Shown: positions 1 to 64,000 of the stretch, one piece after another
How positions within the stretch are numbered: position 1 is the first letter of the stretch
Layout of the letters: each line of letters starts with the position of its first letter
Source of the DNA: Azospirillum fermentarium
Lineage (GTDB): Bacteria; Pseudomonadota; Alphaproteobacteria; Azospirillales; Azospirillaceae
Length of the DNA: 64,000 nt
Direction: 5' to 3'
NCBI RefSeq assembly: GCF_025961205.1
Contig: NZ_JAOQNH010000001.1
Location: forward strand, 2,070,001-2,134,000
Notes under the pieces: model-generated
The model's database searches: none
What the model was told of the DNA's origin: nothing
What the model saw: the letters and a program-made list of their open reading frames with translations, nothing else
Program-made: the position numbers and the translations under genes

Positions 1-151
1 TGCCGACGCGGCCCGCTGACGACCCATGGGCCCGCTGACCATGGGGATGCCGGCGTGATGACGGGGATCGCGATGCCGCCGCTGGACCGGTGAATCATCT
101 CCGGTGACCAGCGGGGCTTTGCCCCGCCGGCCTTTCAAAGACGTTGTGCCG
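1..151. other. Region downstream of hypE, no assigned gene
   Basis: A reading frame opens on the minus strand at an ATG at 98 and runs off the window edge with no stop. About 32 residues are visible and they resemble nothing I recognise. It could be the start of the next gene of the hyp operon or chance. It does not resemble the N-terminus of HypD, the maturation factor missing from this operon. Confidence 0.3.
108..130 (-). terminator. GC-rich hairpin after hypE
   Basis: GCGGGGC (111-117) and GCCCCGC (121-127) form a perfect 7-bp stem around TTT. The stem extends outward by three more positions with one mismatch. It lies 25 bp past the hypE stop on the minus strand. No U-run follows, so it may be a weak terminator or a 3'-end stabiliser. 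Confidence 0.4.
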
Positions 152-1198
152 TCAGCAGATCCGCGGAAGCTGTTCGCCCGTCAGCCAATCGACGATGCGC
201 TTTCCGCCGAACCGTGTTTCCATCTGCACGAAATGATGGCGGTCGTCCTGCACCCGTCCAATGGCCGCGGCATCCGCGCCCAGCGGGTGTGAGCGCATGG
301 CGGCCAGCAGGGCCGCGGCGTCGGCCTCGGCGCAGATGGCGATCAGCTTTCCTTCGTTCGCCACATAGAGCGGGTCGAGCCCCAGCAATTCGCACGCCGC
401 CGCCACCTCCGGGCGCAGCGGGATGTCGGCTTCACGGATCACCATCCCGACACCCGACTGGTGGGCGATTTCATTCAGCGTCGTCGCCAGCCCGCCGCGG
501 GTGGGGTCGCGCAGCACATGCACATCGGGCACCGCCGCCACCATGGCCGCCACCAGCCCGTGCAGCGACGCGGCGTCCGACAGCACCTCCGTTTCAAAAC
601 CCAGGTTCTCGCGGGTGGACATGATGGCCACCCCATGGTCGCCCATGGTGCCGCTGACCAGAATCACGTCGCCCGCCGCCGCCCGGTCGCCCGAGGGCGC
701 CACCCCCGGCGGCACAACGCCGATGCCGGTGGTGGTGATGAACACGCCGTCGCCCTTGCCCCGTTCCACGACCTTGGTGTCGCCGGTGGCGATGGGCACG
801 CCGGCCTCATTGGCCGCTGCGGCCATGCTGTCCACGATGCGTTTCAGGTCGGCGAGCGGGAAACCTTCCTCCAGGATGAAACCGGCGGTCAGGCAGATGG
901 GCACCGCTCCGGCCATGGCCACGTCGTTCACCGTGCCGTGCACCGCCAGCTTGCCGATGTCGCCGCCGGGAAAGAACAGCGGCGAGACCACGAAGCCGTC
1001 GGTGGACACCACCATGCGTCCCGGTGGCGGGTCGAACGCCGCCTGATCGTTGCCCTGGGCCAGCAGGGGGTTGGCGAAGGCGGCGGCGAACAGGTCGCGC
1101 ACCAGTTGCGCCATGGCCTTGCCCCCGGACCCATGGGTCATGTCCACGGTACCGTTGACGAGATCGAGGGGGCGGGCGAACAGGCGGTCGGCGGGCAT
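152..1198 (-). CDS. hypE: Hydrogenase maturation carbamoyl dehydratase HypE
   Basis: HypE takes the carbamoyl group that HypF attaches to its C-terminal cysteine and dehydrates it to a thiocyanate. The cyanide is then passed to the Fe of the [NiFe]-hydrogenase active site in the cytoplasm. The protein is 348 residues, typical of the family. It has the N-terminal THGSGGK motif (21-27) and ends in PRIC, so Cys348 is the expected terminal cyanation residue. It belongs to the PurM/AIR-synthase-like ATP-binding fold. It is the last recognised gene of the operon and starts 32 bp after hypC ends. hypD, normally between hypC and hypE, is absent here. Confidence 0.97.
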   Translation of the reverse strand: MPADRLFARPLDLVNGTVDMTHGSGGKAMAQLVRDLFAAAFANPLLAQGNDQAAFDPPPGRMVVSTDGFVVSPLFFPGGDIGKLAVHGTVNDVAMAGAVPICLTAGFILEEGFPLADLKRIVDSMAAAANEAGVPIATGDTKVVERGKGDGVFITTTGIGVVPPGVAPSGDRAAAGDVILVSGTMGDHGVAIMSTRENLGFETEVLSDAASLHGLVAAMVAAVPDVHVLRDPTRGGLATTLNEIAHQSGVGMVIREADIPLRPEVAAACELLGLDPLYVANEGKLIAICAEADAAALLAAMRSHPLGADAAAIGRVQDDRHHFVQMETRFGGKRIVDWLTGEQLPRIC

Positions 1199-1230
1199 GG
1201 GAAATGTCCGTGAATAAGATAGTGGAAGGG

Positions 1231-1476
1231 TCAGGTGTTGGGCTGGGCCGCCGCTGCGGTGGGCACGCCGGCTTCGGCCAGCAGAGCCAGGGTGCGCTCG
1301 GCCTCGTCCTGATTCAGGCGGTTGAGGGCGTAGCCGACGTGGACGATGACGTAATCGTCAATGGCGATCCCCTCCACCAGCGCCAGCGACACGGTGGAGC
1401 GTACGCCCCCCAGGCTGACCACGGCGCGGTCGTCGTCCAGCAGTTCCACCACGCGGGCCGGTACGGCAAGGCACAT
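1231..1476 (-). CDS. hypC: Hydrogenase maturation factor HypC
   Basis: HypC is a small OB-fold chaperone that works with HypD to carry the Fe(CN)2CO unit to the hydrogenase large-subunit precursor. The 81-residue product begins MCLAVP. Cys2, exposed after Met removal, is the functional cysteine. A conserved His lies at 46 in the VIVHVG stretch. It starts 3 bp after the hypF stop, which implies translational coupling. A second member of the HypC/HupF family is encoded at the head of the same operon, so the two paralogues probably divide labour between the HypD complex and large-subunit protection. Confidence 0.96.
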   Translation of the reverse strand: MCLAVPARVVELLDDDRAVVSLGGVRSTVSLALVEGIAIDDYVIVHVGYALNRLNQDEAERTLALLAEAGVPTAAAAQPNT

Positions 1477-1479
1477 CGC

Positions 1480-3720
1480 TCAACTTCCTTCTTCCATACG
1501 GCGCAGGCCCGCGGCCCACGCCTGTCCCAACGCCAGCCCGCCGTCGTTGGCCGGGGCCAGCCGGGGCAGCCGGGCGGTGACGCCGTGGGCGGCGAACCCC
1601 TCCACCAGCAGACCGGCCAGAACCCCGTTCATCAGGCACCCGCCCGACAGGGCCACCTCGGCCAGGCCCCGGCGGGCCAGTTCCGGCAGGGTCCAGTCCA
1701 CCAGCGCGGCGGCGATGGTGCCATGGAACAGATCCGCGCCGTCCGCGGCATTGACCTGCAACAATTCTTCCAGCAGCGGCAGCAGATCCAGACAGCCGTC
1801 GGCCATGCGCCAGCCGCCGGCCAGCACCCGCGGGCGGGTGACCAGGGATTCCAGAGCCATCGGCGCCTCTCCCTCGTACCCCGCCACCGCGCGCACGCCC
1901 AGGATACCGCACGCCGCGTCGAACCACCGCCCGCAGGACGTGGTGAGAGGCGCGTTGATCCCCCCCTCGATCATCCGCCGCACCCCCGTCGCCGGGCCGT
2001 GGGCGGCGAAGCGGGCAGGGATTTCGTCCGCCCGGCCCAGGCGCGCCAGGGCCGCCGCCGCCATGCGCCACGGCTGCCGTGCCGCCGCGTCGCCGCCGGG
2101 CTGGGCCAGCGGGGCGAGGTGGCCCAGGCGGCGGACCCCGGCCCCGTCCAGCAGCAGCATCTCGCCGCCCCACGCGCCGCCGTCATCCCCCAGCCCGAAC
2201 CCGTCCAGCGCCAGCCCCAGCACCGGGCCGGACAGCCTATGCTCGGCCACCACGGCCGCAAGGTGGGCGTGGTGGTGCTGCACCGGAATCAGCGGCAGCC
2301 CCAGGGATTGGGCATGGCGGGTGGACAGGAAATCGGGGTGGCGGTCGTGGGCCACCGCCACCGGCGCCACTTGCAGGACATGGGTCAGGTGGGCGATGGT
2401 CTCTTCGAAAAAGGCGAGCGTGGCGGCGTTGTCCAGATCACCGATGTGCTGGGACAGGAACGCCTCATCCCCGCGGGTCAGGCAGACGGCGGTCTTCAGA
2501 TGCCCGCCCACCGCCAGCATGGGCGGGATGGGGTGGGGCAGGCGCACCGGCTCCGGCACATGGCCGCGGCCCCGGCGCAGGAAGGCCGGCGCCCCCGCAA
2601 CCACCCGCACCACGGAATCGTCGGCGCGGATGACGATGTCCCGGTCGTGGCCGACGATCAGGTCGGCAATGCCGTCCAGCCGCCGGGCCGCCTCGTCCTC
2701 CGCCGTCACCAGCGGCTCGCCGCCGGGATTGGCGGAGGTCATGACCAGGGCCAGCGGCTGCGGCTGGTCCAGCCACGCCGTGCCGGCGGGCCGCCCCGCG
2801 GCCTCGTGGAACAGCAGATGGTGGATGGGGGTGTAGGGCAGCATGAGGCCCAGCCACGCCAGACCGGGGGCGATGGCGTCGGGCAGGAGCGGCGCGTCGG
2901 GCCGGCGGCGCAGCAGCACGATGGGCCGCGCCGTCCCCTCCAGCAACGCCCGTTCCTGGGAATTGACGGTCGCATAGGCTTCGGCGCTGGCCGTGTTCGT
3001 CACCATCAGGGCGAAGGGCTTGCCGTTGCGCTGCTTCACCCGCCGCAGCCGCTCCACCGCCGCACCGTTGGCGGCATCGCAGACGAGGTGGAAGCCGCCC
3101 AGCCCCTTCAGCGCCACGATCATGCCGGCGCGCAGGGAGTCCAGCACGGTGTCGATGGGATGGCTCAGACGCGGGCCGCAGACAGGGCAGGCGATGGGCT
3201 GGGCGTGGAACCGCCGTCCGGCGGGATCGGTGTACTCGGCGGCGCAATCGGGGCACAGGGGGAACCCGGCCATGCTGGTGCGGGGCCGGTCATAGGGCAG
3301 GCCGTGGGTGATGGTGTAGCGCGGCCCGCAGTGGGTGCAGGTGATGAAGGGGTAGCGGTAACGGCGATCGGCCGGGTCGAACATCTCGGCCAGGCAGGCG
3401 GGGCAGACGGCGGCGTCGGGGGGGATGCCGGTGGTGACCGTCCCGCCGGTGCCGCTGGCGTGGATGGTGAAGCCGCTTTCCCCCGCCACCGGCGGGCAGG
3501 GGATGGAGTCCACCCCGTCGATGCGGGCCAGCGGCGGCGCCTCGTCCCGCAAGGCGGCAAGGAAGGCGGGCAGGGCGTCCCCCTGAGCCTCCAGCAGCAC
3601 GCCGCCACCATCGTTCAGCACCCACCCGGTCAGGCGGAAGCGGGCGGCCAGGGCGTGGACGTGGGGGCGGAAGCCCACCCCCTGTACCCGCCCGCGCACC
3701 CGCACCCGCAGCCGTTCCAT
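1480..3720 (-). CDS. hypF: Carbamoyltransferase HypF
   Basis: HypF makes carbamoyl-AMP from carbamoyl phosphate and ATP and transfers the carbamoyl group to the C-terminal Cys of HypE, the first step of cyanide-ligand synthesis. The domains are in canonical order. First comes an acylphosphatase-like domain with VRGRVQGVGFRPHV (8-21). Next are zinc-finger pairs CPAC (106-109), CTHC (128-131), CPDC (156-159) and CPVC (178-181). A YrdC-like domain and then a Kae1-like domain with a HHHAH metal site and a LSGGCLMNGVL motif follow. I chose the ATG at 3720, giving 746 residues. An upstream in-frame start at 3768 would add a proline-rich tail and overlap hypB. Confidence 0.96.
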   Translation of the reverse strand: MERLRVRVRGRVQGVGFRPHVHALAARFRLTGWVLNDGGGVLLEAQGDALPAFLAALRDEAPPLARIDGVDSIPCPPVAGESGFTIHASGTGGTVTTGIPPDAAVCPACLAEMFDPADRRYRYPFITCTHCGPRYTITHGLPYDRPRTSMAGFPLCPDCAAEYTDPAGRRFHAQPIACPVCGPRLSHPIDTVLDSLRAGMIVALKGLGGFHLVCDAANGAAVERLRRVKQRNGKPFALMVTNTASAEAYATVNSQERALLEGTARPIVLLRRRPDAPLLPDAIAPGLAWLGLMLPYTPIHHLLFHEAAGRPAGTAWLDQPQPLALVMTSANPGGEPLVTAEDEAARRLDGIADLIVGHDRDIVIRADDSVVRVVAGAPAFLRRGRGHVPEPVRLPHPIPPMLAVGGHLKTAVCLTRGDEAFLSQHIGDLDNAATLAFFEETIAHLTHVLQVAPVAVAHDRHPDFLSTRHAQSLGLPLIPVQHHHAHLAAVVAEHRLSGPVLGLALDGFGLGDDGGAWGGEMLLLDGAGVRRLGHLAPLAQPGGDAAARQPWRMAAAALARLGRADEIPARFAAHGPATGVRRMIEGGINAPLTTSCGRWFDAACGILGVRAVAGYEGEAPMALESLVTRPRVLAGGWRMADGCLDLLPLLEELLQVNAADGADLFHGTIAAALVDWTLPELARRGLAEVALSGGCLMNGVLAGLLVEGFAAHGVTARLPRLAPANDGGLALGQAWAAGLRRMEEGS

Positions 3721-3727
3721 GGCGGGA

Positions 3728-4878
<1,151 letters not shown>

Positions 4879-4879
<1 letters not shown>

Positions 4880-5220
4880 CACTCCACCTCCAGTTCCTTG
4901 ACGCGCAGCTCGTCGCCGCCGGTCAGCACCCATTCATGCCCGCCGCACACGGGGCAGGGGTCGTAACGTTGGGAAATCGCCACGGTCTGGCCGCAGGGCA
5001 TGCAGAACGCCTGCCCCGGCGGCCGTTCGATGGTCAACGCCGCCCCTTCGGCCAGCGTTCCCCGGCTGACCGCTTCGAAGCAGAACTCTATCGCCTCCGG
5101 CTCCACGTGGGAAAGCATTCCGATGGCCAGGCGGACGGATTTGACGGTTGTAAAGCCCTGGGCCGCAGCCTGGTCGCGGATGACGTCGATGATGCCCTGG
5201 CTCAGCGCCATTTCGTGCAT
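4879..5220 (-). CDS. hypA: Hydrogenase nickel incorporation protein HypA
   Basis: HypA is the nickel metallochaperone that partners HypB. The 113-residue protein begins MHEMALSQ; His2, with the N-terminal amine, is the nickel ligand in this family. The zinc site is intact as two CxxC pairs, Cys73/Cys76 and Cys89/Cys92. Its stop overlaps the hypB start, and 42 bp separate it from hupK upstream. Length and motifs are canonical. Confidence 0.97.
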
Positions 5221-5262
5221 GATGGTGTGCTTTCCGGTGGCGGTGTGCGTTGCTGTCCGGCC

Positions 5263-6447
5263 TCAGCCGTGCCGGTCGATGTCGAGCGTCCAGCCGACGC
5301 AGGGGTCGAGGGCCGTGATCAACCGCGACGCCAGCCCGTGCAGGCCCGGCCCGGCCTCTACCCCCGTCAGCCCGCGGGCCAGCGTTCCGCCGGGGTGGAA
5401 ATTCCATTCGGTGGGGGCGGCGATGCGGTAATCGGCGATGGTCCCGCCCTCCATCCGCACCCAATGGGCCAGCGTGCCGCGGGCGGTGTCCACCACCGCC
5501 GCTCCCGTCCCGTCCCCGGTGGCTCCGGTGGCGGTGTCCGTTCCGCCGCCGCAGGCCAGCAGCGTACCGATGGCCGCGTCCATCCGGGCGGGCAGGTCCG
5601 CCAGGGCGGCCAGCCGGGCGGCCAGCAGGGTGATCAGCCCGTTGCCGCCGAACCGCCCGGCCACATCCCGCACCAACGGGCTGCCGGACGCGGCCGCCGC
5701 GGGGCCGGTCACCGCCGGCCCGTCCTCGGTCGCCGGGGCGTGGGAAAAGCCGGGGTCGGCGGCCAGCCGGGCGGCGAACCACGCGGCGGGCCGCGGCGCC
5801 AGCAGGGGAACATCGGTGGCGCCGTAACCGGGGTGGGGGCTGTTCAGCGTTTCCCCCACCAGCCGGGCGGCGGCGGTGTCGCCGGTGGCGGCCCAGGCTT
5901 CCAGCTCGGCCAGGGTGGCGGGGCAGGGGGCGCCGCCGAACACCGATTGGGTGATGTGCGCGTCCAGCCGTGCCACCGCCAGCCGCAGCACCGCCTCTTT
6001 CGGCAGCAGCCCGCCGCCGCCCAGGGTCAGGGCGTCGCGTTCGGGATACAGCCCGGCCAGAAGGCTGCCGTTGACCGTGCGCAGCGCGGCGAGCTGTTCG
6101 GTGGACGGTGCCTCTTCCAGCAGCCGCGGCCAGTCCATCAGCACGTGCCAGCCGTGGCTTGCCAGGGTTTCCGCCAGAACCGCAAGATCGCGGGCGATGC
6201 GCTGGGCCGGGGATACGGGAGTGCCCAGCGCCTGTTCGCACGCGTTCAGGGCGGCCACGCCCTGGGCCGTGCTGCACACGCTGAACAGCAGCGGCACCAG
6301 TTTCAGGGCCTCCGCCGCCGATCGCCCGTTCAGCGCACGGGCGGCGGCCAGCGGGCGCCGGACCGCGACATGGGCCGCGGCGACCCGCCCCCCGGCCACC
6401 TGGAGCCGGACGGTCAGGGCGCCTTCGATGCCCGGCGCGCCCGCCAT
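5263..6447 (-). CDS. hupK: HupK-like hydrogenase accessory protein (degenerate large-subunit homologue)
   Basis: HupK proteins are scaffolds distantly related to the [NiFe]-hydrogenase large subunit. They are needed to assemble the uptake enzyme, probably in Fe(CN)2CO handling. The 394-residue protein keeps echoes of both metal-binding motifs. An N-terminal FSVCSTAQGVAALNAC segment (55-70) corresponds to the L2 CxxC region. A C-terminal DPCVGW (381-386) stands where a large subunit has DPCxxCxxH, so the second cysteine and the histidine are gone. It could not bind a full Ni-Fe site and is not a hydrogenase. The start overlaps the upstream stop (ATGA). The family call rests on these motifs and the operon. 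Confidence 0.82.
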   Translation of the reverse strand: MAGAPGIEGALTVRLQVAGGRVAAAHVAVRRPLAAARALNGRSAAEALKLVPLLFSVCSTAQGVAALNACEQALGTPVSPAQRIARDLAVLAETLASHGWHVLMDWPRLLEEAPSTEQLAALRTVNGSLLAGLYPERDALTLGGGGLLPKEAVLRLAVARLDAHITQSVFGGAPCPATLAELEAWAATGDTAAARLVGETLNSPHPGYGATDVPLLAPRPAAWFAARLAADPGFSHAPATEDGPAVTGPAAAASGSPLVRDVAGRFGGNGLITLLAARLAALADLPARMDAAIGTLLACGGGTDTATGATGDGTGAAVVDTARGTLAHWVRMEGGTIADYRIAAPTEWNFHPGGTLARGLTGVEAGPGLHGLASRLITALDPCVGWTLDIDRHG

Positions 6448-7184
6448 CAGCCGTGCCGCCGGAACAGCGACCGGCGCGACACCGCCTCTTGCGGCTTCTT
6501 GGCACCGATGGCGGGGCCTTGCGCGGGCAGGGTGGGTTCGGGAGGGCCGGCGTCATCCCCGGCGGCGGCCTGCTCCTCCTTGGGCAGCAGCAGGGCGTCG
6601 AGGGCGGCGAAGCACGCGGCGCGGGCATCGTCCTGGTCGGGAAACACCTGCATGTCGGACACCGCCGGGATGGTCATCGCCACCCCCAGCGCCCCCAGCC
6701 GGGCGGCGGTCACCGCGAACTGCCCCGCCGGGGTTTCCAGCACGTCCTTGTCGCCGTCGTTCAGCCCCGCCCATTGGCCGGTGTCGCCGGGCAGCAGCAC
6801 CGCGTTCAGCGTCCAGGGCGTGATCAGACACCCGATCCAGCCGGTGCCGAAGGGGCGGAAACCCACCGCCTCCACCCCCAGCCGGGTGTTGCACACGCCG
6901 AGCCCGGCCATGTCGGTGGCCGCCACATGGCGGTGCGCCTCTTCCAGCGCGGCCAGCCGGGCGGCCAGCGGGTCCGTGCCGGCGGGCACGGTGAAGAAAC
7001 GGTGGGCGGCGGCGCCGCAGCCAGGGCAGCGCCACACGGTGGGCAGCCGGGCGAACGGGGTGCCCGGCGGAACCTCGTACCGGCGGTCGCCGGCGGCGGC
7101 GTCATAGACGAAACCGCAGCCGGAGCAGGCCGGGCGGTCGGCGGGGGAAAATCCGGCGGTAAAAGTGCCAGCGGTGGCGGTCAT
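6447..7184 (-). CDS. HupI-HupJ fusion: rubredoxin plus HybE-family hydrogenase chaperone
   Basis: Two hydrogenase accessory proteins are fused. Residues about 18-64 form a rubredoxin domain (HupI-like) with CxxCG at 20-24 and CPGCG at 53-57, the four iron ligands. Residues about 75-200 match the HupJ/HybE chaperone family, seen in the AVGFRPFGTGWIGCLITPW and LNAVLLPG stretches. The C-terminus ends SRRSLFRRHG, a typical HupJ tail. In Rhizobium leguminosarum hupI and hupJ are separate genes; both help protect or mature the hydrogenase under oxygen. Start and stop both overlap neighbours by 4 bp, so the gene is coupled to hupF and hupK. Confidence 0.88.
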   Translation of the reverse strand: MTATAGTFTAGFSPADRPACSGCGFVYDAAAGDRRYEVPPGTPFARLPTVWRCPGCGAAAHRFFTVPAGTDPLAARLAALEEAHRHVAATDMAGLGVCNTRLGVEAVGFRPFGTGWIGCLITPWTLNAVLLPGDTGQWAGLNDGDKDVLETPAGQFAVTAARLGALGVAMTIPAVSDMQVFPDQDDARAACFAALDALLLPKEEQAAAGDDAGPPEPTLPAQGPAIGAKKPQEAVSRRSLFRRHG

Positions 7185-7465
7185 GACGGGTCGTTCCGGG
7201 CGGCGGTGATGTCGGCGAACAGATGATCCACGTTTTCCCCGCGGGCCGCCATCAGGATGGCGTCCAGCGCGTCGTTCAGCGGCCCCAGCTCATCCTCGGC
7301 CAGGGTGCGGACGGCGTTGTTGATGTGGACCAGAACCCAGCCGCCGACCGGTGCCTCATCCTCGCCCAGCAGCAGCAGGTTGACCATCCGCTCTTCCCCC
7401 CGCCCGGCGCAGCGGGCGATCAGGCCATCGGTTTCCATGACCTGCATGGGTATTCCCAGACACAT
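7181..7465 (-). CDS. hupF: HupF, HypC-family hydrogenase chaperone
   Basis: HupF is a HypC paralogue that in Rhizobium binds and protects the hydrogenase large subunit, especially in the presence of oxygen. The product of 94 residues begins MCLGIPMQV with the essential Cys2 and has the HypC-like WVLVHINNAVR stretch. The ATG at 7465 is chosen over an upstream in-frame start at 7522 because family members begin exactly at MCLGIP. It is the first gene of the operon. An FNR-type box lies about 95 bp upstream and an 8-bp hairpin lies in the leader. Confidence 0.93.
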   Translation of the reverse strand: MCLGIPMQVMETDGLIARCAGRGEERMVNLLLLGEDEAPVGGWVLVHINNAVRTLAEDELGPLNDALDAILMAARGENVDHLFADITAARNDPS

Positions 7466-7502
7466 GGGCGGCGGTCTCCAACGGCGATACGGCATGGGGG
7501 CG

Positions 7503-7523
7503 GGTGCGTGGGGGTCACGCACC
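7503..7523 (-). promoter_or_regulatory. Perfect inverted repeat in the hupF leader
   Basis: GGTGCGTG (7503-7510) and CACGCACC (7516-7523) form a perfect 8-bp palindrome with a 5-nt spacer. It lies 38 bp upstream of the hupF start. It could be a leader hairpin or a regulator-binding site. Confidence 0.5.
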
Positions 7524-7559
7524 TGTCATACCATTTCGCCGCCGGGCGTCACACAGGCA

Positions 7560-7573
7560 ATGATCTAAATCAC
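7560..7573 (-). promoter_or_regulatory. FNR/FixK-type box upstream of the hydrogenase accessory operon
   Basis: The sequence carries TGAT-N4-ATCA (7561-7572), the core of the TTGAT-N4-ATCAA FNR/FixK/FnrN consensus. The outermost base on each side does not match. It overlaps the stop codon of the convergent-side chemoreceptor gene and lies 95 bp upstream of hupF. FnrN control of the hyp operon is established in R. leguminosarum. Confidence 0.55.
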
Positions 7574-9252
7574 CCGTGCCGCACCACCGACAGGAAGCGC
7601 GACACCTCCTGCTCCAGGGAGCGGGATTCGTCCAGCAGGCCGCGGGCGGCGGCCAGCAACTCTTCGGCGTTGCTGCCGGTGGCATTGGCCTGATGCGACA
7701 CGCGGTCGATGCTGCCGGTCACCGCGCGGGTGCCGGCGGAGGCTTCCTGCACGTTGCGGGCGATTTCGCCGGTGGCGGCCCCCTGTTCCTCCACCGCGGC
7801 GGCGACCGTGGTGGTGATCTCGCTCACCCGGCGGATGGTGCCGACGATGGTGCCGATGGCGTCCACCGCGCGCTGGGTTTCGCCCTGAATGGCGGCCACC
7901 TGGCTTTGAATGTCCTCGGTCGCCTTGCCGGTCTGGTCGGCGAGGCTCTTGACCTCCGACGCCACGACGGCAAAGCCCTTTCCGGCCTCGCCCGCCCGCG
8001 CTGCCTCGATGGTGGCGTTGAGGGCCAGCAGGTTGGTTTGCGCGGCGATGGAGTTGATCAGCTCCACCACCTCGCCGATGCGGTTGGCGGCGTCGGCCAG
8101 CCCCTGAACGGTGGCGTTGGTGGCCTGCGCCTCCTGCACCGCGCGGTCGGCGACCTGGGTCGCTTCGCCCACGTGGCGGCTGATCTCGCCGATGGAGGCG
8201 GACAGCTCCTCCGCCGCCGCGGCCACCGTCTCCACGTTCGACGACGCCTGGAGCGAGGCGGACGAGACGGTGGAGACCGCCGCCTGGGTTTCCTCGGCGC
8301 TGAGGGTCAGGCTCTCGGCGTTGCCGCGCATCCGCTCGGCGGACGAGGACACGGACCGGACCACCGCATCGATGGTGCCGGCAAAGGATTGGGTGGCGCG
8401 GTCCATCTCGGCCCGGCGGCGGGCCTGGTCCTCCTGGTCCTGCTGCTGCCGGCGGGCCATGGTGTCGGCGGCGGACAGGGATTCCCGGAAACCGGCGACC
8501 GCGCGGGCGATGTCGCCGATCTCGTCGCCGCGGTCCGTGGCGTGGACGGTGGCGGAGAAATCCTTGCGCGCCAGGGCCCCCATCACATCCACCAGCCCAT
8601 GCACCGCCGCCATCTGATGGCGCACATAGACATAGGTCAGGATGCTCAGCACCAGCCCGATCGCCAGCGACACCGCCCCGATGCGCCAGCCCAGTTGCGA
8701 CACGATGGCATAGAATTCATTGGCCGGCATGCCCACGGCCAGCGCCCCCACCGGCTTTCCCGCCGCATCGCGCAGGGGTTCGTAGGTGACGAGATAATCA
8801 ACCCCCAGCACCGGGTATTCGCCCAGGATTCCGTCCCCCTGCACCAGCACGCGCTGCTGGATGTCGGCGGGCATCTTCGATCCCACGGGGCGCGAGCCGT
8901 CGGGGTTGACCAGCGTGGTGGCGATGCGGACATCGCCGCGGAACATGGTGGCGGTGATGCCCAGCGCGGCCTTTACCCGGTCCACCGTTTCGAACGCTCC
9001 CTCCAGCGGCTGGGCGCCGACGAACAGCTTGCCGTCCACGATGCGGTAGGGGTCACCCTTGGGGTTGATGATCTCTTTCGCCACCCGCAGGTTCATGGCC
9101 TGACGGGTGATTTCCTGCGTCTTCATCTGCGACGACACGAAATAAAGGGCGATTCCCACGATGGCGGTGCAGCTCACCACCGTGCCCACGATGTTGAGGG
9201 CCACCAGCTTCTGCGTGAACCCCAGCCGTTCCAGAACGTTTCGCATTCCCAT
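7570..9252 (-). CDS. Methyl-accepting chemotaxis protein with a periplasmic Cache domain
   Basis: This is an inner-membrane chemoreceptor signalling to CheA/CheW. The 560-residue protein has an N-terminal TM helix (about 15-37). A single-Cache-type periplasmic domain follows, with [20 protein letters not shown] and [16 protein letters not shown] stretches. A second TM helix (about 190-208), a HAMP domain and the cytoplasmic hairpin come next. The hairpin tip carries the diagnostic [20 protein letters not shown] motif. There is no C-terminal CheR/CheB tethering pentapeptide. The ligand cannot be told from sequence. ATG 9252 is preceded by an AAGGA-like site; an ATG two codons later is also possible. 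It is not linked to other che genes here. Confidence 0.95.
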
Positions 9253-9423
9253 TCAATCCTTGGCCTTCCCGTCCCGATGGTGAAGACCGGGAAAAGGGTA
9301 TGTTTTGGGAATACGGTAATAAAAAGAGATGTGCGGCGCAATAATATCACGCAGCCCATCACGCCTTATGGGACGAAATGACGATGCCGGTCTTTGCGGT
9401 GGGTGGGGAAAAGCCGGGGGCGC
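9253..9423. other. Intergenic region between chemoreceptor and fliJ
   Basis: This 171-bp stretch holds the promoter region of the chemoreceptor and is AT-richer than its surroundings around 9290-9370. I see no strong terminator or recognisable regulatory motif. Confidence 0.4.
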
Positions 9424-9855
9424 TCAGCCGGTGCCGTCCTGTTCCTGGCGGCGGCGGAAACCGACGAGTGCGGTTTCGTCCATCATCAACTCCTCCTTGT
9501 GCTTTTGCTTCTCCCGTTCGCGTTTCAGCCGCTCCTCCTCCGCCAGTTCGTAGCGCTTGAGATCCTGATAGGCTTCGGCGACCTGTTCGGTGGCGGCGAC
9601 GATCTGTTCCTGCACCTGGCGGATGGAGTCGTCGATTCGCCGCCGCCGTTCCATGGCGCTGCGGGCGAAGCCGGCATAGGTGAAGGAGGCGTTGAAGTCG
9701 TTGCGCGCGGTTTCCTGTTCGGCGCGCATCTCCTCCGCCAGCCGGTCGATCTCGCTGCGCAGCCGGTCTTCCAGGTTCTGCAGTTCGGTCAGCGCCCGGC
9801 GTTTCTCGTCAAGCTGCCATTTCTGCACGCGGATGAGTGTCTTGAAGGAACTCAC
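9424..9855 (-). CDS. fliJ: Flagellar export protein FliJ
   Basis: FliJ is the small coiled-coil stalk protein of the flagellar type III export ATPase, sitting in the centre of the FliI hexamer. The 143-residue product is almost entirely charged helix, rich in Glu, Arg and Gln with heptad-like spacing, as expected. The start is a GTG at 9855 that overlaps the fliI stop (GTGA), so it is translationally coupled to its partner. Primary sequence in this family is weakly conserved; the call rests on length, coiled-coil character and the position after fliI. Confidence 0.85.
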
Positions 9856-11186
9856 GGCCAGGGCACCCCGAGGATTTCAGCAAGCTGGGCATAGCCGGTG
9901 GCAAGATCCGCCTGCTCCCGCTTTCCCTGCTTGAGGAAGGCTTCCAGCGCCGGCTGGTAATGGATGGCCAGATCCACCTGCTGGTCGGTGCCGCGGCGGT
10001 AGGCGCCCAGCCGGATCATCTCCGCCATGTTGTCGTACGACGCCAGAAGCTGGCGGGCGGCGCCGACGAGCTGGTTTTCCTTTTGCGAATTGCAGCCGGG
10101 CATGGTGCGCGACACGCTGCGCAGGATGTTGATGGCGGGATAGCGCCCGCGCTCGCCGATCTGGCGTTCCAGCACGATGTGCCCGTCCAGGATACCGCGC
10201 ACGGCGTCGGCAATGGGTTCGTTGTGGTCGTCGCCTTCCACCAGAACGGTGAACAGCCCGGTGATCGACCCCGATCCCCCCACACCCGGCCCCGCCCGTT
10301 CCAGCAGGCGCGGCAGCTCGGCGAAGACGGTGGGCGGATAGCCCTTGGTCGTCGGCGGTTCGCCGGCGGACAGGCCGATTTCGCGCTGGGCCATGGCGAA
10401 ACGGGTCACGCTGTCCATCATGCACAGCACGTCGCGCCCCTGGTCGCGGAAGAATTCCGAAATGGCCAGGGTCATGTACGCCGCCTGACGGCGCATCAGC
10501 GGCGGCTCGTCCGACGTGGCGCACACGACGATGGAGCGGGACAGGCCCTCTTCCCCCAGATCCTCGGTGATGAATTCCTGCAATTCGCGTCCGCGTTCGC
10601 CGATCAGCCCGATCACCGCCACCTCCGCCGCGGAGAAGCGCGCCAGCATGGACATGACCGACGACTTGCCCACGCCCGATCCGGCGAAGATGCCCATGCG
10701 CTGTCCGCGGCAGCAGGTGAGGAAGGTGTTGACCGCGCGGATGCCCAGGTCGAGCTTCTGCCCCACGCGCTGGCGGGCGTGGGCCGGGGGCGGGTTGTTG
10801 CGGATCGGCACGCCATAGGCGCCCTTGGGCAGCGGCCCCTTGCCGTCCACCGGCTCGCCCAGCGCGTTGACCACCCGGCCCAGCCACGCATCGGTCGGGA
10901 ACACCGACGGCTGCCCGTCGGACACCAGCGCCCGGCAGCCGAGCCCGACCCCGTCCAGCGTGCCATAGGGCATCAGCAGCGCCCGGCTCTGGCGGAAACC
11001 CACCACTTCGCACGGGACGCGGCGCCCGTCGCGCGCCTCCACCACGCAGCGGCCGCCGACCGACAGCTCCTTCTCGATGCCGCCCACCTCCACCAGCAGC
11101 CCGAGCACCGCGGTGACGCGGCCGAAGCGGCGATAATTGGGCAGGGCTGCTATGTCGTTGACAAGGCGCGCAACATCCGCAGGCAT
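9852..11186 (-). CDS. fliI: Flagellum-specific ATP synthase FliI
   Basis: FliI is the hexameric ATPase that unfolds and delivers substrates to the flagellar type III export gate at the cytoplasmic face of the membrane. The 444-residue protein is full length. Walker A is GSGVGKSS (169-176). A Walker B-like [19 protein letters not shown] segment and the [16 protein letters not shown] stretch are typical of FliI/YscN ATPases. It is divergent from ctrA across a 257-bp regulatory region and coupled to fliJ. Adjacency to ctrA fits cell-cycle or CtrA control of flagellar genes, known in other alphaproteobacteria. Confidence 0.97.
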
Positions 11187-11443
11187 GCGGCACCCCTTCG
11201 CATTTAACCATGAACCGGCGGCAGGGGGGATGTATCCCCGGATTTTCCCAAGGCTTTCCAGCCCCGGCGGTTCCGATCATGACGCCATAATGATTAACGG
11301 AACATGAAACGCGGTGAGGGTGGCATTAAGCTGAATCACCTGTTAACCTGTGTAAACGGGCCGAAAAATCTGTTAAGAAGAAGATATCCGCTACCGAAGC
11401 GGGTTCGGATCGGGAAACGTGGTTCCAACGTCGGGATAGCGCC
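11187..11443. promoter_or_regulatory. Divergent fliI-ctrA promoter region with TTAA sites and a GANTC
   Basis: This AT-rich 257-bp region has TTAA at 11204-11207, 11294-11297, 11326-11329, 11343-11346 and 11373-11376, the half-site of the CtrA consensus TTAA-N7-TTAA. None is paired at exactly the consensus spacing. GAATC at 11333-11337 is a GANTC CcrM methylation site between two TTAA elements. In Caulobacter, ctrA P1 is controlled by a GANTC and by CtrA itself; similar control here is inference. Confidence 0.5.
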
Positions 11444-12175
11444 ATGCGGGTTCTGCTAGTCGAGGACGATTCCTCCGTCGCGAAGAGCATCGAGTTGATG
11501 TTGCAATCGGAAGGCTACATCGTCGATTCCACCGACCTGGGCGAAGACGGGCTCGAGATCGGGAAGCTGTATGATTACGACATCATCATCCTTGACCTGA
11601 TGCTGCCCGACATTGACGGGTACGAGGTGCTGCGCCGCCTGCGGGCCGCGCGGGTGACCACCCCGATCCTGATTCTGTCGGGCTTGTCGGAACTGGATCA
11701 CAAGATCAAGGGGCTGGGGTTCGGCGCCGACGATTACCTTACCAAGCCGTTCGACAAGCGCGAACTGATCGCGCGCATCCAGGCCATCGTGCGCCGGTCC
11801 AAGGGCCATTCCGATTCGATCATCCGCACGGGACGCCTGACGGTCAATCTCGACACCCGCACGGTCGAGGTGGACGGCCAGCCGCTGCACCTGACCGGCA
11901 AGGAATACGGCATCCTGGAACTGCTGAGCCTGCGCAAGGGCACCACGCTGACCAAGGAGATGTTCCTCAATCATCTCTACGGCGGCATGGATGAACCGGA
12001 ACTGAAGATCATCGACGTCTTCGTCTGCAAGCTGCGCAAGAAGCTGGCGGTGGCGACCTCGGGCGACAACTACATCGAAACGGTGTGGGGCCGCGGCTAT
12101 GTGCTGCGCGATCCGCACGAGGATGCGGCTCCGCTGGGCCCGCCGCCCAAGCTGCCGCACCACATGGCAGGCTGA
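11444..12175 (+). CDS. ctrA: Cell-cycle response regulator CtrA
   Basis: CtrA is an OmpR-type response regulator that controls motility, cell cycle and development in alphaproteobacteria. In Rhodospirillales it is mainly a motility regulator. The 243-residue protein has a receiver domain with the acidic pair Glu7/Asp8-Asp9, phospho-acceptor Asp51 in ILDLMLPD, and Lys in the TKPFDKREL segment. A winged-helix DNA-binding domain follows, with [16 protein letters not shown] and the GRGYVLRDP end. The receiver's [20 protein letters not shown] stretch is characteristic of CtrA. The gene is monocistronic and followed by a strong terminator. Confidence 0.96.
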
Positions 12176-12204
12176 TCGTCTCAACTTTGGCTGCTTTTGT
12201 TCGG

Positions 12205-12239
12205 CGCGCTCTTCCCGGCAGGGAGGGGCGCGTTTTTTT
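12205..12239 (+). terminator. Rho-independent terminator of ctrA
   Basis: CGCGCTCTTCCC (12205-12216) pairs with GGGAGGGGCGCG (12221-12232) as a 12-bp stem with two G-U pairs and a GGCA tetraloop. Seven Ts follow (12233-12239). It lies 30 bp after the ctrA stop. Confidence 0.93.
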
Positions 12240-12276
12240 ATGCCCCCCCGGTTGACGTGACGGACAGGAGAGACGG

Positions 12277-13446
12277 GTGAAACGTGTACGGATAACGCTG
12301 TCCCTGGTGGTGGCAAGCACGGTGGTCGGCCTGATGGGCACGGACCTGATTTTGCCGGCGGTTCCCCATCTGCCCGAGGTGCTGGGGGGGAACGCTGCTG
12401 CGGCCCAGTTCGTGATTGCGGCCTATGTTGCGGGGACCTGCGTTGGGTTGCTGGCCTATGGTGTTCTGAGCGATCACATCCCCACCCGGTGGCTGTTCGC
12501 CGGATCGCTGTTCGCCACGGCGCTGATCTCCTGGGGGTGTGGCGGGGCGTCGTCGCTGGAATCCCTGATCGCCCTCCGTTTCGTTCACGGGGTGGCTGCC
12601 GCGGGACCGGCGGTGTTTGCGCCGGCGGTGGTCAAGGCGATGTTCGACGAGGCGGCGGCGGTGCGCGTGATGGGGGCGCTGGGAAGCATCGAGTCACTTG
12701 CCCCGGCTCTGGCCCCCATTGTCGGGGCGGTTCTTCTGGCGTGGGGGGGCTGGCGCCTGTCGTTCGATGTCCTGGCCGCCGTGGCGGGGGTGCTGGGTCT
12801 TTTTTTGCTACTGGGCGGCGGTGTGCCGCAAGTGGGGCGGCGGGCGCGTGGCAGCTACGCCGTGTTGCTGTTCCGGGCGACGTACGTCCGCTACGCCTTC
12901 AGCCAGGCCATGGTTCTGGGTGGGCTTTTGGTGTTCGTCTTTGGAATGCCGGCCGTGTTCGTCCGGGTTCATGGGGGGAGCATGACCGATTTCATCGTCA
13001 TGCAGGTCAGCTCGATTGTGATGTTCATCGCGGCGGCGAACATGGCCTCGCGGGCCGTGGCCCGTTTCGGACCCGAACCGGTCATTGGGTTTGGAACGCT
13101 GCTTGCTGCGGTGGGGGCGGCCGGCCAATTTGCCTATGCGGTGGCGGGCGGGCGCGACGCTCTGATGATCACGTTGCTGTTCATCCCGGTCAACATCGGC
13201 CTTGGCCTGCGCGGCCCACCCGGCTTTTACCGCGCCATCGTCGCCGCTCACGGCGATGACGCCCGCGGCAGCGCCCTCGTGGTTCTGGGGATTTTGGGGG
13301 CTGCCGCCGCCGGTACGGCCTGTGCGTCACCGTGGATCGAGTGGGGAGCAGCTCCGTTGACGGGGGTGGCGCTGCTCATGCACGCCCTGGGAGTCGCCAG
13401 CCTCGCCATTTTGCCGCCGCTTCACAACGGGAAGGTGGCTGGCTGA
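12277..13446 (+). CDS. MFS transporter, Bcr/CflA-like drug exporter
   Basis: This is an inner-membrane proton-driven exporter of the major facilitator superfamily. The 389-residue product has about 12 hydrophobic segments. The first-helix motif GLMGTDLILPAVPHLP resembles the DxYLPALP signature of Bcr/CflA drug exporters. The loop 2-3 region (GVLSDHIPTRWLFAGS) is a degenerate form of the MFS motif A. Start is a GTG at 12277 preceded by AGGAGAG. The substrate is unknown. Codon use is a little less GC-extreme than its neighbours, with runs of G, but there is no clear sign of transfer. Confidence 0.82.
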   Translation: MKRVRITLSLVVASTVVGLMGTDLILPAVPHLPEVLGGNAAAAQFVIAAYVAGTCVGLLAYGVLSDHIPTRWLFAGSLFATALISWGCGGASSLESLIALRFVHGVAAAGPAVFAPAVVKAMFDEAAAVRVMGALGSIESLAPALAPIVGAVLLAWGGWRLSFDVLAAVAGVLGLFLLLGGGVPQVGRRARGSYAVLLFRATYVRYAFSQAMVLGGLLVFVFGMPAVFVRVHGGSMTDFIVMQVSSIVMFIAAANMASRAVARFGPEPVIGFGTLLAAVGAAGQFAYAVAGGRDALMITLLFIPVNIGLGLRGPPGFYRAIVAAHGDDARGSALVVLGILGAAAAGTACASPWIEWGAAPLTGVALLMHALGVASLAILPPLHNGKVAG

Positions 13447-13454
13447 TGAAGGGG

Positions 13455-13544
13455 TGGCGGATGGGGTGGGATTCGAACCCACGGTAGGCTCACACCTACG
13501 GCGGTTTTCAAGACCGCTGCCTTAAACCACTCGGCCACCCATCC
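13455..13544 (-). tRNA. tRNA-Ser (UGA)
   Basis: A complete class II tRNA lies on the minus strand. The acceptor stem is GGATGGG paired with its complement at 13459-13465. The discriminator is G, and the 3' CCA is encoded (13455-13457). The anticodon stem GCGGT/ACCGC holds loop CTTGAAA, giving anticodon TGA for UCA codons. A long variable arm (CCGTAGGTGTGAGCCTACGG-type) marks it as tRNA-Ser, and the T-loop reads GGTTCGAATCC. Confidence 0.97.
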
Positions 13545-13743
13545 TCGACGCTTCGGGTCCGGGATAGCGCAAGCGAAGCCAATGGTCAATCATGGCTTTT
13601 TATCAACGGATTCTTCGTGATGCCCCTCTTCCCACCCGGCTTGCCGCACGAGCGTGAATTTGGTACATCCCACAAGGTCATCAACCCAAGGCAACGGCCC
13701 GCCTTCAACCCCTTTGGTTGCACGGCGCGGCAGCGGACCCCGC
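13545..13743. other. Intergenic region between tRNA-Ser and hybrid kinase
   Basis: This 199-bp region must hold the divergent promoters of the tRNA (minus) and the sensor kinase (plus). An in-frame upstream ATG at 13654 exists, but I prefer the start at 13744, which places the signal-anchor helix at the N-terminus. No clear regulatory motif is seen. Confidence 0.4.
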
Positions 13744-16710
13744 ATGAGCATCCTGGCGCGGCTTATCGTTCTGATTCTCGTTGCCGCGCTGCCGGGAATC
13801 GGCATCCAGGCTTATCACGTCTGGAAGGGGCATCAGGATGACCTTCTTTCCCTCAATGCCGAAACCGCGCGCACCCTGGCGGGCATTGCCGAGGAGCAGG
13901 TCCGCGTCATCGACGGGCTGACCATCCTGATGGGCGTCGCCGCCGAGGACGAGGCAGTGCGCGCGGTCAATCCCCACGCCTGCCAGACCCGCTTCGACCG
14001 CCTGGCCCCCCACCTGCCCAAAGGCCAGCAGCTTTTGCTGACCGATGCCCGCGGAACCGTGCTGTGCGCCACCGACCGTACCCTGGTGGGGCAATGGTTC
14101 GGAAACCGGCTGCCGCTGATGCCGTCCACGGGCAATGGGGTGACGGGAAGCGACGTGTTCCTGTTGCCCACCGGCGGCAAGGCCGTGCGGTCCTTCATCA
14201 AGCGGATCGAAGGGGAGGGGGGAGTCACCGCCGGCCATCTGTTGCTGACGCTCGATCTGACGTGGCTCGACGGCTATCTGGCCCGCCACCCGCTGCCGCC
14301 GCGGGCGGTGCTGGTGGCCGCCGACCGCGAGGGGATCATCATCGGCCGTTATCCCGACGGCGGCACCGGGTGGTCGGGGCACCGGCTGCCCGCCCACATC
14401 GGACAATTGGCGGCCCGGCCCGCCGCCGGCGCCGCCACCATCCCCGGTTTCGACGGTGAGGAGCAGGTGGTGGCCTATGCCCCGCCCGCCGCTGGGGGCA
14501 GCGGGCTGTTGCTGGCGCTGGGCGTGCCCTCGTCCGATGGGCTCATGCGCATCAACGCCAAGGATCCGTGGGCTATCATGGCGGCCGCCGCAAACCTTGT
14601 GCTGGTGCTGCTGGTCGCGTGGCTCGGCGCGCGGCGGCTGATCGAACGCCCCGTCCACCGGCTGATGCGCGCCGTCGAGCGCTGGCGCATGGGCGATTAC
14701 AGCGCGCGGGTGCGGCTCAGCGATACCCGCTCCGAACTCGGGCAGCTCGGCGCCGCCTTCGACGCCATGGCGCGGGAACTGGAAACCCGCGACACCTTGC
14801 GGGAAACCGGGCGCGCCGCCGAACGGCGCATGGCCGCGGTGCTGGCCAGCACCACCGACGGCGTGCTCGAAATCGACCGGACGTGGCGCGTCGCCTTCAT
14901 GAACGACCGGGCGCGGCTGCTGCTGTCCCAAGGCGTGGACCGCACGGGCGAAGAAATCTGGGCGCTGCTGCCCGCCGAATCCGGTGACGACGTGCGCAGC
15001 AACCTGCTGGTCGGCATGCGCAGCCAGGTGCCGGTGGAATTCGAGGTCAGCCAGGAAGCCCATGGCGTGTGTCTGGCGATCCGCGCCTTCCCATCGCCCG
15101 AAGGCTTGGCCCTCTATGTGCAGGACGTGACCCAGCGCCAGCGCGCCGAACGGGTGGTGCGGCGGGCGGAGGCGCGCTACCGCGCCATTCTGGAAACCGC
15201 CGCCGATGCCATGGTGCTTCTGGACGGCAACGGCATCGTGCAGGTGTTCAACCGCGCCGCCGAACGGCTGTTCGGCTATGCGTCGGTCGAGGTGGTGGGG
15301 CGCCCCGTCTCCCTGCTGCTGCCCGACGAGGGCGGCGGCGACGTGCGCAGCCACTACATCCTGCGCCGCGGGCTGGACGACAACGATGGCGATGCCGGGG
15401 CGGGCACCACGCGGGAGATCACCGCCCGACGGCGCGACGGCAGCGTCTTTGCCGCCGATCTGGCGGTGGCGGAATGGCACGACGGCGATACCCGCCAGTT
15501 CACCGCGATCATCCGCGACATCTCCGAACGGCTGGCGGTGCAGGAACGGCTGCGCAGCGCCAAGGAAGAGGCGGAGCGGGCCGTTCTCGCCAAATCCCGC
15601 TTCCTGGCCGCGGCCAGCCACGACCTGCGCCAGCCGTTGCAATCGCTGATGTTCTTCGCCGCCGCCGCCGCGGAGCAATTGCGCGGTCATGGCGCATACG
15701 GCACGCTGGAAGCCATGCAGCAGGCGCTCAACGCCATGAAGCGGCTGCTGGACGGGTTGCTCGATATCTCGCGGCTGGATGCCGGGGCGGTCACGCCCCA
15801 TCCGGGCGACGTGGCGCTGGGGCCGCTGCTGGACCGTTTGCGCGTGGAGTACGGGCCGCAGGCGGAGCGGCGGGGAATCCGGCTGCGCATCCTGCCCTCC
15901 AGCCTCGTCGTCCACAGCGATGCGGCGCTCCTGGAACGGGTGCTGCGCAATCTGCTGGAGAACGCCCTGCGCTATACCACCCGCGGGACCATCCTGATGG
16001 GCTGCCGGCGGCGGGGCGACGGCACCGTGCGGGTGATGGTGTGCGACACCGGCATCGGCATCCCCCCCGAACGCCAGGATGAGATCTTTGAGGAATTCAC
16101 CCAGCTCGGCAACGCCGAACGGGACCGGGAACAGGGGCTGGGGCTGGGGCTGGCCATCGTCCGCCGCCTGTGCCGGCTGCTCGGGCACCGGCTGGGGCTG
16201 TCGTCGCAGCCGGGACGGGGGTCGGTCTTCTTCATCGACCTGCAGCGGGTGATCCCCCCGGCCCAGCCGGCTGCCCCGGAAGCGCATCCTTCCGGCCCCG
16301 CGCCGGCCGCGGAGGAAGCCGCCGCCATCCCGTCGCGCCTGATCCTGGTCATCGATGATGAGGTGATCATCCTGATGGGCCTGCGCGTCATGCTGGAAGG
16401 CTGGGGGTACGAGGTGCTGACCGCCACCGGGGGCGAGGAGGCGATCCGGCTGCTGACCAAGCACGGGCGCAGTCCCGATGCGGTGATCGCCGATTACCGC
16501 CTGCGCCACGGCCACACGGGGCCGGAAGCACTGCGGGCCATACACGCCCATTGCGGCCATGCCATGCCCAGCATCGTGCTGACCGGCGACACCGCCCCCG
16601 AGCGCATTCAGGAAGCCCACGCCAGCGGCTTTTCCATCATTCACAAGCCGGTGTCGGCCCTGGACCTGCGCCGCATGATCGAAACCGCCCTGGAAAAGGC
16701 CACCGCCTGA
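13744..16710 (+). CDS. Membrane-bound hybrid histidine kinase with PAS domains and a receiver
   Basis: This 988-residue sensor has an N-terminal TM helix and a large periplasmic sensing region (about 35-275) of Cache type. A second TM helix (about 278-298) and HAMP follow, then a degenerate PAS and a clear PAS/PAC (MVLLDGNGIVQVFNRAAERL). A HisKA domain has phospho-acceptor His626 in AASHDLRQPL. HATPase_c carries NLLENALRY and GTGLGL-like GLGLGLAIVRRL motifs. A C-terminal receiver has Asp917 in VIADYRL. HDLRQPL-type kinases with a C-terminal receiver often self-regulate and signal to a separate response regulator. No cognate regulator gene lies next to it, so the pathway is an orphan in this window. 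Confidence 0.93.
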   Translation: MSILARLIVLILVAALPGIGIQAYHVWKGHQDDLLSLNAETARTLAGIAEEQVRVIDGLTILMGVAAEDEAVRAVNPHACQTRFDRLAPHLPKGQQLLLTDARGTVLCATDRTLVGQWFGNRLPLMPSTGNGVTGSDVFLLPTGGKAVRSFIKRIEGEGGVTAGHLLLTLDLTWLDGYLARHPLPPRAVLVAADREGIIIGRYPDGGTGWSGHRLPAHIGQLAARPAAGAATIPGFDGEEQVVAYAPPAAGGSGLLLALGVPSSDGLMRINAKDPWAIMAAAANLVLVLLVAWLGARRLIERPVHRLMRAVERWRMGDYSARVRLSDTRSELGQLGAAFDAMARELETRDTLRETGRAAERRMAAVLASTTDGVLEIDRTWRVAFMNDRARLLLSQGVDRTGEEIWALLPAESGDDVRSNLLVGMRSQVPVEFEVSQEAHGVCLAIRAFPSPEGLALYVQDVTQRQRAERVVRRAEARYRAILETAADAMVLLDGNGIVQVFNRAAERLFGYASVEVVGRPVSLLLPDEGGGDVRSHYILRRGLDDNDGDAGAGTTREITARRRDGSVFAADLAVAEWHDGDTRQFTAIIRDISERLAVQERLRSAKEEAERAVLAKSRFLAAASHDLRQPLQSLMFFAAAAAEQLRGHGAYGTLEAMQQALNAMKRLLDGLLDISRLDAGAVTPHPGDVALGPLLDRLRVEYGPQAERRGIRLRILPSSLVVHSDAALLERVLRNLLENALRYTTRGTILMGCRRRGDGTVRVMVCDTGIGIPPERQDEIFEEFTQLGNAERDREQGLGLGLAIVRRLCRLLGHRLGLSSQPGRGSVFFIDLQRVIPPAQPAAPEAHPSGPAPAAEEAAAIPSRLILVIDDEVIILMGLRVMLEGWGYEVLTATGGEEAIRLLTKHGRSPDAVIADYRLRHGHTGPEALRAIHAHCGHAMPSIVLTGDTAPERIQEAHASGFSIIHKPVSALDLRRMIETALEKATA

Positions 16711-16715
16711 GCGGT

Positions 16716-16988
16716 TCAGGCCGTGTCTTCGTCCGGGGCCTGCCGCGCCAGCGCATCCCGCCCGCGCTCGGTCAGGCGGCAGACCAGCCAGTCGGGTTTC
16801 AGCGGGTTGTTGAACCAGCGTTCGGCCCAGCCGTTGTGCAGGCATGCCGTGACGATGGTGGCCTGCACCCGCTGGCCGCGGTCGTCGAACAGGGGCAGCT
16901 TGCCGCCCGGCTGGTGCAGCCCGCGGCGCAGCCAGGCCGCCTGACGGGGGGTGGGGCTGCGGCGGCGGCCGGGAAGGCGGGGCGGCAT
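16716..16988 (-). CDS. Small conserved-looking basic protein, function unknown
   Basis: This 90-residue basic protein is not recognised. It starts at an ATG at 16988. It has an Arg/Pro-rich N-terminus followed by a compact region (WAERWFNNPLKPDWLVCRL) ending in TERGRDALARQ. That ending resembles the 'LTxxGrxAL' tail of winged-helix or PadR-like domains. It sits convergent to the hybrid kinase with 5 bp between stops. No paralogue or partner suggests a role. Confidence 0.5.
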   Translation of the reverse strand: MPPRLPGRRRSPTPRQAAWLRRGLHQPGGKLPLFDDRGQRVQATIVTACLHNGWAERWFNNPLKPDWLVCRLTERGRDALARQAPDEDTA

Positions 16989-17062
16989 CGTCGTCTCGTT
17001 CCGCTGGGGACGGGGATGGATTATCCTACGGCAAAATCAACGCCAGGGGGAGGGAAAGCGCC

Positions 17063-17380
17063 ATGGACCCCGTGTTCGTCTATATGACCGCCGGTTCGCC
17101 CGACGAGGCCCGCCGCATCGCCCGCACGCTGGTGGAGGAGCGGCTGGCCGCCTGCGTCAACATCATCGACGGCATGACCTCGATCTACCGCTGGGAAGGG
17201 GCGGTGGAGGAGGGGTGCGAGACGGTGATGATCGCCAAGACGCGGGCCGGCCGTTTCGAGGAACTGGCCGCACGGGTGCGGGCGCTGCACAGCTACACGG
17301 TGCCGTGCATCATCGAAATCCCCCTGGGCCGGGGCGATGCGCCCTATCTCGACTGGCTGCGGGCGGAAAGCGCACCCTAA
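17063..17380 (+). CDS. cutA: Divalent cation tolerance protein CutA
   Basis: CutA1 proteins are small trimeric, PII-like cytoplasmic proteins linked to divalent-metal tolerance; the true role is unsettled. The 105-residue product has the family features: an N-terminal beta strand, EERLAACVNIIDG, SIYRWEGAVEEGCETVMIAKT, and YTVPCIIEIPLGRGDAPYLDWL near the end. An AGGGAAAG-like site precedes ATG 17063. It appears monocistronic, followed by 105 bp before the next MFS gene. Confidence 0.94.
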   Translation: MDPVFVYMTAGSPDEARRIARTLVEERLAACVNIIDGMTSIYRWEGAVEEGCETVMIAKTRAGRFEELAARVRALHSYTVPCIIEIPLGRGDAPYLDWLRAESAP

Positions 17381-17485
17381 GCGTGCGGGTGCATGGCGGC
17401 CATGCGGGCGGCCCCGTTGCGGCACCGCCCTTTCGCGTGAGACTCTCAACGGCTTCATTTCCCACAAAAGGGCGGAGTTCCTGCC

Positions 17486-18727
17486 ATGTCCGCACCCTCG
17501 CCCGACCTGTCGGCCCGCCTGTCGGTGGGGTTCTCGTGGGTTGGCCACACGATGATGCACATCACCGCCGCCCTTTATCTCACGGTGGTGCTGGCGTTGG
17601 AGCGGGAATGGAACCTGCCTTATGACGAACTGATCCGGCTGTGGACGCTGGGGTCGCTGATGATCGGGGTGGGGGCGCCGCTGGCCGGGTGGCTGGGTGA
17701 CCGCTGGAGCGACAGCCGCATGATGGCGGTGTTCTTCCTGCTGACCGGGGCCGGATCGGTGGCTGCCGGGCTGGCCGACGGACCGCACGCCCTGTGGCTG
17801 GGGCTGGCGGTGCTGGGGCTGGGGGCGTCGATCTACCATCCGGTGGGTATGTCGTGGATGGTGAAGAACGCGGTCAACCGCGGCAAGGCGCTGGGGTATC
17901 TGGGTCTGTTCGGCAGTCTGGGCGTGGCGCTGGCCGGCGTGGTGGCCGGCGGGCTGACCGAGGTGTTCGGCTGGCGCTCGGCGTTCCTGTTGCCGGGGGC
18001 GGTGTGTCTGCTGCTGGGGGTGGCGCTGGCGGTGTGCATCGCCATGGGGGTCGTGCAGGACCGCCACGCCGACGTGAAGCCCCAGCCCAAGCCGTCACGC
18101 GGCGACGTGATCCGCGCCTTCGTCGTGCTGTCGGTGACCATGCTGTGCGCCGGGTTGATGTTCAACGCCATGCAGGTGGTGCTGCCCAAGCTGTTCGGCG
18201 AGCGGCTGCACGGGCTGGTGGGGGAGGGCACGTTCGGCATCGGCGGTCTGGTTACCCTGGTCTATCTGACCGCGGCCGTGCCGCAGTTGATCGGGGGGCA
18301 TCTGGCCGACCGCTACCCGCTGAAGCGGATCTATGCTTTGTGCCTGCTGTGGCAGACGCCGATGATGGCGGCGCTGGCGGTGCTGAGCGGTTTTCCGCTG
18401 GTGGGGGCGGCGGGGCTGGTCATCATCGCCTCGCAGGTGCAGATCCCGGCGGAAAACCTGCTGTTGTCCCGCTACACCCCCGACCGTCACCGGGGATTGG
18501 CCTTTGGCGCCAAGTTCATTCTGTCGTTCGGGGCCGGGCCGTTGGCGGTGCAGATGGTGGCCTATTTCTATGAGCAATCCGGGGAATTCGTGACGCTGTA
18601 CGCCACGCTGACGGTGCTGGCGGGTATCGCCTTCCTGGCGGCGCTGCTGCTGCCGGGCGACCGCACGCCGGCCACGGCCGATGCGGCGGCTCAACCGGCC
18701 GCCGTGCCGGCGGGCGGGGCGGACTGA
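17486..18727 (+). CDS. MFS transporter (unknown substrate)
   Basis: This 413-residue inner-membrane protein has about 12 hydrophobic segments. It carries MFS motif A-like GAPLAGWLGDRWSDSRMM between helices 2 and 3 and GGHLADRYPLKRIY in the second half. The GASIYHPVGMSWM stretch resembles the fosmidomycin-resistance (Fsr) group of MFS exporters, which have a similar IYHP element. A GGCGGAG site precedes ATG 17486. The Ala/Pro-rich C-terminal tail is cytosolic. The substrate is not predictable. Confidence 0.85.
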   Translation: MSAPSPDLSARLSVGFSWVGHTMMHITAALYLTVVLALEREWNLPYDELIRLWTLGSLMIGVGAPLAGWLGDRWSDSRMMAVFFLLTGAGSVAAGLADGPHALWLGLAVLGLGASIYHPVGMSWMVKNAVNRGKALGYLGLFGSLGVALAGVVAGGLTEVFGWRSAFLLPGAVCLLLGVALAVCIAMGVVQDRHADVKPQPKPSRGDVIRAFVVLSVTMLCAGLMFNAMQVVLPKLFGERLHGLVGEGTFGIGGLVTLVYLTAAVPQLIGGHLADRYPLKRIYALCLLWQTPMMAALAVLSGFPLVGAAGLVIIASQVQIPAENLLLSRYTPDRHRGLAFGAKFILSFGAGPLAVQMVAYFYEQSGEFVTLYATLTVLAGIAFLAALLLPGDRTPATADAAAQPAAVPAGGAD

Positions 18728-18733
18728 GGACCA

Positions 18734-18774
18734 ATCACACCGCCCGCGCGGGGCTTATCACACCGCCCGGGCGG
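18734..18774. repeat. Short direct repeat at the 3' end of the SPOR gene
   Basis: An 18-nt unit, ATCACACCGCCCGCGCGG (18734-18751), recurs at 18757-18774 with a single mismatch and 5 nt between. The second copy covers the stop codon and last codons of the SPOR-domain gene, so the gene's 3' end has been tandemly duplicated. Confidence 0.75.
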
Positions 18775-19405
18775 CGATGGCCGTGTCGGGGGCGGAACTG
18801 GCGTTGCCGGGGGCGGGCGCGATCCAGGCATCGCCGATCCCCGCCGCACGCGCGGCGTTCAGGGCGCGCACCGCCTGTTCGCGGGTGGTGCTGCGGATGG
18901 TCACGCGGTAATGGGGACGGCCTTGCACCGTGGCTTCGGTGATGTCCAGGTTTGACCAGCCCAGCGTGCGGCGGCGGTCCTCCGCCTGTTCCCGCTGGGC
19001 ATAGCTGCCGACCACCACGAGAAAGCCGGGCCGGATCGCCGGGGCCGCGGACGGGGCGGCGGCGGGTGCCGGCTCCGTCGGAAGGGATGCGGTGTCGCGG
19101 GACGGCGGCGGCGGTTCGGCGGGAACGGCCACCACGGGGGTTGCCATGACCGGGGGCGGCGGTGCTTCCGCCAGGGCGGCGGCAGCGGGTGTTTCGTCCT
19201 CATCCCGGCCGGCATCGACCAGGAGCTGGGGCGGTGGGGCGGTGTCCCGGCACAGGGCGCCGGTGGTCATGAAGGTGCCCAGTCCGCAGACCTGCCCGGC
19301 CATGGCCATTGGCTCCGCCGGCCACAGCAGCAGCGCTCCCAGCGCGGCCCCCGCCCCCAGACAGGTGATGGCGGCGGTGGTGATCAGCAGTCTGTTGCCC
19401 GTCAC
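18758..19405 (-). CDS. SPOR-domain membrane-anchored protein
   Basis: SPOR domains bind denuded septal peptidoglycan. The protein has one N-terminal TM helix (LLITTAAITCLGAGAALGAL), a Pro/Ala-rich linker, and a C-terminal SPOR domain of about 70 residues. The SPOR domain starts at FLVVVGSYAQREQAEDR and includes YRVTIRSTTREQAVRAL. I chose the GTG at 19405 (215 residues), preceded by a GGGG-containing site; a TTG at 19441 would add 12 residues. The periplasmic topology suggests a role at the cell wall or division site, but it is not a recognisable FtsN. Confidence 0.8.
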   Translation of the reverse strand: MTGNRLLITTAAITCLGAGAALGALLLWPAEPMAMAGQVCGLGTFMTTGALCRDTAPPPQLLVDAGRDEDETPAAAALAEAPPPPVMATPVVAVPAEPPPPSRDTASLPTEPAPAAAPSAAPAIRPGFLVVVGSYAQREQAEDRRRTLGWSNLDITEATVQGRPHYRVTIRSTTREQAVRALNAARAAGIGDAWIAPAPGNASSAPDTAIAARAV

Positions 19406-19522
19406 CGGCGGTATCCCCCTTTGGCACGATCCCGGCAGCAAGGGTTGATAGGAAAGCGACCGTTGTCAACAAAGCGGAACGAATTAACTGTATTTTTCCT
19501 CAGCTTTTCTCGAAGCCCCATG

Positions 19523-19549
19523 AAAAAGGGGGCGTTGCCGCCCCCTTTT
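19523..19549 (-). terminator. Terminator of metY
   Basis: AAAAGGGGGCG (19524-19534) pairs with CGCCCCCTTTT (19539-19549) around TTGC, giving an 11-bp stem. On the minus strand the hairpin ends in a run of five Ts. It lies 25 bp past the metY stop and could work in both directions. Confidence 0.88.
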
Positions 19550-19573
19550 CACCGTTTCTTTCCCACCGGCCCC

Positions 19574-20869
19574 TCAGCCCACGGCTTTGTCCAGCGCCTT
19601 GGCCAGATCGGCGATGATGTCGTCGGCGCTTTCCAGCCCGATGGACAGGCGGATGACCTCCGGCCCGGCCCCGGCGGCGGCCTGACCCGCGGGGTCGAGC
19701 TGGCGGTGGGTGGTGGACGACGGGTGGATGATCAGCGAGCGGCTGTCGCCGATGTTCGCCAGATGGCTGAACAGCTCCACGCTTTCCACCAGCTTCACCC
19801 CGGCGTCATAGCCGCCCTTGATGCCGAAGGTGAAGATGCCGCCGGCCCCACGCGGCAGGTACTTCTGCGCCAGCGTGTGGTACTTGGACGATTCCAGGCC
19901 GGCATAGCTGACCCACTCCACCGCCGGATGGGATTCCAGGAAGGTGGCGACCTTCAGCGCGTTGGCCGAATGACGCTCCATGCGCAGGTGCAGGGTTTCG
20001 ATGCCGTTCAGCGTCAGGAAGGCGTTGAAGGGCGACTGGCTCGGCCCCAGATCGCGCAGGCCCACGGCGTGGCCGTGGATGGTGTAGGCCAGATTGCCGA
20101 AGGTCTCGTGGAACTTCAGCCCGTGATAGCCCGGCTCCGGCCCGCTCAGCGCCGGGTACTTGCCGTCCTTGGACCAGTCGAAGGTGCCGCTGTCCACCAC
20201 CGCGCCGCCGACCGAGGTGCCGTTGCCCGACAGGAACTTGGTGGTCGAATGCACCACCAGCGTCGCCCCCCATTCGATGGGGCGGATCAGGTAGGGGGTC
20301 GCCAGGGTGTTATCGACGATCAGCGGGATGCCGGCATCCTGGGCGATGGCGGCGATGGGTTCCAGATCCGTGACGATGCCGCCGGGGTTGGCCAGGCTCT
20401 CGACGAAGATGGCCTTGGTCTTCTCGGTGATCGCCGCCTTGACGCTGGCCGGTTCGTCGGTGTCCACGAACACCGCCTTCCATCCGAACGCGCGGGGGAA
20501 GGTGTTGGCGAACTGGTTGAGCGAACCGCCGTAAAGCTTTGTGGACGCGATGAATTCATCACCCGGCGACAGCAGCGGGAACAGCGCCATCAACTGCGCT
20601 GCATGACCCGAGGAGGTGGCGGTGGCGCCGATGCCGCCTTCCAGATTGGCGATGCGCTCTTCCAGCACCGCCACCGTCGGGTTGGTCAGGCGCGAATAGA
20701 TGAATCCCACCTTTTGCAGGTTGAACAGCGATGCCGCATCGTCCACGTCGTCAAAGACGAAGCTGGTGGTCTGATAGATCGGGGTTTGGCGCGCGCCGGT
20801 GGCGGGGTCGGGGGCGGCGCCGGCATGGATGGCACGGGTTTCGAAACCGAAGCTCTTCTTGTCGCTCAT
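19574..20869 (-). CDS. metY: O-acetylhomoserine sulfhydrylase / aminocarboxypropyltransferase
   Basis: This PLP enzyme of the Cys/Met-metabolism family makes homocysteine (or methionine) from O-acetylhomoserine and sulfide or methanethiol. The 431-residue protein has the N-terminal ETRAIHAGAAPDPATGARQ signature and the YSRLTNPT motif. The PLP lysine is Lys211 in HSTTKFLSGNG. The long insertion and length of about 430 favour MetY over the shorter MetB/MetZ (about 390). Start is ATG 20869 with a GGAG site; an upstream in-frame start would add an implausible 36-residue tail. Confidence 0.92.
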   Translation of the reverse strand: MSDKKSFGFETRAIHAGAAPDPATGARQTPIYQTTSFVFDDVDDAASLFNLQKVGFIYSRLTNPTVAVLEERIANLEGGIGATATSSGHAAQLMALFPLLSPGDEFIASTKLYGGSLNQFANTFPRAFGWKAVFVDTDEPASVKAAITEKTKAIFVESLANPGGIVTDLEPIAAIAQDAGIPLIVDNTLATPYLIRPIEWGATLVVHSTTKFLSGNGTSVGGAVVDSGTFDWSKDGKYPALSGPEPGYHGLKFHETFGNLAYTIHGHAVGLRDLGPSQSPFNAFLTLNGIETLHLRMERHSANALKVATFLESHPAVEWVSYAGLESSKYHTLAQKYLPRGAGGIFTFGIKGGYDAGVKLVESVELFSHLANIGDSRSLIIHPSSTTHRQLDPAGQAAAGAGPEVIRLSIGLESADDIIADLAKALDKAVG

Positions 20870-21019
20870 GGTGGCTCCCTGGAGGTCCGCTGCTTGTTGT
20901 GCGGTCTGGACGCATTCTCTGCAAAACAGATAGGCTATAATTTTACAGCCGCGCCGCAGATTTTTCCACAAAAACACACGTTACCCTGGTCGCAACCGTG
21001 GTGTGGTTCCGTTACACGT
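20870..21019 (-). promoter_or_regulatory. Leader and promoter region of metY
   Basis: This 150-bp AT-rich stretch lies between the MoxR-type gene and metY. It contains TGTAAAATTATAGCC on the minus strand, a possible -10 region. I looked for a SAM-II-type riboswitch, common upstream of methionine genes in this class, and could not recognise one. Confidence 0.4.
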
Positions 21020-21865
21020 TTAACGCCCGCCCCGCCGGGCCAGAAAGGCCAGCCGTTCCAGCAGGTGGACGTCCTGCTCGTTCTTCAGCAGAGCGCCGCA
21101 GAGCGGGGGGATCAGCGTGCGCGCGTCCTTGGCCCGCAGGGTTTCCGGGTCCACGTCCTCCACCATCAAAAGCCGGATCCAATCCAGCAGTTCCGAGGTG
21201 GAGGGCTTCTTCTTCAGCCCCGGCACCTCGCGGAGGTCATAGAACATGGCCATCGCCTCGCGCAGCAGATCCGGCTTCAGGCCGGGGTAATGCACTTCCA
21301 CGATCTGCTCCATGGTCTCCTTGTCGGGGAAGCGGATGTAGTGGAAGAAGCAGCGGCGCAGGAAAGCGTCGGGCAGTTCCTTTTCGTTGTTCGACGTGAT
21401 GATGACGATGGGCCGGCGGGCCGCCGTGATGGTCTGCCGCGTCTCGTAGACGTGGAATTCCATGCGGTCCAGTTCCAGCAGCAGGTCGTTGGGGAACTCG
21501 ATGTCGGCCTTGTCGATCTCGTCGATCAGCAGGACCGGGGGTTCCGGTGCCTCGAAGGCTTCCCACAGCTTGCCGCGGACGATGTAGTTGGAGATGTCGT
21601 GGACGCGTTCCTCGCCCAACTGGCTGTCGCGCAGGCGGCTGACCGCGTCGTATTCATACAGGCCCTGTTGGGCCTTGGTGGTGGATTTGATGTGCCAGGA
21701 CAGGAGCGGGCGGTTCAGCGCGCGGGCGATTTCGATGGCCAGCACGGTCTTGCCGGTCCCCGGTTCCCCCTTCACCAGCAGCGGGCGTTCCAGGGTGATG
21801 GCGGCGTTGACCGCGACCATCAGGTCTTCGGTGGCGACGTAGCTGTCGGTGCCGGTGAAGCGCAT
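21020..21865 (-). CDS. MoxR-family AAA+ ATPase
   Basis: This 281-residue AAA+ ATPase is of the MoxR/CoxD kind, a chaperone that remodels or activates partner complexes. Walker A is GEPGTGKT, Walker B is LLIDEIDKAD, and a sensor-1-like IITSNNEKELPDAFLRR follows. Relatives are usually paired with a VWA (CoxE-like) protein, but no such gene is adjacent here, so its client is unknown. The ATG at 21865, behind a GGAGGGG site, fits the family N-terminus MRFTGTDSYVA; an upstream in-frame start is less likely. The gene is separated from alaS by a terminator. Confidence 0.88.
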   Translation of the reverse strand: MRFTGTDSYVATEDLMVAVNAAITLERPLLVKGEPGTGKTVLAIEIARALNRPLLSWHIKSTTKAQQGLYEYDAVSRLRDSQLGEERVHDISNYIVRGKLWEAFEAPEPPVLLIDEIDKADIEFPNDLLLELDRMEFHVYETRQTITAARRPIVIITSNNEKELPDAFLRRCFFHYIRFPDKETMEQIVEVHYPGLKPDLLREAMAMFYDLREVPGLKKKPSTSELLDWIRLLMVEDVDPETLRAKDARTLIPPLCGALLKNEQDVHLLERLAFLARRGGR

Positions 21866-21900
21866 CCCGATCCCCTCCGTACTCTGCCGTATCCTGGCGC

Positions 21901-21931
21901 AAAAGAAAGCCCTCCCCGGTGGGGGAGGGCT
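21901..21931 (-). terminator. Terminator of alaS
   Basis: AGCCCTCCCC (21908-21917) and GGGGAGGGCT (21922-21931) form a perfect 10-bp stem with a 4-nt loop. On the minus strand it is followed by TTCTTTT. It lies just past the alaS stop. Confidence 0.85.
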
Positions 21932-21941
21932 GGTCACATCC

Positions 21942-24605
21942 TCAGCCGGCCTTGGCGGCGATGGCGGCCTCAATCGCTTCCACCGCCTGGGGCGCCAGGG
22001 CGCCGTCGGGGCCGCCGGCCTGGGCCATGTCGGGACGGCCGCCGCCGCCCTTGCCGCCCAGCGCTTCCGCCCCCACGCGCACCAGATCCACCGCGCTGAA
22101 GCGGCCGGTCAGGTCGTTGGTCACGCCCACCACCAGCGAGGCCTTGCCCTCGTTGACGGCGATCAGCACCACGACGCCGGTGCCGACCTGCTTCTTCAGG
22201 TCGTCGGCCATGGGCTTCAGATCCTTGGCGGGCAGGCCGTCGGCGATGCGGGCGGCCAGCTTCACGCCCGCCACCTCCTTGATGCCGCCGCCGGCCTGGG
22301 CCGCACCGCCGCCCATGGCGACCTGACGGCGCAGGTCCGACAGTTCCTTTTCCAGCTTGCGGCGCTCGTCCAGCAGGGCGGCGACGCGGGCCGGCACCTC
22401 CGCCGGCTGCACCTTCAGCGCCGACGCCGCTTCCACCAGCAGGTGGTCGCGCTCGGCCAGCCACGCCTTGGCGCCGGTGGCGGTCAGCGCCTCGATGCGG
22501 CGGACACCGGCGGCGACCGCCCCTTCGGACACGATCTTCAGCAGGCCGATGTCGCCGGTGCGGCGCACATGGGTGCCGCCGCACAGTTCCACCGAGAATT
22601 CGTGGGATGCGTCGGCGTCACGCCCGCCCATGGAGACCACGCGCACCTCGTCGCCGTACTTCTCGCCGAACAGGGCCATGGCGCCCTGTTCCTTGGCCTC
22701 GTCCGGGGACATCAGGCGGGTCACCACCTCGCTGTTGGCGAGGATGCGGCGGTTCACCTCGTCCTCCACCGCTTTGAGGTCGTCGGCGGTGAGCGCGGCC
22801 GGCTGGCTGATGTCGAAGCGCAGACGCTCCGCCGACACCAGCGAGCCCTTCTGGGTGACGTGCTCGCCCAGACGGCGGCGCAGCGCCTCGTGCAGCAGGT
22901 GGGTGGCGGAGTGGTTGGCGCGGATGGCGCCGCGGCGCGCGCTGTCCACCCGCAGTTCCACCACGTCGCCCACCGACAGCGTGCCCTTGGTCACCGTGCC
23001 CACGTGCGCCCACACCGCGCCCAGCTTCTTCTGGGTGTCGGAGACGGCGATTTCGGCGCCGTTGGCCGAGAAGATCACGCCGCTGTCGCCGACCTGGCCG
23101 CCGGATTCGCCGTAGAACGGGGTCTGGTTGACGATGACCAGCACGCTATCGCCGGCGGCGGCGGTCTCCACACGGGCATCGCCCTTGACGATGGCGGTGA
23201 CCTTGCCCTCGGCGGTTTCGGTGTCGTAGCCGAAGAACTCGGTCGCCCCCAGCTCGTCGCGCAGGTCGAACCACAGCCGTTCGGTGGCCGCTTCGCCCGA
23301 CCCGGCCCAGCTTTCGCGGGCCTTGCGGCGCTGTTCGTCCATGGCGGCCTTGAACCCGGCCTCGTCCACCGGGCGGCCCTTGGCCCGCAGCACGTCCTGG
23401 GTCAGGTCCAGCGGGAAGCCGTAGGTATCATAGAGCTTGAACGCCACCTCGCCCGGCAGGGCGGCGTTGCCCTCCAGCTTGGTTTCTTCGTCTTCCAGCA
23501 GACGCAGGCCGCGTTCCAGCGTCTGCTTGAAGCGGGTTTCCTCCAGCTTCAGCGTTTCCACGATCAGCGCGCGGGCGCGGTTCAGCTCGGGATAGGCGTC
23601 GCCCATCTGGGCGGTCAGCGCCGGCACCAGGCGGTGCATCAGCGGCTCACGCGCGCCGATCATGTGGGCATGGCGCATGGCGCGGCGCATGATGCGGCGC
23701 AGCACGTAGCCGCGGCCCTCGTTCGACGGCAGCACGCCGTCGGCGATGAGGAAGGAGCACGAGCGCAGATGGTCGGCGATCACCCGGTGCGACACCGCGT
23801 GCGGGCCGTCGGCGGCGGTCTTGGTCGCTTCCGCCGACGCCACGATCAGGGCGCGCATCAGGTCGATGTCATAGTTGTCGTGCTTGCCCTGCAGCACCGC
23901 CGCCAGACGCTCCAGCCCCATGCCGGTGTCGATGGACGGCTTGGGCAGCGGCTGGAGGTTGTCCGGCCCGAGCTGCTCGTACTGCATGAACACGAGGTTC
24001 CAGATCTCGATGAAGCGGTCGCCGTCGGCGTCGGCGCTGCCCGGCGGGCCGCCGGCCACCGCGGGGCCGTGGTCGTAGAAGATTTCCGAGCACGGGCCGC
24101 AGGGGCCGGTGTCGCCCATGCGCCAGAAATTGTCGTCGGTGGGGATGCGGATGATCCGCTCGTCCGACAGACCGGCGATCTTGCGCCACAGGGCGGCGGC
24201 GTCCTCGTCGCTGCTGTGGACGGTGACCGTCAGCTTTTCTTCCGGCAGGCCGAATTCCTTGGTGATCAGGTTCCAGGCCAGCTCGATGGCGTCGGCCTTG
24301 AAATAGTCACCGAAGGAGAAGTTCCCCAGCATCTCGAAGAAGGTGTGATGCCGGGCGGTGTAGCCCACGTTGTCCAGGTCGTTGTGCTTGCCCCCGGCGC
24401 GCACGCACTTCTGCGAGGTGGTGGCACGGGAATAGGGGCGGCCTTCGGCGCCGGTGAAGACGTTCTTGAACTGGACCATGCCCGCGTTGGTGAACATCAG
24501 CGTCGGGTCGTTCCGCGGCACCAGGGGCGACGATTCGACGATCTGGTGACCATGCTTGGCGAAATAGTCCAGGAACGTGCGGCGGATGTCGTTTGCGGTC
24601 TGCAT
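21942..24605 (-). CDS. alaS: Alanyl-tRNA synthetase
   Basis: AlaRS charges tRNA-Ala. The 887-residue protein is full length, with a class II catalytic core ([15 protein letters not shown] and the [13 protein letters not shown] motif 3), a tRNA-binding region, and an editing domain. The editing zinc site has [12 protein letters not shown] and CGGTHV. The C-terminal C-Ala domain has the poly-Gly [16 protein letters not shown] motif. The ATG at 24605 gives [15 protein letters not shown], the standard start; a much longer upstream extension is not supported. Confidence 0.98.
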
Positions 24606-24947
24606 GAGGTCCAACAGGCTCCGAATACGGTATCGCGGCCGGGTTGTCCGGCCGAACGGCACTTTTATCCTGTGGCGGCGTTTCTGTCCACGGGAACACG
24701 GCGGGCGGCAAGGGGATGAAACCCGCGCCACAAGTATAATCCCTCCCTCGATCCGATGGGGAAGGCCATGTCTTCGTGCAATGCAGCATGAGCCTTCTAT
24801 GACCAAAGGTAAGGCAATCGGGCGGTTCTTATGCTTTTTTGGGTGCGCTCTTCTGTCGGCTGCGCCGGCTGCTCTGGCTGTGGCATGATGATGGAACATG
24901 CCGTTCAAAAGAACAACGAACAGACACAACGCCGGAGGACGACGGAC
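24606..24947. other. Divergent intergenic region alaS / hemerythrin-like gene
   Basis: This 342-bp region carries two divergent promoters. It includes a perfect 6-bp hairpin (GGCCGG/CCGGCC) near 24640 and an AT-richer stretch at 24800-24850. No gene or consensus regulator site is recognised, although short open frames cross it. Confidence 0.4.
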
Positions 24948-25379
24948 ATGCCACATTCCGCGACGACGACTTACCGTCAGCAGCAGGCGGAACTTTCGGC
25001 CATTATGGCTTCGCTGTCGGAACTGACCTCCCGCCAGGACGCCATGAGCCACGTGCTGGACATCGTGGCCATGCTGAACCGCCTGTCGGCCAAGGTGACC
25101 GACGTGCTGACGCTGGAGGACAAGGTGCTGTTCCCCCGCCTGCTCAACCATCCCGACGCCCGCGTGCGCGAGGCCGCCCGCCGGGTGCAGGAGGAGGGCG
25201 GGCATCTGCAGCCGGTGTTCGACGATTACTTCGCCATCTGGTCCAGCCCGCCGGCCATCGTCAGTCGCTTCCCCGCCTTCGCCCGCGAAACCCGCATGGT
25301 GCTGCGGCGGATGCAGGACCGCTGCCGCCAGGAGGGGGAGGAACTGTTCCCCCTGGTGGATCAGGCCGGCCTGCATTGA
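24948..25379 (+). CDS. Hemerythrin-like (HHE) helical protein with few histidines
   Basis: This 143-residue all-helical protein resembles HHE/hemerythrin cation-binding domains in the [13 protein letters not shown] and [14 protein letters not shown] segments and the final GEELFPLVD. Canonical members use five histidines plus acidic ligands to hold a di-iron site. Apart from two terminal residues, only His35, His68 and His86 are present here, and the His normally just before the ED..LFP motif is Thr or Leu. Di-iron binding is therefore doubtful. ATG 24948 follows a good GGAGG site. The family call is moderate. Confidence 0.65.
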
Positions 25380-25470
25380 GGGTCAGGCGAGGCATGACGG
25401 AATCCGCGTGAGCGGCGGGGCGGTCGGGTGTAAGCAGACCCGTCCCGCCCGCTGACCCGGACTGAGCGCC

Positions 25471-26667
25471 ATGACCGAACCGTTGCCCGTCAACCCCCTG
25501 GTCGCCGGGGCCGAGGCCCCGCCCATCGCCGAGGCATGGGGGTGGGTGGCCGGGCGTGCCCATCCCCCCGAACGCCCGCTGATCGACCTGTGTCAGGCGG
25601 TGCCCAACTATCCGCCGGCCCCGGCCCTTCGCGCCCATCTGGCCGCGGCGGTGGATGATCCCGGCACATCCCGCTACGCGCCCATCCCCGGCGTGGCCGA
25701 TCTGCGCGCGGCCTTGGCCCGGCGGATGGCGGACCTCTACGGCGGGCCGGTCGCGGCGGAGGAGATCCTGATCGCCGCCGGCTGCAACCAGGCGTTCACG
25801 CTGGCCTTGATGGCGCTGGCCCGGCCCGGCGACAACGTGATCCTGCCGGTGCCGTGGTACTTCAACCACGCGATGATCCTGGGCATGCTGGGGGTGGAGG
25901 TCCGCCCGCTGCCGGTGACGGAGGAGGGTGGGCTGGTCCCCGATCCCGCCGCCGCCGCGGCGCTGATGGACGGGCGCACCCGCGCCCTGGTGCTGGTCAG
26001 CCCCAACAACCCCACCGGCACCGTCACGCCGCCGGCCACCATCGCAACACTGCACGATCTGTGCGCGGCGCGGGGCGTGCGGTTCGTGCTGGACGAGACC
26101 TACCGCGATTTCCTCGATCCGGCGGGCGGGGCGCCGCACGGGCTCTATGCGCGCGCCGGGCGGGACGGCACGCTGGTGCATCTCTACAGCTTTTCCAAGG
26201 TGTTCAGCCTGGCGGGATACCGCGTGGGCGCGGTCGCGGCGGACCCGGATCTGGTGGCGCAGATGGTCAAGATCATGGACTGCATCGCCATCTGCGCGCC
26301 CCACATCGGGCAGAAGGCGGCGCTGTTCGGTCTGTCGCATCTGGACGGCTGGGTCGCCGAACGGCGGGTGGAGATGGCCGGGCGGGTCGCCGCCTTCCGC
26401 GCCGTGATGGGGGCGGGGGTGGCCGGATTCCGCATTGCCGGGCTGGGAGCCTATTTCGCCTATCTGCGCCATCCCTTTGCCGGTACTCCGGCCCGGGACG
26501 TGGCCCGGCGGCTGGCGCAGGATCACGGGCTGCTGTGCCTGCCCGGTTCCATGTTCGGGCCGGGGCAGGAGGATTATCTGCGCTTCGCCTTCGCCAATGC
26601 GGATGCGGGCGTCATGCCGGCGATCACGGAACGGCTGGAAGGGATGGTCAGCGGATCAGGTCGGTGA
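25471..26667 (+). CDS. Class I/II pyridoxal-phosphate aminotransferase
   Basis: This 398-residue fold-type I aminotransferase has the SPNNPTGTV motif, the DETYRDF motif (Asp that contacts the PLP nitrogen and Tyr for the ring oxygen), and Lys243 in SFSKVFSLAGYRVG as the Schiff-base lysine. The C-terminal substrate-binding Arg is in DYLRFAFAN. It resembles AspC/KAT-like enzymes, but the amino-acid substrate cannot be told. Its 3' end overlaps the convergent exported ClpP-like gene by 20 bp. Confidence 0.9.
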   Translation: MTEPLPVNPLVAGAEAPPIAEAWGWVAGRAHPPERPLIDLCQAVPNYPPAPALRAHLAAAVDDPGTSRYAPIPGVADLRAALARRMADLYGGPVAAEEILIAAGCNQAFTLALMALARPGDNVILPVPWYFNHAMILGMLGVEVRPLPVTEEGGLVPDPAAAAALMDGRTRALVLVSPNNPTGTVTPPATIATLHDLCAARGVRFVLDETYRDFLDPAGGAPHGLYARAGRDGTLVHLYSFSKVFSLAGYRVGAVAADPDLVAQMVKIMDCIAICAPHIGQKAALFGLSHLDGWVAERRVEMAGRVAAFRAVMGAGVAGFRIAGLGAYFAYLRHPFAGTPARDVARRLAQDHGLLCLPGSMFGPGQEDYLRFAFANADAGVMPAITERLEGMVSGSGR

Positions 26668-27295
26668 CGATGTTGGCGTTGGCCGCGGTCAGGGCGGCGG
26701 CGGTCAGGCGGTAGTCCTGGGCGCCGCTGAAGCCGCCCGCCGCCTTCACCTGCGCGATCCAGTCGGGGGAGGCGCCCAGCGACAGCAGGCGCTTGACCAT
26801 GATCTGGGTGGTGCGCACGGTCATGCGCCCATCCTCGGCCATGCGCGGGGCGTGAACCATGAAGCTGGCCGACGGGTCGGCGAAACGGGGGTATCCCGCC
26901 AGATAGATGCCGACGCACATGCTCTCGCACCGCTCGCCGCCGCCGACACGGGTGGCCAGCGGGCGGCCATTGCCGCGTTCGGCCAGCATGGTGTCGATCA
27001 TGCGGTAGCCGGCGGCGGTGAAGCCGCCGGGGCTGGACAGGTCCACCATCACCGGGCGCCGGGCCGGAACCGCCGTCAGGGCCGCGACGAACCGTTCCTC
27101 GACCGCCGGGGTGATGATGCCGTCGATGCGGATCAGCGTGCCGCCGCCCTGTTCGCTGACGGTCAGGGTGGCATCGGGGAACACCGCACCCGGCACCGTG
27201 TTGTCCGCCGCCGCCCGTTCCACCAGCCCAAAGGCCAGGGTGGCACCCAGAACCACGGAAGCAACGATGGTGGAAACGATGGTACGGCGCATCAT
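26648..27295 (-). CDS. Exported ClpP/crotonase-like protein
   Basis: This predicted periplasmic protein of 215 residues has an N-terminal signal or anchor helix (RRTIVSTIVASVVLGATLAFG). The mature part looks like the ClpP/crotonase fold: IRIDGIITPAVEERFVAAL, then VDLSSPGGFTAAGYRM, the oxyanion-type SSPGG motif, then GERCESMCVGIYLAGYPR. A Ser at the usual ClpP nucleophile position is plausible in CESMC. The family is found in alphaproteobacteria without a known function. ATG 27295 has a GGGAGAGG site. Confidence 0.7.
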   Translation of the reverse strand: MMRRTIVSTIVASVVLGATLAFGLVERAAADNTVPGAVFPDATLTVSEQGGGTLIRIDGIITPAVEERFVAALTAVPARRPVMVDLSSPGGFTAAGYRMIDTMLAERGNGRPLATRVGGGERCESMCVGIYLAGYPRFADPSASFMVHAPRMAEDGRMTVRTTQIMVKRLLSLGASPDWIAQVKAAGGFSGAQDYRLTAAALTAANANIVTDLIR

Positions 27296-27501
27296 CCGGC
27301 CTCTCCCTGTCTTCATAGGCAGGATGCCGGGGTTTCCTTGCCGATTCGTTAAGAGCACATATGATCCGAAGGAGGGGGCATAGGACGTTCGGTGGAGATA
27401 TCAGCGGAATCTACTGATTGCTGCATTGCAAACTGGTGCGTTGTGCGAGCATTTGGTATAAGGGACCGAATTCGTCCCGATTACCCGCCGGAGAATGATC
27501 C

Positions 27502-27927
27502 ATGGCCGAGGTTGTTTTTTACGGTCTCCCCGATTGTGTTGCCAACGCCAAGCAGAAGATGCAGATCGAAGCCGCCGGTCACCGGCTGAAGGTCCGCAAT
27601 CTGGCGGAAGAGGCGTGGACGCGCGAAAGCCTGCGCCCGTTCTTCGGCGAGCGTCCGGTGTCCGAATGGTTCAACAAGCGCGCCCCCGCCATCAAGGCCG
27701 GCACCATCGACCCCGAGGCGCTGGACGAGGCGGCGGCGCTGGACGCCATGATCGCCGACGTTACCCTGATCCGCCGCCCGCTGATGGAAGCGGACGGGCG
27801 CAAGGAATGCGGGTTCGATCCCAACGGCGTGAACACCTGGATCGGCCTGACCGGTGAAAGCTGTGACAGCAAGCATTCCCGCGGCCAGTGCGACCACGGC
27901 CACCACCACTTTCCGGCCAAGCACTGA
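27502..27927 (+). CDS. Nitrogenase-associated ArsC/Spx-family protein
   Basis: This 141-residue thioredoxin-fold protein of the ArsC/Spx family matches the 'nitrogenase-associated protein' subgroup (TIGR01616), often found in nif regions of diazotrophs. The N-terminal motif is YGLPDC with a single Cys12 and no CX5R arsenate-reductase signature; VANAKQK follows. The C-terminal tail is unusual, rich in Cys and His (CDSKHSRGQCDHGHHH), and looks metal-binding. It is not next to nif genes here. ATG 27502 follows CGGAG. Confidence 0.85.
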   Translation: MAEVVFYGLPDCVANAKQKMQIEAAGHRLKVRNLAEEAWTRESLRPFFGERPVSEWFNKRAPAIKAGTIDPEALDEAAALDAMIADVTLIRRPLMEADGRKECGFDPNGVNTWIGLTGESCDSKHSRGQCDHGHHHFPAKH

Positions 27928-27932
27928 CATGG

Positions 27933-27962
27933 CCGGGCGGCCCCGGTGCGGGGGCCGCCCGG
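27933..27962. terminator. Bidirectional hairpin between the two ArsC-family genes
   Basis: CCGGGCGGCCCC (27933-27944) pairs perfectly with GGGGCCGCCCGG (27951-27962) in a 12-bp stem with a 6-nt loop. It sits in the 43-bp gap between the convergent stops. No U-run follows on either strand, so termination would be weak or factor-assisted. Confidence 0.7.
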
Positions 27963-27970
27963 TTCCGCTC

Positions 27971-28315
27971 TTACAGAATCTCCAGCACCTGTTCCGGCGG
28001 ACGGCCCAGGCGGGCCTGGTCGCCCTTGACCACGATGGGCCGTTCGATCACCGACGGGTTGGCCGCCATGGCGGCGATGAGGTCGGAGTCGGGCAGGGTC
28101 TTGTCCACGCCGGCCTCCGCCGCCTCCTTGGAACGCAACAGCCTGGCGGGCGGGATGCCCAGCTTGGCCACCAGACCGGCCAGTTCGCCGGCGCTGGGCG
28201 GGGTCTTGAGATACTCCACCACCTGCGGTTCGATTCCCCGCTGGCGCAGAAGCTCCAGCGTCTCGCGCGATTTGGAGCAGCGCGGGTTATGATAGATGGT
28301 CACGGTGTCGGTCAT
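27971..28315 (-). CDS. arsC: Arsenate reductase (glutaredoxin-type)
   Basis: This 114-residue ArsC reduces arsenate to arsenite using glutathione and glutaredoxin. It has the catalytic motif YHNPRCSKSRETLELL with Cys13 and a basic Arg downstream, and the conserved NPSVIERPIVV stretch near the C-terminus. ATG 28315 is preceded by GAGG; an upstream in-frame ORF extension to 28447 is not supported by the family. There is no arsB/arsR next to it, so it may be a housekeeping member rather than part of an arsenic operon. Confidence 0.93.
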   Translation of the reverse strand: MTDTVTIYHNPRCSKSRETLELLRQRGIEPQVVEYLKTPPSAGELAGLVAKLGIPPARLLRSKEAAEAGVDKTLPDSDLIAAMAANPSVIERPIVVKGDQARLGRPPEQVLEIL

Positions 28316-28505
28316 GATGCCTCGCACAAGGATTCCGCCGCCCTTATACCAGAGGATGCGTGCGGCGGCAGTGCCCCCCGCGCGGCGGGGGCGGGGATGC
28401 CATGCAGCGTGCGAACGCATTTGCGAAACGCGAATCCGTGACAACACCCGGGCGAGGGGTTAACGTTGCGCCCTCGTCCCATCCCTTTGTTTCGGATGCC
28501 CGCCC

Positions 28506-29753
<1,248 letters not shown>

Positions 29754-29797
29754 GAGGCGGCTTGGCGCGGGGGAGCCGCCATCCCATATGGGGTGAC

Positions 29798-30538
29798 ATG
29801 AACCCGCGCTTTTTCCCGTATCGCACGAGCACGGCCGCCGTTCTGGCGGCCGTTGCCGTTTGGGCATCCCCCGCCGCCGCCCAGACCCCCGCCGCCCAGA
29901 CCCCCGCCGGCTGTCCGGTCCTGGCGGCGCAAGTGGTGCTGGAGCCGATGGAGGCCCCCTTGCGCACCGACACCGTGCGCTCGGCGGCGCAGTTGACGGC
30001 GATGCCGGGGCGCGCACCGTCGCCGCTGGGCCGGCAGGCCGGGCGGGCGCTGGGACTGACGGCGGCGGAATTCGCCGCCCGCTCGCGCTTTCAGATGGTG
30101 TTCCAGCAGCAGCCGGGCGGGCCGGTGTGCGGGGCGTTGAAGACGCTGACCATCAGCTTCGGCTATGCCCGCCGCACCGTCTACATCGCCCGCGAACTGC
30201 CGCCGCAAAGCTGCATCTATGGCGAGGTGATGGGTCACGAGATGGAGCACGTCGCCATCGACGACCGGGTGCTGGCCGAATTCCGCCCCCGGTTCCAGCA
30301 GCAGATGGAAGGGCTGGTGGAACAGCTTCGCCCCGTGCAGGGCCGCTCCGCCGATCAGGTGGCGCGCGCAATCCAGCGTTCGGTGGAATCGGTGATCAAC
30401 CGCAGCCTGGACGAATTCGGGCGTGAGCGCGACCGGCGTCAGGCCCGCCTGGACACGGTGGAGGAATACACCCGCGTCAGCCGGAGCTGCGGCGGGGAAT
30501 TGAACACGTATCTGCCGGTGCCCGGAGCGCGGCGGTAA
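29798..30538 (+). CDS. Exported protein with HExxH motif, function unknown
   Basis: This 246-residue protein has a signal peptide ending near AAAQT (29-30). The mature part is alpha/beta and contains HEMEH at 147-151 in the segment GEVMGHEMEHVAIDDRVL, a classical HExxH zinc-metalloprotease signature. It also has a conserved-looking Cys pattern (Cys39, Cys111, Cys139). No known protease family is recognised. It follows serA by 44 bp on the same strand and may be co-transcribed. A secreted or periplasmic zinc peptidase is an inference. Confidence 0.65.
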   Translation: MNPRFFPYRTSTAAVLAAVAVWASPAAAQTPAAQTPAGCPVLAAQVVLEPMEAPLRTDTVRSAAQLTAMPGRAPSPLGRQAGRALGLTAAEFAARSRFQMVFQQQPGGPVCGALKTLTISFGYARRTVYIARELPPQSCIYGEVMGHEMEHVAIDDRVLAEFRPRFQQQMEGLVEQLRPVQGRSADQVARAIQRSVESVINRSLDEFGRERDRRQARLDTVEEYTRVSRSCGGELNTYLPVPGARR

Positions 30539-30544
30539 GGCGGA

Positions 30545-30979
30545 TCACTCCGGCCAGAAATCCGCGGTCATGAACTGCGCGAACGGCCAAGGGCACGCAG
30601 CCGGGAAGGAGGTTTCCGGCAGGTCGGTTTCGGCGGCGGCCAGCAGCACCGCGTCGCCATAGGCGTCGTCGATGGCTTCACCGAGTTTGGCCTTGAGACT
30701 GGGGTTATCCTTCAGGTGACGTTCCAGATCACGCCGCTGGATCTTGATGGTGGCCGCCCACCTGGTCCCGCGCCGTTCCGGCTGATGCTGCCATTTCAGG
30801 AGATGCTGGAGCAGAACGGCGAGCCGGTTCACAAGTTCGCGTTTCTCGGTCCTGCCCATGCTCTCGATCTCTTCGGCGATGTGGGCGATATCGGCAGCGT
30901 CAAGCTTGCCGGCGCGCAGCAAGGCGGCTTGCTCGTTTGCCCAAGCGTAGAAATCGCGGTCGTACAAGCTGGTGCTCAT
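30545..30979 (-). CDS. DUF29 family protein
   Basis: This 144-residue DUF29 protein has the hallmark N-terminus LYDRDFYAWANEQAALLRAG, then IAEEIESMGRTEKRELVNRL and the central LLQHLLKWQHQPERR stretch. DUF29 proteins are common and multicopy in Rhodospirillales and cyanobacteria; their role is unknown, though some are encoded beside toxin or nuclease genes. ATG 30979 is used; the longer upstream frame has no support. A frameshifted coiled-coil gene lies 80 bp upstream on the same strand. Confidence 0.9.
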   Translation of the reverse strand: MSTSLYDRDFYAWANEQAALLRAGKLDAADIAHIAEEIESMGRTEKRELVNRLAVLLQHLLKWQHQPERRGTRWAATIKIQRRDLERHLKDNPSLKAKLGEAIDDAYGDAVLLAAAETDLPETSFPAACPWPFAQFMTADFWPE

Positions 30980-31059
30980 CGTTGAAATCTTCCCGATGCT
31001 TCGCTCATGACAGGAGCGTTCACCGTTCCAAGCCACGCTTTCCAGAAAGCGGGGCTGGC

Positions 31060-31304
31060 TTACAGCAGTTTGACCAGTCCCGCGATCAGTGCCGCTTGTC
31101 CGAACAGCATCGGCGCCAGCCATTTCAGCAGTTCGGTCTTAGCAGAGTCGATCTTTGATTCCAGGCGGATTTCAGCTTCCTTGATATCGGCCTTGGTGGC
31201 GAGTTCGGCGCTGCTCATCGCCTCCACAAGGGCTGATGCGGCGGAACGGGCTTGCTCCGGAGTAAAGCCGCCAGCTTCAGGGTATCGAACGGAACAGCAC
31301 TCAT
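31060..31304 (-). pseudogene. Frameshifted small coiled-coil membrane protein (DUF1640/CCDC90-like)
   Basis: An ATG at 31304 opens MSAVPFDTLKLA, the start of a common Rhodospirillales small-protein family. The expected continuation, GFTPEQARSAASALVEAM, lies in another frame, and so do SSAELATKADIKEAEIRL, a coiled coil, and a C-terminal TM helix ending LIAGLVKLL (stop 31060-31062). The frame break is at about 31268. An internal ATG at 31218 could still give a 52-residue peptide (coiled coil plus TM). It is either a pseudogene, a sequencing error or a shortened gene. Confidence 0.75.
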
Positions 31305-31397
31305 TCGACGTCCACGCTCCCGCACAGGGGATAACACATCCAATAAATTACTTTAAGCACCAGTTCGTTTCAATCAACACCCTTTGAGAGAGGGGAT

Positions 31398-31418
31398 GCA
31401 AGGGCCGCCGGCCCTTGC
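31398..31418 (-). terminator. Hairpin downstream of the VWA-like membrane gene
   Basis: GCAAGGGCC (31398-31406) and GGCCCTTGC (31410-31418) form a perfect 9-bp stem with a 3-nt loop, 28 bp past the stop of the last gene of the MoxR operon. No U-run is present, so the termination role is tentative. Confidence 0.55.
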
Positions 31419-31445
31419 CGGGGTGCCGGGGCAGCGTCCCGGCGT

Positions 31446-33533
31446 CTACTTCCCCTCTCTTCTCCACCCCGCGACCAACGCCAGCAGCGCCAGCGCCAGC
31501 ACGGCGGCCACCGGCAGCAATGGCACCTCGCTCACCCCCTTGACCACGTGATCCCCATTCGCCCGCAGCCCGATCCACCCCCGTCCGGCCTGGGTGGTGG
31601 CGTCGGGGCTGGTGCGGCGGACCTCGATGCCGCGGGTTTGGTCGGCGTCGGCGGCCCACAGGATGCCGCCGCGGGTGGCCTCGGCCACCGGCTTCATGGG
31701 GGCGTCGGTGGTGCGCACGTCGGCCAGTTCCGGCGGGTTGACCGCACCCACCACCGCCAGCGCCGTGCGTTCGCCGTCGGTCACGCGGTAGATGCCGGGT
31801 TCGGCGGCGGTGACGGTGGCCGAGGACACGCCGTTGCGCGGCTCGCTCATGGACAGGGCCGCGGTGGTGTCGGACGGGGTGGTCATGGTGACGCTGCGCG
31901 GGTCGGGGACCAGGGACCGGCGTTCCACCGTGATGCGGTTGCCGTCCACGCGGGCGCGCAGGTCATTTTCCTCCAGCTCCGGTTCCTTCATCAGCCAATG
32001 GGCCAGCCGGCGCAGCAGCTCGGCTTGCGGCCCGCCGCCCTCGAACCCGCGGCTCCACAGCCAGATCTGGTCGGAGGTCAACTGGGCGATGCGCCCTTCG
32101 CCCACCCGGTTCAGGATGAGGAGCGGGCGGTTGTCGGCCCCGGCCATCACCACCGATCCGTCGCCGGCCAGCACCTCCACCTGATGGAACCAGCGGCCCC
32201 AGGTGGGTTCGCCGTCCTCGCGGTCGCCGGGCAGGCCGGCGGTCACCGGGTGGCGGCGGCCAAGCCCGGTCACCGTGGGGCGGAAGGGGCGGTCGATCAC
32301 TTCCCCCGTGGGGTCGGCGGGCAGCACCTGGCCCAGCGGCGTTCGGCGCAGCGACAGCGGGCCGGCGTAGCCGTCGCCCGACATCTCCATCAGTGCACCG
32401 CCCTTCTGCACGTACTCGGCGATGTTCTCCAGATAGATTTGCGGCAGTACCCCGCGGCGGCGGTAGCGGTCGAAGACGATCAGGTCGAATTCGCTCAGCT
32501 TCACCTCGAACAGTTCGCGGATGGGGAAGGCGATGAGCGACAGTTCGCGGATCGGCGTGCCGTCCTGCTTTTCCGGCGGGCGCAGGATGGTGAAATGCAC
32601 CAGATCCACCGCCGGATCGGCCTTCAGCAGGTTGCGCCACGTGCGCTCGCCCGCGTGCGGCTCCCCCGACACCAGCAGCACGCGCAGCCGGTCGCGCACG
32701 CCGTTCACCACCACCGCGGCGCGGTTGTTGGCCAGCGTCAGTTCGCGCCCCGCCGGCTCCACCGCCATTTCCAGCACGTTCTGGCCGCCGTGGGAGACGG
32801 TCATGTCGAGGCGCACGTCCTGTCCCACCGGCACCGGCAGCGTGCGGGGCGCCCCGCCGTCCTGGCGCAGGGTGACGGTGGCGGTGGGGGTCTGGCGGCC
32901 CGGCATGTCGTCCACCCGGATCACCACCTCCACCGGCTTGCCGACGATGCCGTAAGCCGGGGCCTGGACGATGGCGAGCCGACGGTCCCCCTCGTCCCGG
33001 TTGCCGGTCAGGATGGTGTGGATGGGGCCGATGCCGGCCAGACGCCCGGCGGGGTTGGCCGGCACGTCGTGGATCTGCCCGTCGGTGATGAACACCGCCC
33101 CGGCCATGCGCCGCCGCGGCACGTCGGCCATGGCGCGGGTCAGGGCGTCGAACAGGCGGGTTTCGTTGATGGCGCCGGCGTTCCCCTCCGCCGTGCGCAC
33201 CACGCGCAGGTCGAGGTCGGGGAAGGTCTTCAGCGTGTCCGTCAGGCCGGCCAGCGCCTGCTCGGTGCGTTCCTTGCGTCCGGCGATGTTCTGGCTGGGG
33301 GATTCGTCCACGACGATCACCGCCATGTCGCGGATCGGCTCGCGTTCCTCGTGCAGCAGCGAGGGGTTGAGCAGGGCCACGGCCAGCACCGCCACCGCCA
33401 GGGCGCGCAACGTGATGCCGCGTGCGCGCCGCACCACGCCCAGCAGCAGCACCAGCAGGGCCAGCGCGAACAGCGGCGTCAGCACCGCCCACGGCAGCAG
33501 CGGGTTGAGCGCGATGGTGGTGCCGTCGATCAC
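31446..33533 (-). CDS. Large membrane protein with VWA-like/glutamine amidotransferase-like regions
   Basis: This 695-residue protein has two N-terminal TM helices (to about 60), a VWA-like periplasmic region beginning VIVVDESPSQN (a degenerate MIDAS, DxSxS) with FITDGQIHD, and a middle Ig-like part. A DUF1355/class I glutamine amidotransferase-like region with YVQKGGALMEMSGDGY follows, and a C-terminal TM helix (VAAVLALALLALVAGW). It is the last gene of a moxR operon and starts with a GTG that overlaps the previous stop (GTGA). A role in envelope maintenance is inferred from the operon; the substrate is unknown. Confidence 0.75.
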   Translation of the reverse strand: MIDGTTIALNPLLPWAVLTPLFALALLVLLLGVVRRARGITLRALAVAVLAVALLNPSLLHEEREPIRDMAVIVVDESPSQNIAGRKERTEQALAGLTDTLKTFPDLDLRVVRTAEGNAGAINETRLFDALTRAMADVPRRRMAGAVFITDGQIHDVPANPAGRLAGIGPIHTILTGNRDEGDRRLAIVQAPAYGIVGKPVEVVIRVDDMPGRQTPTATVTLRQDGGAPRTLPVPVGQDVRLDMTVSHGGQNVLEMAVEPAGRELTLANNRAAVVVNGVRDRLRVLLVSGEPHAGERTWRNLLKADPAVDLVHFTILRPPEKQDGTPIRELSLIAFPIRELFEVKLSEFDLIVFDRYRRRGVLPQIYLENIAEYVQKGGALMEMSGDGYAGPLSLRRTPLGQVLPADPTGEVIDRPFRPTVTGLGRRHPVTAGLPGDREDGEPTWGRWFHQVEVLAGDGSVVMAGADNRPLLILNRVGEGRIAQLTSDQIWLWSRGFEGGGPQAELLRRLAHWLMKEPELEENDLRARVDGNRITVERRSLVPDPRSVTMTTPSDTTAALSMSEPRNGVSSATVTAAEPGIYRVTDGERTALAVVGAVNPPELADVRTTDAPMKPVAEATRGGILWAADADQTRGIEVRRTSPDATTQAGRGWIGLRANGDHVVKGVSEVPLLPVAAVLALALLALVAGWRREGK

Positions 33534-36259
33534 TGGCCGAGCCTTTCCAGAATGGCGGGCACATGCACCTGATCGGCCTTGTAGTTGCCGGTCAGGGCGT
33601 ACATCACAACATTGATGCCGAAGCGGAAGGCCAGCTCACGCTGACGCTCGCCCCCCGGAACCACGGCGTAGCGGGCGGCCCCGGTGCGCGGGTCCACCGC
33701 CCAGGCGGCGGCCCAGTCGTGGGCGCCGATGACCACCGGCGACACCCCGTCGTTGACCGACCCGCTCTCCCGCGCCTCGATCCACACCGGGGCGCCGGTG
33801 TAGCGGCCGGGGAAATCCTGCATCAGGTAGAAGGATTTGGTCAGCACGTGGTCGGGCGGCACCGGCCCCAGCGGCGGGATGTCCAGCCCCTGCGTCAGCC
33901 CCTGCAGCGCCAGCGTTCCGGCCCCGGCCCCCGGCGCCAGCGCGGTGTTCTGGTCGCGGGTGTCGATCAGCAACACGCCGCCGTTGCGCATGTAGCGGTT
34001 CAGCCGTTCCTTGGCGGTGTCGGACAGGGGGGCCTGCGACGGCGTGACCGGCCAATAGAGCAAGGGGTAAAAGGCCATCTCGTCCCGTTCGGGATCGACG
34101 GCCATCACGCCCTGAGCCTCCACCGCCGTGCGGCGGCCCAGCATGTCCACCAGCCCCTCCAGCCCGGCGCGGGAGGTCTCGTCCACCGCCCGGTCGCCGG
34201 TGACCAGATAGGCCAGATAGGTTTCCGCCGTGACCTTCACCGCCTGGGCGTCGTCGGCGCGGGCCGGGCCGGCGTCCCACCCGGCCAGCACCGCCAGCGC
34301 CACCACCGCGGCGGCGGCCCGGCGGAACCGCAGCAGCCCGCGCAGCGCCAGCGCGATCAGCAGGTCCAGCAACAGCAGCCCCAGCGCGCCGGCCAGCAGC
34401 ACCGGCTTCAAATTGACCTCGCCCCGCGGGCCATAGCCGGTGCGGGCGACGCCGGGGGGCAGGGCGGGGAAGGGGGCGACCGTGGTCACCAGGGTGGAGA
34501 GGTTGAGCGCGCGCCGCGCGTCCTCGGTGCCGTAGAAGCCGGGGGGATGGCGGGGGCCGATGGCGGCGGGGCCGAACTCGGCGGACGGCAGCGGCAGGGC
34601 GGTGGCCGGCGGCGGCGCCAGCCGCCCGCGCCCGTCCAACAGGTCGAGCGGATCGAGCGTGCCGGCTCCCTCCGCCCCCGCCACGCCGCCGGACAGGGCG
34701 GCCAGCCGCCGCAGCATGTCCACGAACAGGCCGGACAGGGGCAGGTTGGACCAGTCCGGGGCGGCGGTGGTGTGGACCAGAACGATCCAGCCGTCGCCGC
34801 GCTTTTCCGCCGTCACCAGCGGCGTGCCGTCGGCCAGCCGCGCCCAGGTGCGGTCGGCCAGATCGGGGGAGGGTTCGGCCAGAACCTGCCGCTGCACCGT
34901 CACGTCGGCGGGCACGGTCAGGCCGCGGAACGGGCTTTTCTCGTCGAAGGGCTGGAGCCGCGCCGGCTCCGACCACGACAGCGCCCCGCCCAGACTGCGG
35001 TCGCCGGCGCGCAGCCGCACCGGCACCAGCCCGTCGGACTCATCCGCCGTGTGGCCGGCCAGCCGCGGCCCGGCAAAGCGCAGCAGCACCCCGCCCTTCT
35101 TCACCCATTCCCCGGTCACGCGCACCTCGTCGCCGGTCAGGGTGCCGACGTCGGACAGGATCAGCACCGCCAGATCCCGCTGCAGCAGGTCGGCGATGGC
35201 GCCGCGGCGCACCTCGTTGTACGGCTCCAACGCACGGTTCAGGTAATGCAGGTCGGACAGCAGCGGCTGGGACCGCCCCTCGCCGCGGCCCGACACCAGC
35301 CCCACCGGGCGGCGGCGCCAGCGTTCGTCCAGCAGCACGGCGGCGGCGGCGGTGGTGTCGCCCTCCACCCGCAGGGACGCGGCCTCGTTGCGCAGTTCGG
35401 CGGGAACCTCCAGCCGCACGGTGCGGGCGGTCTCGCCGGGCTGGAACGGCACCGGCTCGCGCGTCAGCAGCCGCCCGTCGGCGGCGCTCAGGCGCACGGT
35501 GACCGGATCGGGGCGGGAGGCGTCGGCGCGCACCACCCGCGCCACCAGCGCCGATCCTTCCACCGCCGGGGGCAGCAGCACATGGGCCGGGCGGCTGGTG
35601 CCGTCCTCCCGCACCTCGACCGATCCCAGCCGCTGCAGGGCGGCGGCCAGCGGTGATGCGGCGCCGTCGCCCAGCCCATCGGCCAGCCACACGGAATGGG
35701 CGGTGCCGGTGACGGACAGTTTCCGCACCGCCTCCACCGCCGCGGCGCGGTCGGTGGGCCAGGGCTGCGGCTCCAGCCCCTGGACGGCGCGGCGGGCCTC
35801 CACCGGCGGCAGGGGGGCGGAGGCGGCCACCGGGCCGTTGCCCGGCGGGCGGGCGGTGGGCAGCAGGATGACCGCCCGTTCGGCCCGTTCCGCCAGCTTC
35901 AGCGCCTCGTCCATTGCCTGCTGCCGTGCCCCCCAGTCGCGGCCTGCGGCCCAGCCGTTGTCCACCACCAGAATGAGCGGCCCGCGGCCCGGCAAGGCCG
36001 TCTGCGGGTTCAGCAGCGGCCCCGAGAGCGCCAGGATGATCAGCGCCGCGATGACCAGCCGCAGCAGCAGCAGCCACCACGGCGTGCGGGCCGGCGTCTC
36101 CTCCCGCGCGATCAGCCCCTGAAGCAAGCGGATGGCGGGGAAGCGTTCCCGCCGCGGGGCCGGCGGGGTGACGCGCAGCAGCCACCACACCACCGGCAGA
36201 ACCACCAGTGCGGCCAGAACCCACGGTGCGGCGAACGCGATGGCGCCAAAGCCCGGCAT
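33530..36259 (-). CDS. BatA-domain / DUF4159 membrane protein
   Basis: This 909-residue membrane protein begins with the BatA/aerotolerance N-terminal domain (two TM helices, PWVLAALVVLPVVWWLLRV, and a RRERFPAIRLLQGL stretch). A VWA-like part with LILVVDNGWAAGRDWG follows, then a long extracytoplasmic region and a further TM helix. It ends in a DUF4159 domain (about 700-905) with YPLLYWPVTPSQAPLS and GGVLLIDTRDQNTA. It lies between DUF58 and the amidotransferase-like gene; all overlap or nearly touch. Bacteroides BatA relatives affect aerotolerance. Start is ATG 36259. Confidence 0.82.
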   Translation of the reverse strand: MPGFGAIAFAAPWVLAALVVLPVVWWLLRVTPPAPRRERFPAIRLLQGLIAREETPARTPWWLLLLRLVIAALIILALSGPLLNPQTALPGRGPLILVVDNGWAAGRDWGARQQAMDEALKLAERAERAVILLPTARPPGNGPVAASAPLPPVEARRAVQGLEPQPWPTDRAAAVEAVRKLSVTGTAHSVWLADGLGDGAASPLAAALQRLGSVEVREDGTSRPAHVLLPPAVEGSALVARVVRADASRPDPVTVRLSAADGRLLTREPVPFQPGETARTVRLEVPAELRNEAASLRVEGDTTAAAAVLLDERWRRRPVGLVSGRGEGRSQPLLSDLHYLNRALEPYNEVRRGAIADLLQRDLAVLILSDVGTLTGDEVRVTGEWVKKGGVLLRFAGPRLAGHTADESDGLVPVRLRAGDRSLGGALSWSEPARLQPFDEKSPFRGLTVPADVTVQRQVLAEPSPDLADRTWARLADGTPLVTAEKRGDGWIVLVHTTAAPDWSNLPLSGLFVDMLRRLAALSGGVAGAEGAGTLDPLDLLDGRGRLAPPPATALPLPSAEFGPAAIGPRHPPGFYGTEDARRALNLSTLVTTVAPFPALPPGVARTGYGPRGEVNLKPVLLAGALGLLLLDLLIALALRGLLRFRRAAAAVVALAVLAGWDAGPARADDAQAVKVTAETYLAYLVTGDRAVDETSRAGLEGLVDMLGRRTAVEAQGVMAVDPERDEMAFYPLLYWPVTPSQAPLSDTAKERLNRYMRNGGVLLIDTRDQNTALAPGAGAGTLALQGLTQGLDIPPLGPVPPDHVLTKSFYLMQDFPGRYTGAPVWIEARESGSVNDGVSPVVIGAHDWAAAWAVDPRTGAARYAVVPGGERQRELAFRFGINVVMYALTGNYKADQVHVPAILERLGQ

Positions 36260-36264
36260 GTCCC

Positions 36265-37185
36265 TTACACCTTTTCCTGCGCCAGCGCGCCCCATAGACC
36301 CAGCAGCGCCGTTTGCGGCGGCCGGTCGGTGGTGTGGACGGCAAAGCTCCACCCCGCCGCCCGCGCCAGCGCCGCCAGCCCATCCCGATGCGCGCTCAGC
36401 CGCTCGCGGTAGGCGCCGCGCACCGCCTCCACGCGGGGGACCAGCAGGCGCCCTTCGCCCTCCAGCCCCTGGAACAGCACCCGCCCGCCAAACGGCAGCG
36501 TCTCCTCCGCCGGGTCCAGCACCTGGAGCAGATGGCCGCGCACCCCCCCCGCCGACAGGGCCGACACCGTGGCGTGGATCTCCGGCAGCGGCGACAGCAG
36601 GTCGCCGACCACCACCGCCTGCCCATGGCGGGGCAGGGGTTCGGCGGCGGGCAGGGCCGCGCCGTCACCCTCCTTGTTCATCGGGCTCTGGTTCATCGGG
36701 CTCTGGTTCATCAAGCTCAGGGCCATGCGTTCCAGCACCGTGCGGCTGTGGTCGGGGCGCTGGCCGCCGTTCAGCAGCGCCACCCGCTCGCCGCCGCGCA
36801 CCAGCAGCACGGCCAGCGCCAGCAGCAGCACCTCCGCCCGTTCCCGCTTCAAGGGCAGGGCGGGGGCGGAGCGGTAGTCCATCGACGGCGACCGGTCGCG
36901 CCACAGCCACACGCTCTGCGCCGCCTCCCACTCGTTCTCGCGGACATAGACGGGCACGGTCTTGGCCGACTGGCGCCAGTCGATCATCGACGGGGCGTCG
37001 CCCGGCTGGTAGCGGCGGAACTGCCAGAAGGTCTCGCCCAGCCCGACGCGGCGGCGTCCATGCACCCCCTGGGCCACCGTCGCGGCCACCCGCTCGGCGG
37101 CCACCAGCAGCGGCGGCAGGCGGGAGGCGAGATCCTCCGCCCGGTTGCGGGCCTGTAGGGCGGCGGCGGTGGTGCGGTTGGGCAT
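36265..37185 (-). CDS. DUF58 domain protein
   Basis: This 306-residue DUF58 protein is the usual partner of MoxR ATPases. The motif is GRRRVGLGETFWQFRRYQPGD with the downstream MIDWRQSAKT and VYVRENEWEAAQSVWL segments, then a VWA-like DRSPSMDY. It is predicted to be cytoplasmic and to act as an adaptor between the ATPase and membrane VWA proteins. An in-frame 15-bp repeat encodes NQSPM units near the middle. It starts 35 bp after moxR ends and ends 5 bp before the BatA-like gene. Confidence 0.9.
   Translation of the reverse strand: MPNRTTAAALQARNRAEDLASRLPPLLVAAERVAATVAQGVHGRRRVGLGETFWQFRRYQPGDAPSMIDWRQSAKTVPVYVRENEWEAAQSVWLWRDRSPSMDYRSAPALPLKRERAEVLLLALAVLLVRGGERVALLNGGQRPDHSRTVLERMALSLMNQSPMNQSPMNKEGDGAALPAAEPLPRHGQAVVVGDLLSPLPEIHATVSALSAGGVRGHLLQVLDPAEETLPFGGRVLFQGLEGEGRLLVPRVEAVRGAYRERLSAHRDGLAALARAAGWSFAVHTTDRPPQTALLGLWGALAQEKV
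36676..36720 (-). repeat. In-frame 15-bp tandem repeat within the DUF58 gene
   Basis: GTTCATCGGGCTCTG occurs at 36676-36690 and 36691-36705 and, with three changes, at 36706-36720. Each unit encodes five residues (NQSPM-type), so copy-number change would keep the frame. Confidence 0.85.
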
Positions 37186-37220
37186 CGGCGCGGGGCGGCT
37201 TATGAGGAAAAAGGGTCGGG

Positions 37221-38231
37221 TCAGCGCAGCGGCGCGCACAGGCGCTCGATCAGCCCGTCCAGGGTCAGCCCGTCGGCCCGCGCGGCGAAGTTCAGCGCCA
37301 TGCGGTGACGCAGCACCGGGGCGGCCAGGGCCAGCACATCGTCCAGCGACGGCGACAGCCGCCCGTCCAGCACGGCGCGCGCGCGGGCGGCCAGCATCAG
37401 CGCCTGGCTGGCGCGCGGCCCCGGCCCCCAGGCCACGTTGGCCCGCACCTCGGGCAGCGACGTGGTTTCGGGCCGGCTGTTGCGCACCAGATCGAGGATG
37501 CCATCCACCACCCCGTCGCCCACCGGCACCCGGCGCACCAGCCGCTGGGCGTCCAGCAGGTCGGCGGCGGTCAGCACGGCCACGGGCCGCTCCTCCTCCG
37601 CCCCGGTGGTGGCGATCATCATGCGCCGTTCGGCATCGCGGCCGGGGTAGCCCACATCCACCTGCAGCAGGAAACGGTCGAGCTGCGCCTCGGGCAGGGG
37701 ATAGGTTCCCTCCTGCTCCAGCGGGTTCTGGGTGGCCAGCACGTGGAAGGGCTCGGGCAGGGGATGGTACTGCCCCGCCACCGACACCCGCCGTTCCTGC
37801 ATGGCCTGGAGCAGCGCCGACTGGGTGCGCGGACTGGCGCGGTTGATTTCGTCGGCCATCAGAAGCTGGGAGAACACCGGGCCGGGGATGAAGCGGAAGG
37901 AGCGGCGGTGATGCTCGTCCTCCTCCAGCACCTCCGAGCCCAGGATGTCGGCGGGCATCAGGTCGGGGGTGCACTGGATGCGCTTTTCGTTCAGGCCGAG
38001 GATGATGCCCAGCGTTTCCACCAGCCGCGTCTTGGCCAGCCCCGGCACGCCGATCAGCAGCACATGCCCGCCGGCCAGCAGCGTCACCAGCGTCTGGTCG
38101 ATCACATCGTCCTGGCCGAAGATGATGCGCCCGATCCGTTCGCGGACCAGGGCCATCTTGTCCCCCAGCCCTTCGATGGCGGCTGCAAGCTGCTGGGGGG
38201 AATCGTCGGTGCGGGTGGCGGAGATGGTCAA
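37221..38231 (-). CDS. MoxR-family AAA+ ATPase
   Basis: This 336-residue MoxR ATPase is the head of the four-gene operon. Walker A is GVPGLAKT, with Ala in place of the usual Gly before the Lys, as is normal in MoxR. Walker B is LMADEINRASP; sensor 1 is VLATQNPLEQEGTYPLPEAQLDRF, split here only by convention. The start is a TTG at 38231 behind a GGGGG run, which fits the family length; an ATG at 38156 would also be in frame. It probably energises assembly or activity of the DUF58 and membrane VWA partners. Confidence 0.92.
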   Translation of the reverse strand: MTISATRTDDSPQQLAAAIEGLGDKMALVRERIGRIIFGQDDVIDQTLVTLLAGGHVLLIGVPGLAKTRLVETLGIILGLNEKRIQCTPDLMPADILGSEVLEEDEHHRRSFRFIPGPVFSQLLMADEINRASPRTQSALLQAMQERRVSVAGQYHPLPEPFHVLATQNPLEQEGTYPLPEAQLDRFLLQVDVGYPGRDAERRMMIATTGAEEERPVAVLTAADLLDAQRLVRRVPVGDGVVDGILDLVRNSRPETTSLPEVRANVAWGPGPRASQALMLAARARAVLDGRLSPSLDDVLALAAPVLRHRMALNFAARADGLTLDGLIERLCAPLR

Positions 38232-38410
38232 GCCGAAAATCCCCCTGTCTTCCTTGCGGTTATCGCCCGTGCGGCCTGTCCTGTTTCATGGCGGGCCCCC
38301 CTGACGGATGGCAGCCCTACACGAAACCGCGGCCTGTGCCTATGTCATGGATACGGGTCAGGCGACTATGCTGTGACGAGTATGGCGGAAATGCGTTGGA
38401 CGGTCACCGG

Positions 38411-38980
38411 ATGAACATCGGAAACAATCCAGGGAATGGCAAGACGGGCGGCGGTGTTGATCCCGATACCGTGACCAAGGCCATAGGACATCCTCCGATG
38501 GAGGAACAATACGACATCCGCATTGCACGTGACGGCACGTGGTATCACAATGGTGATCCCATCCGGCGCCTGGAGCTGGCGAAGCTGTTCGCCACGATCC
38601 TGCGGCGGGATGACGCAGGGGATTATTGGCTGATTACGCCTGCCGAAAGGGGGCGCATAGTTGTCGAAGATGTCCCGTTCGTCGCCGTTGAAATGACGGT
38701 CAATGGAAGCGGGCGCGGCCGTGTGTTGTCGTTCCGCACAAATCTCGACGAATGGGTGGATGCCGGGCCGGATCATCCGATCAGGATTGAGACACATCCT
38801 GAAACGGGTGAGCCCCGCCCGTATATCCTTATAAGAAAAGGGCTGGAAGCCCGCATTTCCCGTCCGGTCTTCTATGAACTGGTGGATCAATGCGAGCCGC
38901 AAGCCCAGGACAGGGAGGCTGTGGTCGGCGTATGGAGCAGGAACACATTTTTCGCGCTGGGAGAGCTGCCTGGCGCGTGA
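38411..38980 (+). CDS. DUF1285 family protein
   Basis: This 189-residue DUF1285 protein has the typical YDIRIARDGTWYHNGDPI opening, RRLELAKLFATILRRD, and DYWLITPAERGRIVVEDVPF. The structure of a family member is known, but the role is not. The last 49 bp overlap the start of the NUDIX gene downstream, which suggests coupled expression. Start ATG 38411 is preceded by a weak site; the longer upstream frame gives no family match. Confidence 0.92.
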   Translation: MNIGNNPGNGKTGGGVDPDTVTKAIGHPPMEEQYDIRIARDGTWYHNGDPIRRLELAKLFATILRRDDAGDYWLITPAERGRIVVEDVPFVAVEMTVNGSGRGRVLSFRTNLDEWVDAGPDHPIRIETHPETGEPRPYILIRKGLEARISRPVFYELVDQCEPQAQDREAVVGVWSRNTFFALGELPGA

Positions 38981-39591
38981 CTCTCGACGATGTGCGCAAG
39001 CGGTTCCCCGGCAGCACCACCGCTGCCCGGCTGAGGCCGCCCAAGATCCGTGGCGATCATGACCTGAACCCCGGTTTCGGCCCGCCCCAGGGCCTGCGGG
39101 AGGCGTCGGTGCTGGTGCCGCTGGTGGAGCGGGCGGAAGGGGCGACGGTGCTGTTCACCCTGCGCACCGCCTCGCTGACCGCGCACGCCGGCCAGATCAG
39201 CTTCCCCGGCGGCCGGCGCGAGGCGGAGGACCGTTCGCCGGAAGACACGGCGCTGCGCGAAACGGAGGAGGAGATCGGCCTGTCCCGCGACCGGATCGAG
39301 ATTCTGGGGCAGCTCGACACCTACGTCACCCGCACCGGGTTCCGCGTGACGCCGGTGGTCGGGCTGGTGCGCCCGCCCTTCACCCTCGACCCCGACCCCA
39401 CCGAGGTGGACGAGGTGTTCGAGGTGCCGCTGTCCTTCATCCTCGATCCCGCCAACCCCCAGCGGCACAGCCGCACCTTCATGGGGACGGAGCGGTATTT
39501 CTACGCCTTCCCCTACCAGCAGCGCTACATCTGGGGGGCGACGGCGGGGATGCTGGTGAACCTGCGCGACGTGCTGCGGGAAATGTCGTAA
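38932..39591 (+). CDS. NUDIX hydrolase, CoA pyrophosphatase type
   Basis: This 219-residue NUDIX hydrolase resembles the NudL/YeaB CoA-pyrophosphatase group. The Nudix box GGRREAEDRSPEDTALRE continuing to TEEEIG is intact, and the preceding LTAHAGQISFPGG is the NudL-type UPF0035 motif. It would cleave CoA or related pyrophosphates. It overlaps the DUF1285 gene and is followed 39 bp later by the CCA-adding enzyme, an arrangement common in alphaproteobacteria. Start ATG 38932 has GGAGG upstream. Confidence 0.93.
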   Translation: MEQEHIFRAGRAAWRVTLDDVRKRFPGSTTAARLRPPKIRGDHDLNPGFGPPQGLREASVLVPLVERAEGATVLFTLRTASLTAHAGQISFPGGRREAEDRSPEDTALRETEEEIGLSRDRIEILGQLDTYVTRTGFRVTPVVGLVRPPFTLDPDPTEVDEVFEVPLSFILDPANPQRHSRTFMGTERYFYAFPYQQRYIWGATAGMLVNLRDVLREMS

Positions 39592-39630
39592 GGGTGGGGG
39601 AAACGTCCCCCGCCCGGTTCCCCGCCCATC

Positions 39631-40893
39631 ATGAAACCCGCCGCCCGCCTGACGCCCCAGCCCTGGATGATTGCGCCCGAAACGCGGGCGGTGTTCGACG
39701 CCCTGGCCCGCGGCGGGGCGGACGCGCGCTTCGTCGGCGGCTGCGTGCGCGATGCGTGGCTGAACCGCCCGGTCAAGGACGTGGACATCGCCACCCACGC
39801 CCCGCCCGAGCGGGTGATGGCGCTGCTGGAAACGGCGGGCGTCAAGGCCATCCCCACCGGCATCCAGCACGGCACCGTGACCGCGGTGGTGGACCGCCAG
39901 CATTTCGAGATCACCACGCTGCGCCGCGACGTGGAAAGCTTTGGCCGGCACGCCCGCGTGGAGTTCACCGACGACTGGCGGGAGGATGCGGCACGGCGCG
40001 ACCTGACCATGAACGCGCTGTCCTGCACCCTCGACGGCTGGGTCTATGACCCGTTCGGCGGGCTGGCGGACATGGCGGCGGGGCGGGTGCGTTTCGTCGG
40101 CGCCGCCACCGCGCGGATCGGGGAGGATGTGCTGCGGCTGCTGCGCTTCTTCCGCTTCTTCGCCCATTACGGCACCGGGGAACCGGACGGGGAGGCGCTG
40201 GCCGCCTGCCGCCACTGGGCGCCCAGCCTGCCCACCCTGTCGGGGGAGCGGTTGCAGGGGGAAACCCTGCGCCTGCTGACCGCGGCGCGGGCGGCGGATG
40301 TGTGGCGGCTGATGGGGGACACGGGCGTGATGGCCCACCTGCTGCCGGCGGCCACCCGCACCGGGCGGCTGCAGCGGATGATCGGCCTGGAATGCGCGCT
40401 GGGTCACCGGCCCGATGCGCTGCTGCGGCTGGCGGCGGTGCTGGACGCGGGGCGGACGGGGGCGCTGGCGGCGGCCAACACCCTGCGCCTGTCCAACGCC
40501 GCCCGCAGCCGGCTGGCCGCGGCGGTGGAGCCGGACGCGGCGGTGCCGGTGCGGGGGGACGGGGCGGAGCTGCGCCGCGCTCTCTACCGCCTGCGCTCGG
40601 CGGAGACGTTCACCGACGCGCTGATGCTGGCGGCGGCAGCGGGCGGGCCGGTGTCGGTGCCACGGCTGGCGGCGGGGCTGGCGGTGGCCGGGTCCATGCC
40701 GGTGTTCCCGCTGTCGGGCCGCGACCTGATGGCGGCGGGGATCGAGCGTGGCCCGGCGCTGGGCCGCACGCTGCGTGCCCTGGAAGCCTGGTGGACCGGC
40801 CGGGATTTCGCACCGGACCGGGCGGCATGCCTGGAGGCGTTGGCGCAGCGGCTGGGCCGTTGGCGTGTGATCGGTTCAAACGGAAGCGCTTGA
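39631..40893 (+). CDS. CCA tRNA nucleotidyltransferase
   Basis: This 420-residue class II nucleotidyltransferase of the PcnB/CCA family adds or repairs the 3' CCA of tRNAs. It has FVGGCVRDAWL (nucleotide-binding G-G-x-x-R-D) and the catalytic DVDIAT Asp pair. RRDLTMNALSC and DPFGGLADMAAGRVRFVG follow, the motif that selects the incoming base. The LRLLRFFRFFAHYG arginine-rich part is typical of CCA enzymes. The window's tRNA-Ser encodes its CCA, so this enzyme may act mostly in repair. The gene's stop lies in the right arm of a long inverted repeat. Confidence 0.94.
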   Translation: MKPAARLTPQPWMIAPETRAVFDALARGGADARFVGGCVRDAWLNRPVKDVDIATHAPPERVMALLETAGVKAIPTGIQHGTVTAVVDRQHFEITTLRRDVESFGRHARVEFTDDWREDAARRDLTMNALSCTLDGWVYDPFGGLADMAAGRVRFVGAATARIGEDVLRLLRFFRFFAHYGTGEPDGEALAACRHWAPSLPTLSGERLQGETLRLLTAARAADVWRLMGDTGVMAHLLPAATRTGRLQRMIGLECALGHRPDALLRLAAVLDAGRTGALAAANTLRLSNAARSRLAAAVEPDAAVPVRGDGAELRRALYRLRSAETFTDALMLAAAAGGPVSVPRLAAGLAVAGSMPVFPLSGRDLMAAGIERGPALGRTLRALEAWWTGRDFAPDRAACLEALAQRLGRWRVIGSNGSA

Positions 40894-40905
40894 ACCGATC
40901 ACACG
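40864..40905. repeat. 16-bp perfect inverted repeat at the CCA gene 3' end
   Basis: CGTGTGATCGGTTCAA (40864-40879) and TTGAACCGATCACACG (40890-40905) are perfect complements around a 10-nt centre. The repeat spans the CCA gene stop codon and sits between convergent genes. There is no U-run, so it may be a bidirectional terminator or a dispersed palindromic element. Confidence 0.85.
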
Positions 40906-40929
40906 GAAAAACCGAAAGCCCAGCGTCCT

Positions 40930-42951
40930 TCAGGTTCCCATGCGCAGCGGTTCCGCCTGTTCGCTGCCGTCACCCCACGGGGCGGTGCAGCCCCGTTCCA
41001 CGCGGAAGGCCGAAAGATCGGGGGCGCTGAAGATCTCCGTCAGGCACGGCTGTTGCGCCAGCCACGGGACCAGGGGCTTTTCCAGGGAGGCCGACCGCTC
41101 TTTTTCCCGGCTGGGAGCCGGCAGCAGCGGGTCCACGGCGATGATGACGATGTCGGGCGCGAAGTCGCGGCGCACGCGGTTGATGCGCTTTTGCGCGTAG
41201 TCGTCGTCGTACAGCGGGTAGGTGTTGAGATCGTAGAACAGGCGGTGCTTCAGCCCCGGCCCGAACAGCCCGTAGGGCCGCAGGCCGGCGGCATAGATGC
41301 GCAAGGGCTCAGGCTGGGCGGCGATCCAATCGTAGATGCCGGCATGGGCGCGGGGGATCGTCTGTTGCGGGCGGGGTTCGCCGTGCCGGTGGTGAAGGAC
41401 GGTGACGGCGATGACCGCCACAATGGCCGCCGCCGCGGCCGCTTCGCGCCTCCAGCGATGGCCGAGGGCCGCGGGCCCGTTGGCCGCCGCCGGCACCGTC
41501 CGGGTCAGCGGCCCCAGGCGCCCGGCCAGCCGCAGCACCGCCCCGCCCAGCAGCGCATCCAGCAGGGCGGTGAACCCGACCATCCCGGTCAGGGTCGAGA
41601 ATTCCGCCATCCGCCATTGCACGAGGCTGCGGAAAAACAGCGAAAAGGGGGTGATGCTGAAGATCGCCAGACCATACACCAGCCACGCCAGCGCCACCGC
41701 CGCCGCCAGCCGGGACGGCCCCCGCAGGACGGCGGCCAGCCCCCCCAGCGTGACGATGGCGCAGCCCAGCAGCGCCATCATCCGGTAATCCACCGGCTTC
41801 AGAATCTCCCAGAACAGCCCGGACGCGATCCCCGCCGCCACCGTCTTGCCCCAGGCGGAAAAGGACAGATCCCCGGTCAGGCTGCCGAAGGCCGCCAGAT
41901 TGCGCAGGCTGAACGCCATGCCGGCCAGCAGCGCGGCCCCGGCCGCCACCGCAAGCAGCCGCCGCCCGCGGCGGTCCAGGGGGTGTTTCCACACGGCGAC
42001 CCCCGCCGTCACCACCCACGCAAGCAGATAGGCCAGGGTATTCGGCTTGGTGGCGATGGCCAGGGCCAGGGCGGCCGCACTTCCCGCAATCTGCACCGGG
42101 ACGCTGCCGCCCGCCGCGGCCGTGGTCAGGGCGCGCAGCAGCAGCGCCAGGGACGCCAGCAGGCACGCCGCGGTGAACACGTCGTTCTTGCCCAACTGGC
42201 CGAGCGACCCGCCGATGGCGATCATCGCCATGCCGGCAAACGCCAGGGTCAGAAGCGCTTCATAGACCGGCCCCAGGCGTCGGGCGGGGGCCTGGACGCC
42301 GATGCTGCGGACCATCGACGCCCCCGCGGCCACGGTCACCGCCAGCCCCAGCATGTTTCCCGCCAGCACCGACAGGATGCCGCCGTGCATCACCGAAAAG
42401 CCGGTAATCAGCTCGAACCCGTAGGAATAGCTCTGGTACGGCCCCTGGAACGACCACAGCGTGCCGTTTTGCAGGTATTCCATCAGGCCGGGCAGGTGAT
42501 AGGACACCACGTCCCAGTTCAAGGTGACGGGGACCGCCCCCGTCATCTCCCGCACCCACAGCCGCAGCGACCCGGCCAGGGAAAGCGGGGCGCCGTCGGG
42601 GGTGAGCGCCAGCCATTGCGCAATGGGGTACAGGGCCAGAACCGCCGCCCCCGCCGCCACCGGCAGCATCGCCAGGGCGCCCAGGGGGGTGAGCCGCGTC
42701 CGCTCCGCGGCGGGGGCCGCGGGCGTGGTCCAGCCGATGCGCAGAAGGGACGCCGCCAGCACGGCGTAGCACCCGGTGACCGCCGCCGGGTGGAAGATCC
42801 CCAGCAGCCCCGGAACCACCATGGACAGATAGACCACGAAGGCGGCCAGCACGAGGGCCAGCGTCATGGTTCCGCCGTACGGCGCCGTCACCCGCCGTGC
42901 AGCATCCAGAATCAGGACGAAGGAGGCGAGGAAGAGGGCGTCGGCAAGCAT
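40930..42951 (-). CDS. GT-C-type polytopic membrane protein, candidate glycosyltransferase
   Basis: This 673-residue inner-membrane protein has about 11-13 predicted TM helices. The first periplasmic loop carries NWDVVSYHLPGLMEYLQNG, a pattern typical of GT-C-fold glycosyltransferases in which the Asp contacts the lipid-linked sugar. A later GKNDVFTAACLLASLALLL stretch and a soluble C-terminal domain of about 130 residues complete it. It is divergent from the DprE/UbiA cassette (start-to-start 224 bp), so it is a candidate acceptor transferase for the lipid-linked pentose made there. The family call is by pattern; the substrate is inference. Confidence 0.7.
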   Translation of the reverse strand: MLADALFLASFVLILDAARRVTAPYGGTMTLALVLAAFVVYLSMVVPGLLGIFHPAAVTGCYAVLAASLLRIGWTTPAAPAAERTRLTPLGALAMLPVAAGAAVLALYPIAQWLALTPDGAPLSLAGSLRLWVREMTGAVPVTLNWDVVSYHLPGLMEYLQNGTLWSFQGPYQSYSYGFELITGFSVMHGGILSVLAGNMLGLAVTVAAGASMVRSIGVQAPARRLGPVYEALLTLAFAGMAMIAIGGSLGQLGKNDVFTAACLLASLALLLRALTTAAAGGSVPVQIAGSAAALALAIATKPNTLAYLLAWVVTAGVAVWKHPLDRRGRRLLAVAAGAALLAGMAFSLRNLAAFGSLTGDLSFSAWGKTVAAGIASGLFWEILKPVDYRMMALLGCAIVTLGGLAAVLRGPSRLAAAVALAWLVYGLAIFSITPFSLFFRSLVQWRMAEFSTLTGMVGFTALLDALLGGAVLRLAGRLGPLTRTVPAAANGPAALGHRWRREAAAAAAIVAVIAVTVLHHRHGEPRPQQTIPRAHAGIYDWIAAQPEPLRIYAAGLRPYGLFGPGLKHRLFYDLNTYPLYDDDYAQKRINRVRRDFAPDIVIIAVDPLLPAPSREKERSASLEKPLVPWLAQQPCLTEIFSAPDLSAFRVERGCTAPWGDGSEQAEPLRMGT

Positions 42952-43174
42952 GGGATGGGATCCTGAACGTCCCGTACGAGGGCGCGGAGAGAGAGGGCGG
43001 ACACTACCCCAGCGGCGGAAGCGGGCGGTAGGCTTTATTGCGCGCGCTGCCCGGTGGCACCGCCCATGCCGCCACCGGATCGGTTGTCCGGGGGAACGCG
43101 TGTTGCCCCGCCTTGCGGGAGAACGTATACGGTGCCTGTCTGATGCGGCAACGGCCCGGAATAGAGGCGTCGGA

Positions 43175-44635
43175 ATGAGCGTTCTGGAATCGCGGGAGCG
43201 GGCGGTGCCGATGGTGGAGGCGGATGTGCCCCTGGTCGTCGATCTCGACGGCACCCTGCTCAAGACCGATCTCTTGTACGAGGCGCTGTTCGTCCTGCTG
43301 GCCACCCATCCCCTGACGGCGCTGCGCACGCCGCTGTGGCTGAGGGAGGGGAAGGCGGCGTTCAAGGCGCGGCTGGCCGATGCGGTGCTGCTGGACCTGC
43401 GCACCCTGCCGGTGAACGAAGCGGTGCTGGACCTGATCCAGGAGGCCAAGGCCGCCGGGCGGCGGGTCTATCTGGCCTCGGCCTCCGACCGCCGGTATGT
43501 GCAGGCCTTTGCCGACCATATGGGCGGTTTCGACGGGGTGTACGCGTCGGACGGCGTGACCAACCTGGGGGCGGGGAACAAGGCCCGGTCGCTGGTGGCG
43601 CTGTTCGGGGAAGGGGGGTTCGATTACGTCGGCAACTCCATGGCCGACGTGCCGGTGTGGCAGGTGGCGCGCACCGCCTATGCCGTCAACGCCTCGGGTG
43701 CCGTGGTGCGGGCGGCGCGGGCGGCGTCTGCCGACGTGCGGGTGCTGGAGGGGCGGACGGCGGGGGTCGGCGATTACCTGCGTGCCATGCGCCTGCACCA
43801 ATGGGCCAAGAACCTTCTGATCCTGGTTCCGGGGCTGGCCGCCCACACCTTCTCCGCGGGCGCGCTGTGGCATGCGCTCCTGGCCTTTCTCAGCTTCAGC
43901 CTGTGCGCCTCCAGCGTCTATCTGCTGAACGACCTGCTGGACCTGCGCAGCGACCGGCAGCACGCGAGCAAGCGGCTGCGGCCCTTTGCGGCGGGCACTG
44001 TGCCGCTGTCGCACGGGATGGCGCTGTTTCCGGTGCTGCTTGTGGCCTCGGTGGCGGCGGCGCTTCTGCTGTCGCCGGCCTTTGTGGCGGTTCTGGCGGG
44101 GTATTACGGCCTGACGCTGGCCTATTCGCTGGCGCTGAAGCGGCACCTGATCATCGACGTGGTGACGCTGTCGTCGCTCTACGGCGTGCGTCTGGTGGCG
44201 GGGGGCGTGGCGTTCGGGGTGGCCCTGTCGGAATGGCTGATCGCCTTTTCCACCTTCTTCTTCCTCAGCCTGGCGCTGGTGAAGCGGGTGACCGAGCTGA
44301 TCGGGCGGCGGCGGGCGGGCAAGGGGGATCCGGCGGGCCGCGCCTACACCCTGGACGACCTGCCGGTGCTGGAGATGCTGGCGGCGTCCAGCGGTTTCGT
44401 GTCCGTCCTGGTGCTCGCCCTCTACATCAACAGCCCGGAAGTCATGATGCTCTACCGCCATCCGCAGCTTTTGTGGTGCGGCGGGCTGGTGCTGATCTAT
44501 TGGCTGTGCCGCATCATGGTGCTGACCCACCGCGGCCAGATGAACGACGACCCCGTGATCTATGCCGTGACCGACCGGGTGAGCCTGTCCTGCGGCGTGC
44601 TGCTGATCCTGGCGCTGGCGGGGGCCACGCTGTGA
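43175..44635 (+). CDS. HAD-UbiA fusion: polyprenyl-phosphate phosphoribosyltransferase with phosphatase domain
   Basis: This 486-residue protein joins two enzymes. Residues 1-195 form a HAD hydrolase with the motif I DLDGT (Asp23, Asp25), motif II Ser102/Ser104, motif III Lys136 and motif IV GNSMAD (153-158), so the active site is complete. Residues about 205-486 form a UbiA-type membrane prenyltransferase with NDLLDLRSD (252-260), the diphosphate/Mg site, followed by KRLRPFAAG, as in decaprenyl-phosphate phosphoribosyltransferase (Rv3806c). The fusion would add phosphoribose to a polyprenyl phosphate and could then remove the 5'-phosphate. Its stop overlaps the GtrA start. Confidence 0.85.
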   Translation: MSVLESRERAVPMVEADVPLVVDLDGTLLKTDLLYEALFVLLATHPLTALRTPLWLREGKAAFKARLADAVLLDLRTLPVNEAVLDLIQEAKAAGRRVYLASASDRRYVQAFADHMGGFDGVYASDGVTNLGAGNKARSLVALFGEGGFDYVGNSMADVPVWQVARTAYAVNASGAVVRAARAASADVRVLEGRTAGVGDYLRAMRLHQWAKNLLILVPGLAAHTFSAGALWHALLAFLSFSLCASSVYLLNDLLDLRSDRQHASKRLRPFAAGTVPLSHGMALFPVLLVASVAAALLLSPAFVAVLAGYYGLTLAYSLALKRHLIIDVVTLSSLYGVRLVAGGVAFGVALSEWLIAFSTFFFLSLALVKRVTELIGRRRAGKGDPAGRAYTLDDLPVLEMLAASSGFVSVLVLALYINSPEVMMLYRHPQLLWCGGLVLIYWLCRIMVLTHRGQMNDDPVIYAVTDRVSLSCGVLLILALAGATL

Positions 44636-45048
44636 CCGCCGCGGCCCTGTCCCTGCCGGCGCTGGCGGTGCGCTACACCGCCTTCGCCCTGGTGGCCACC
44701 GCCGTCAACCTGCTGACCCAGCGGGGGCTGTTCGCGGTGTACGGCGGCCCGTTCGCGGTCTATGGCGCGCTGGCGCTGGGCACGCTGACCGGGCTGGTGA
44801 CCAAGTACGCGCTGGACAAGCGGTGGATCTTCGCCGACCGCTCCACCGGGGCCGCCACCCACGCGCGCAAGTTTTCCCTCTACACCCTGATGGGGGTGGC
44901 GACGACGGTGATCTTCTGGGGCAGCGAGCTGGCCTTCGACGCCGTCGGCGGCGGGGACTGGCGCTATGTGGGCGGCGCCTTGGGGCTAGCGGTGGGCTAT
45001 GTGGTGAAATACCGCCTGGACCGGCGGTTCGTGTTCGGAGCCGCGTGA
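44632..45048 (+). CDS. GtrA-family membrane protein
   Basis: GtrA proteins are small four-helix membrane proteins thought to flip or present polyprenyl-linked sugars. The 138-residue product has the four TM pattern and the GtrA-like ATAVNLLTQRGLF and KYALDKRWIF segments (conserved N, K and W/F) and ends YRLDRRFVFG. The start is a GTG that overlaps the upstream TGA; the stop overlaps the next ATG (TGATG). The mycobacterial Rv3789 beside dprE1 is a GtrA protein. Confidence 0.88.
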   Translation: MTAAALSLPALAVRYTAFALVATAVNLLTQRGLFAVYGGPFAVYGALALGTLTGLVTKYALDKRWIFADRSTGAATHARKFSLYTLMGVATTVIFWGSELAFDAVGGGDWRYVGGALGLAVGYVVKYRLDRRFVFGAA

Positions 45049-46367
45049 TGAAGCTGTCGGGGTGGGGGCGGTTCCCGCGGGTGGAAAGCCGGCTGGTCAC
45101 CGCACGGGACCAGGATGATGCGGTGCGGGCGGTGGCCGGCGGCGGGCCGCTGATCGCGCGGGGCAACGGGCGGGCCTATGGCGACGCGGCCATCGGCCCG
45201 CGGACCACGTTGTCGCTGCTGGGCATGGACCGCATGCTGGGCTTCGACCCGGACAGCGGGGTTCTGACCTGCGAGGCGGGCGTCCTGCTGAGGGACATCC
45301 TCGGCGTCTTCGTGCCGCGGGGCTGGTTCCCGCCGGTCACGCCGGGGACCAAGATGGTCACCGTGGGCGGCATGATCGCCGCCGACGTCCACGGCAAGAA
45401 CCACCACGCCGCCGGATCGTTCGGCGACCATGTGGACAGCCTGGACCTGCTGCTGGCCGACGGGCGGGTGGTCACCTGTGGCCCCAACCGCGCGCCGGAG
45501 CTGTTCGCCGCCACCCGCGGCGGCATGGGGCTGACGGGGGTGATCCTGCGCGCGTCCTTCCGCCTGATCCCGGTGGAGACCGGCTATATCCGGCAGGAGA
45601 CGCTGCGGGCGGACGATCTCGCCGGCATCATGGCGATGTTCGAGGACTCCGCCGGCTGGACCTATTCCGTTGCCTGGATCGACTGTCTGGCCAAGGGGCC
45701 GCGGATGGGCCGCAGCCTGCTGTTCCGCGGCGAGCACGCTCGGCTGGACGAACTGCCCGCCGCCGCCCGCGCCCGGCCCCTGGACGTGACCCTGCGCCGG
45801 GCCCGCACGGTGCCGTTCGATGTTCCGGCCATCGCGCTCAACCGCCTGTCGGTGGGAGCGTTCAACGCGCTGTACTGGCGGCTGGGCACCCCGCGGGAGG
45901 AGCTGATCGACTATGACCGCTTCTTCTACCCGCTGGATTCGCTGCTGGAGTGGAACCGAATCTACGGGCGTCCCGGTTTCACCCAGTATCAATGCGTGCT
46001 GCCGCTGTCCACCAGCGCCGACGGGCTGCGGGCGCTGCTGAGCGCCATCGGGGCGGCGGGCAACGCCTCGTTCCTGGCAGTGCTGAAGCTGTTCGGGCGG
46101 CAGGACGGGCTGATGTCCTTCCCCATGGAGGGGTACACGCTGGCGCTGGATTTCCCGGCCAGCACGGCCACCCTGGGCCTGCTGCTGGATCTGGACGCCA
46201 TCGTCGCCGATCACGGCGGGCGGCTCTATCTGGCCAAGGACGCGCGCATGGGGGCGGCCCTGCTGCGCCGCGGCTATCCGGGGCTGGACGGGTTTCAGGC
46301 GTTGCGCGCCGCCCATGGGCTGGCTGCCGTTTTCCGTTCCGTTCAATCCGAGAGACTGGGCCTATGA
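45048..46367 (+). CDS. dprE1: DprE1-like FAD-dependent oxidase (decaprenylphosphoryl-ribose 2'-epimerase subunit)
   Basis: DprE1 oxidises the 2'-OH of polyprenylphosphoryl-ribose to a keto intermediate that DprE2 reduces, giving the arabinose form. The 439-residue protein has the FAD-binding motifs ARGNGRAYGDAA (37-48) and HGKNHHAAGSFGDHV (115-129). It also has the C-terminal FLAVLKLFG and GGRLYLAKDARM segments (Lys397, matching the catalytic mycobacterial Lys418). The segment GYTLALDFP (362-370) places Ala366 where mycobacterial DprE1 has Cys387, the covalent benzothiazinone target. It is translationally coupled on both sides. Confidence 0.87.
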   Translation: MKLSGWGRFPRVESRLVTARDQDDAVRAVAGGGPLIARGNGRAYGDAAIGPRTTLSLLGMDRMLGFDPDSGVLTCEAGVLLRDILGVFVPRGWFPPVTPGTKMVTVGGMIAADVHGKNHHAAGSFGDHVDSLDLLLADGRVVTCGPNRAPELFAATRGGMGLTGVILRASFRLIPVETGYIRQETLRADDLAGIMAMFEDSAGWTYSVAWIDCLAKGPRMGRSLLFRGEHARLDELPAAARARPLDVTLRRARTVPFDVPAIALNRLSVGAFNALYWRLGTPREELIDYDRFFYPLDSLLEWNRIYGRPGFTQYQCVLPLSTSADGLRALLSAIGAAGNASFLAVLKLFGRQDGLMSFPMEGYTLALDFPASTATLGLLLDLDAIVADHGGRLYLAKDARMGAALLRRGYPGLDGFQALRAAHGLAAVFRSVQSERLGL

Positions 46368-47110
46368 CCGCCGTTTCCACCGGTTCCGTGCTGATTCTGG
46401 GTGCCGCATCCGACATGGGGCGGGCCATCGCCCGGCGCTACGCCGAAGCGGGGCGGGCGCTGATCCTGGCCGCCCGCACCCCTGAGCGGCTGGAGACCGA
46501 CGCCGCCGACCTGCGCCTGCGCTTCAAGGCCGATGTGCGGACGGCGGCGTTCGACGCGCTGGACACCGCCGGTCATGCCGCCTTCCTCGACGGGCTGGGG
46601 GCGCTGCCGGACACGGTGGTGTGCGTGGTCGGGCTTCTGGGGGACCAGGGGAAATCCCAGCGGGATGCCGCCGTGGCCCGGCGGGTGATCGACACCAACC
46701 TGACCGGCCCGGCCAGCATTCTGGGCGAAGCCGCCAACCGGATGGAGGCGCGCGGGTCGGGCACCATCATCGGCGTCAGCTCGGTGGCGGGCGAGCGGGG
46801 GCGGGCCAGCAACTACGTCTACGGCGCGGCCAAGGCGGGGCTGACGGCGTTTCTGTCGGGGCTGCGCAACCGGCTGTCCAGGGCGGGGGTGCAGGTCATC
46901 ACCGTCAAGCCCGGCTTCGTGCGCACCCGCATGACCGAGGGGATGGCCCTTCCCGGTGCCCTGACCGCCGAACCGGACGAGGTGGCCCGCGCCGTCCTGG
47001 CCGCCCAGGCCACGGGCCGCGACGTGATCTATGTGCGGCCCGTGTGGCGGCTCATCATGCTCGTCATCCGCTCGCTGCCCGAAGCGGTGTTCAAGCGGAC
47101 CAAGCTGTAA
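46364..47110 (+). CDS. dprE2: DprE2-like short-chain dehydrogenase
   Basis: This 248-residue NAD(P)H-dependent SDR is the likely partner of the oxidase upstream. It has the GAASDMG cofactor motif (13-19), a Ser140-Tyr153-Lys157 catalytic set (GVSSVAGERG, YVYGAAK), and TVKPGFVRTRMTEGM, as in DprE2. The C-terminal VWRLIMLVIRSLPEAVFKR tail is hydrophobic, consistent with a membrane-bound polyprenyl substrate. It overlaps the upstream stop (ATGA). By sequence alone it could be another SDR; the neighbours make DprE2 the best call. Confidence 0.83.
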   Translation: MTAVSTGSVLILGAASDMGRAIARRYAEAGRALILAARTPERLETDAADLRLRFKADVRTAAFDALDTAGHAAFLDGLGALPDTVVCVVGLLGDQGKSQRDAAVARRVIDTNLTGPASILGEAANRMEARGSGTIIGVSSVAGERGRASNYVYGAAKAGLTAFLSGLRNRLSRAGVQVITVKPGFVRTRMTEGMALPGALTAEPDEVARAVLAAQATGRDVIYVRPVWRLIMLVIRSLPEAVFKRTKL

Positions 47111-47137
47111 CCCCTTCTCCCAGAACGGATAAGCCCT

Positions 47138-47158
47138 CTCCCCCCGGGGAGGGGGGAG
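47138..47158. terminator. GC-rich hairpin between dprE2-like and hemF
   Basis: CTCCCCCC (47138-47145) and GGGGGGAG (47151-47158) pair perfectly around GGGGA, in the gap between convergent stops. It resembles the CCCTCTCC-type palindromes at 52143 and 61719. Confidence 0.6.
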
Positions 47159-47164
47159 CGCGCC

Positions 47165-48019
47165 TTATGGCCACTTCACCTCCGGCGGCAGGCTCATCAG
47201 GATGGCCTCGGTGTTGCCGCCGGTCTTCAGGCCGAACAGGGTGCCGCGGTCGTGGAGCAGGTTGAATTCCACGTACCGCCCGCGCTTGATCAGCAGCGCG
47301 TCCCGCTGTTCCGCCGTCCACGGTTTGTGCATGGAGCGGCGGATCAGGCGGGGATAGACGTCCAGGAACGCCTCGCCCACCGCGCGGGTGAAGGCGAAAT
47401 CCGCCTCCCAGCCGCCGCTGTCCAGGCTGTCGTAGAAGATGCCGCCCACCCCGCGCGCCTCACCCCGGTGGGGAAGGAAGAAGTAGCGGTCGCACCATTC
47501 CTTGTATTTTTCGTAATACGCCGGGTCGTGGGCGTCGCAGGCGGCCCGCAGCGCGCCGTGGAAATCGGCGGTGTCCTGGGGATCGGGAAAGGTGGGGGTC
47601 AGGTCGGCCCCGCCGCCGAACCACCCGCGGGTGGTGACGATGTGGCGGGTGTTCATGTGCGCCGCCGGAACCAGGGGCGAGCGCATGTGCGACACCAGGC
47701 TGATGCCCGCCGCCCAGAACCGCCCGTCCTCCGCCGCACCGGGGATGCTGGCGCGGAAGTCGGGGCTGAAGGTGCCGTGCACCACCGACACGTTGACGCC
47801 GACCTTTTCGAACACCCGCCCGCGCATGACGGCCATGGTGCCGCCGCCGCCGGTTCCGCCCGCGTGGTCGGGACGCTCCCACGGGGTGCGCTCGAAGCGC
47901 CCGGCGGGCAGGGGGGAGCCGGCCATCTCGTCCTCGATGGCTTCGAAGGCGGCGCACAGCCGGTCGCGCAGGCTGGCGAACCACGCCGCGGCGCGGGTCT
48001 GACGGTCGGTGTCGGTCAT
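47165..48019 (-). CDS. hemF: Oxygen-dependent coproporphyrinogen III oxidase
   Basis: HemF decarboxylates coproporphyrinogen III to protoporphyrinogen IX using O2. The 284-residue protein shows the family signature: [55 protein letters not shown] and [13 protein letters not shown], and ends [17 protein letters not shown]. The start at ATG 48019 matches the family better than one at 48061. It is convergent to the dprE cassette. An oxygen-independent HemN is not in the window. Confidence 0.97.
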
Positions 48020-48080
48020 GATGGGCCGTGAAAAGGGAAAGGCGGACAGGGGCAGGGACATAGGGCGCGCCTGCCCGTTG

Positions 48081-48542
48081 TCACCCCTCCACGGCGGGAA
48101 AACCGCCGGTCTGGCGCAATGCCTCCCCCAGCACCATGGCCGCGGCCACCGCCACGTTGAGCGACCGGGCCGGGGGCGCCATGGGAATCAGCAGACGCAC
48201 GTCAGCGGAATCGTGGACCGCATCGGGCACGCCGGCGCTTTCCCGCCCCACCATGATCCGGTCGCCGGAGTCGAAGATGAACCGGGTGTAAGGGACGGCG
48301 GCCCGCGTGCTCAGCAGCACCAGACGCCCGGTTGACGGCTGCGACCGGTAGCTCTCCCACGACGTGTGACGGGTCATATGAACATGGGATAGGTAGTCCA
48401 TGCCCGCGCGCCGCATCTTCGAGTCATTCAAGATGAAGCCGCAGGGTTCGATGATATCAACGGGAAGACCAAAACAGGACGCCAGACGCATCAGCGTGCC
48501 GGCGTTCTGCGGGATGTCGGGTTCGAAAAGAACAAGGCGCAT
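48081..48542 (-). CDS. trmL: tRNA (cytidine(34)-2'-O)-methyltransferase TrmL
   Basis: This SPOUT-class enzyme 2'-O-methylates the wobble base of tRNA-Leu. The 153-residue protein has the TrmL-type N-terminus [32 protein letters not shown], the knot [11 protein letters not shown] and the final [27 protein letters not shown] 48542 is used; the longer frame upstream would add 45 residues without family support. It is divergent from petA across 255 bp. Confidence 0.94.
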
Positions 48543-48797
48543 CAGCCTAAGGCACAGGGCAGCGGCAGTTCGAGTTACGCGACATAATGTCCAAAATATC
48601 TGTCTTTTCAAGAACGTTCCGCGACGGTATATCGCACGCTCAAAAATGGCAGGGTTTTCATACTTCCCGCCGATCATGGGTGTCCGGGGGTCATCCGACC
48701 GGCGGACACGCCCTGCCGTTTCGTGCTACGAAGGTCCATGGCTCATACCCGGCGCCGGATAGGCGTCTCGCGTATGTCTTTGAGGAGAAGAACGCTA
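48543..48797 (+). promoter_or_regulatory. Promoter and leader of petABC
   Basis: The first part of this 255-bp region, to about 48660, is AT-rich and holds the divergent promoters. A structured leader hairpin follows: GTGTCCG (48680-48686) pairs with CGGACAC (48703-48709) and GGTC (48689-48692) with GACC (48697-48700). A GAGGAG site lies just before the petA ATG. No known riboswitch is recognised. Confidence 0.5.
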
Positions 48798-49367
48798 ATG
48801 GCTCAGACCACGCATCCGTCCGGCACGGGTGCCCCCACGGCCCCCGGCGGTGAGGGATCATCCCGCCGAGACTTCCTCTATCTGGCCACCGGAGCGGTGG
48901 GCGCCGTGGGTGTCGCCTCGGCTGCCTGGCCGTTCATCGACAGCATGAACCCCGCCGCCGACACGCTGGCTCTCGCCTCGATCGAGGTGGACCTGGCCCC
49001 GGTCGCCGAGGGTCAGTCCATCACCGTCACCTGGCGCGGCAAGCCGATTTTCGTCCGTCACCGCACGGCCAAGGAAATCGACGAGGCCAAGACCGTCACC
49101 ATCTCCGATCTGCGCGACCCGCAGGCGGACGACAAGCGCGTCCAGAAGCCGGAATGGCTGATCCTGATCGGCATCTGTACCCACCTGGGCTGCGTGCCGC
49201 TGGGGCAGAAGCCGACCGATCCGCGCGGTGACTTCGACGGGTGGTTCTGCCCGTGCCACGGCTCGCACTATGATTCCTCGGGGCGTATCCGCAAGGGTCC
49301 GGCGCCGCTGAATCTGGCTGTGCCGCCGTACGCCTTCCTCAACGATTCGCGCATCAAGCTCGGCTGA
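48798..49367 (+). CDS. petA: Rieske iron-sulfur subunit of cytochrome bc1
   Basis: This subunit passes electrons from quinol to cytochrome c1. The 189-residue protein has a Tat-type SRRDFLYLA signal-anchor (22-30). The Rieske 2Fe-2S motifs are CTHLGC (Cys127, His129, Cys132) and CPCHGSHYD (Cys151, Cys153, His154). The disulfide-forming cysteines are Cys132 and Cys153. It is the first gene of petABC. The ATG 48798 behind a GAGGAG site is preferred over two upstream in-frame ATGs. Confidence 0.97.
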
Positions 49368-49397
49368 GCGGTGTAAGGCCACGGGAGACCCCAGGTT

Positions 49398-50666
49398 ATG
49401 TCTCAGGGACACGCCTCTACCTTTAAAAATCCGGTCGTGAAGTGGATCGACAGCCGTCTGCCGATCTTCACGATGATGCATCACGAGTACAACGAGTACC
49501 CGATGCCGCGGAACGTCAACTATCTGTGGGCGTTCGGTGCCATCGCGGCCGTCATGCTGATCATCATGATCGCGACCGGCCTCGTTCTCGCCATGCAGTA
49601 CGCCGCCCACACCTCCATCGCCTTCGACAGCGTCGAGCGCATCATGCGCGACGTGAACTACGGCTGGCTGCTGCGCTATGTCCACGCCAACGGCGCGTCG
49701 ATGTTCTTCATCGCCGTCTACATCCACATCTTCCGCGGCCTGTACTACGGTTCGTACAAGGCGCCGCGCGAAATCCTGTGGATCCTGGGCGTGGTGATCT
49801 TCCTGGTCATGATGGGCACCGCCTTCATGGGCTACGTGCTGCCGTGGGGCCAGATGAGCTTCTGGGGTGCGACCGTCATCACCAACCTGTTCTCGGCCTT
49901 CCCGATCGTGGGCGACCCGATCGTGACCTGGCTGTGGGGCGGTTTCTCGGTTGACAACCCGACGCTCAACCGCTTCTTCGCGCTGCACTTCCTGCTGCCG
50001 TTCGTGATCCTGGCGCTGGTCATCCTGCACACCGCCGCCCTGCACATCTGCGGGTCGAACAACCCGCTGGGCATCGACGCCAAGGGCCCGCAGGACACCG
50101 TGCCGTTCAACCCGTACGTCACGATCAAGGATCTGTTCGCGGTCGTCTGCTTCCTGATCCTGTACGCCGCGTTCGTGTTCTTCATGCCCAACTACATGGG
50201 CCACCCGGACAACTACATCCCGGCCAACCCGCTGGTGACCCCGGCGCACATCGTGCCCGAATGGTACTTCCTGCCGTTCTACGCGATCCTGCGCGCGATC
50301 CCGGACAAGCTGGGCGGCGTGCTGGCCATGTTCGGCGCCATCGCGGTGCTGTTCATCCTGCCGTGGCTCGACACCTCCAAGGTGCGCAGCTGCAAGTTCC
50401 GTCCGATCTACCGTCAGTTCTTCTGGGTTCTGGCCATCGACTCCCTGGTGCTGGGCTACGCCGGTGCCATGCCCGCCGAAGGCATCTGGCTGCTGATCGC
50501 CCGTATCGGCACCACCTATTACTTCTTCCACTTCCTGATCCTGCTGCCGCTGCTGGGCAAGCTGGAGCGTCCGCTGCCGCTCCCGGCCAGCATCAGCGAG
50601 CCGGTTCTGAAGGGTGGCGGGCATGTCGCCGCCGGTGCCACCGCCAAGCCGATGGAGAAGGCATAA
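49398..50666 (+). CDS. petB: Cytochrome b subunit of cytochrome bc1
   Basis: This subunit carries hemes bL and bH and the quinone sites. The 422-residue protein has eight TM segments and the heme-ligand His residues in the [20 protein letters not shown] and [18 protein letters not shown] helices. The Qo-site PEWY motif lies in [18 protein letters not shown]. It is an undivided cytochrome b, as in proteobacteria and mitochondria, not the split b6/IV type. The stop overlaps the petC start (TAATG). Confidence 0.98.
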
Positions 50667-51430
50667 TGCGCGCTCTGAAGACTGTCATCCTGTCCGCCGC
50701 CCTGGCTCTGGGCATCGGCGGCACCGCGCTGGCGTCGGGCGGCGTGCACATCCCGGCCCAGGACTGGCCCCATTCGGGCGTGTTCGGCACCATCGACAAG
50801 CAGTCGGCCCAGCGTGGCTTCCAGATCTACAAGGAAGTCTGCTCGACCTGCCATTCCATGCGTCTGGTCCCGATCCGCACCCTGGCGGGCATCGGTTTCA
50901 CCGAAGCCCAGATCAAGGACATCGCGGCCGGCTATGAAGTGACCGACGGCCCGAACGACGCCGGTGAGATGTTCCAGCGCCCGGCGGTGCCGGCGGACCG
51001 TTTCCCCAAGCCGTTCCCCAACGACAACGCGGCCCGCGCGGCCAACGGCGGCGCCCTGCCGCCCGACCTGTCGCTGATCGCCAAGGCCCGCGTGGGCGGT
51101 GAGGATTACCTCTACGCCTTCCTGACCGGCTTCGAAGATCCGGCCCCCGCCGACGTCACCCTGATGCCCGGCATGAACTACAACAAGTATTTCCCCGGCC
51201 ATCAGGTGGGCATGCCCAACATCCTGATGCCCGACGGCGTGACCTATGCCGACGGCACCAAGGCCACGGTGGAGCAGCAGGCGCACGACATCGCGACCTT
51301 CCTGACCTTTGTGGCCGAGCCCCACCTGGATGCGCGCAAGCAGATGGGCGTGAAGGTGATCCTGTTCCTGATCGTCTTCGCCGGCCTGATGTACGCCACC
51401 AAGCGTCAGCTTTGGAGCGGCCTGCACTGA
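50666..51430 (+). CDS. petC: Cytochrome c1 subunit of cytochrome bc1
   Basis: This subunit receives electrons from the Rieske protein. The 254-residue precursor has a signal peptide (SAALALGIGGTALASGG) and the heme c motif CSTCH (Cys59, Cys62, His63). It also has the PPDLSLIAKAR stretch, an axial Met in the LMPGMNYNKY region, and a C-terminal TM anchor (VILFLIVFAGLMYAT). It is the last gene of the petABC operon and is followed by a clear terminator. Confidence 0.97.
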   Translation: MRALKTVILSAALALGIGGTALASGGVHIPAQDWPHSGVFGTIDKQSAQRGFQIYKEVCSTCHSMRLVPIRTLAGIGFTEAQIKDIAAGYEVTDGPNDAGEMFQRPAVPADRFPKPFPNDNAARAANGGALPPDLSLIAKARVGGEDYLYAFLTGFEDPAPADVTLMPGMNYNKYFPGHQVGMPNILMPDGVTYADGTKATVEQQAHDIATFLTFVAEPHLDARKQMGVKVILFLIVFAGLMYATKRQLWSGLH

Positions 51431-51465
51431 GAACCCTTTCGGGCGATCAGCGCAAAAAAGACTGG

Positions 51466-51497
51466 ACAGGGCGCCCTCGGGCGCCCTGTTCTGTTTG
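51466..51497 (+). terminator. Terminator of petABC
   Basis: ACAGGGCGCC (51466-51475) and GGCGCCCTGT (51480-51489) form a 10-bp stem with a CTCG loop. They are followed by TCTGTTT. The structure lies 35 bp after the petC stop. Confidence 0.85.
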
Positions 51498-51528
51498 GGT
51501 GTCCTGCAATTTCGAAGGCAGCCCAACC

Positions 51529-52083
51529 ATGGCCGACCCGCTGATCGACGAGATCATTGATTTCTGGTTCGACGACGAAGCGATCAAACCCTATTGGTTC
51601 AAGGCGACGGTCAGTTTCGACCGCATGGTCGCCGAACGCCTGGGCGAACCCTATGACCGCGCCGCCGCCGGCGAACTGGACCATTGGGCCGACGATGTGG
51701 ACGGGTGTCTGGCCCTGTGCATCCTGTTGGATCAGGTGCCGCGCAACATCTTCCGCGGAACGCCCAAGGCGTTCGCCACAGACGTTCAGGCCCGCCGTTT
51801 CGCCGCCCACGCCGTCGATAACGGCTATGACCTGGAATGCACCGAGGACGAGCGGACCTTCTTCTACCTGCCGTTCGAGCATCATGAGGACGCCGACAGC
51901 CAGCGCCTGTCGGTCATCCTGTTCAAAGAGCGGGTGAAGCTGAAGGAACAAGTCCATTACGCCGAACGCCATGCGGAGATCATCGCCCGCTTCGGCCGCT
52001 TTCCTCACCGCAACGCCATCCTCGGCCGCGCCAGCACGCCGGAGGAAGAGGCGTTCCTGACGGAGCCGGATTCGTCGTTCTGA
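51529..52083 (+). CDS. DUF924 family protein
   Basis: This 184-residue DUF924 protein belongs to a helical, TPR-like fold of unknown role. The signatures are IIDFWFDDEAIKPYWF, LALCILLDQVPRNIFRGTPKAFATD, FFYLPFEHHED, and the final GRFPHRNAILGRASTPEEE. It begins at ATG 51529 after the petABC terminator and is convergent with an SDR gene. Expression with petABC is unlikely given the terminator. Confidence 0.93.
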   Translation: MADPLIDEIIDFWFDDEAIKPYWFKATVSFDRMVAERLGEPYDRAAAGELDHWADDVDGCLALCILLDQVPRNIFRGTPKAFATDVQARRFAAHAVDNGYDLECTEDERTFFYLPFEHHEDADSQRLSVILFKERVKLKEQVHYAERHAEIIARFGRFPHRNAILGRASTPEEEAFLTEPDSSF

Positions 52084-52102
52084 GATTTGGGGGGCTTCGC
52101 AA

Positions 52103-52130
52103 CGGTTTTCGGGCTGACGCGCGAAAACCG
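52103..52130. repeat. Dispersed palindrome, copy 1
   Basis: CGGTTTTCG (52103-52111) and CGAAAACCG (52122-52130) flank a 10-nt centre GGCTGACGCG. A near-identical element occurs at 58206-58233. It lies between the convergent DUF924 and SDR genes. Confidence 0.8.
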
Positions 52131-52142
52131 GCCCTCACCCAA

Positions 52143-52165
52143 CCCTCTCCCCGTCGGGGAGAGGG
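52143..52165. repeat. CCCTCTCCCC palindrome
   Basis: CCCTCTCCCC (52143-52152) and GGGGAGAGGG (52156-52165) form a 10-bp stem with a 3-nt loop. It lies 12 bp after the dispersed palindrome, in the same convergent gap, and may help terminate either gene. Related elements are at 47138 and 61719. Confidence 0.75.
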
Positions 52166-52177
52166 CTTCCGGGTGGC

Positions 52178-52885
52178 TTAGTACGCTGCGACCACGTCGC
52201 CGTGGCTGGTGCAGTCGGGGGATGCGAGATCGACGAACACGCTGGTGATGTCGTCGGGCTGGGGCAGGGTCCGCTGATCCTCGCCGGGGAACGCCTGGGT
52301 GCGCATGCGGGTCGCCACCTTGCCGGGGTCCACCAGATTGACCCGCAGCGGCGAGGCCGCGATTTCCATGGCGTAGGTCTTCACCATGTATTCCAGCGCC
52401 GCCTTGCTCATGCCGTACGGCCCCCAATAGGGATAGGGGGCCGCCGCCGCACCGGAGGTGACGAAGATCGCCCGCCCGGCGTCGGATGCCCGCAGCAGCC
52501 GGTCGAAGCTGCGGATCAGCCGGTAGTTGGCGGTGATGTTGGTATCGACGATCCGGGTCATGTGCTTGGGCTCGAACTGGGCGATGGGGCCCAGGGTTTC
52601 CAGCACACCGGCGTTGGACACCAGGATGTCCAGCCGCTTGAACCGTTCATAGACCGCCAGCCCCAGGGCGTCGATCTTGTCGAACTCCATCAGGTTCAGG
52701 GGCACCAGCGTGGCGTTCTTGCCGGTGGCCTGAAAGATGGCGTCGTCGGTTTCCTCCAGACCGCCCACGGTGCGGGCGGTCAGGATCACATGGGCGCCCT
52801 CGGCGGCCAGACGCTTGGCAACCGCGGCACCGATACCGCGGGACGCGCCGGTGATCAGGGCGATGCGCCCCTCCAGGCGGGACAT
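52178..52885 (-). CDS. Short-chain dehydrogenase/reductase
   Basis: This 235-residue SDR has GASRGIG for cofactor binding and the catalytic YGMSK. SNAGVLETLGPI is the NAG motif, and the C-terminal part reads VNLVDPGKVATRMR. The preceding Ser is in FVTSGAAAAPYPYWG. The substrate is unknown. It lies 26 bp downstream of purF on the same strand, as in many Rhodospirillales, so it is probably co-transcribed. ATG 52885 is used because SRLEGRIALITGASRGIG is the natural N-terminus. Confidence 0.9.
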   Translation of the reverse strand: MSRLEGRIALITGASRGIGAAVAKRLAAEGAHVILTARTVGGLEETDDAIFQATGKNATLVPLNLMEFDKIDALGLAVYERFKRLDILVSNAGVLETLGPIAQFEPKHMTRIVDTNITANYRLIRSFDRLLRASDAGRAIFVTSGAAAAPYPYWGPYGMSKAALEYMVKTYAMEIAASPLRVNLVDPGKVATRMRTQAFPGEDQRTLPQPDDITSVFVDLASPDCTSHGDVVAAY

Positions 52886-52911
52886 GATGCTTTTCCTTAT
52901 CCTGAGAAGCG

Positions 52912-54366
52912 TCAGCCGCGGGCGGCCACGCGCAACGGTTCCACCGTGGCGCCGCTGTCGTGCTGGTCGGTCAGGGAGATGGGATAGTCCCCGGTGAAGC
53001 AGGCATCGCAATAGGTGAGCGCGTCGGCGTTGCGCTTTTCCTCGCCCATGGCGCGGTACAGCCCGTCGAGCGAGATGAAGGCCAGGCTGTCGGCGCCGAT
53101 GAACTCCCGCATCTCCTCCACCGACAGGCGGTGGGCCAGCAGCTTGCTCTGCTCCGGCGTGTCGATGCCGTAGAAGCAGGGGTGGGACGTGGGCGGGCTG
53201 GAAATGCGCATGTGCACCTCCTTGGCCCCGGCGGCGCGCACCATCTCCACGATCTTTTTCGAGGTGGTGCCGCGCACGATAGAATCATCCACCAGCACCA
53301 CCCGCTTGCCCTCGATCATGGCGCGGTTGGCGTTGTGCTTCAGCTTGACGCCCAGATGGCGGATCTGGTCGGTCGGCTCGATGAAGGTGCGGCCCACATA
53401 ATGGTTGCGGATGATGCCCAGCTCGAACGACACGCCGCTCTGCGCCGCATAGCCCAGGGCCGCCGGCACGCCGCTGTCGGGCACCGGCACCACGAGGTCG
53501 GCGGGCACGCCGGCTTCACGGGCCAGTTCCATGCCGATGCGGCGGCGGGACTCGTAGACCGACAGCCCTTCCATCACGCTGTCGGGGCGGGCGAAATAGA
53601 TGTATTCGAAGATGCAGAACCGGCGGGACGAGGGCTGGAACGGCCGCAGGCTGTGCATGCCGTCGGCGTTCAGCACCACCATTTCACCCGGCTCGATGTC
53701 GCGGATGTAGTCGGCGCCCACGATGTCCAGCGCGCAGGTCTCGCTGGTCATGATGTAGGTGTCGCCCAGCTTGCCCAGCACCAGCGGGCGCACGCCCAGC
53801 GGGTCGCGCACGCCGATCACCTCGTCCGGGCTGATGGCGACCAGGGAGAAGGCGCCCTCCACCTGCCGCACCGCCTCGATCATGCGGTCCACGGCCGACC
53901 CGCCGCGGGCCAGCGCCATCAGATGGACGATGACCTCGGTGTCGGTGGTGGACTGGAACAGGCAGCCGCGGCGCACGAGCTGGCGGCGCAGGGTCTGGGC
54001 GTTGGTCAGGTTGCCGTTGTGGGCCAGCGCGAAGCCGCCGAATTCGAAATCGGCGTACAGCGGCTGGACGTTGCGCAGCAGGGTGCCGCCGGTGGTGGCG
54101 TAGCGCACGTGGCCGATGGCGTGCGGCCCCTTCAGCCCCTTCATCACTTCTTCGTTGGAGAAGTGATCGCCCACCAGCCCCAGCGCGTGCTGGAGATGGA
54201 AGCTGGTGCCGTCATGGCTGACGATGCCGGCGGCTTCCTGGCCGCGGTGCTGGAGCGCATGCAGCCCCAGCGCGGTGATGGCCGCGGCCTGGGGGTGGTT
54301 GTAGAGACCGAAAACGCCGCATTCTTCGCGCAGCTTGTCGTCGTCGAACGGGTGCGTCGTCAGCAT
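52912..54366 (-). CDS. purF: Amidophosphoribosyltransferase
   Basis: PurF makes phosphoribosylamine from PRPP and glutamine, the committed step of purine synthesis. The 484-residue precursor has a short propeptide before Cys16 (LREECGVFG), the N-terminal nucleophile of the glutaminase domain. The PRTase domain has VVLVDDSIVRGTTSKKIV. An Fe-S-type cysteine set typical of Bacillus PurF is plausible (FCIFEYIYFARPDS segment, ITYCDAC-type C-terminus). It follows cvpA by 40 bp, the classical cvpA-purF linkage. Start ATG 54366. Confidence 0.97.
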   Translation of the reverse strand: MLTTHPFDDDKLREECGVFGLYNHPQAAAITALGLHALQHRGQEAAGIVSHDGTSFHLQHALGLVGDHFSNEEVMKGLKGPHAIGHVRYATTGGTLLRNVQPLYADFEFGGFALAHNGNLTNAQTLRRQLVRRGCLFQSTTDTEVIVHLMALARGGSAVDRMIEAVRQVEGAFSLVAISPDEVIGVRDPLGVRPLVLGKLGDTYIMTSETCALDIVGADYIRDIEPGEMVVLNADGMHSLRPFQPSSRRFCIFEYIYFARPDSVMEGLSVYESRRRIGMELAREAGVPADLVVPVPDSGVPAALGYAAQSGVSFELGIIRNHYVGRTFIEPTDQIRHLGVKLKHNANRAMIEGKRVVLVDDSIVRGTTSKKIVEMVRAAGAKEVHMRISSPPTSHPCFYGIDTPEQSKLLAHRLSVEEMREFIGADSLAFISLDGLYRAMGEEKRNADALTYCDACFTGDYPISLTDQHDSGATVEPLRVAARG

Positions 54367-54406
54367 CGGTCTATCCTCATCATGCGCGGGGGAAGGGCAG
54401 GGCATA

Positions 54407-55147
54407 TCAGTGGGTCTTGTTCTGGATCAGCCGTTCCAGGTCGCCCCGGTCACGGTCCTTGTAGCCGGCATCCGGCGGCGGTGCGGCGGGGGCCGGGGCG
54501 GCGGTGCTGCCCGCAGGAGCGGCGGCGCCCGCCGCCGGCGCCTTGGCCGCGGGGGAAACGGGGACCGGCGTGGTCAGGCGGTCCAGGGCCTCTTTGGCCT
54601 CGATGGCTTGCCGGGCGCGTTCGCGGGTCATGTCAACCTGCCCCATGGCCTCGGTCCGCAGGCTGGCGGGAATCATCTCCTCCAGCATGGCGGCGCCGGT
54701 GGTCAGCAGCGGGCGGGTGCGGGCGGTCTGAAGCCATTGCGGCTGGCTGTCCGGCGGCACCAGCCATGAAAAGAAAAGATAGGCCACCGACACCAGAACG
54801 CCACCCTTGAACAGCCCGAACAGAAACCCCAGCGTGCGGTCCAGCGCGGACAGGGAGGAGTTTTGCACCCCGCGCGAGATCCGCCCGAAGATCAGGTTCA
54901 GGATCACCAGCGCCACCACGAACAGCACGGCGGCGGCGGCGCCATAGGCGATCATCTCGATGCGGATGTACTGGCGTGCGATGGGCAGGGCGAAGGGCAG
55001 GGTATAGAGCGTGATCAGCGCCGCCCCGATCCAGCTTGCCACCGACAGCACCTCGGCCACCAGACCGCGGGTGAAGGCCAGCAAGGCTGCCAGCAGCAGG
55101 ACCGTGAACACCACCGCATCGGCGGGATTGAGAGGAAAACCGTCCAT
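54407..55147 (-). CDS. cvpA: CvpA family membrane protein
   Basis: CvpA proteins are four-helix inner-membrane proteins; in E. coli the gene lies before purF and affects colicin V export and bile or envelope stress. The 246-residue protein has the four-TM pattern in its first 165 residues (FTVLLLAALLAFTRGLVAEVL opening). A Pro/Ala-rich cytoplasmic tail follows, ending DRGDLERLIQNKTH. A GTG one codon before the ATG at 55147 could also be the start. It lies between radA and purF. Confidence 0.92.
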   Translation of the reverse strand: MDGFPLNPADAVVFTVLLLAALLAFTRGLVAEVLSVASWIGAALITLYTLPFALPIARQYIRIEMIAYGAAAAVLFVVALVILNLIFGRISRGVQNSSLSALDRTLGFLFGLFKGGVLVSVAYLFFSWLVPPDSQPQWLQTARTRPLLTTGAAMLEEMIPASLRTEAMGQVDMTRERARQAIEAKEALDRLTTPVPVSPAAKAPAAGAAAPAGSTAAPAPAAPPPDAGYKDRDRGDLERLIQNKTH

Positions 55148-55170
55148 CACATCCTATCCTTGCATGCCCG

Positions 55171-56556
55171 TCAGCCGGTCCACCCGGTGGTGCCGCTGCC
55201 CGCGGAAAACAGGGGCAACAGTTCGCCCAGATGGCTCAGCTCCGTCACCTTCAGCGGCGTGTCGCCGCGTTTGGCGCTTCGTCTAGCCGGAATGACGGCG
55301 GAAGAAAACCCCAGCTTTGCGGCTTCCTTCAGACGGGCGTCCATCTGGCTCACGGCGCGCACCTCGCCCGACAGGCCGATTTCGCCGAAAACCACCGCAT
55401 CCGCCGGCATCGCCTCGCCCGTCAGGGACGAAACCAGGGCAGCGGCGACGGCAAGGTCGGCCGCCGGCTCGCCGATCTTCAGCCCCCCGGCCACGTTCAG
55501 ATAGACGTCGTTGGCACCGATCTGCACGCCACAGCGCGCCTCCAGCACCGCCAGCACCATGGCCAGGCGCGACGAGTCCCACCCCACCACCGCCCGGCGC
55601 GGCGTGCCCAGCGGCGATGGCGCGACCAGCGCCTGCACCTCCACCAGCACGGGGCGGGTGCCCTCCATCCCGGCAAAGACGGCGGCCCCCGACACCTCCC
55701 CCCGGCGGTCGGCCAGGAACAGGGCGGACGGGTTCGGCACCTCGGCCAGCCCGCCGTCGGTCATCTCGAACACGCCGATCTCGTCGGTGGGGCCGAAGCG
55801 GTTCTTCACCGCGCGCAGGATGCGGAACTGGTGCCCGCGCTCCCCTTCGAAATAAAGGACGGTATCGACCATGTGCTCCAGCACGCGGGGGCCGGCGATG
55901 GTCCCCTCCTTGGTCACGTGGCCCACCAGCAGCAGCACGATGCCGCGGCGCTTGGCGACGCGGATCAGCTCCTGCGCGCTGGCGCGCACCTGGGCCACGG
56001 TGCCGGGGGCGCTTTCCAGCGTGTCCACGTACATGGTCTGGATGGAATCGATGACGGCGATGGCCGGGCCTTCCAGCCCATCCAGGGACGCCGCGATGTC
56101 GCGCACGCTGGTGGCCGAGGCCAGCGCCACCGGGGCCTGGGCCACACCCAGCCGCTGGGCGCGCAGCCGCACCTGATCCACCGCCTCTTCACCGGAGATG
56201 TAGACACAGGCCGAGTGCTGCGACAGGCTGGACATGGCCTGGAGCAGCAGGGTCGATTTGCCGATGCCGGGGTCGCCGCCGATCAGGACGGCGGAACCGG
56301 GGACGAAGCCGCCGCCGGCCACCCGGTCCAATTCCCCGATGCCCGACAGCCGGCGGGGGGCCGGGTCCGACGCACCGGACAGGCCGACGAAGGCGATCTT
56401 GCGCCCCTTGGCGCTGCCCAGCCCCTTGGGCGCCTGCTCCGGGACCGCCTCTTCCACCAGGCTGTTCCATTCGCCGCAGGCATCGCAGCGCCCCGCCCAT
56501 TTGGGGTAGGCGGCGCCGCAGGATTGGCAGACGAAGCGTGACGTCGCTTTGGCCAA
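55171..56556 (-). CDS. radA: DNA repair protein RadA/Sms
   Basis: RadA is a DnaB-like ATPase that promotes branch migration in recombination. The 461-residue protein has the N-terminal zinc finger CQSC (Cys10-Cys13) / CDAC (Cys24-Cys27), Walker A GGDPGIGKST and the RadA-specific KNRFG motif (AVKNRFGPTDEIGVF). The C-terminal Lon-like domain contains GDAVVFGEIGLSGEVR-type GEIGLSGEVRAVSQ. The start is TTG 56556, which yields MAKATSRFVCQSCG, the standard N-terminus. Confidence 0.96.
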   Translation of the reverse strand: MAKATSRFVCQSCGAAYPKWAGRCDACGEWNSLVEEAVPEQAPKGLGSAKGRKIAFVGLSGASDPAPRRLSGIGELDRVAGGGFVPGSAVLIGGDPGIGKSTLLLQAMSSLSQHSACVYISGEEAVDQVRLRAQRLGVAQAPVALASATSVRDIAASLDGLEGPAIAVIDSIQTMYVDTLESAPGTVAQVRASAQELIRVAKRRGIVLLLVGHVTKEGTIAGPRVLEHMVDTVLYFEGERGHQFRILRAVKNRFGPTDEIGVFEMTDGGLAEVPNPSALFLADRRGEVSGAAVFAGMEGTRPVLVEVQALVAPSPLGTPRRAVVGWDSSRLAMVLAVLEARCGVQIGANDVYLNVAGGLKIGEPAADLAVAAALVSSLTGEAMPADAVVFGEIGLSGEVRAVSQMDARLKEAAKLGFSSAVIPARRSAKRGDTPLKVTELSHLGELLPLFSAGSGTTGWTG

Positions 56557-56708
56557 GTCGAAGCCGGTCCCGTTTCAGAATCGTGATGGAAGATGGCGTG
56601 CGTATATCATGGGGCTGATCCGGTTCCTATGATGGAATGGCGGGGTTGCGCGGAACGGTTGGTTTGGCCGATGGTGCGGCCTTTCGGTGACACAGGCTTG
56701 AGGATGGA

Positions 56709-57539
56709 ATGAACGGGACGGTGCACACTCCCATCATCGACCGCGACGGGCGTCCGGTGACGCTGCACACGGACGAGGATTTCGACGGGCTGCGGCGGGC
56801 CGGGCGGCTGGCGGCGGAAACGCTGGACTTCATCGCCCCCCATGTGGTGCCGGGGGTGGCGACCGGCCATCTCGACCGGCTGATCGAAACCTTCATGCGC
56901 GACCATGGCGCCATCCCGGCGACCATCGGCTATCACGGCTATCCGGCGGCAAGCTGCATTTCCCCCAACCATGTGGTGAACCACGGCATCCCCAGCGACG
57001 ACAAGCGGCTGGCCAACGGCGATATCGTCAACATCGACGTGACGGTGATCCTGGACGGGTGGTTCGGCGACACCAGCCGCATGTATCTGGTGGGCGACAA
57101 GATCCCTGTGAAGGGGCGCCGGCTGGTGGATCTGACGTACGAGGCGATGATGCTGGGAATCGCGGCGGCCAGGCCGGGGGCCACCCTGGGCGACATCGGC
57201 CACGCCATCCAGTCCTTTGCGGAATCGCACCGGCTGGGCGTGGTGCGCGATTACGGCGGCCACGGCATCGGGCGCGAATTCCACGCCGCCCCCCACATCG
57301 ACCATTTCGGCACGCCGGGCGACGGGCTGGTGCTGGTACCCGGCATGGTCTTCACCATCGAGCCGATGCTGAACGCCGGCAAGGCGGACGTGAAGACGCT
57401 GGCCGACGGCTGGACCACCGTCACCCGCGACCGCTCGCTGTCGGCGCAGTTCGAACATCAGATCGGCATCACCCCGGACGGCTGCGAGATCTTCACCCTG
57501 TCCCCCGCCGGCCATACCCGGCCCCCCTATGGCGCGTGA
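56709..57539 (+). CDS. map: Methionine aminopeptidase, type I
   Basis: Map removes the initiator Met from nascent proteins. The 276-residue protein has the pita-bread metallopeptidase fold. The metal ligands appear in NIDVTVILDGWFGDTSR (two Asp), GHGIGREFH (His), VFTIEPML (Glu) and SAQFEHQIGI (Glu). GYPAASCISPNHVVNHGIPS is a family signature. It is divergent from radA; a NUDIX gene follows 5 bp later. Confidence 0.97.
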   Translation: MNGTVHTPIIDRDGRPVTLHTDEDFDGLRRAGRLAAETLDFIAPHVVPGVATGHLDRLIETFMRDHGAIPATIGYHGYPAASCISPNHVVNHGIPSDDKRLANGDIVNIDVTVILDGWFGDTSRMYLVGDKIPVKGRRLVDLTYEAMMLGIAAARPGATLGDIGHAIQSFAESHRLGVVRDYGGHGIGREFHAAPHIDHFGTPGDGLVLVPGMVFTIEPMLNAGKADVKTLADGWTTVTRDRSLSAQFEHQIGITPDGCEIFTLSPAGHTRPPYGA

Positions 57540-57544
57540 TCCTC

Positions 57545-58129
57545 ATGACGTCTGAGACGGACCGGGGCGAGCCGCGCCCGTGGCGGGTGCTGGACAGCCG
57601 CACGCTGGTGGACGCCCCGCCGTTCCTGCGGGTGCGGGTGGAATCGGTGGAACTGCCCGACGGGCGGCGGGTGGATGATTACTACCAGTTCGACATGCCG
57701 TCCTTCGCCTGCATCTTCGCCGAGACCGGCGACGGGCGGGTGATCGTGTTCCGCCAGTACCGCCACGGGCTGCGCGGCACCTGCCACGTCTTCCCCGGCG
57801 GCCATCTGGAACCGGGGGAAGACCCGCTGGCCGCGGCCAAGCGCGAATTGCGGGAGGAAACCGGGTATGAATCCGGCGACTGGACCGATCTGGGCGGCTA
57901 TCTGGTGAATTCCAACCAGGGGGGATCGGTGTCGCACATGTTCCACGCCCGCGGCTGCCGGCTGAGCGGCGGCACCACCGCCGACGATCTGGAGGAATCC
58001 CAGATGCTGCTGCTGACGCGGGCCGCGGTGGCGGAGCTGGCGGGCCGCGGCGGCTTTCCCCTGCTGACGCAGATCGCCCTGCTGGCGATGGTCACCAACC
58101 GGGAACTGGCGGAACGGCTGGGGAGGTAA
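57545..58129 (+). CDS. NUDIX hydrolase, ADP-ribose pyrophosphatase-like
   Basis: This 194-residue NUDIX protein has the box GGHLEPGEDPLAAAKRELRE continuing to ETGYE and an N-terminal segment (VESVELPDGRRVDDYYQ) like ADP-ribose pyrophosphatases. It would cleave a nucleoside diphosphate-X compound; the substrate is not predictable. ATG 57545 is 5 bp after map, so the two are probably co-transcribed. A 9-bp hairpin lies right after its stop. Confidence 0.9.
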   Translation: MTSETDRGEPRPWRVLDSRTLVDAPPFLRVRVESVELPDGRRVDDYYQFDMPSFACIFAETGDGRVIVFRQYRHGLRGTCHVFPGGHLEPGEDPLAAAKRELREETGYESGDWTDLGGYLVNSNQGGSVSHMFHARGCRLSGGTTADDLEESQMLLLTRAAVAELAGRGGFPLLTQIALLAMVTNRELAERLGR

Positions 58130-58133
58130 GGGC

Positions 58134-58162
58134 CGGATGCCGCGCGGAACGCCCGGCATCCG
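58134..58162 (+). terminator. Hairpin after the NUDIX gene
   Basis: CGGATGCCG (58134-58142) and CGGCATCCG (58154-58162) form a perfect 9-bp stem with an 11-nt loop, 4 bp after the stop. There is no U-run. Confidence 0.55.
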
Positions 58163-58205
58163 TTGCGAAGCAAGTGCAAATTTATGCTTCGAGAGCCTGA
58201 CGGCT

Positions 58206-58233
58206 CGATTTTCGGGCTGCCGTGCGAAAATCG
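58206..58233. repeat. Dispersed palindrome, copy 2
   Basis: CGATTTTCG (58206-58214) and CGAAAATCG (58225-58233) flank GGCTGCCGTG. Compared with 52103-52130, the third base pair has changed from G:C to A:T on both arms, so the pairing is kept. It ends 2-3 bp from the 3' end of the transposase remnant. Confidence 0.8.
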
Positions 58234-58234
58234 G

Positions 58235-58620
58235 CCCTTGTGTCTTGAGGGTTCGGAACAATTGCTCGATGAGCCAACGGCGGCGGTACCAGAGGACGAC
58301 GGTCAACGCTTGTTCAAGGGTGTCAACCGCATGCGTGGTCAGCCGCCGCCAATGGACCGCCTCCTCGCCGGACGGCGCCTGCGCTTCCCGCACGTCCACC
58401 AGACGCAAGGTGATGCTCGGCGATGCGCCGCATCTCCTCGACACGGTTCGCAGCAAGGCGGCGCAGGCACACCGTGCCCCCCGCCACCAGCCGCTCCAAC
58501 AACCGGGCCCCCTTTTTCCAGGCGGTTGTCCGAAAACCGGCCGAGCAACGGTAGCGTCCTGTCCATCCGTGACGTCCTCCGGCAAAGAACACCTCGAACG
58601 CAATCAGACAGCACAACGAT
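58235..58620 (-). pseudogene. Decayed IS4-family transposase fragment
   Basis: Translated pieces on the minus strand match the C-terminal half of an IS4-type transposase: ITLRLVDVREAQAPSGEE, VHWRRLTTHAVDTLEQAL, and WYRRRWLIEQLFRTLKTQG (YREK-like region). Upstream pieces such as LAANRVEEMRRIAEHHLAS lie in another frame, with the break at about 58410. The reading frame stops making sense after KTQG, exactly where the dispersed palindrome begins. No intact ends or target duplications are seen. The fragment is a dead insertion-sequence remnant. Confidence 0.75.
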
Positions 58621-58683
58621 CCGCAACCCCTTTCAGCTCATCAAGGCCAAACCAGCCATAAAACTACATGTGTTGATAGCGTA

Positions 58684-58708
58684 GCCCCGGCGGGGCAAGG
58701 GTTTTTTT
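58684..58708 (+). terminator. Weak terminator-like element
   Basis: GCCCC (58684-58688) and GGGGC (58692-58696) form a 5-bp stem; AAGGG and seven Ts (58702-58708) follow. The T-run is 5 nt from the stem, so strength is doubtful. Confidence 0.45.
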
Positions 58709-58732
58709 ATGGGCAGACCGTGATAGTCTTGG

Positions 58733-58763
58733 AAACGGGCGGCAGGGTTGCCGCCCGTTTTCC
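58733..58763 (+). terminator. Intrinsic terminator just upstream of chaC
   Basis: AAACGGGCGGCA (58733-58744) and TGCCGCCCGTTT (58749-58760) form a perfect 12-bp stem with a GGGT loop, followed by TCC; the right arm itself ends in Ts. It lies 28 bp before the chaC ATG, so it would act on transcripts entering from upstream, or as an attenuator. Confidence 0.75.
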
Positions 58764-58788
58764 GTCACTGTCCGCTCTGCCGGTGGTC

Positions 58789-59409
58789 ATGCCCCCCGAT
58801 ACCCTGCCTTGCGACGATGCGGCGCCGGCCCCGGTCTGGTCCCGCGACGTGACCTTGGAACCCGGTGCCGATCTGTGGGTGTTCGGGTACGGGTCGCTGA
58901 TCTGGAATCCGGGCTTTCCCTTCGTCAGCCAGTCCCGCGCGGTGCTCTACGGCTATCATCGGCGGTTCTGCATCGCCTCCCACCGCTACCGCGGCACGCC
59001 GGAGCATCCGGGGCTGGTGCTGGGGCTGGACGTGGGCGGGTGCTGCCACGGGATCGCCTTTCGGGTGGCCCCCGCCAGCGTGCCTGCGGTCATGGATTAT
59101 CTGTGGGAGCGGGAGATGTTCACCCGCGCCTACCGCCCACGCATGCTCCGCATCCGGCTGGACGGGGCGGCGGGACGGCGGGTCACCGCCTGCACCTTCG
59201 TGGTGGACCGGCAGCACGGGCAATATTGCGGCTGCCTGGACGACGCCACCATGGCCCGCCGCATCGCCGCCTCGGTGGGGGAGCGGGGGCCGAACGTGGA
59301 GTATCTCGCCAACACGGTGGAGCATCTGGAGCAACTGGGCCTGCGCGACCGGCGCCTGTCCGTGCTGCTGGCCGAGGTCCGGCGTCTGACAGGGGAGGGG
59401 CATTCATGA
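58789..59409 (+). CDS. chaC: Gamma-glutamylcyclotransferase ChaC
   Basis: ChaC degrades glutathione to 5-oxoproline and Cys-Gly in the cytoplasm. The product has the family motif VFGYGSLIWNPGFPF, then GYHRRFCIASHRYRGTPE, and a catalytic Glu in the LWEREMF segment. I chose the ATG at 58789 (206 residues). A GTG at 58720 is in frame, but it would place the terminator hairpin inside the gene. The stop overlaps the next gene (ATGA), so it is coupled to the M1-like peptidase, which might trim the released peptides; that link is inference. Confidence 0.94.
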   Translation: MPPDTLPCDDAAPAPVWSRDVTLEPGADLWVFGYGSLIWNPGFPFVSQSRAVLYGYHRRFCIASHRYRGTPEHPGLVLGLDVGGCCHGIAFRVAPASVPAVMDYLWEREMFTRAYRPRMLRIRLDGAAGRRVTACTFVVDRQHGQYCGCLDDATMARRIAASVGERGPNVEYLANTVEHLEQLGLRDRRLSVLLAEVRRLTGEGHS

Positions 59410-61355
59410 CCGTGCGGCTTGCGGGAGCGGTCCTGGCGCTGGTGCTTCCGGCGGGGCTGGCCGCGGCCGCCGGGCTTCATCACGAGCTGGACGTAACGCT
59501 CGACCCGCCGTCGCGGCGGCTGGCGGTCACCGACCGCCTGACCTTGCCGCCGGACGTCAAAACGGTGTCGCTGGCGCCGGGGCTGGTGCTGGACTCCGTG
59601 ACCCGCAACGGGCAGCCGGTCTCCATCAGCCGTTCGGGCGACACCCTGACCTTGCCGGGCGGGGAGGGGCCGGTGACCCTGCGCTATTCCGGCACCCTGC
59701 CGGACCTGCCCCCCGACCGCATGCCCGCGGGCGGCATGGGCATGGGGACGGAAGGCGCGTTCCTGCCCGCCGGCAGCGGCTGGGTGGCGCTGGGCGGGGA
59801 CGAGCCGCCCACCTGGACCATGACCGTGCGGGTGCCGGCCCCCTACACCGCCGTCGCCTCCGGCGCCTTGGGTGGGGAGGAGAGGAGCGGGCAGGGGACC
59901 ACCGTGACCTTTGCCGAGACCCGCCCGGTGGAAACCCCGTCGCTGTTCGCCGGTCCGTGGACGGTGACCGAGCGCATGGCCGGCGGCGTGCGGCTGCGGA
60001 CATATTTCCACGAGGAACAGGCAGCCTTGGCCGAACCCTTCCTCGATCAGTCCGCCGCCACCATTGCCCGCTACGCCGGAGCCATCGGGCCGTATCCCTT
60101 TGCCGGGTTCTCGGTGGTGTCGGTTCCGGTGCCGGTGGGCTATGCCTTTCCCGGCCTGACCACCATCGGGCGGCGGGTGCTGCCCCTGCCCTTCGTGCGC
60201 GGTCAGTCGCTGGATCACGAGATCCTGCACAACTGGTGGGGCAACGGCGTGCGGGTGGGCGGGGGCGGCAATTGGGCCGAGGGGCTGACCACCGCCATGG
60301 CCGACCACGCCGCCGCCGAAGCCAGCGGGGAGGATGCCGCCCTGCGCCTGGACTGGCTGCGCGACTATGCAGCACTGCCGGCGGGACGTGATCAGCCGCT
60401 GACCGCCTTTCGCGGGCGGACCCACGATGCCTCCATGGTGGTGGGATACGGCAAGACGGCGTTCCTGTTCCTGATGCTGCGCGACCGGATCGGGGATGAG
60501 GCGTGGCAGGCCGGCATCCGCCGTTTCGCCCGTGAACAGATGCTTCGCGATGCCGGCTGGCCCGACCTGCGCCGCGCGTTCGAGGTGGAAGCGGGCCGGG
60601 ATCTCGGCCCCTTCTTCACCCAATGGCTGGAACGCCCCGGCGCGCCGTCGCTGACCCTGGATGAGGTGGCGGTGGTGGATGGCGGTGTGCGGCTGCGGCT
60701 GGGCCAGAGCGCACCCGCCTATGACCTGACGGTGCCGGTGGCGGTGGAGGACGCGGCGGGCACCCGCACCCACGCCGTGCGGCTGAGTGGGCTTGAGACG
60801 GTGGTCACCCTGCCGGCCTCCGCACCCGTGCGTTTGGTGGCGGTGGACCCGGATCACCGGCTGTTCCGCCGGCTGGCACCGGGGGAGGCGCCGCCGATCC
60901 TGCGCGACGTGACACTCGACCCCGGCAGCGCCGTGGTCCTGGCCGCCGAGGGCGACGGGCGCGAGCCGGCCCGGGCGCTGGCCGCCCGGCTGATCGACGG
61001 CAAGGCCCGCATCGTCACCGCGGCCAAGGCCGATCCCGCCGCCCCCCTGGCCGTGATCGGCACGGCGGCGGCGGTGGACGCGGCGTTGCAAAGCCTGAAG
61101 CTGCCCCCGCTGCCGGACACCCTGGCCGGGCGCGGCACGGCGCAGGTGTGGACCACACGCCGGACCGGCGGTGCCGCGGTGCTGGTGGTGCGCGCCGCCG
61201 ATGCCGCCGCTTTGGCGGCCCTGCTGCGCCCCTTGCCCCATTACGGGCGGCAGGGCTGGCTGGTCTTCGACGGGGCGAAGGCGGTGGACCGCGGCGGCTG
61301 GCCGGCGGGCACCAGTCCCCTGCGGGTGGAGATGGGGCGGGTGGCGATCCCATGA
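59406..61355 (+). CDS. M1-family-like zinc metallopeptidase, exported
   Basis: This 649-residue predicted periplasmic protein has an N-terminal signal ([18 protein letters not shown]), a beta-rich domain and a thermolysin-like core. The core carries [11 protein letters not shown] and, 16 residues past the second His, the Glu of [12 protein letters not shown]. Typical M1 aminopeptidases have 18 residues in that gap, so this is a divergent subgroup. The GAMEN substrate motif is not evident. The C-terminal half is an all-alpha or mixed region with no known match. It is coupled to chaC upstream and ynfA downstream. Confidence 0.82.
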
Positions 61356-61684
61356 CCAGTCTTGCCGTCTATGCCCTGGCCGCCCTGGCCGAAATCGGTG
61401 GCTGCTTCGCGTTCTGGGCGTGGCTGCGGCTGGAGAAATCGCCGTGGTGGCTGGTGCCGGGCATGGTCAGTCTGGCCCTGTTCGCCTGGGCCTTGACGCG
61501 GGTGGAGGTGGACATGGCCGGGCGCGCTTACGCCGCCTATGGCGGGATCTACGTTCTGGCCTCGCTGGGCTGGCTGTGGCTGGTGGAAGGCGCCCGCCCC
61601 GACCGCTGGGACGCGGCGGGCGTGGTCCTGTGCGTGGCGGGAACGCTGGTCATCCTGTTCGGGCCGCGGGCGCCGTCGCTTTAG
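61352..61684 (+). CDS. YnfA/UPF0060 small membrane protein
   Basis: This 110-residue protein has four TM helices and the UPF0060 signature [18 protein letters not shown], then [19 protein letters not shown] and [19 protein letters not shown]. It is distantly like SMR exporters; the role is uncertain. It overlaps the end of the peptidase gene (ATGA) and so is the last gene of a chaC-peptidase-ynfA operon. Confidence 0.93.
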
Positions 61685-61713
61685 GGGCGTGGCTCGTAAT
61701 CAAAATCCGCTTT

Positions 61714-61743
61714 AAAAAGCCCTCTCCCGGGGCGGGAGAGGGC
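61714..61743 (-). terminator. Terminator of nrdJ
   Basis: GCCCTCTCCC (61719-61728) and GGGAGAGGGC (61734-61743) form a perfect 10-bp stem with a 5-nt loop; on the minus strand five Ts follow. It is the CCCTCTCC-type palindrome with a functional U-run, 43 bp after the nrdJ stop. It may also serve ynfA from the other side. Confidence 0.85.
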
Positions 61744-61786
61744 CGGTTTGGGCGCTTTGAGATGACGCCGTTGCCCTATTTTCCCG

Positions 61787-64000
61787 TCACCCGCACTTCG
61801 AATAGCCGCATTCGGGGCAGAAGTCGCAGCCTTCCTGACGGATCAGGCCGGGCATGCCGCACTTCGGGCACTGGGCGGCGCGGCTGGCGGTGGCGTCGGC
61901 AGCCGGGGCGGCGGCGAACTTCTCGGGCCGGGGCAGGGCGGGTGTGTCGCCGATGAAGCCCACGGCGCGCATATGCTTCTCGATCACGTCGCCGATGGCC
62001 GCCAGGATCGAGGGCACGTAGCGCCCACCCATCCACGCGCCGCCGCGCGGGTCGAACACCGCCTTCAGCTCCTCCACCACGAAGCCCACGTCGCCGCCGC
62101 GGCGGAACACCGCCGAGATCATGCGGGTGAGCGCCACGGTCCAGGCGTAATGCTCCATGTTCTTGGAGTTGATGAACACCTCGAACGGGCGGCGGCGGCC
62201 GTCTTCGATGATGTCGTTGATGGTGATGTACATGGCGTGGTCGCTGTCGGGCCAGCGCACCTTGTACGTCTCGCCGGGCAGCGCCTCGGGCCGGGCCAGC
62301 GGCTCGTGCGGGTCGCCGGCGGGCGGGGCGGACGCGGGGGCCGATTCCGGCTCGGGCTGGGGCGCCGGCTCGCTCTTCACCGTCAGCACCGATCCCGTGA
62401 TGTCGTTGGGGCGGTAGGTGGTGCAGCCCTTGCAGCCCAGCGCATAGGCTTGTTCGTAGACGTTCTTGAAGTCCTCGAACGGCAGGTCTTCCGGGCAGTT
62501 GATGGTCTTGGAGATGGAGCTGTCCACGAACGCCTGCGCCGCCGCCTGCATCACCACGTGTTCCGCCGGGGTCAGGGTCTGGGCGTCGGCGAAATAGTCG
62601 GGCAGGGGGGCCGCCTCCCCGAAGTGCGCGCGGAAGCGGCGGTAGGCGTAGTCGCTGACCGTCTCCGTCCGCTTGGTGCCGTCGGGCATCAGCACCGTGC
62701 GGTCGTAGGTGTAGGAGAACACCGGCTCGATCCCCGACGAGATGTTGTCGGCGAACAGTGAAATGGTCCCCGTCGGCGCAATGGAGGTCAGCAGGGCGTT
62801 GCGGATGCCGTGCTCGGCGATCAGGTCGCGCACATCCTCCGGCAGCGCCATCACCATGGGCGCCTTCAGGTAATGCTCGGCGTCATAGAGGGGGAAGGGG
62901 CCCTTTTCCGCCGCCAGCAGCGCCGACGCGCGGTAGGCTTCCACCTGCACCGCCCCCAGCCACTGCCGTGTCAGTTCCACCGCCTTTTCCGAGCCGTAGC
63001 GCACGCCGCACAGGATCAGCGCGTCGGCCAGCCCGGTCACGCCCAGCCCGATGCGGCGCTTGGACCGTGCCTCGTTCTCCTGTTCCGGCAGGGGGAAGCG
63101 GGACACGTCGATCACGTTGTCCATCATCCGCACCACCACCGGCACCAGCGCGTGCAGCCGGTCCAGGTCCAGCCGGGCGGCGGGGGTGAAGGCGTCGCGC
63201 ACCAGGGCTGCCAGATTGATCGACCCCAGCAGGCAGGCGCCATAGGGCGGCAGCGGCTGTTCACCACAGGGGTTGGTGGCCGAAATGCTCTCGCAATAGG
63301 CCAGGTTGTTCTTCTGGTTCACGCGGTCGATGAAGATCACGCCCGGCTCGGCATAGGCGTAGGTGGCCCGCATGATGCGGTCCCACAGATCGCGGGCGTC
63401 GATCTCGCGGAACACGGTGCCGTTGAACACCAGCGGCCACTTGCTGCCCCGGCGCACCGCGTCCATGAACGCGTCGGTGACCAGCACCGACAGATTGAAC
63501 ATGCGCAGGCGTCCCGGCTCGCGCTTGGCGTCGATGAAATCCTCGATGTCGGGATGGTCGCAGCGCAGGGTTGCCATCATGGCCCCCCGGCGCGCGCCCG
63601 CCGACATGATGGTGCGGCACATGGCGTCCCACACGTCCATGAACGACAGCGGGCCGGAAGCGTCCGCCCCCACCCCATGCACCGGCGCCCCGCGCGGACG
63701 GATGGTGGAAAAGTCGAAGCCGATGCCGCCGCCCTGCTGCATGGTCATGGCCGCTTCGCGCAGATGGGCGAAGATGGCGGACAGGTCGTCCTCGATCCGG
63801 CCCATGACGAAGCAGTTGAACAGGGTCACCGCACGCCCGGTGCCGGCCCCGGCAATGATGCGCCCGGCGGGCAGGAACTGAAAACCGTTCAACGCATCAT
63901 AGAAGGCAGCGGACCAGCGCTTCGGCTCCGACTCGGATTCCGCCAGCGAGGCGGCGATGCGCGCCCAGGTCTCCTGAATGGTCTTATCCACAGGTTCGCC
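61787..64000 (-). CDS. nrdJ: Adenosylcobalamin-dependent ribonucleoside-diphosphate reductase (class II), partial
   Basis: NrdJ reduces ribonucleotides to deoxyribonucleotides with a B12 radical and needs no oxygen. About 738 residues are in the window; the N-terminus is cut by the right edge. Active-site features are present: the NCFVMG Cys region, NPCGEQPLPPYGACLLGSIN and, near the end, two zinc-ribbon-like CPKCG/CPECG pairs with a C-terminal CGYSKCG redox tail. A GTG at 63991 is in frame, but homologues extend beyond it, so I treat the gene as partial. It is isolated, with a terminator after it. Confidence 0.96.
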   Translation of the reverse strand, partial: GEPVDKTIQETWARIAASLAESESEPKRWSAAFYDALNGFQFLPAGRIIAGAGTGRAVTLFNCFVMGRIEDDLSAIFAHLREAAMTMQQGGGIGFDFSTIRPRGAPVHGVGADASGPLSFMDVWDAMCRTIMSAGARRGAMMATLRCDHPDIEDFIDAKREPGRLRMFNLSVLVTDAFMDAVRRGSKWPLVFNGTVFREIDARDLWDRIMRATYAYAEPGVIFIDRVNQKNNLAYCESISATNPCGEQPLPPYGACLLGSINLAALVRDAFTPAARLDLDRLHALVPVVVRMMDNVIDVSRFPLPEQENEARSKRRIGLGVTGLADALILCGVRYGSEKAVELTRQWLGAVQVEAYRASALLAAEKGPFPLYDAEHYLKAPMVMALPEDVRDLIAEHGIRNALLTSIAPTGTISLFADNISSGIEPVFSYTYDRTVLMPDGTKRTETVSDYAYRRFRAHFGEAAPLPDYFADAQTLTPAEHVVMQAAAQAFVDSSISKTINCPEDLPFEDFKNVYEQAYALGCKGCTTYRPNDITGSVLTVKSEPAPQPEPESAPASAPPAGDPHEPLARPEALPGETYKVRWPDSDHAMYITINDIIEDGRRRPFEVFINSKNMEHYAWTVALTRMISAVFRRGGDVGFVVEELKAVFDPRGGAWMGGRYVPSILAAIGDVIEKHMRAVGFIGDTPALPRPEKFAAAPAADATASRAAQCPKCGMPGLIRQEGCDFCPECGYSKCG

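Follow-up and report, generated by a model that had tools for sequence, protein, structure and literature searches.

A putative five-gene D-arabinofuranosylation island with an orphan candidate transferase in Azospirillum fermentarium

Which proteins could make and transfer D-arabinofuranose in an alphaproteobacterium is the question raised by four genes at 43175-47110 of the window analysed here, a 64,000-nucleotide stretch of the soil bacterium Azospirillum fermentarium (contig NZ_JAOQNH010000001.1, positions 2,070,001 to 2,134,000). We propose, with a probability of about 0.68, that this cassette and a divergent gene at 40930-42951 form a five-gene D-arabinofuranosylation island in which the fifth gene encodes the transferase to a surface glycan. 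The chemistry is already known from noeCNHOP and from Kelly et al. (2024), and the general mechanism was described in 2024. For the terminal D-arabinofuranosyltransferase, so far the missing step, the locus offers a concrete, if orphan, candidate, in a genus that is plant-associated and tractable. The pathway is a bacterial version of one targeted by tuberculosis drugs.

The donor genes

The sequence itself shows how far the island extends and which protein families the cassette encodes, with their key motifs; the matches lie far outside what chance would give. According to the ORF listing, the four cassette genes lie on the + strand and consecutive ones overlap by 1 or 4 bases, in agreement with the initial annotation, which had described four overlapping or touching frames. 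The first gene (43175-44635) encodes a HAD-UbiA fusion that scores 632 bits against NCBIfam NF006088 (cut-off 351) and matches UbiA (1e-19) and HAD (2e-10) in Pfam, while its residues 199-384 match the decaprenyl-phosphate phosphoribosyltransferase structure 8j8j at 2e-31. The protein, which was also compared in a nine-row alignment, has the motifs DLDGTL at 23, NDLLDLRSD at 252 and KRVTE at 370, the HAD DxD motif being intact. The UbiA motifs N-D-x2-D-x3-D and K-R-x2-E are spaced like the residues that were tested in ORF15 of Citrobacter, a HAD-UbiA fusion whose chemistry has been demonstrated (PMC11127046, section 7). Judged by these features, the protein is very probably a polyprenyl-phosphate phosphoribosyltransferase (PPPRS) with an N-terminal PRP domain that acts as 5'-phosphatase. 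The phosphoribosyl transfer previously assigned to UbiA is supported by the structure match, the family score and both motifs. The dephosphorylation assigned to HAD also stands, given the fused domain and its DLDGTL, although the naming of mycobacterial Rv3807c as same-function counterpart has to be qualified, as that protein belongs to a different family, unrelated to HAD phosphatases (PMC11127046). A phage search found no copies of HAD-UbiA.

The second gene (44632-45048, + strand) encodes a small membrane protein whose earlier assignment to the GtrA family is upheld by 157 bits against NF037976 (cut-off 50) and a score above the cut-off for PF04138. It is the presumed flippase of polyprenyl-P-arabinose. 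Among the best 80 of at least 582 loci, GtrA is missing beside 22 of 80 cassettes having the other three genes.

The product of the third gene (45048-46367, + strand) aligns with solved DprE1 structures over residues 3-438 of 440 (about 3e-88) and conserves the equivalents of H132, K134, Q334, Y415 and K418; that of the fourth (46364-47110, + strand) matches chain 21gq_C, a DprE2, best in PDB (1e-39, the runner-up being at 4e-17), and S, Y and K of the SDR core, which are catalytic, align. From these matches, the two are very probably a DprE1-like FAD oxidase, acting as polyprenyl-P-ribose 2'-oxidase, and a DprE2-like SDR, acting as 2-keto reductase. Both score under the curated equivalog cut-offs (450.5 bits over the full length against NF053785, cut-off 500, and 215.6 bits against NF053786, cut-off 250), as would be expected if they used another lipid-linked or free sugar and the product were not D-arabinofuranose. 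We consider this very improbable, given that DprE1 and DprE2 are the best solved-structure matches, far above other oxidases and SDRs, and that both genes are operonic with the phosphoribosyltransferase; moreover, the available text of PMC5080398 describes the noe operon, with the same four genes, as serving D-arabinofuranosylation of Nod factors. The DprE1-like and DprE2-like identities proposed in the initial annotation are confirmed by the same matches, none of the searches having given a best full-length match to an unrelated oxidase or SDR.

In the proposed pathway, the HAD-UbiA fusion would use PRPP and polyprenyl phosphate for phosphoribosyl transfer, after which its HAD domain would remove the 5'-phosphate. 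DprE1 and DprE2 would then invert C2 through oxidation followed by reduction, yielding polyprenyl-P-D-arabinofuranose, which GtrA would help to get to the periplasmic face, where the polytopic protein of 40930-42951 would act as a GT-C and pass arabinofuranose on to a surface glycan. The four family assignments agree with the earlier claim that the cassette takes PRPP and polyprenyl phosphate all the way to a pentose that is lipid-linked and exported, with flipping read from family only; we infer GtrA flipping, the role of the fifth gene as transferase and the nature of the acceptor. The mycobacterial DPA pathway (Rv3806c, Rv3807c, DprE1, DprE2, Rv3789, Emb/Aft) comprises the same reaction series, here deduced from sequence. 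There the phosphatase is Rv3807c, whereas in A. fermentarium it is the fused HAD domain, and the terminal transferases are Emb/Aft, to which the fifth protein shows no match in PDB. Mycobacterial DprE1 carries Cys387 where A. fermentarium has Ala, which predicts natural insensitivity to covalent benzothiazinones, of the kind reported for M. avium in the available text of PMC6015584.

A fifth gene in the same insertion

The initial annotation covered the four cassette genes and omitted 40930-42951 (- strand), which is located in the same insertion. The left flank (39631-40893, + strand) is presumably cca, encoding CCA tRNA nucleotidyltransferase, and the right flank (47165-48061, - strand) we take to be hemF, encoding coproporphyrinogen oxidase; both were recognised from their sequence and lie outside the system. 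In A. fermentarium the gap between the cca and hemF match ends is 6277 bp and contains exactly the five island genes. Of the 24 other genomes of the genus that have both genes convergent within 20 kb, 22 show a gap of no more than 154 bp (45 genomes were covered, own included; 20 were omitted for having the two on different contigs, in other orientation or far apart, or because one was not found). The 40930-42951 gene belongs to the same inserted segment as the cassette. The description of the four genes as complete holds for the donor genes; the full set also requires a terminal transferase, probably the one encoded just outside 43175-47110. Between the divergent gene and the cassette are 223 bp (42952-43174) where both promoters are presumed, and a promoter scan of this region found no sigma-70-like site. 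The island has a G+C content of about 69-72% per kb, which falls inside the range of its surroundings (61-77%) and hence gives no hint of foreign origin.

By hydropathy, the fifth protein (673 aa) has 13 hydrophobic segments, an 82-residue loop with the motif NWDVVSYHLP and a 152-residue soluble C-terminus. It matched no Pfam or NCBIfam family and no known glycosyltransferase profile, nor did a GT136 model come up in these searches. In PDB its only match below 0.01 was an ADP/ATP carrier over 73 residues (0.0018), and a two-row profile gave none. Relatives were found in 2 of 82 genomes of the family, A. fermentarium and a second genome (G044), and in 1 of 385 genomes of the class, its own, in a sample that does not show G044. 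Plasmids yielded none, and none of the 26 stretches of the named-genome collection that fit a pattern encodes one.

We infer that this protein is a candidate GT-C arabinosyltransferase for three reasons: NoeP plays the corresponding part in noeCNHOP, polytopic proteins are more frequent next to cassettes of this kind than further away, and a GT87-type membrane domain is fused to HAD-UbiA in 13 of the 14 Azospirillum genomes examined. A different possibility is that the cassette makes polyprenyl-P-arabinose while the 40930-42951 protein is, for example, a polymerase, a ligase or an unrelated passenger, the true transferase being encoded elsewhere. The lack of a family match would fit, as would the situation in G044, whose sole relative of the fifth protein sits in an exopolysaccharide-like locus (genes named by eye) on a different contig from the cassette, which has its own, different polytopic neighbour. 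Furthermore, a polytopic protein is directly adjacent to or inside only 35 of the 71 cassettes with both flanks called among the best 80 of at least 582 loci (9 of the 80, without a called gene on one side, were excluded), and 36 of 71 have no directly adjacent one. However, the gene shares its insertion with the cassette, and comparable slots elsewhere are taken by NoeP, by a GT87 protein or by one resembling PMT_2. The topology and a D-x(2,4)-YHLP loop motif are also common to the fifth protein and the cassette-linked proteins of Cereibacter and of locus L088; the profile comparison with the Cereibacter protein was not significant, and the fifth-protein profile found no convincing match to any other cassette-linked membrane protein. 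We regard a non-transferase role as unlikely and keep the GT-C arabinosyltransferase as the working assignment.

Related cassettes and their membrane partners

The noe homologues had been named as a precedent, correctly, but their closeness was understated. The noeCNHOP operon on the plasmid of Rhizobium sp. IRBG74, which like noeCHOP of Azorhizobium serves Nod-factor D-arabinosylation, has its genes in the same order, UbiA-GtrA-DprE1-DprE2 and then one for a membrane protein, and its DprE1 is 53% and its UbiA 40% identical to the A. fermentarium DprE1 homologue and HAD-UbiA, respectively. A Sinorhizobium alkalisoli plasmid has this gene order too, the membrane protein that follows being NoeP by order, likewise in IRBG74; the layout on both plasmids was read from the record annotation. 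NoeC of IRBG74 is without a HAD domain, whereas the UbiA of A. fermentarium has one fused. NoeP (401 aa), encoded downstream, is not recognisably related to the 673-aa protein, with no phmmer match at E<=1e-3 and a non-significant hhalign comparison. The available text of PMC5080398 reports no arabinosylated LCOs without noeP. Among the genes at 36000-52000, no nod genes were recognised by eye.

The three-component systems of Citrobacter youngae O1/O2 consist of ORF15, ORF14 and ORF12 (GT136) (PMC11127046). They have in common with A. fermentarium the HAD(PRP)-UbiA(PPPRS) fusion, a flippase and the GT-C logic, the flippase and the GT-C of A. fermentarium being predicted. In Citrobacter the flippase is of the MATE type, and there is one SDR epimerase in O2 and none in O1, whereas A. 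fermentarium has GtrA and DprE1/E2, homologues of which have been noted in Araf-containing systems (PMC11127046). Of the three components, A. fermentarium has a PPPRS, GtrA in place of MATE and, by topology, motif and context, a candidate GT-C.

A more compact arrangement occurs within the genus. GT87-HAD-UbiA is a single open frame in 13 of the 14 Azospirillum genomes examined (Pfam for three), and in Azospirillum lipoferum 4B, A. oryzae and A. ramasamyi a GT87-type membrane domain is fused in the HAD-UbiA chain. The HAD-UbiA module is 47-49% identical to that of A. fermentarium in the 14 genomes, and an EamA-like small membrane protein adjoins it in the three loci read. None of the 14 has a close DprE1 (best E 5e-11), so that the product is probably ribofuranose. 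With these natural fusions and the five-gene insertion, the GT-C partnership becomes open to testing.

Cassettes of this kind are not rare, and relatives of DprE1 are common: one is found at E<=1e-40 in 46 of 385 alphaproteobacterial genomes (own included), and in the named-genome collection at least 582 stretches encode one. Within the genus, a close DprE1 relative was counted in only 10 of 45 genomes. Neighbour statistics were taken from the best 80 of these at least 582 loci. Polytopic proteins occupy 42 of the 157 slots that adjoin or lie within the cassettes versus 26 of 327 slots at least four genes away (odds ratio 4.2, p ~1e-7 with slots taken as independent), a p-value that is only indicative because neighbouring loci in related genomes cannot count as independent. 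The polytopic class amounts to 77 proteins that fall into 47 clusters, which sets an upper limit to GT-C diversity because the class, defined by hydropathy count, includes non-glycosyltransferases (acyltransferase-like by eye, and LPG_synthase_TM-like proteins, among which the L166 member alone was assigned to the LPG_synthase_TM family). Tentatively, and at less than even odds, the donor module (HAD-UbiA, GtrA, DprE1/E2) might be a travelling plug-in that combines with exchangeable GT-C transferases not recognisably related to one another; the 673-aa protein would then be the founder of a new and very rare family of arabinofuranosyltransferases, acting on an Azospirillum exopolysaccharide, and some Azospirillum would compress the same logic into one GT87-HAD-UbiA chain for ribofuranose.

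The acceptor

Exopolysaccharide is the likeliest acceptor, doubtful as this choice still is. For A. brasilense only, the available text of PMC3759889 and PMC10383645 links an arabinose-containing exopolysaccharide to cell aggregation. A protein such as flagellin or pilin, rather than a polysaccharide, may instead be decorated, as proposed for pilin arabinosylation in Pseudomonas, where a PPPRS orthologue of P. aeruginosa has been proposed for type IV pilus glycosylation (PMC11127046, section 7). This seems quite unlikely here, as no pilin or flagellin gene was seen by eye beside this cassette or ten family loci, while the cassette of another genome (G047) lies, like the G044 relative of the fifth gene, in an exopolysaccharide-like locus (genes named by eye).

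The four-gene cassette and its conserved residues

The sole HAD-UbiA gene and the sole strong DprE1 match of the A. fermentarium genome (5.89 Mb, 4 contigs) both lie within the window. HAD-UbiA (43175-44635), GtrA (44632-45048), DprE1 (45048-46367) and DprE2 (46364-47110) are all on the + strand with overlaps of 1 or 4 bases between neighbours, and their products give strong, full-length family matches, so the cassette proposed in the initial annotation is real. The NCBIfam equivalog scores of DprE1 (450.5 bits) and DprE2 (215.6 bits) stay under the curated cut-offs of 500 and 250, as would be expected if these models are tuned to actinobacteria. Among solved structures, the top matches are DprE1 (about 3e-88) and DprE2 (1e-39, the runner-up being at 4e-17), which agrees with the identities first assigned. 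The DPA-type reading is essentially correct, and its mechanism has been described before. The closest account is that of Kelly et al. (2024), who described HAD-UbiA as a polyprenyl-phosphate phosphoribosyltransferase with an N-terminal 5'-phosphatase domain, together with a MATE flippase and GT136, DprE1/E2 homologues being present in the Araf-containing systems (PMC11127046). The literature on arabinofuranosylation, among the matches listed, makes no mention of Azospirillum. Our work adds a fifth gene, shows that the insertion comprises exactly five genes and identifies GT87-HAD-UbiA fusions in Azospirillum.

In HAD-UbiA, the HAD motif DLDGTL is found at residue 23, the UbiA motif N-D-x2-D-x3-D at residue 252 and K-R-x2-E at residue 370. 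The spacing of the UbiA motifs is that of N247, D248, D251, D255, R366 and E369 of Citrobacter ORF15, which were probed by mutation (PMC11127046). All nine rows of a HAD-UbiA alignment share the UbiA motifs unchanged, and all but NoeC from IRBG74 also have DLDGT. DprE1 keeps the equivalents of M. tuberculosis H132, K134, Q334, Y415 and K418, residues that are important in this enzyme; the N385 position is Thr. Benzothiazinones bind Cys387, and H132, K134 and N385 form part of the inhibitor pocket (PMC6015584). The Cys387 position is Ala in the window protein (residue 367 of P0003), and among 33 aligned DprE1 sequences, this one included, the column holds Ala in 32, Thr in one and Cys in none. 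Natural insensitivity to covalent benzothiazinones is therefore predicted.

A fifth gene in the cca-hemF interval

Divergent from the cassette and 223 bp away, an open reading frame (40930-42951, - strand) encodes a membrane protein of 673 aa. This protein has 13 hydrophobic segments, a loop of 82 residues that contains NWDVVSYHLP, and a soluble C-terminus of 152 residues. The island is flanked by 39631-40893 (+) and 47165-48061 (-), which we take by eye, without family search, to be cca and hemF respectively. Both genes were mapped across the 82 genomes of the family sample, and the gap, as the distance between match ends, was counted where they were convergent neighbours within 20 kb. Apart from the window's genome, 24 genomes of the genus show this arrangement; in 22 the gap does not exceed 154 bp, and in the other two it is 1191 and 1512 bp. 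In the window's genome it measures 6277 bp, and the called genes inside are exactly the five. This shared insertion, in a gap that is near-closed in most of the relatives counted, is the strongest indication that the fifth protein is part of the cassette system. The protein is very rare: with its own genome counted, it or a relative was detected in 2/82 family genomes and 1/385 alphaproteobacterial genomes, none was found in plasmids and none was confirmed by pattern search in named genomes.

The fifth gene probably encodes the transferase of the arabinofuranosylation system, because of the noe precedent, the enrichment of polytopic proteins beside cassettes, a small number of cassette neighbours that can be recognised as GT-C proteins, a loop motif and the GT87-HAD-UbiA fusion. 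Plasmids of IRBG74 and S. alkalisoli carry, near nodABC, genes for UbiA, GtrA, an FAD oxidase, an SDR and then a 401-aa protein, which by order we assign as noeC, noeN, noeH, noeO and noeP. In IRBG74, deletion of noeP left no arabinosylated LCOs and that of noeN left fewer (PMC5080398). At least 582 stretches of the named-genome collection encode a DprE1 relative; among the best 80, all four genes are present in 44, only GtrA is missing in 22 and other sets make up 14. In these best 80, polytopic proteins occupy 42/157 adjacent or internal slots versus 26/327 at a distance of four genes or more (odds ratio 4.2; p about 1e-7 if the slots are treated as independent). Yet a polytopic gene abuts or lies within only 35 of the 71 cassettes for which genes were called on both sides. 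A family test of ten neighbours gave one GT87 over the cut-off, one PMT_2 just under it and eight without match above or near it. A second ten, comprising the fifth protein, its relative in genome G044, NoeP and seven others, gave one match to DUF6311, one to DUF2142 that falls under its cut-off, and eight without match. Of 1573 proteins, 4 contain the motif D-x(2,4)-YH[LFWM]P, and each of them is polytopic. They are the fifth protein, its relative in G044, a Cereibacter protein encoded immediately downstream of DprE2 and a protein two genes upstream of HAD-UbiA at locus L088.

Against a transferase, the fifth protein has no match in Pfam or NCBIfam and none of any kind to glycosyltransferases, and the best it reaches in the PDB is a weak similarity to an ADP/ATP carrier (0.0018). 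Also, the G044 relative and the G044 cassette are on different contigs, and that cassette has its own, different polytopic neighbour of 432 aa.

NoeN was suggested by its describers as a possible phosphatase (PMC5080398). The IRBG74 gene that is noeN by operon order (L068:7582-8004, plasmid locus) carries a GtrA-family annotation, which makes a flippase the likelier role. No HAD domain is present in NoeC of IRBG74.

GT87-HAD-UbiA fusions in Azospirillum

HAD-UbiA is part of a long frame in 14 same-genus genomes (G014, G018, G020, G022, G024-G027, G031, G033-G035, G037, G045; frames at L162:4937-7741, L163:4711-7599, L164:7073-9916 and loci L167-L177). No close DprE1 was found in these genomes, the best match being no better than 5e-11. 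In 13 of them a single open frame of 956-1039 codons joins an N-terminal membrane domain to HAD-UbiA; in G034 the best frame spans residues 379-933 only. Pfam matched GT87, HAD and UbiA in each of the three fusion proteins searched, and the fusion is on plasmids of A. lipoferum 4B, A. oryzae and A. ramasamyi. It is probably a condensed ribofuranosylation system, and in the literature searched we found no account of a GT87/UbiA phosphoribosyltransferase fusion for ribofuranosylation. A donor synthase fused to a GT87 domain supports a general pairing of the two, rather than the role of the fifth protein directly. A small membrane protein of 124 aa follows the fusion gene in the three loci examined, and the L162 copy matches EamA.

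Distribution, acceptor and other layouts

Near-full-length DprE1 relatives (E<=1e-35) were found in 36/82 family genomes and in 10/45 of the genus, own included. At E<=1e-40, 46 of the 385 class genomes gave matches, one of them partial and one only 30% identical. By their titles, the best 80 of the at least 582 named stretches include Alphaproteobacteria, Bacteroidota, Kiritimatiellales, Ignavibacteriales and Thermosynechococcus, among others. The cassette is therefore widespread and patchy in distribution.

The locus of the G044 relative of the fifth protein and that of the DPA cassette of genome G047 have common flanking genes, including, with names given by eye, Wzc-like and outer-membrane proteins, and the Wzc-like protein has a counterpart of 60% identity on contig C4 of the window's genome. 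An exopolysaccharide is thus weakly indicated as acceptor. The EPS of A. brasilense is rich in arabinose and associated with aggregation (PMC3759889, PMC10383645), a parallel that is only suggestive because 35 of the 45 genomes of the genus are without close DprE1.

Other layouts were also observed. Genome G001 has a split cassette, with DprE1 and an adjoining polytopic protein (L041:8998-10317) on one contig and HAD-UbiA, GtrA and DprE2 together (L165:5055-7710) on another. Six GtrA-less cassettes (L052, L055, L057, L058, L061, L063; cluster c4) contain a membrane protein of 322-333 aa between UbiA and DprE1, which is possibly an alternative lipid-handling partner. A protein of similar size that adjoins HAD-UbiA at another locus (L166:7440-8426) matches LPG_synthase_TM (PF03706).
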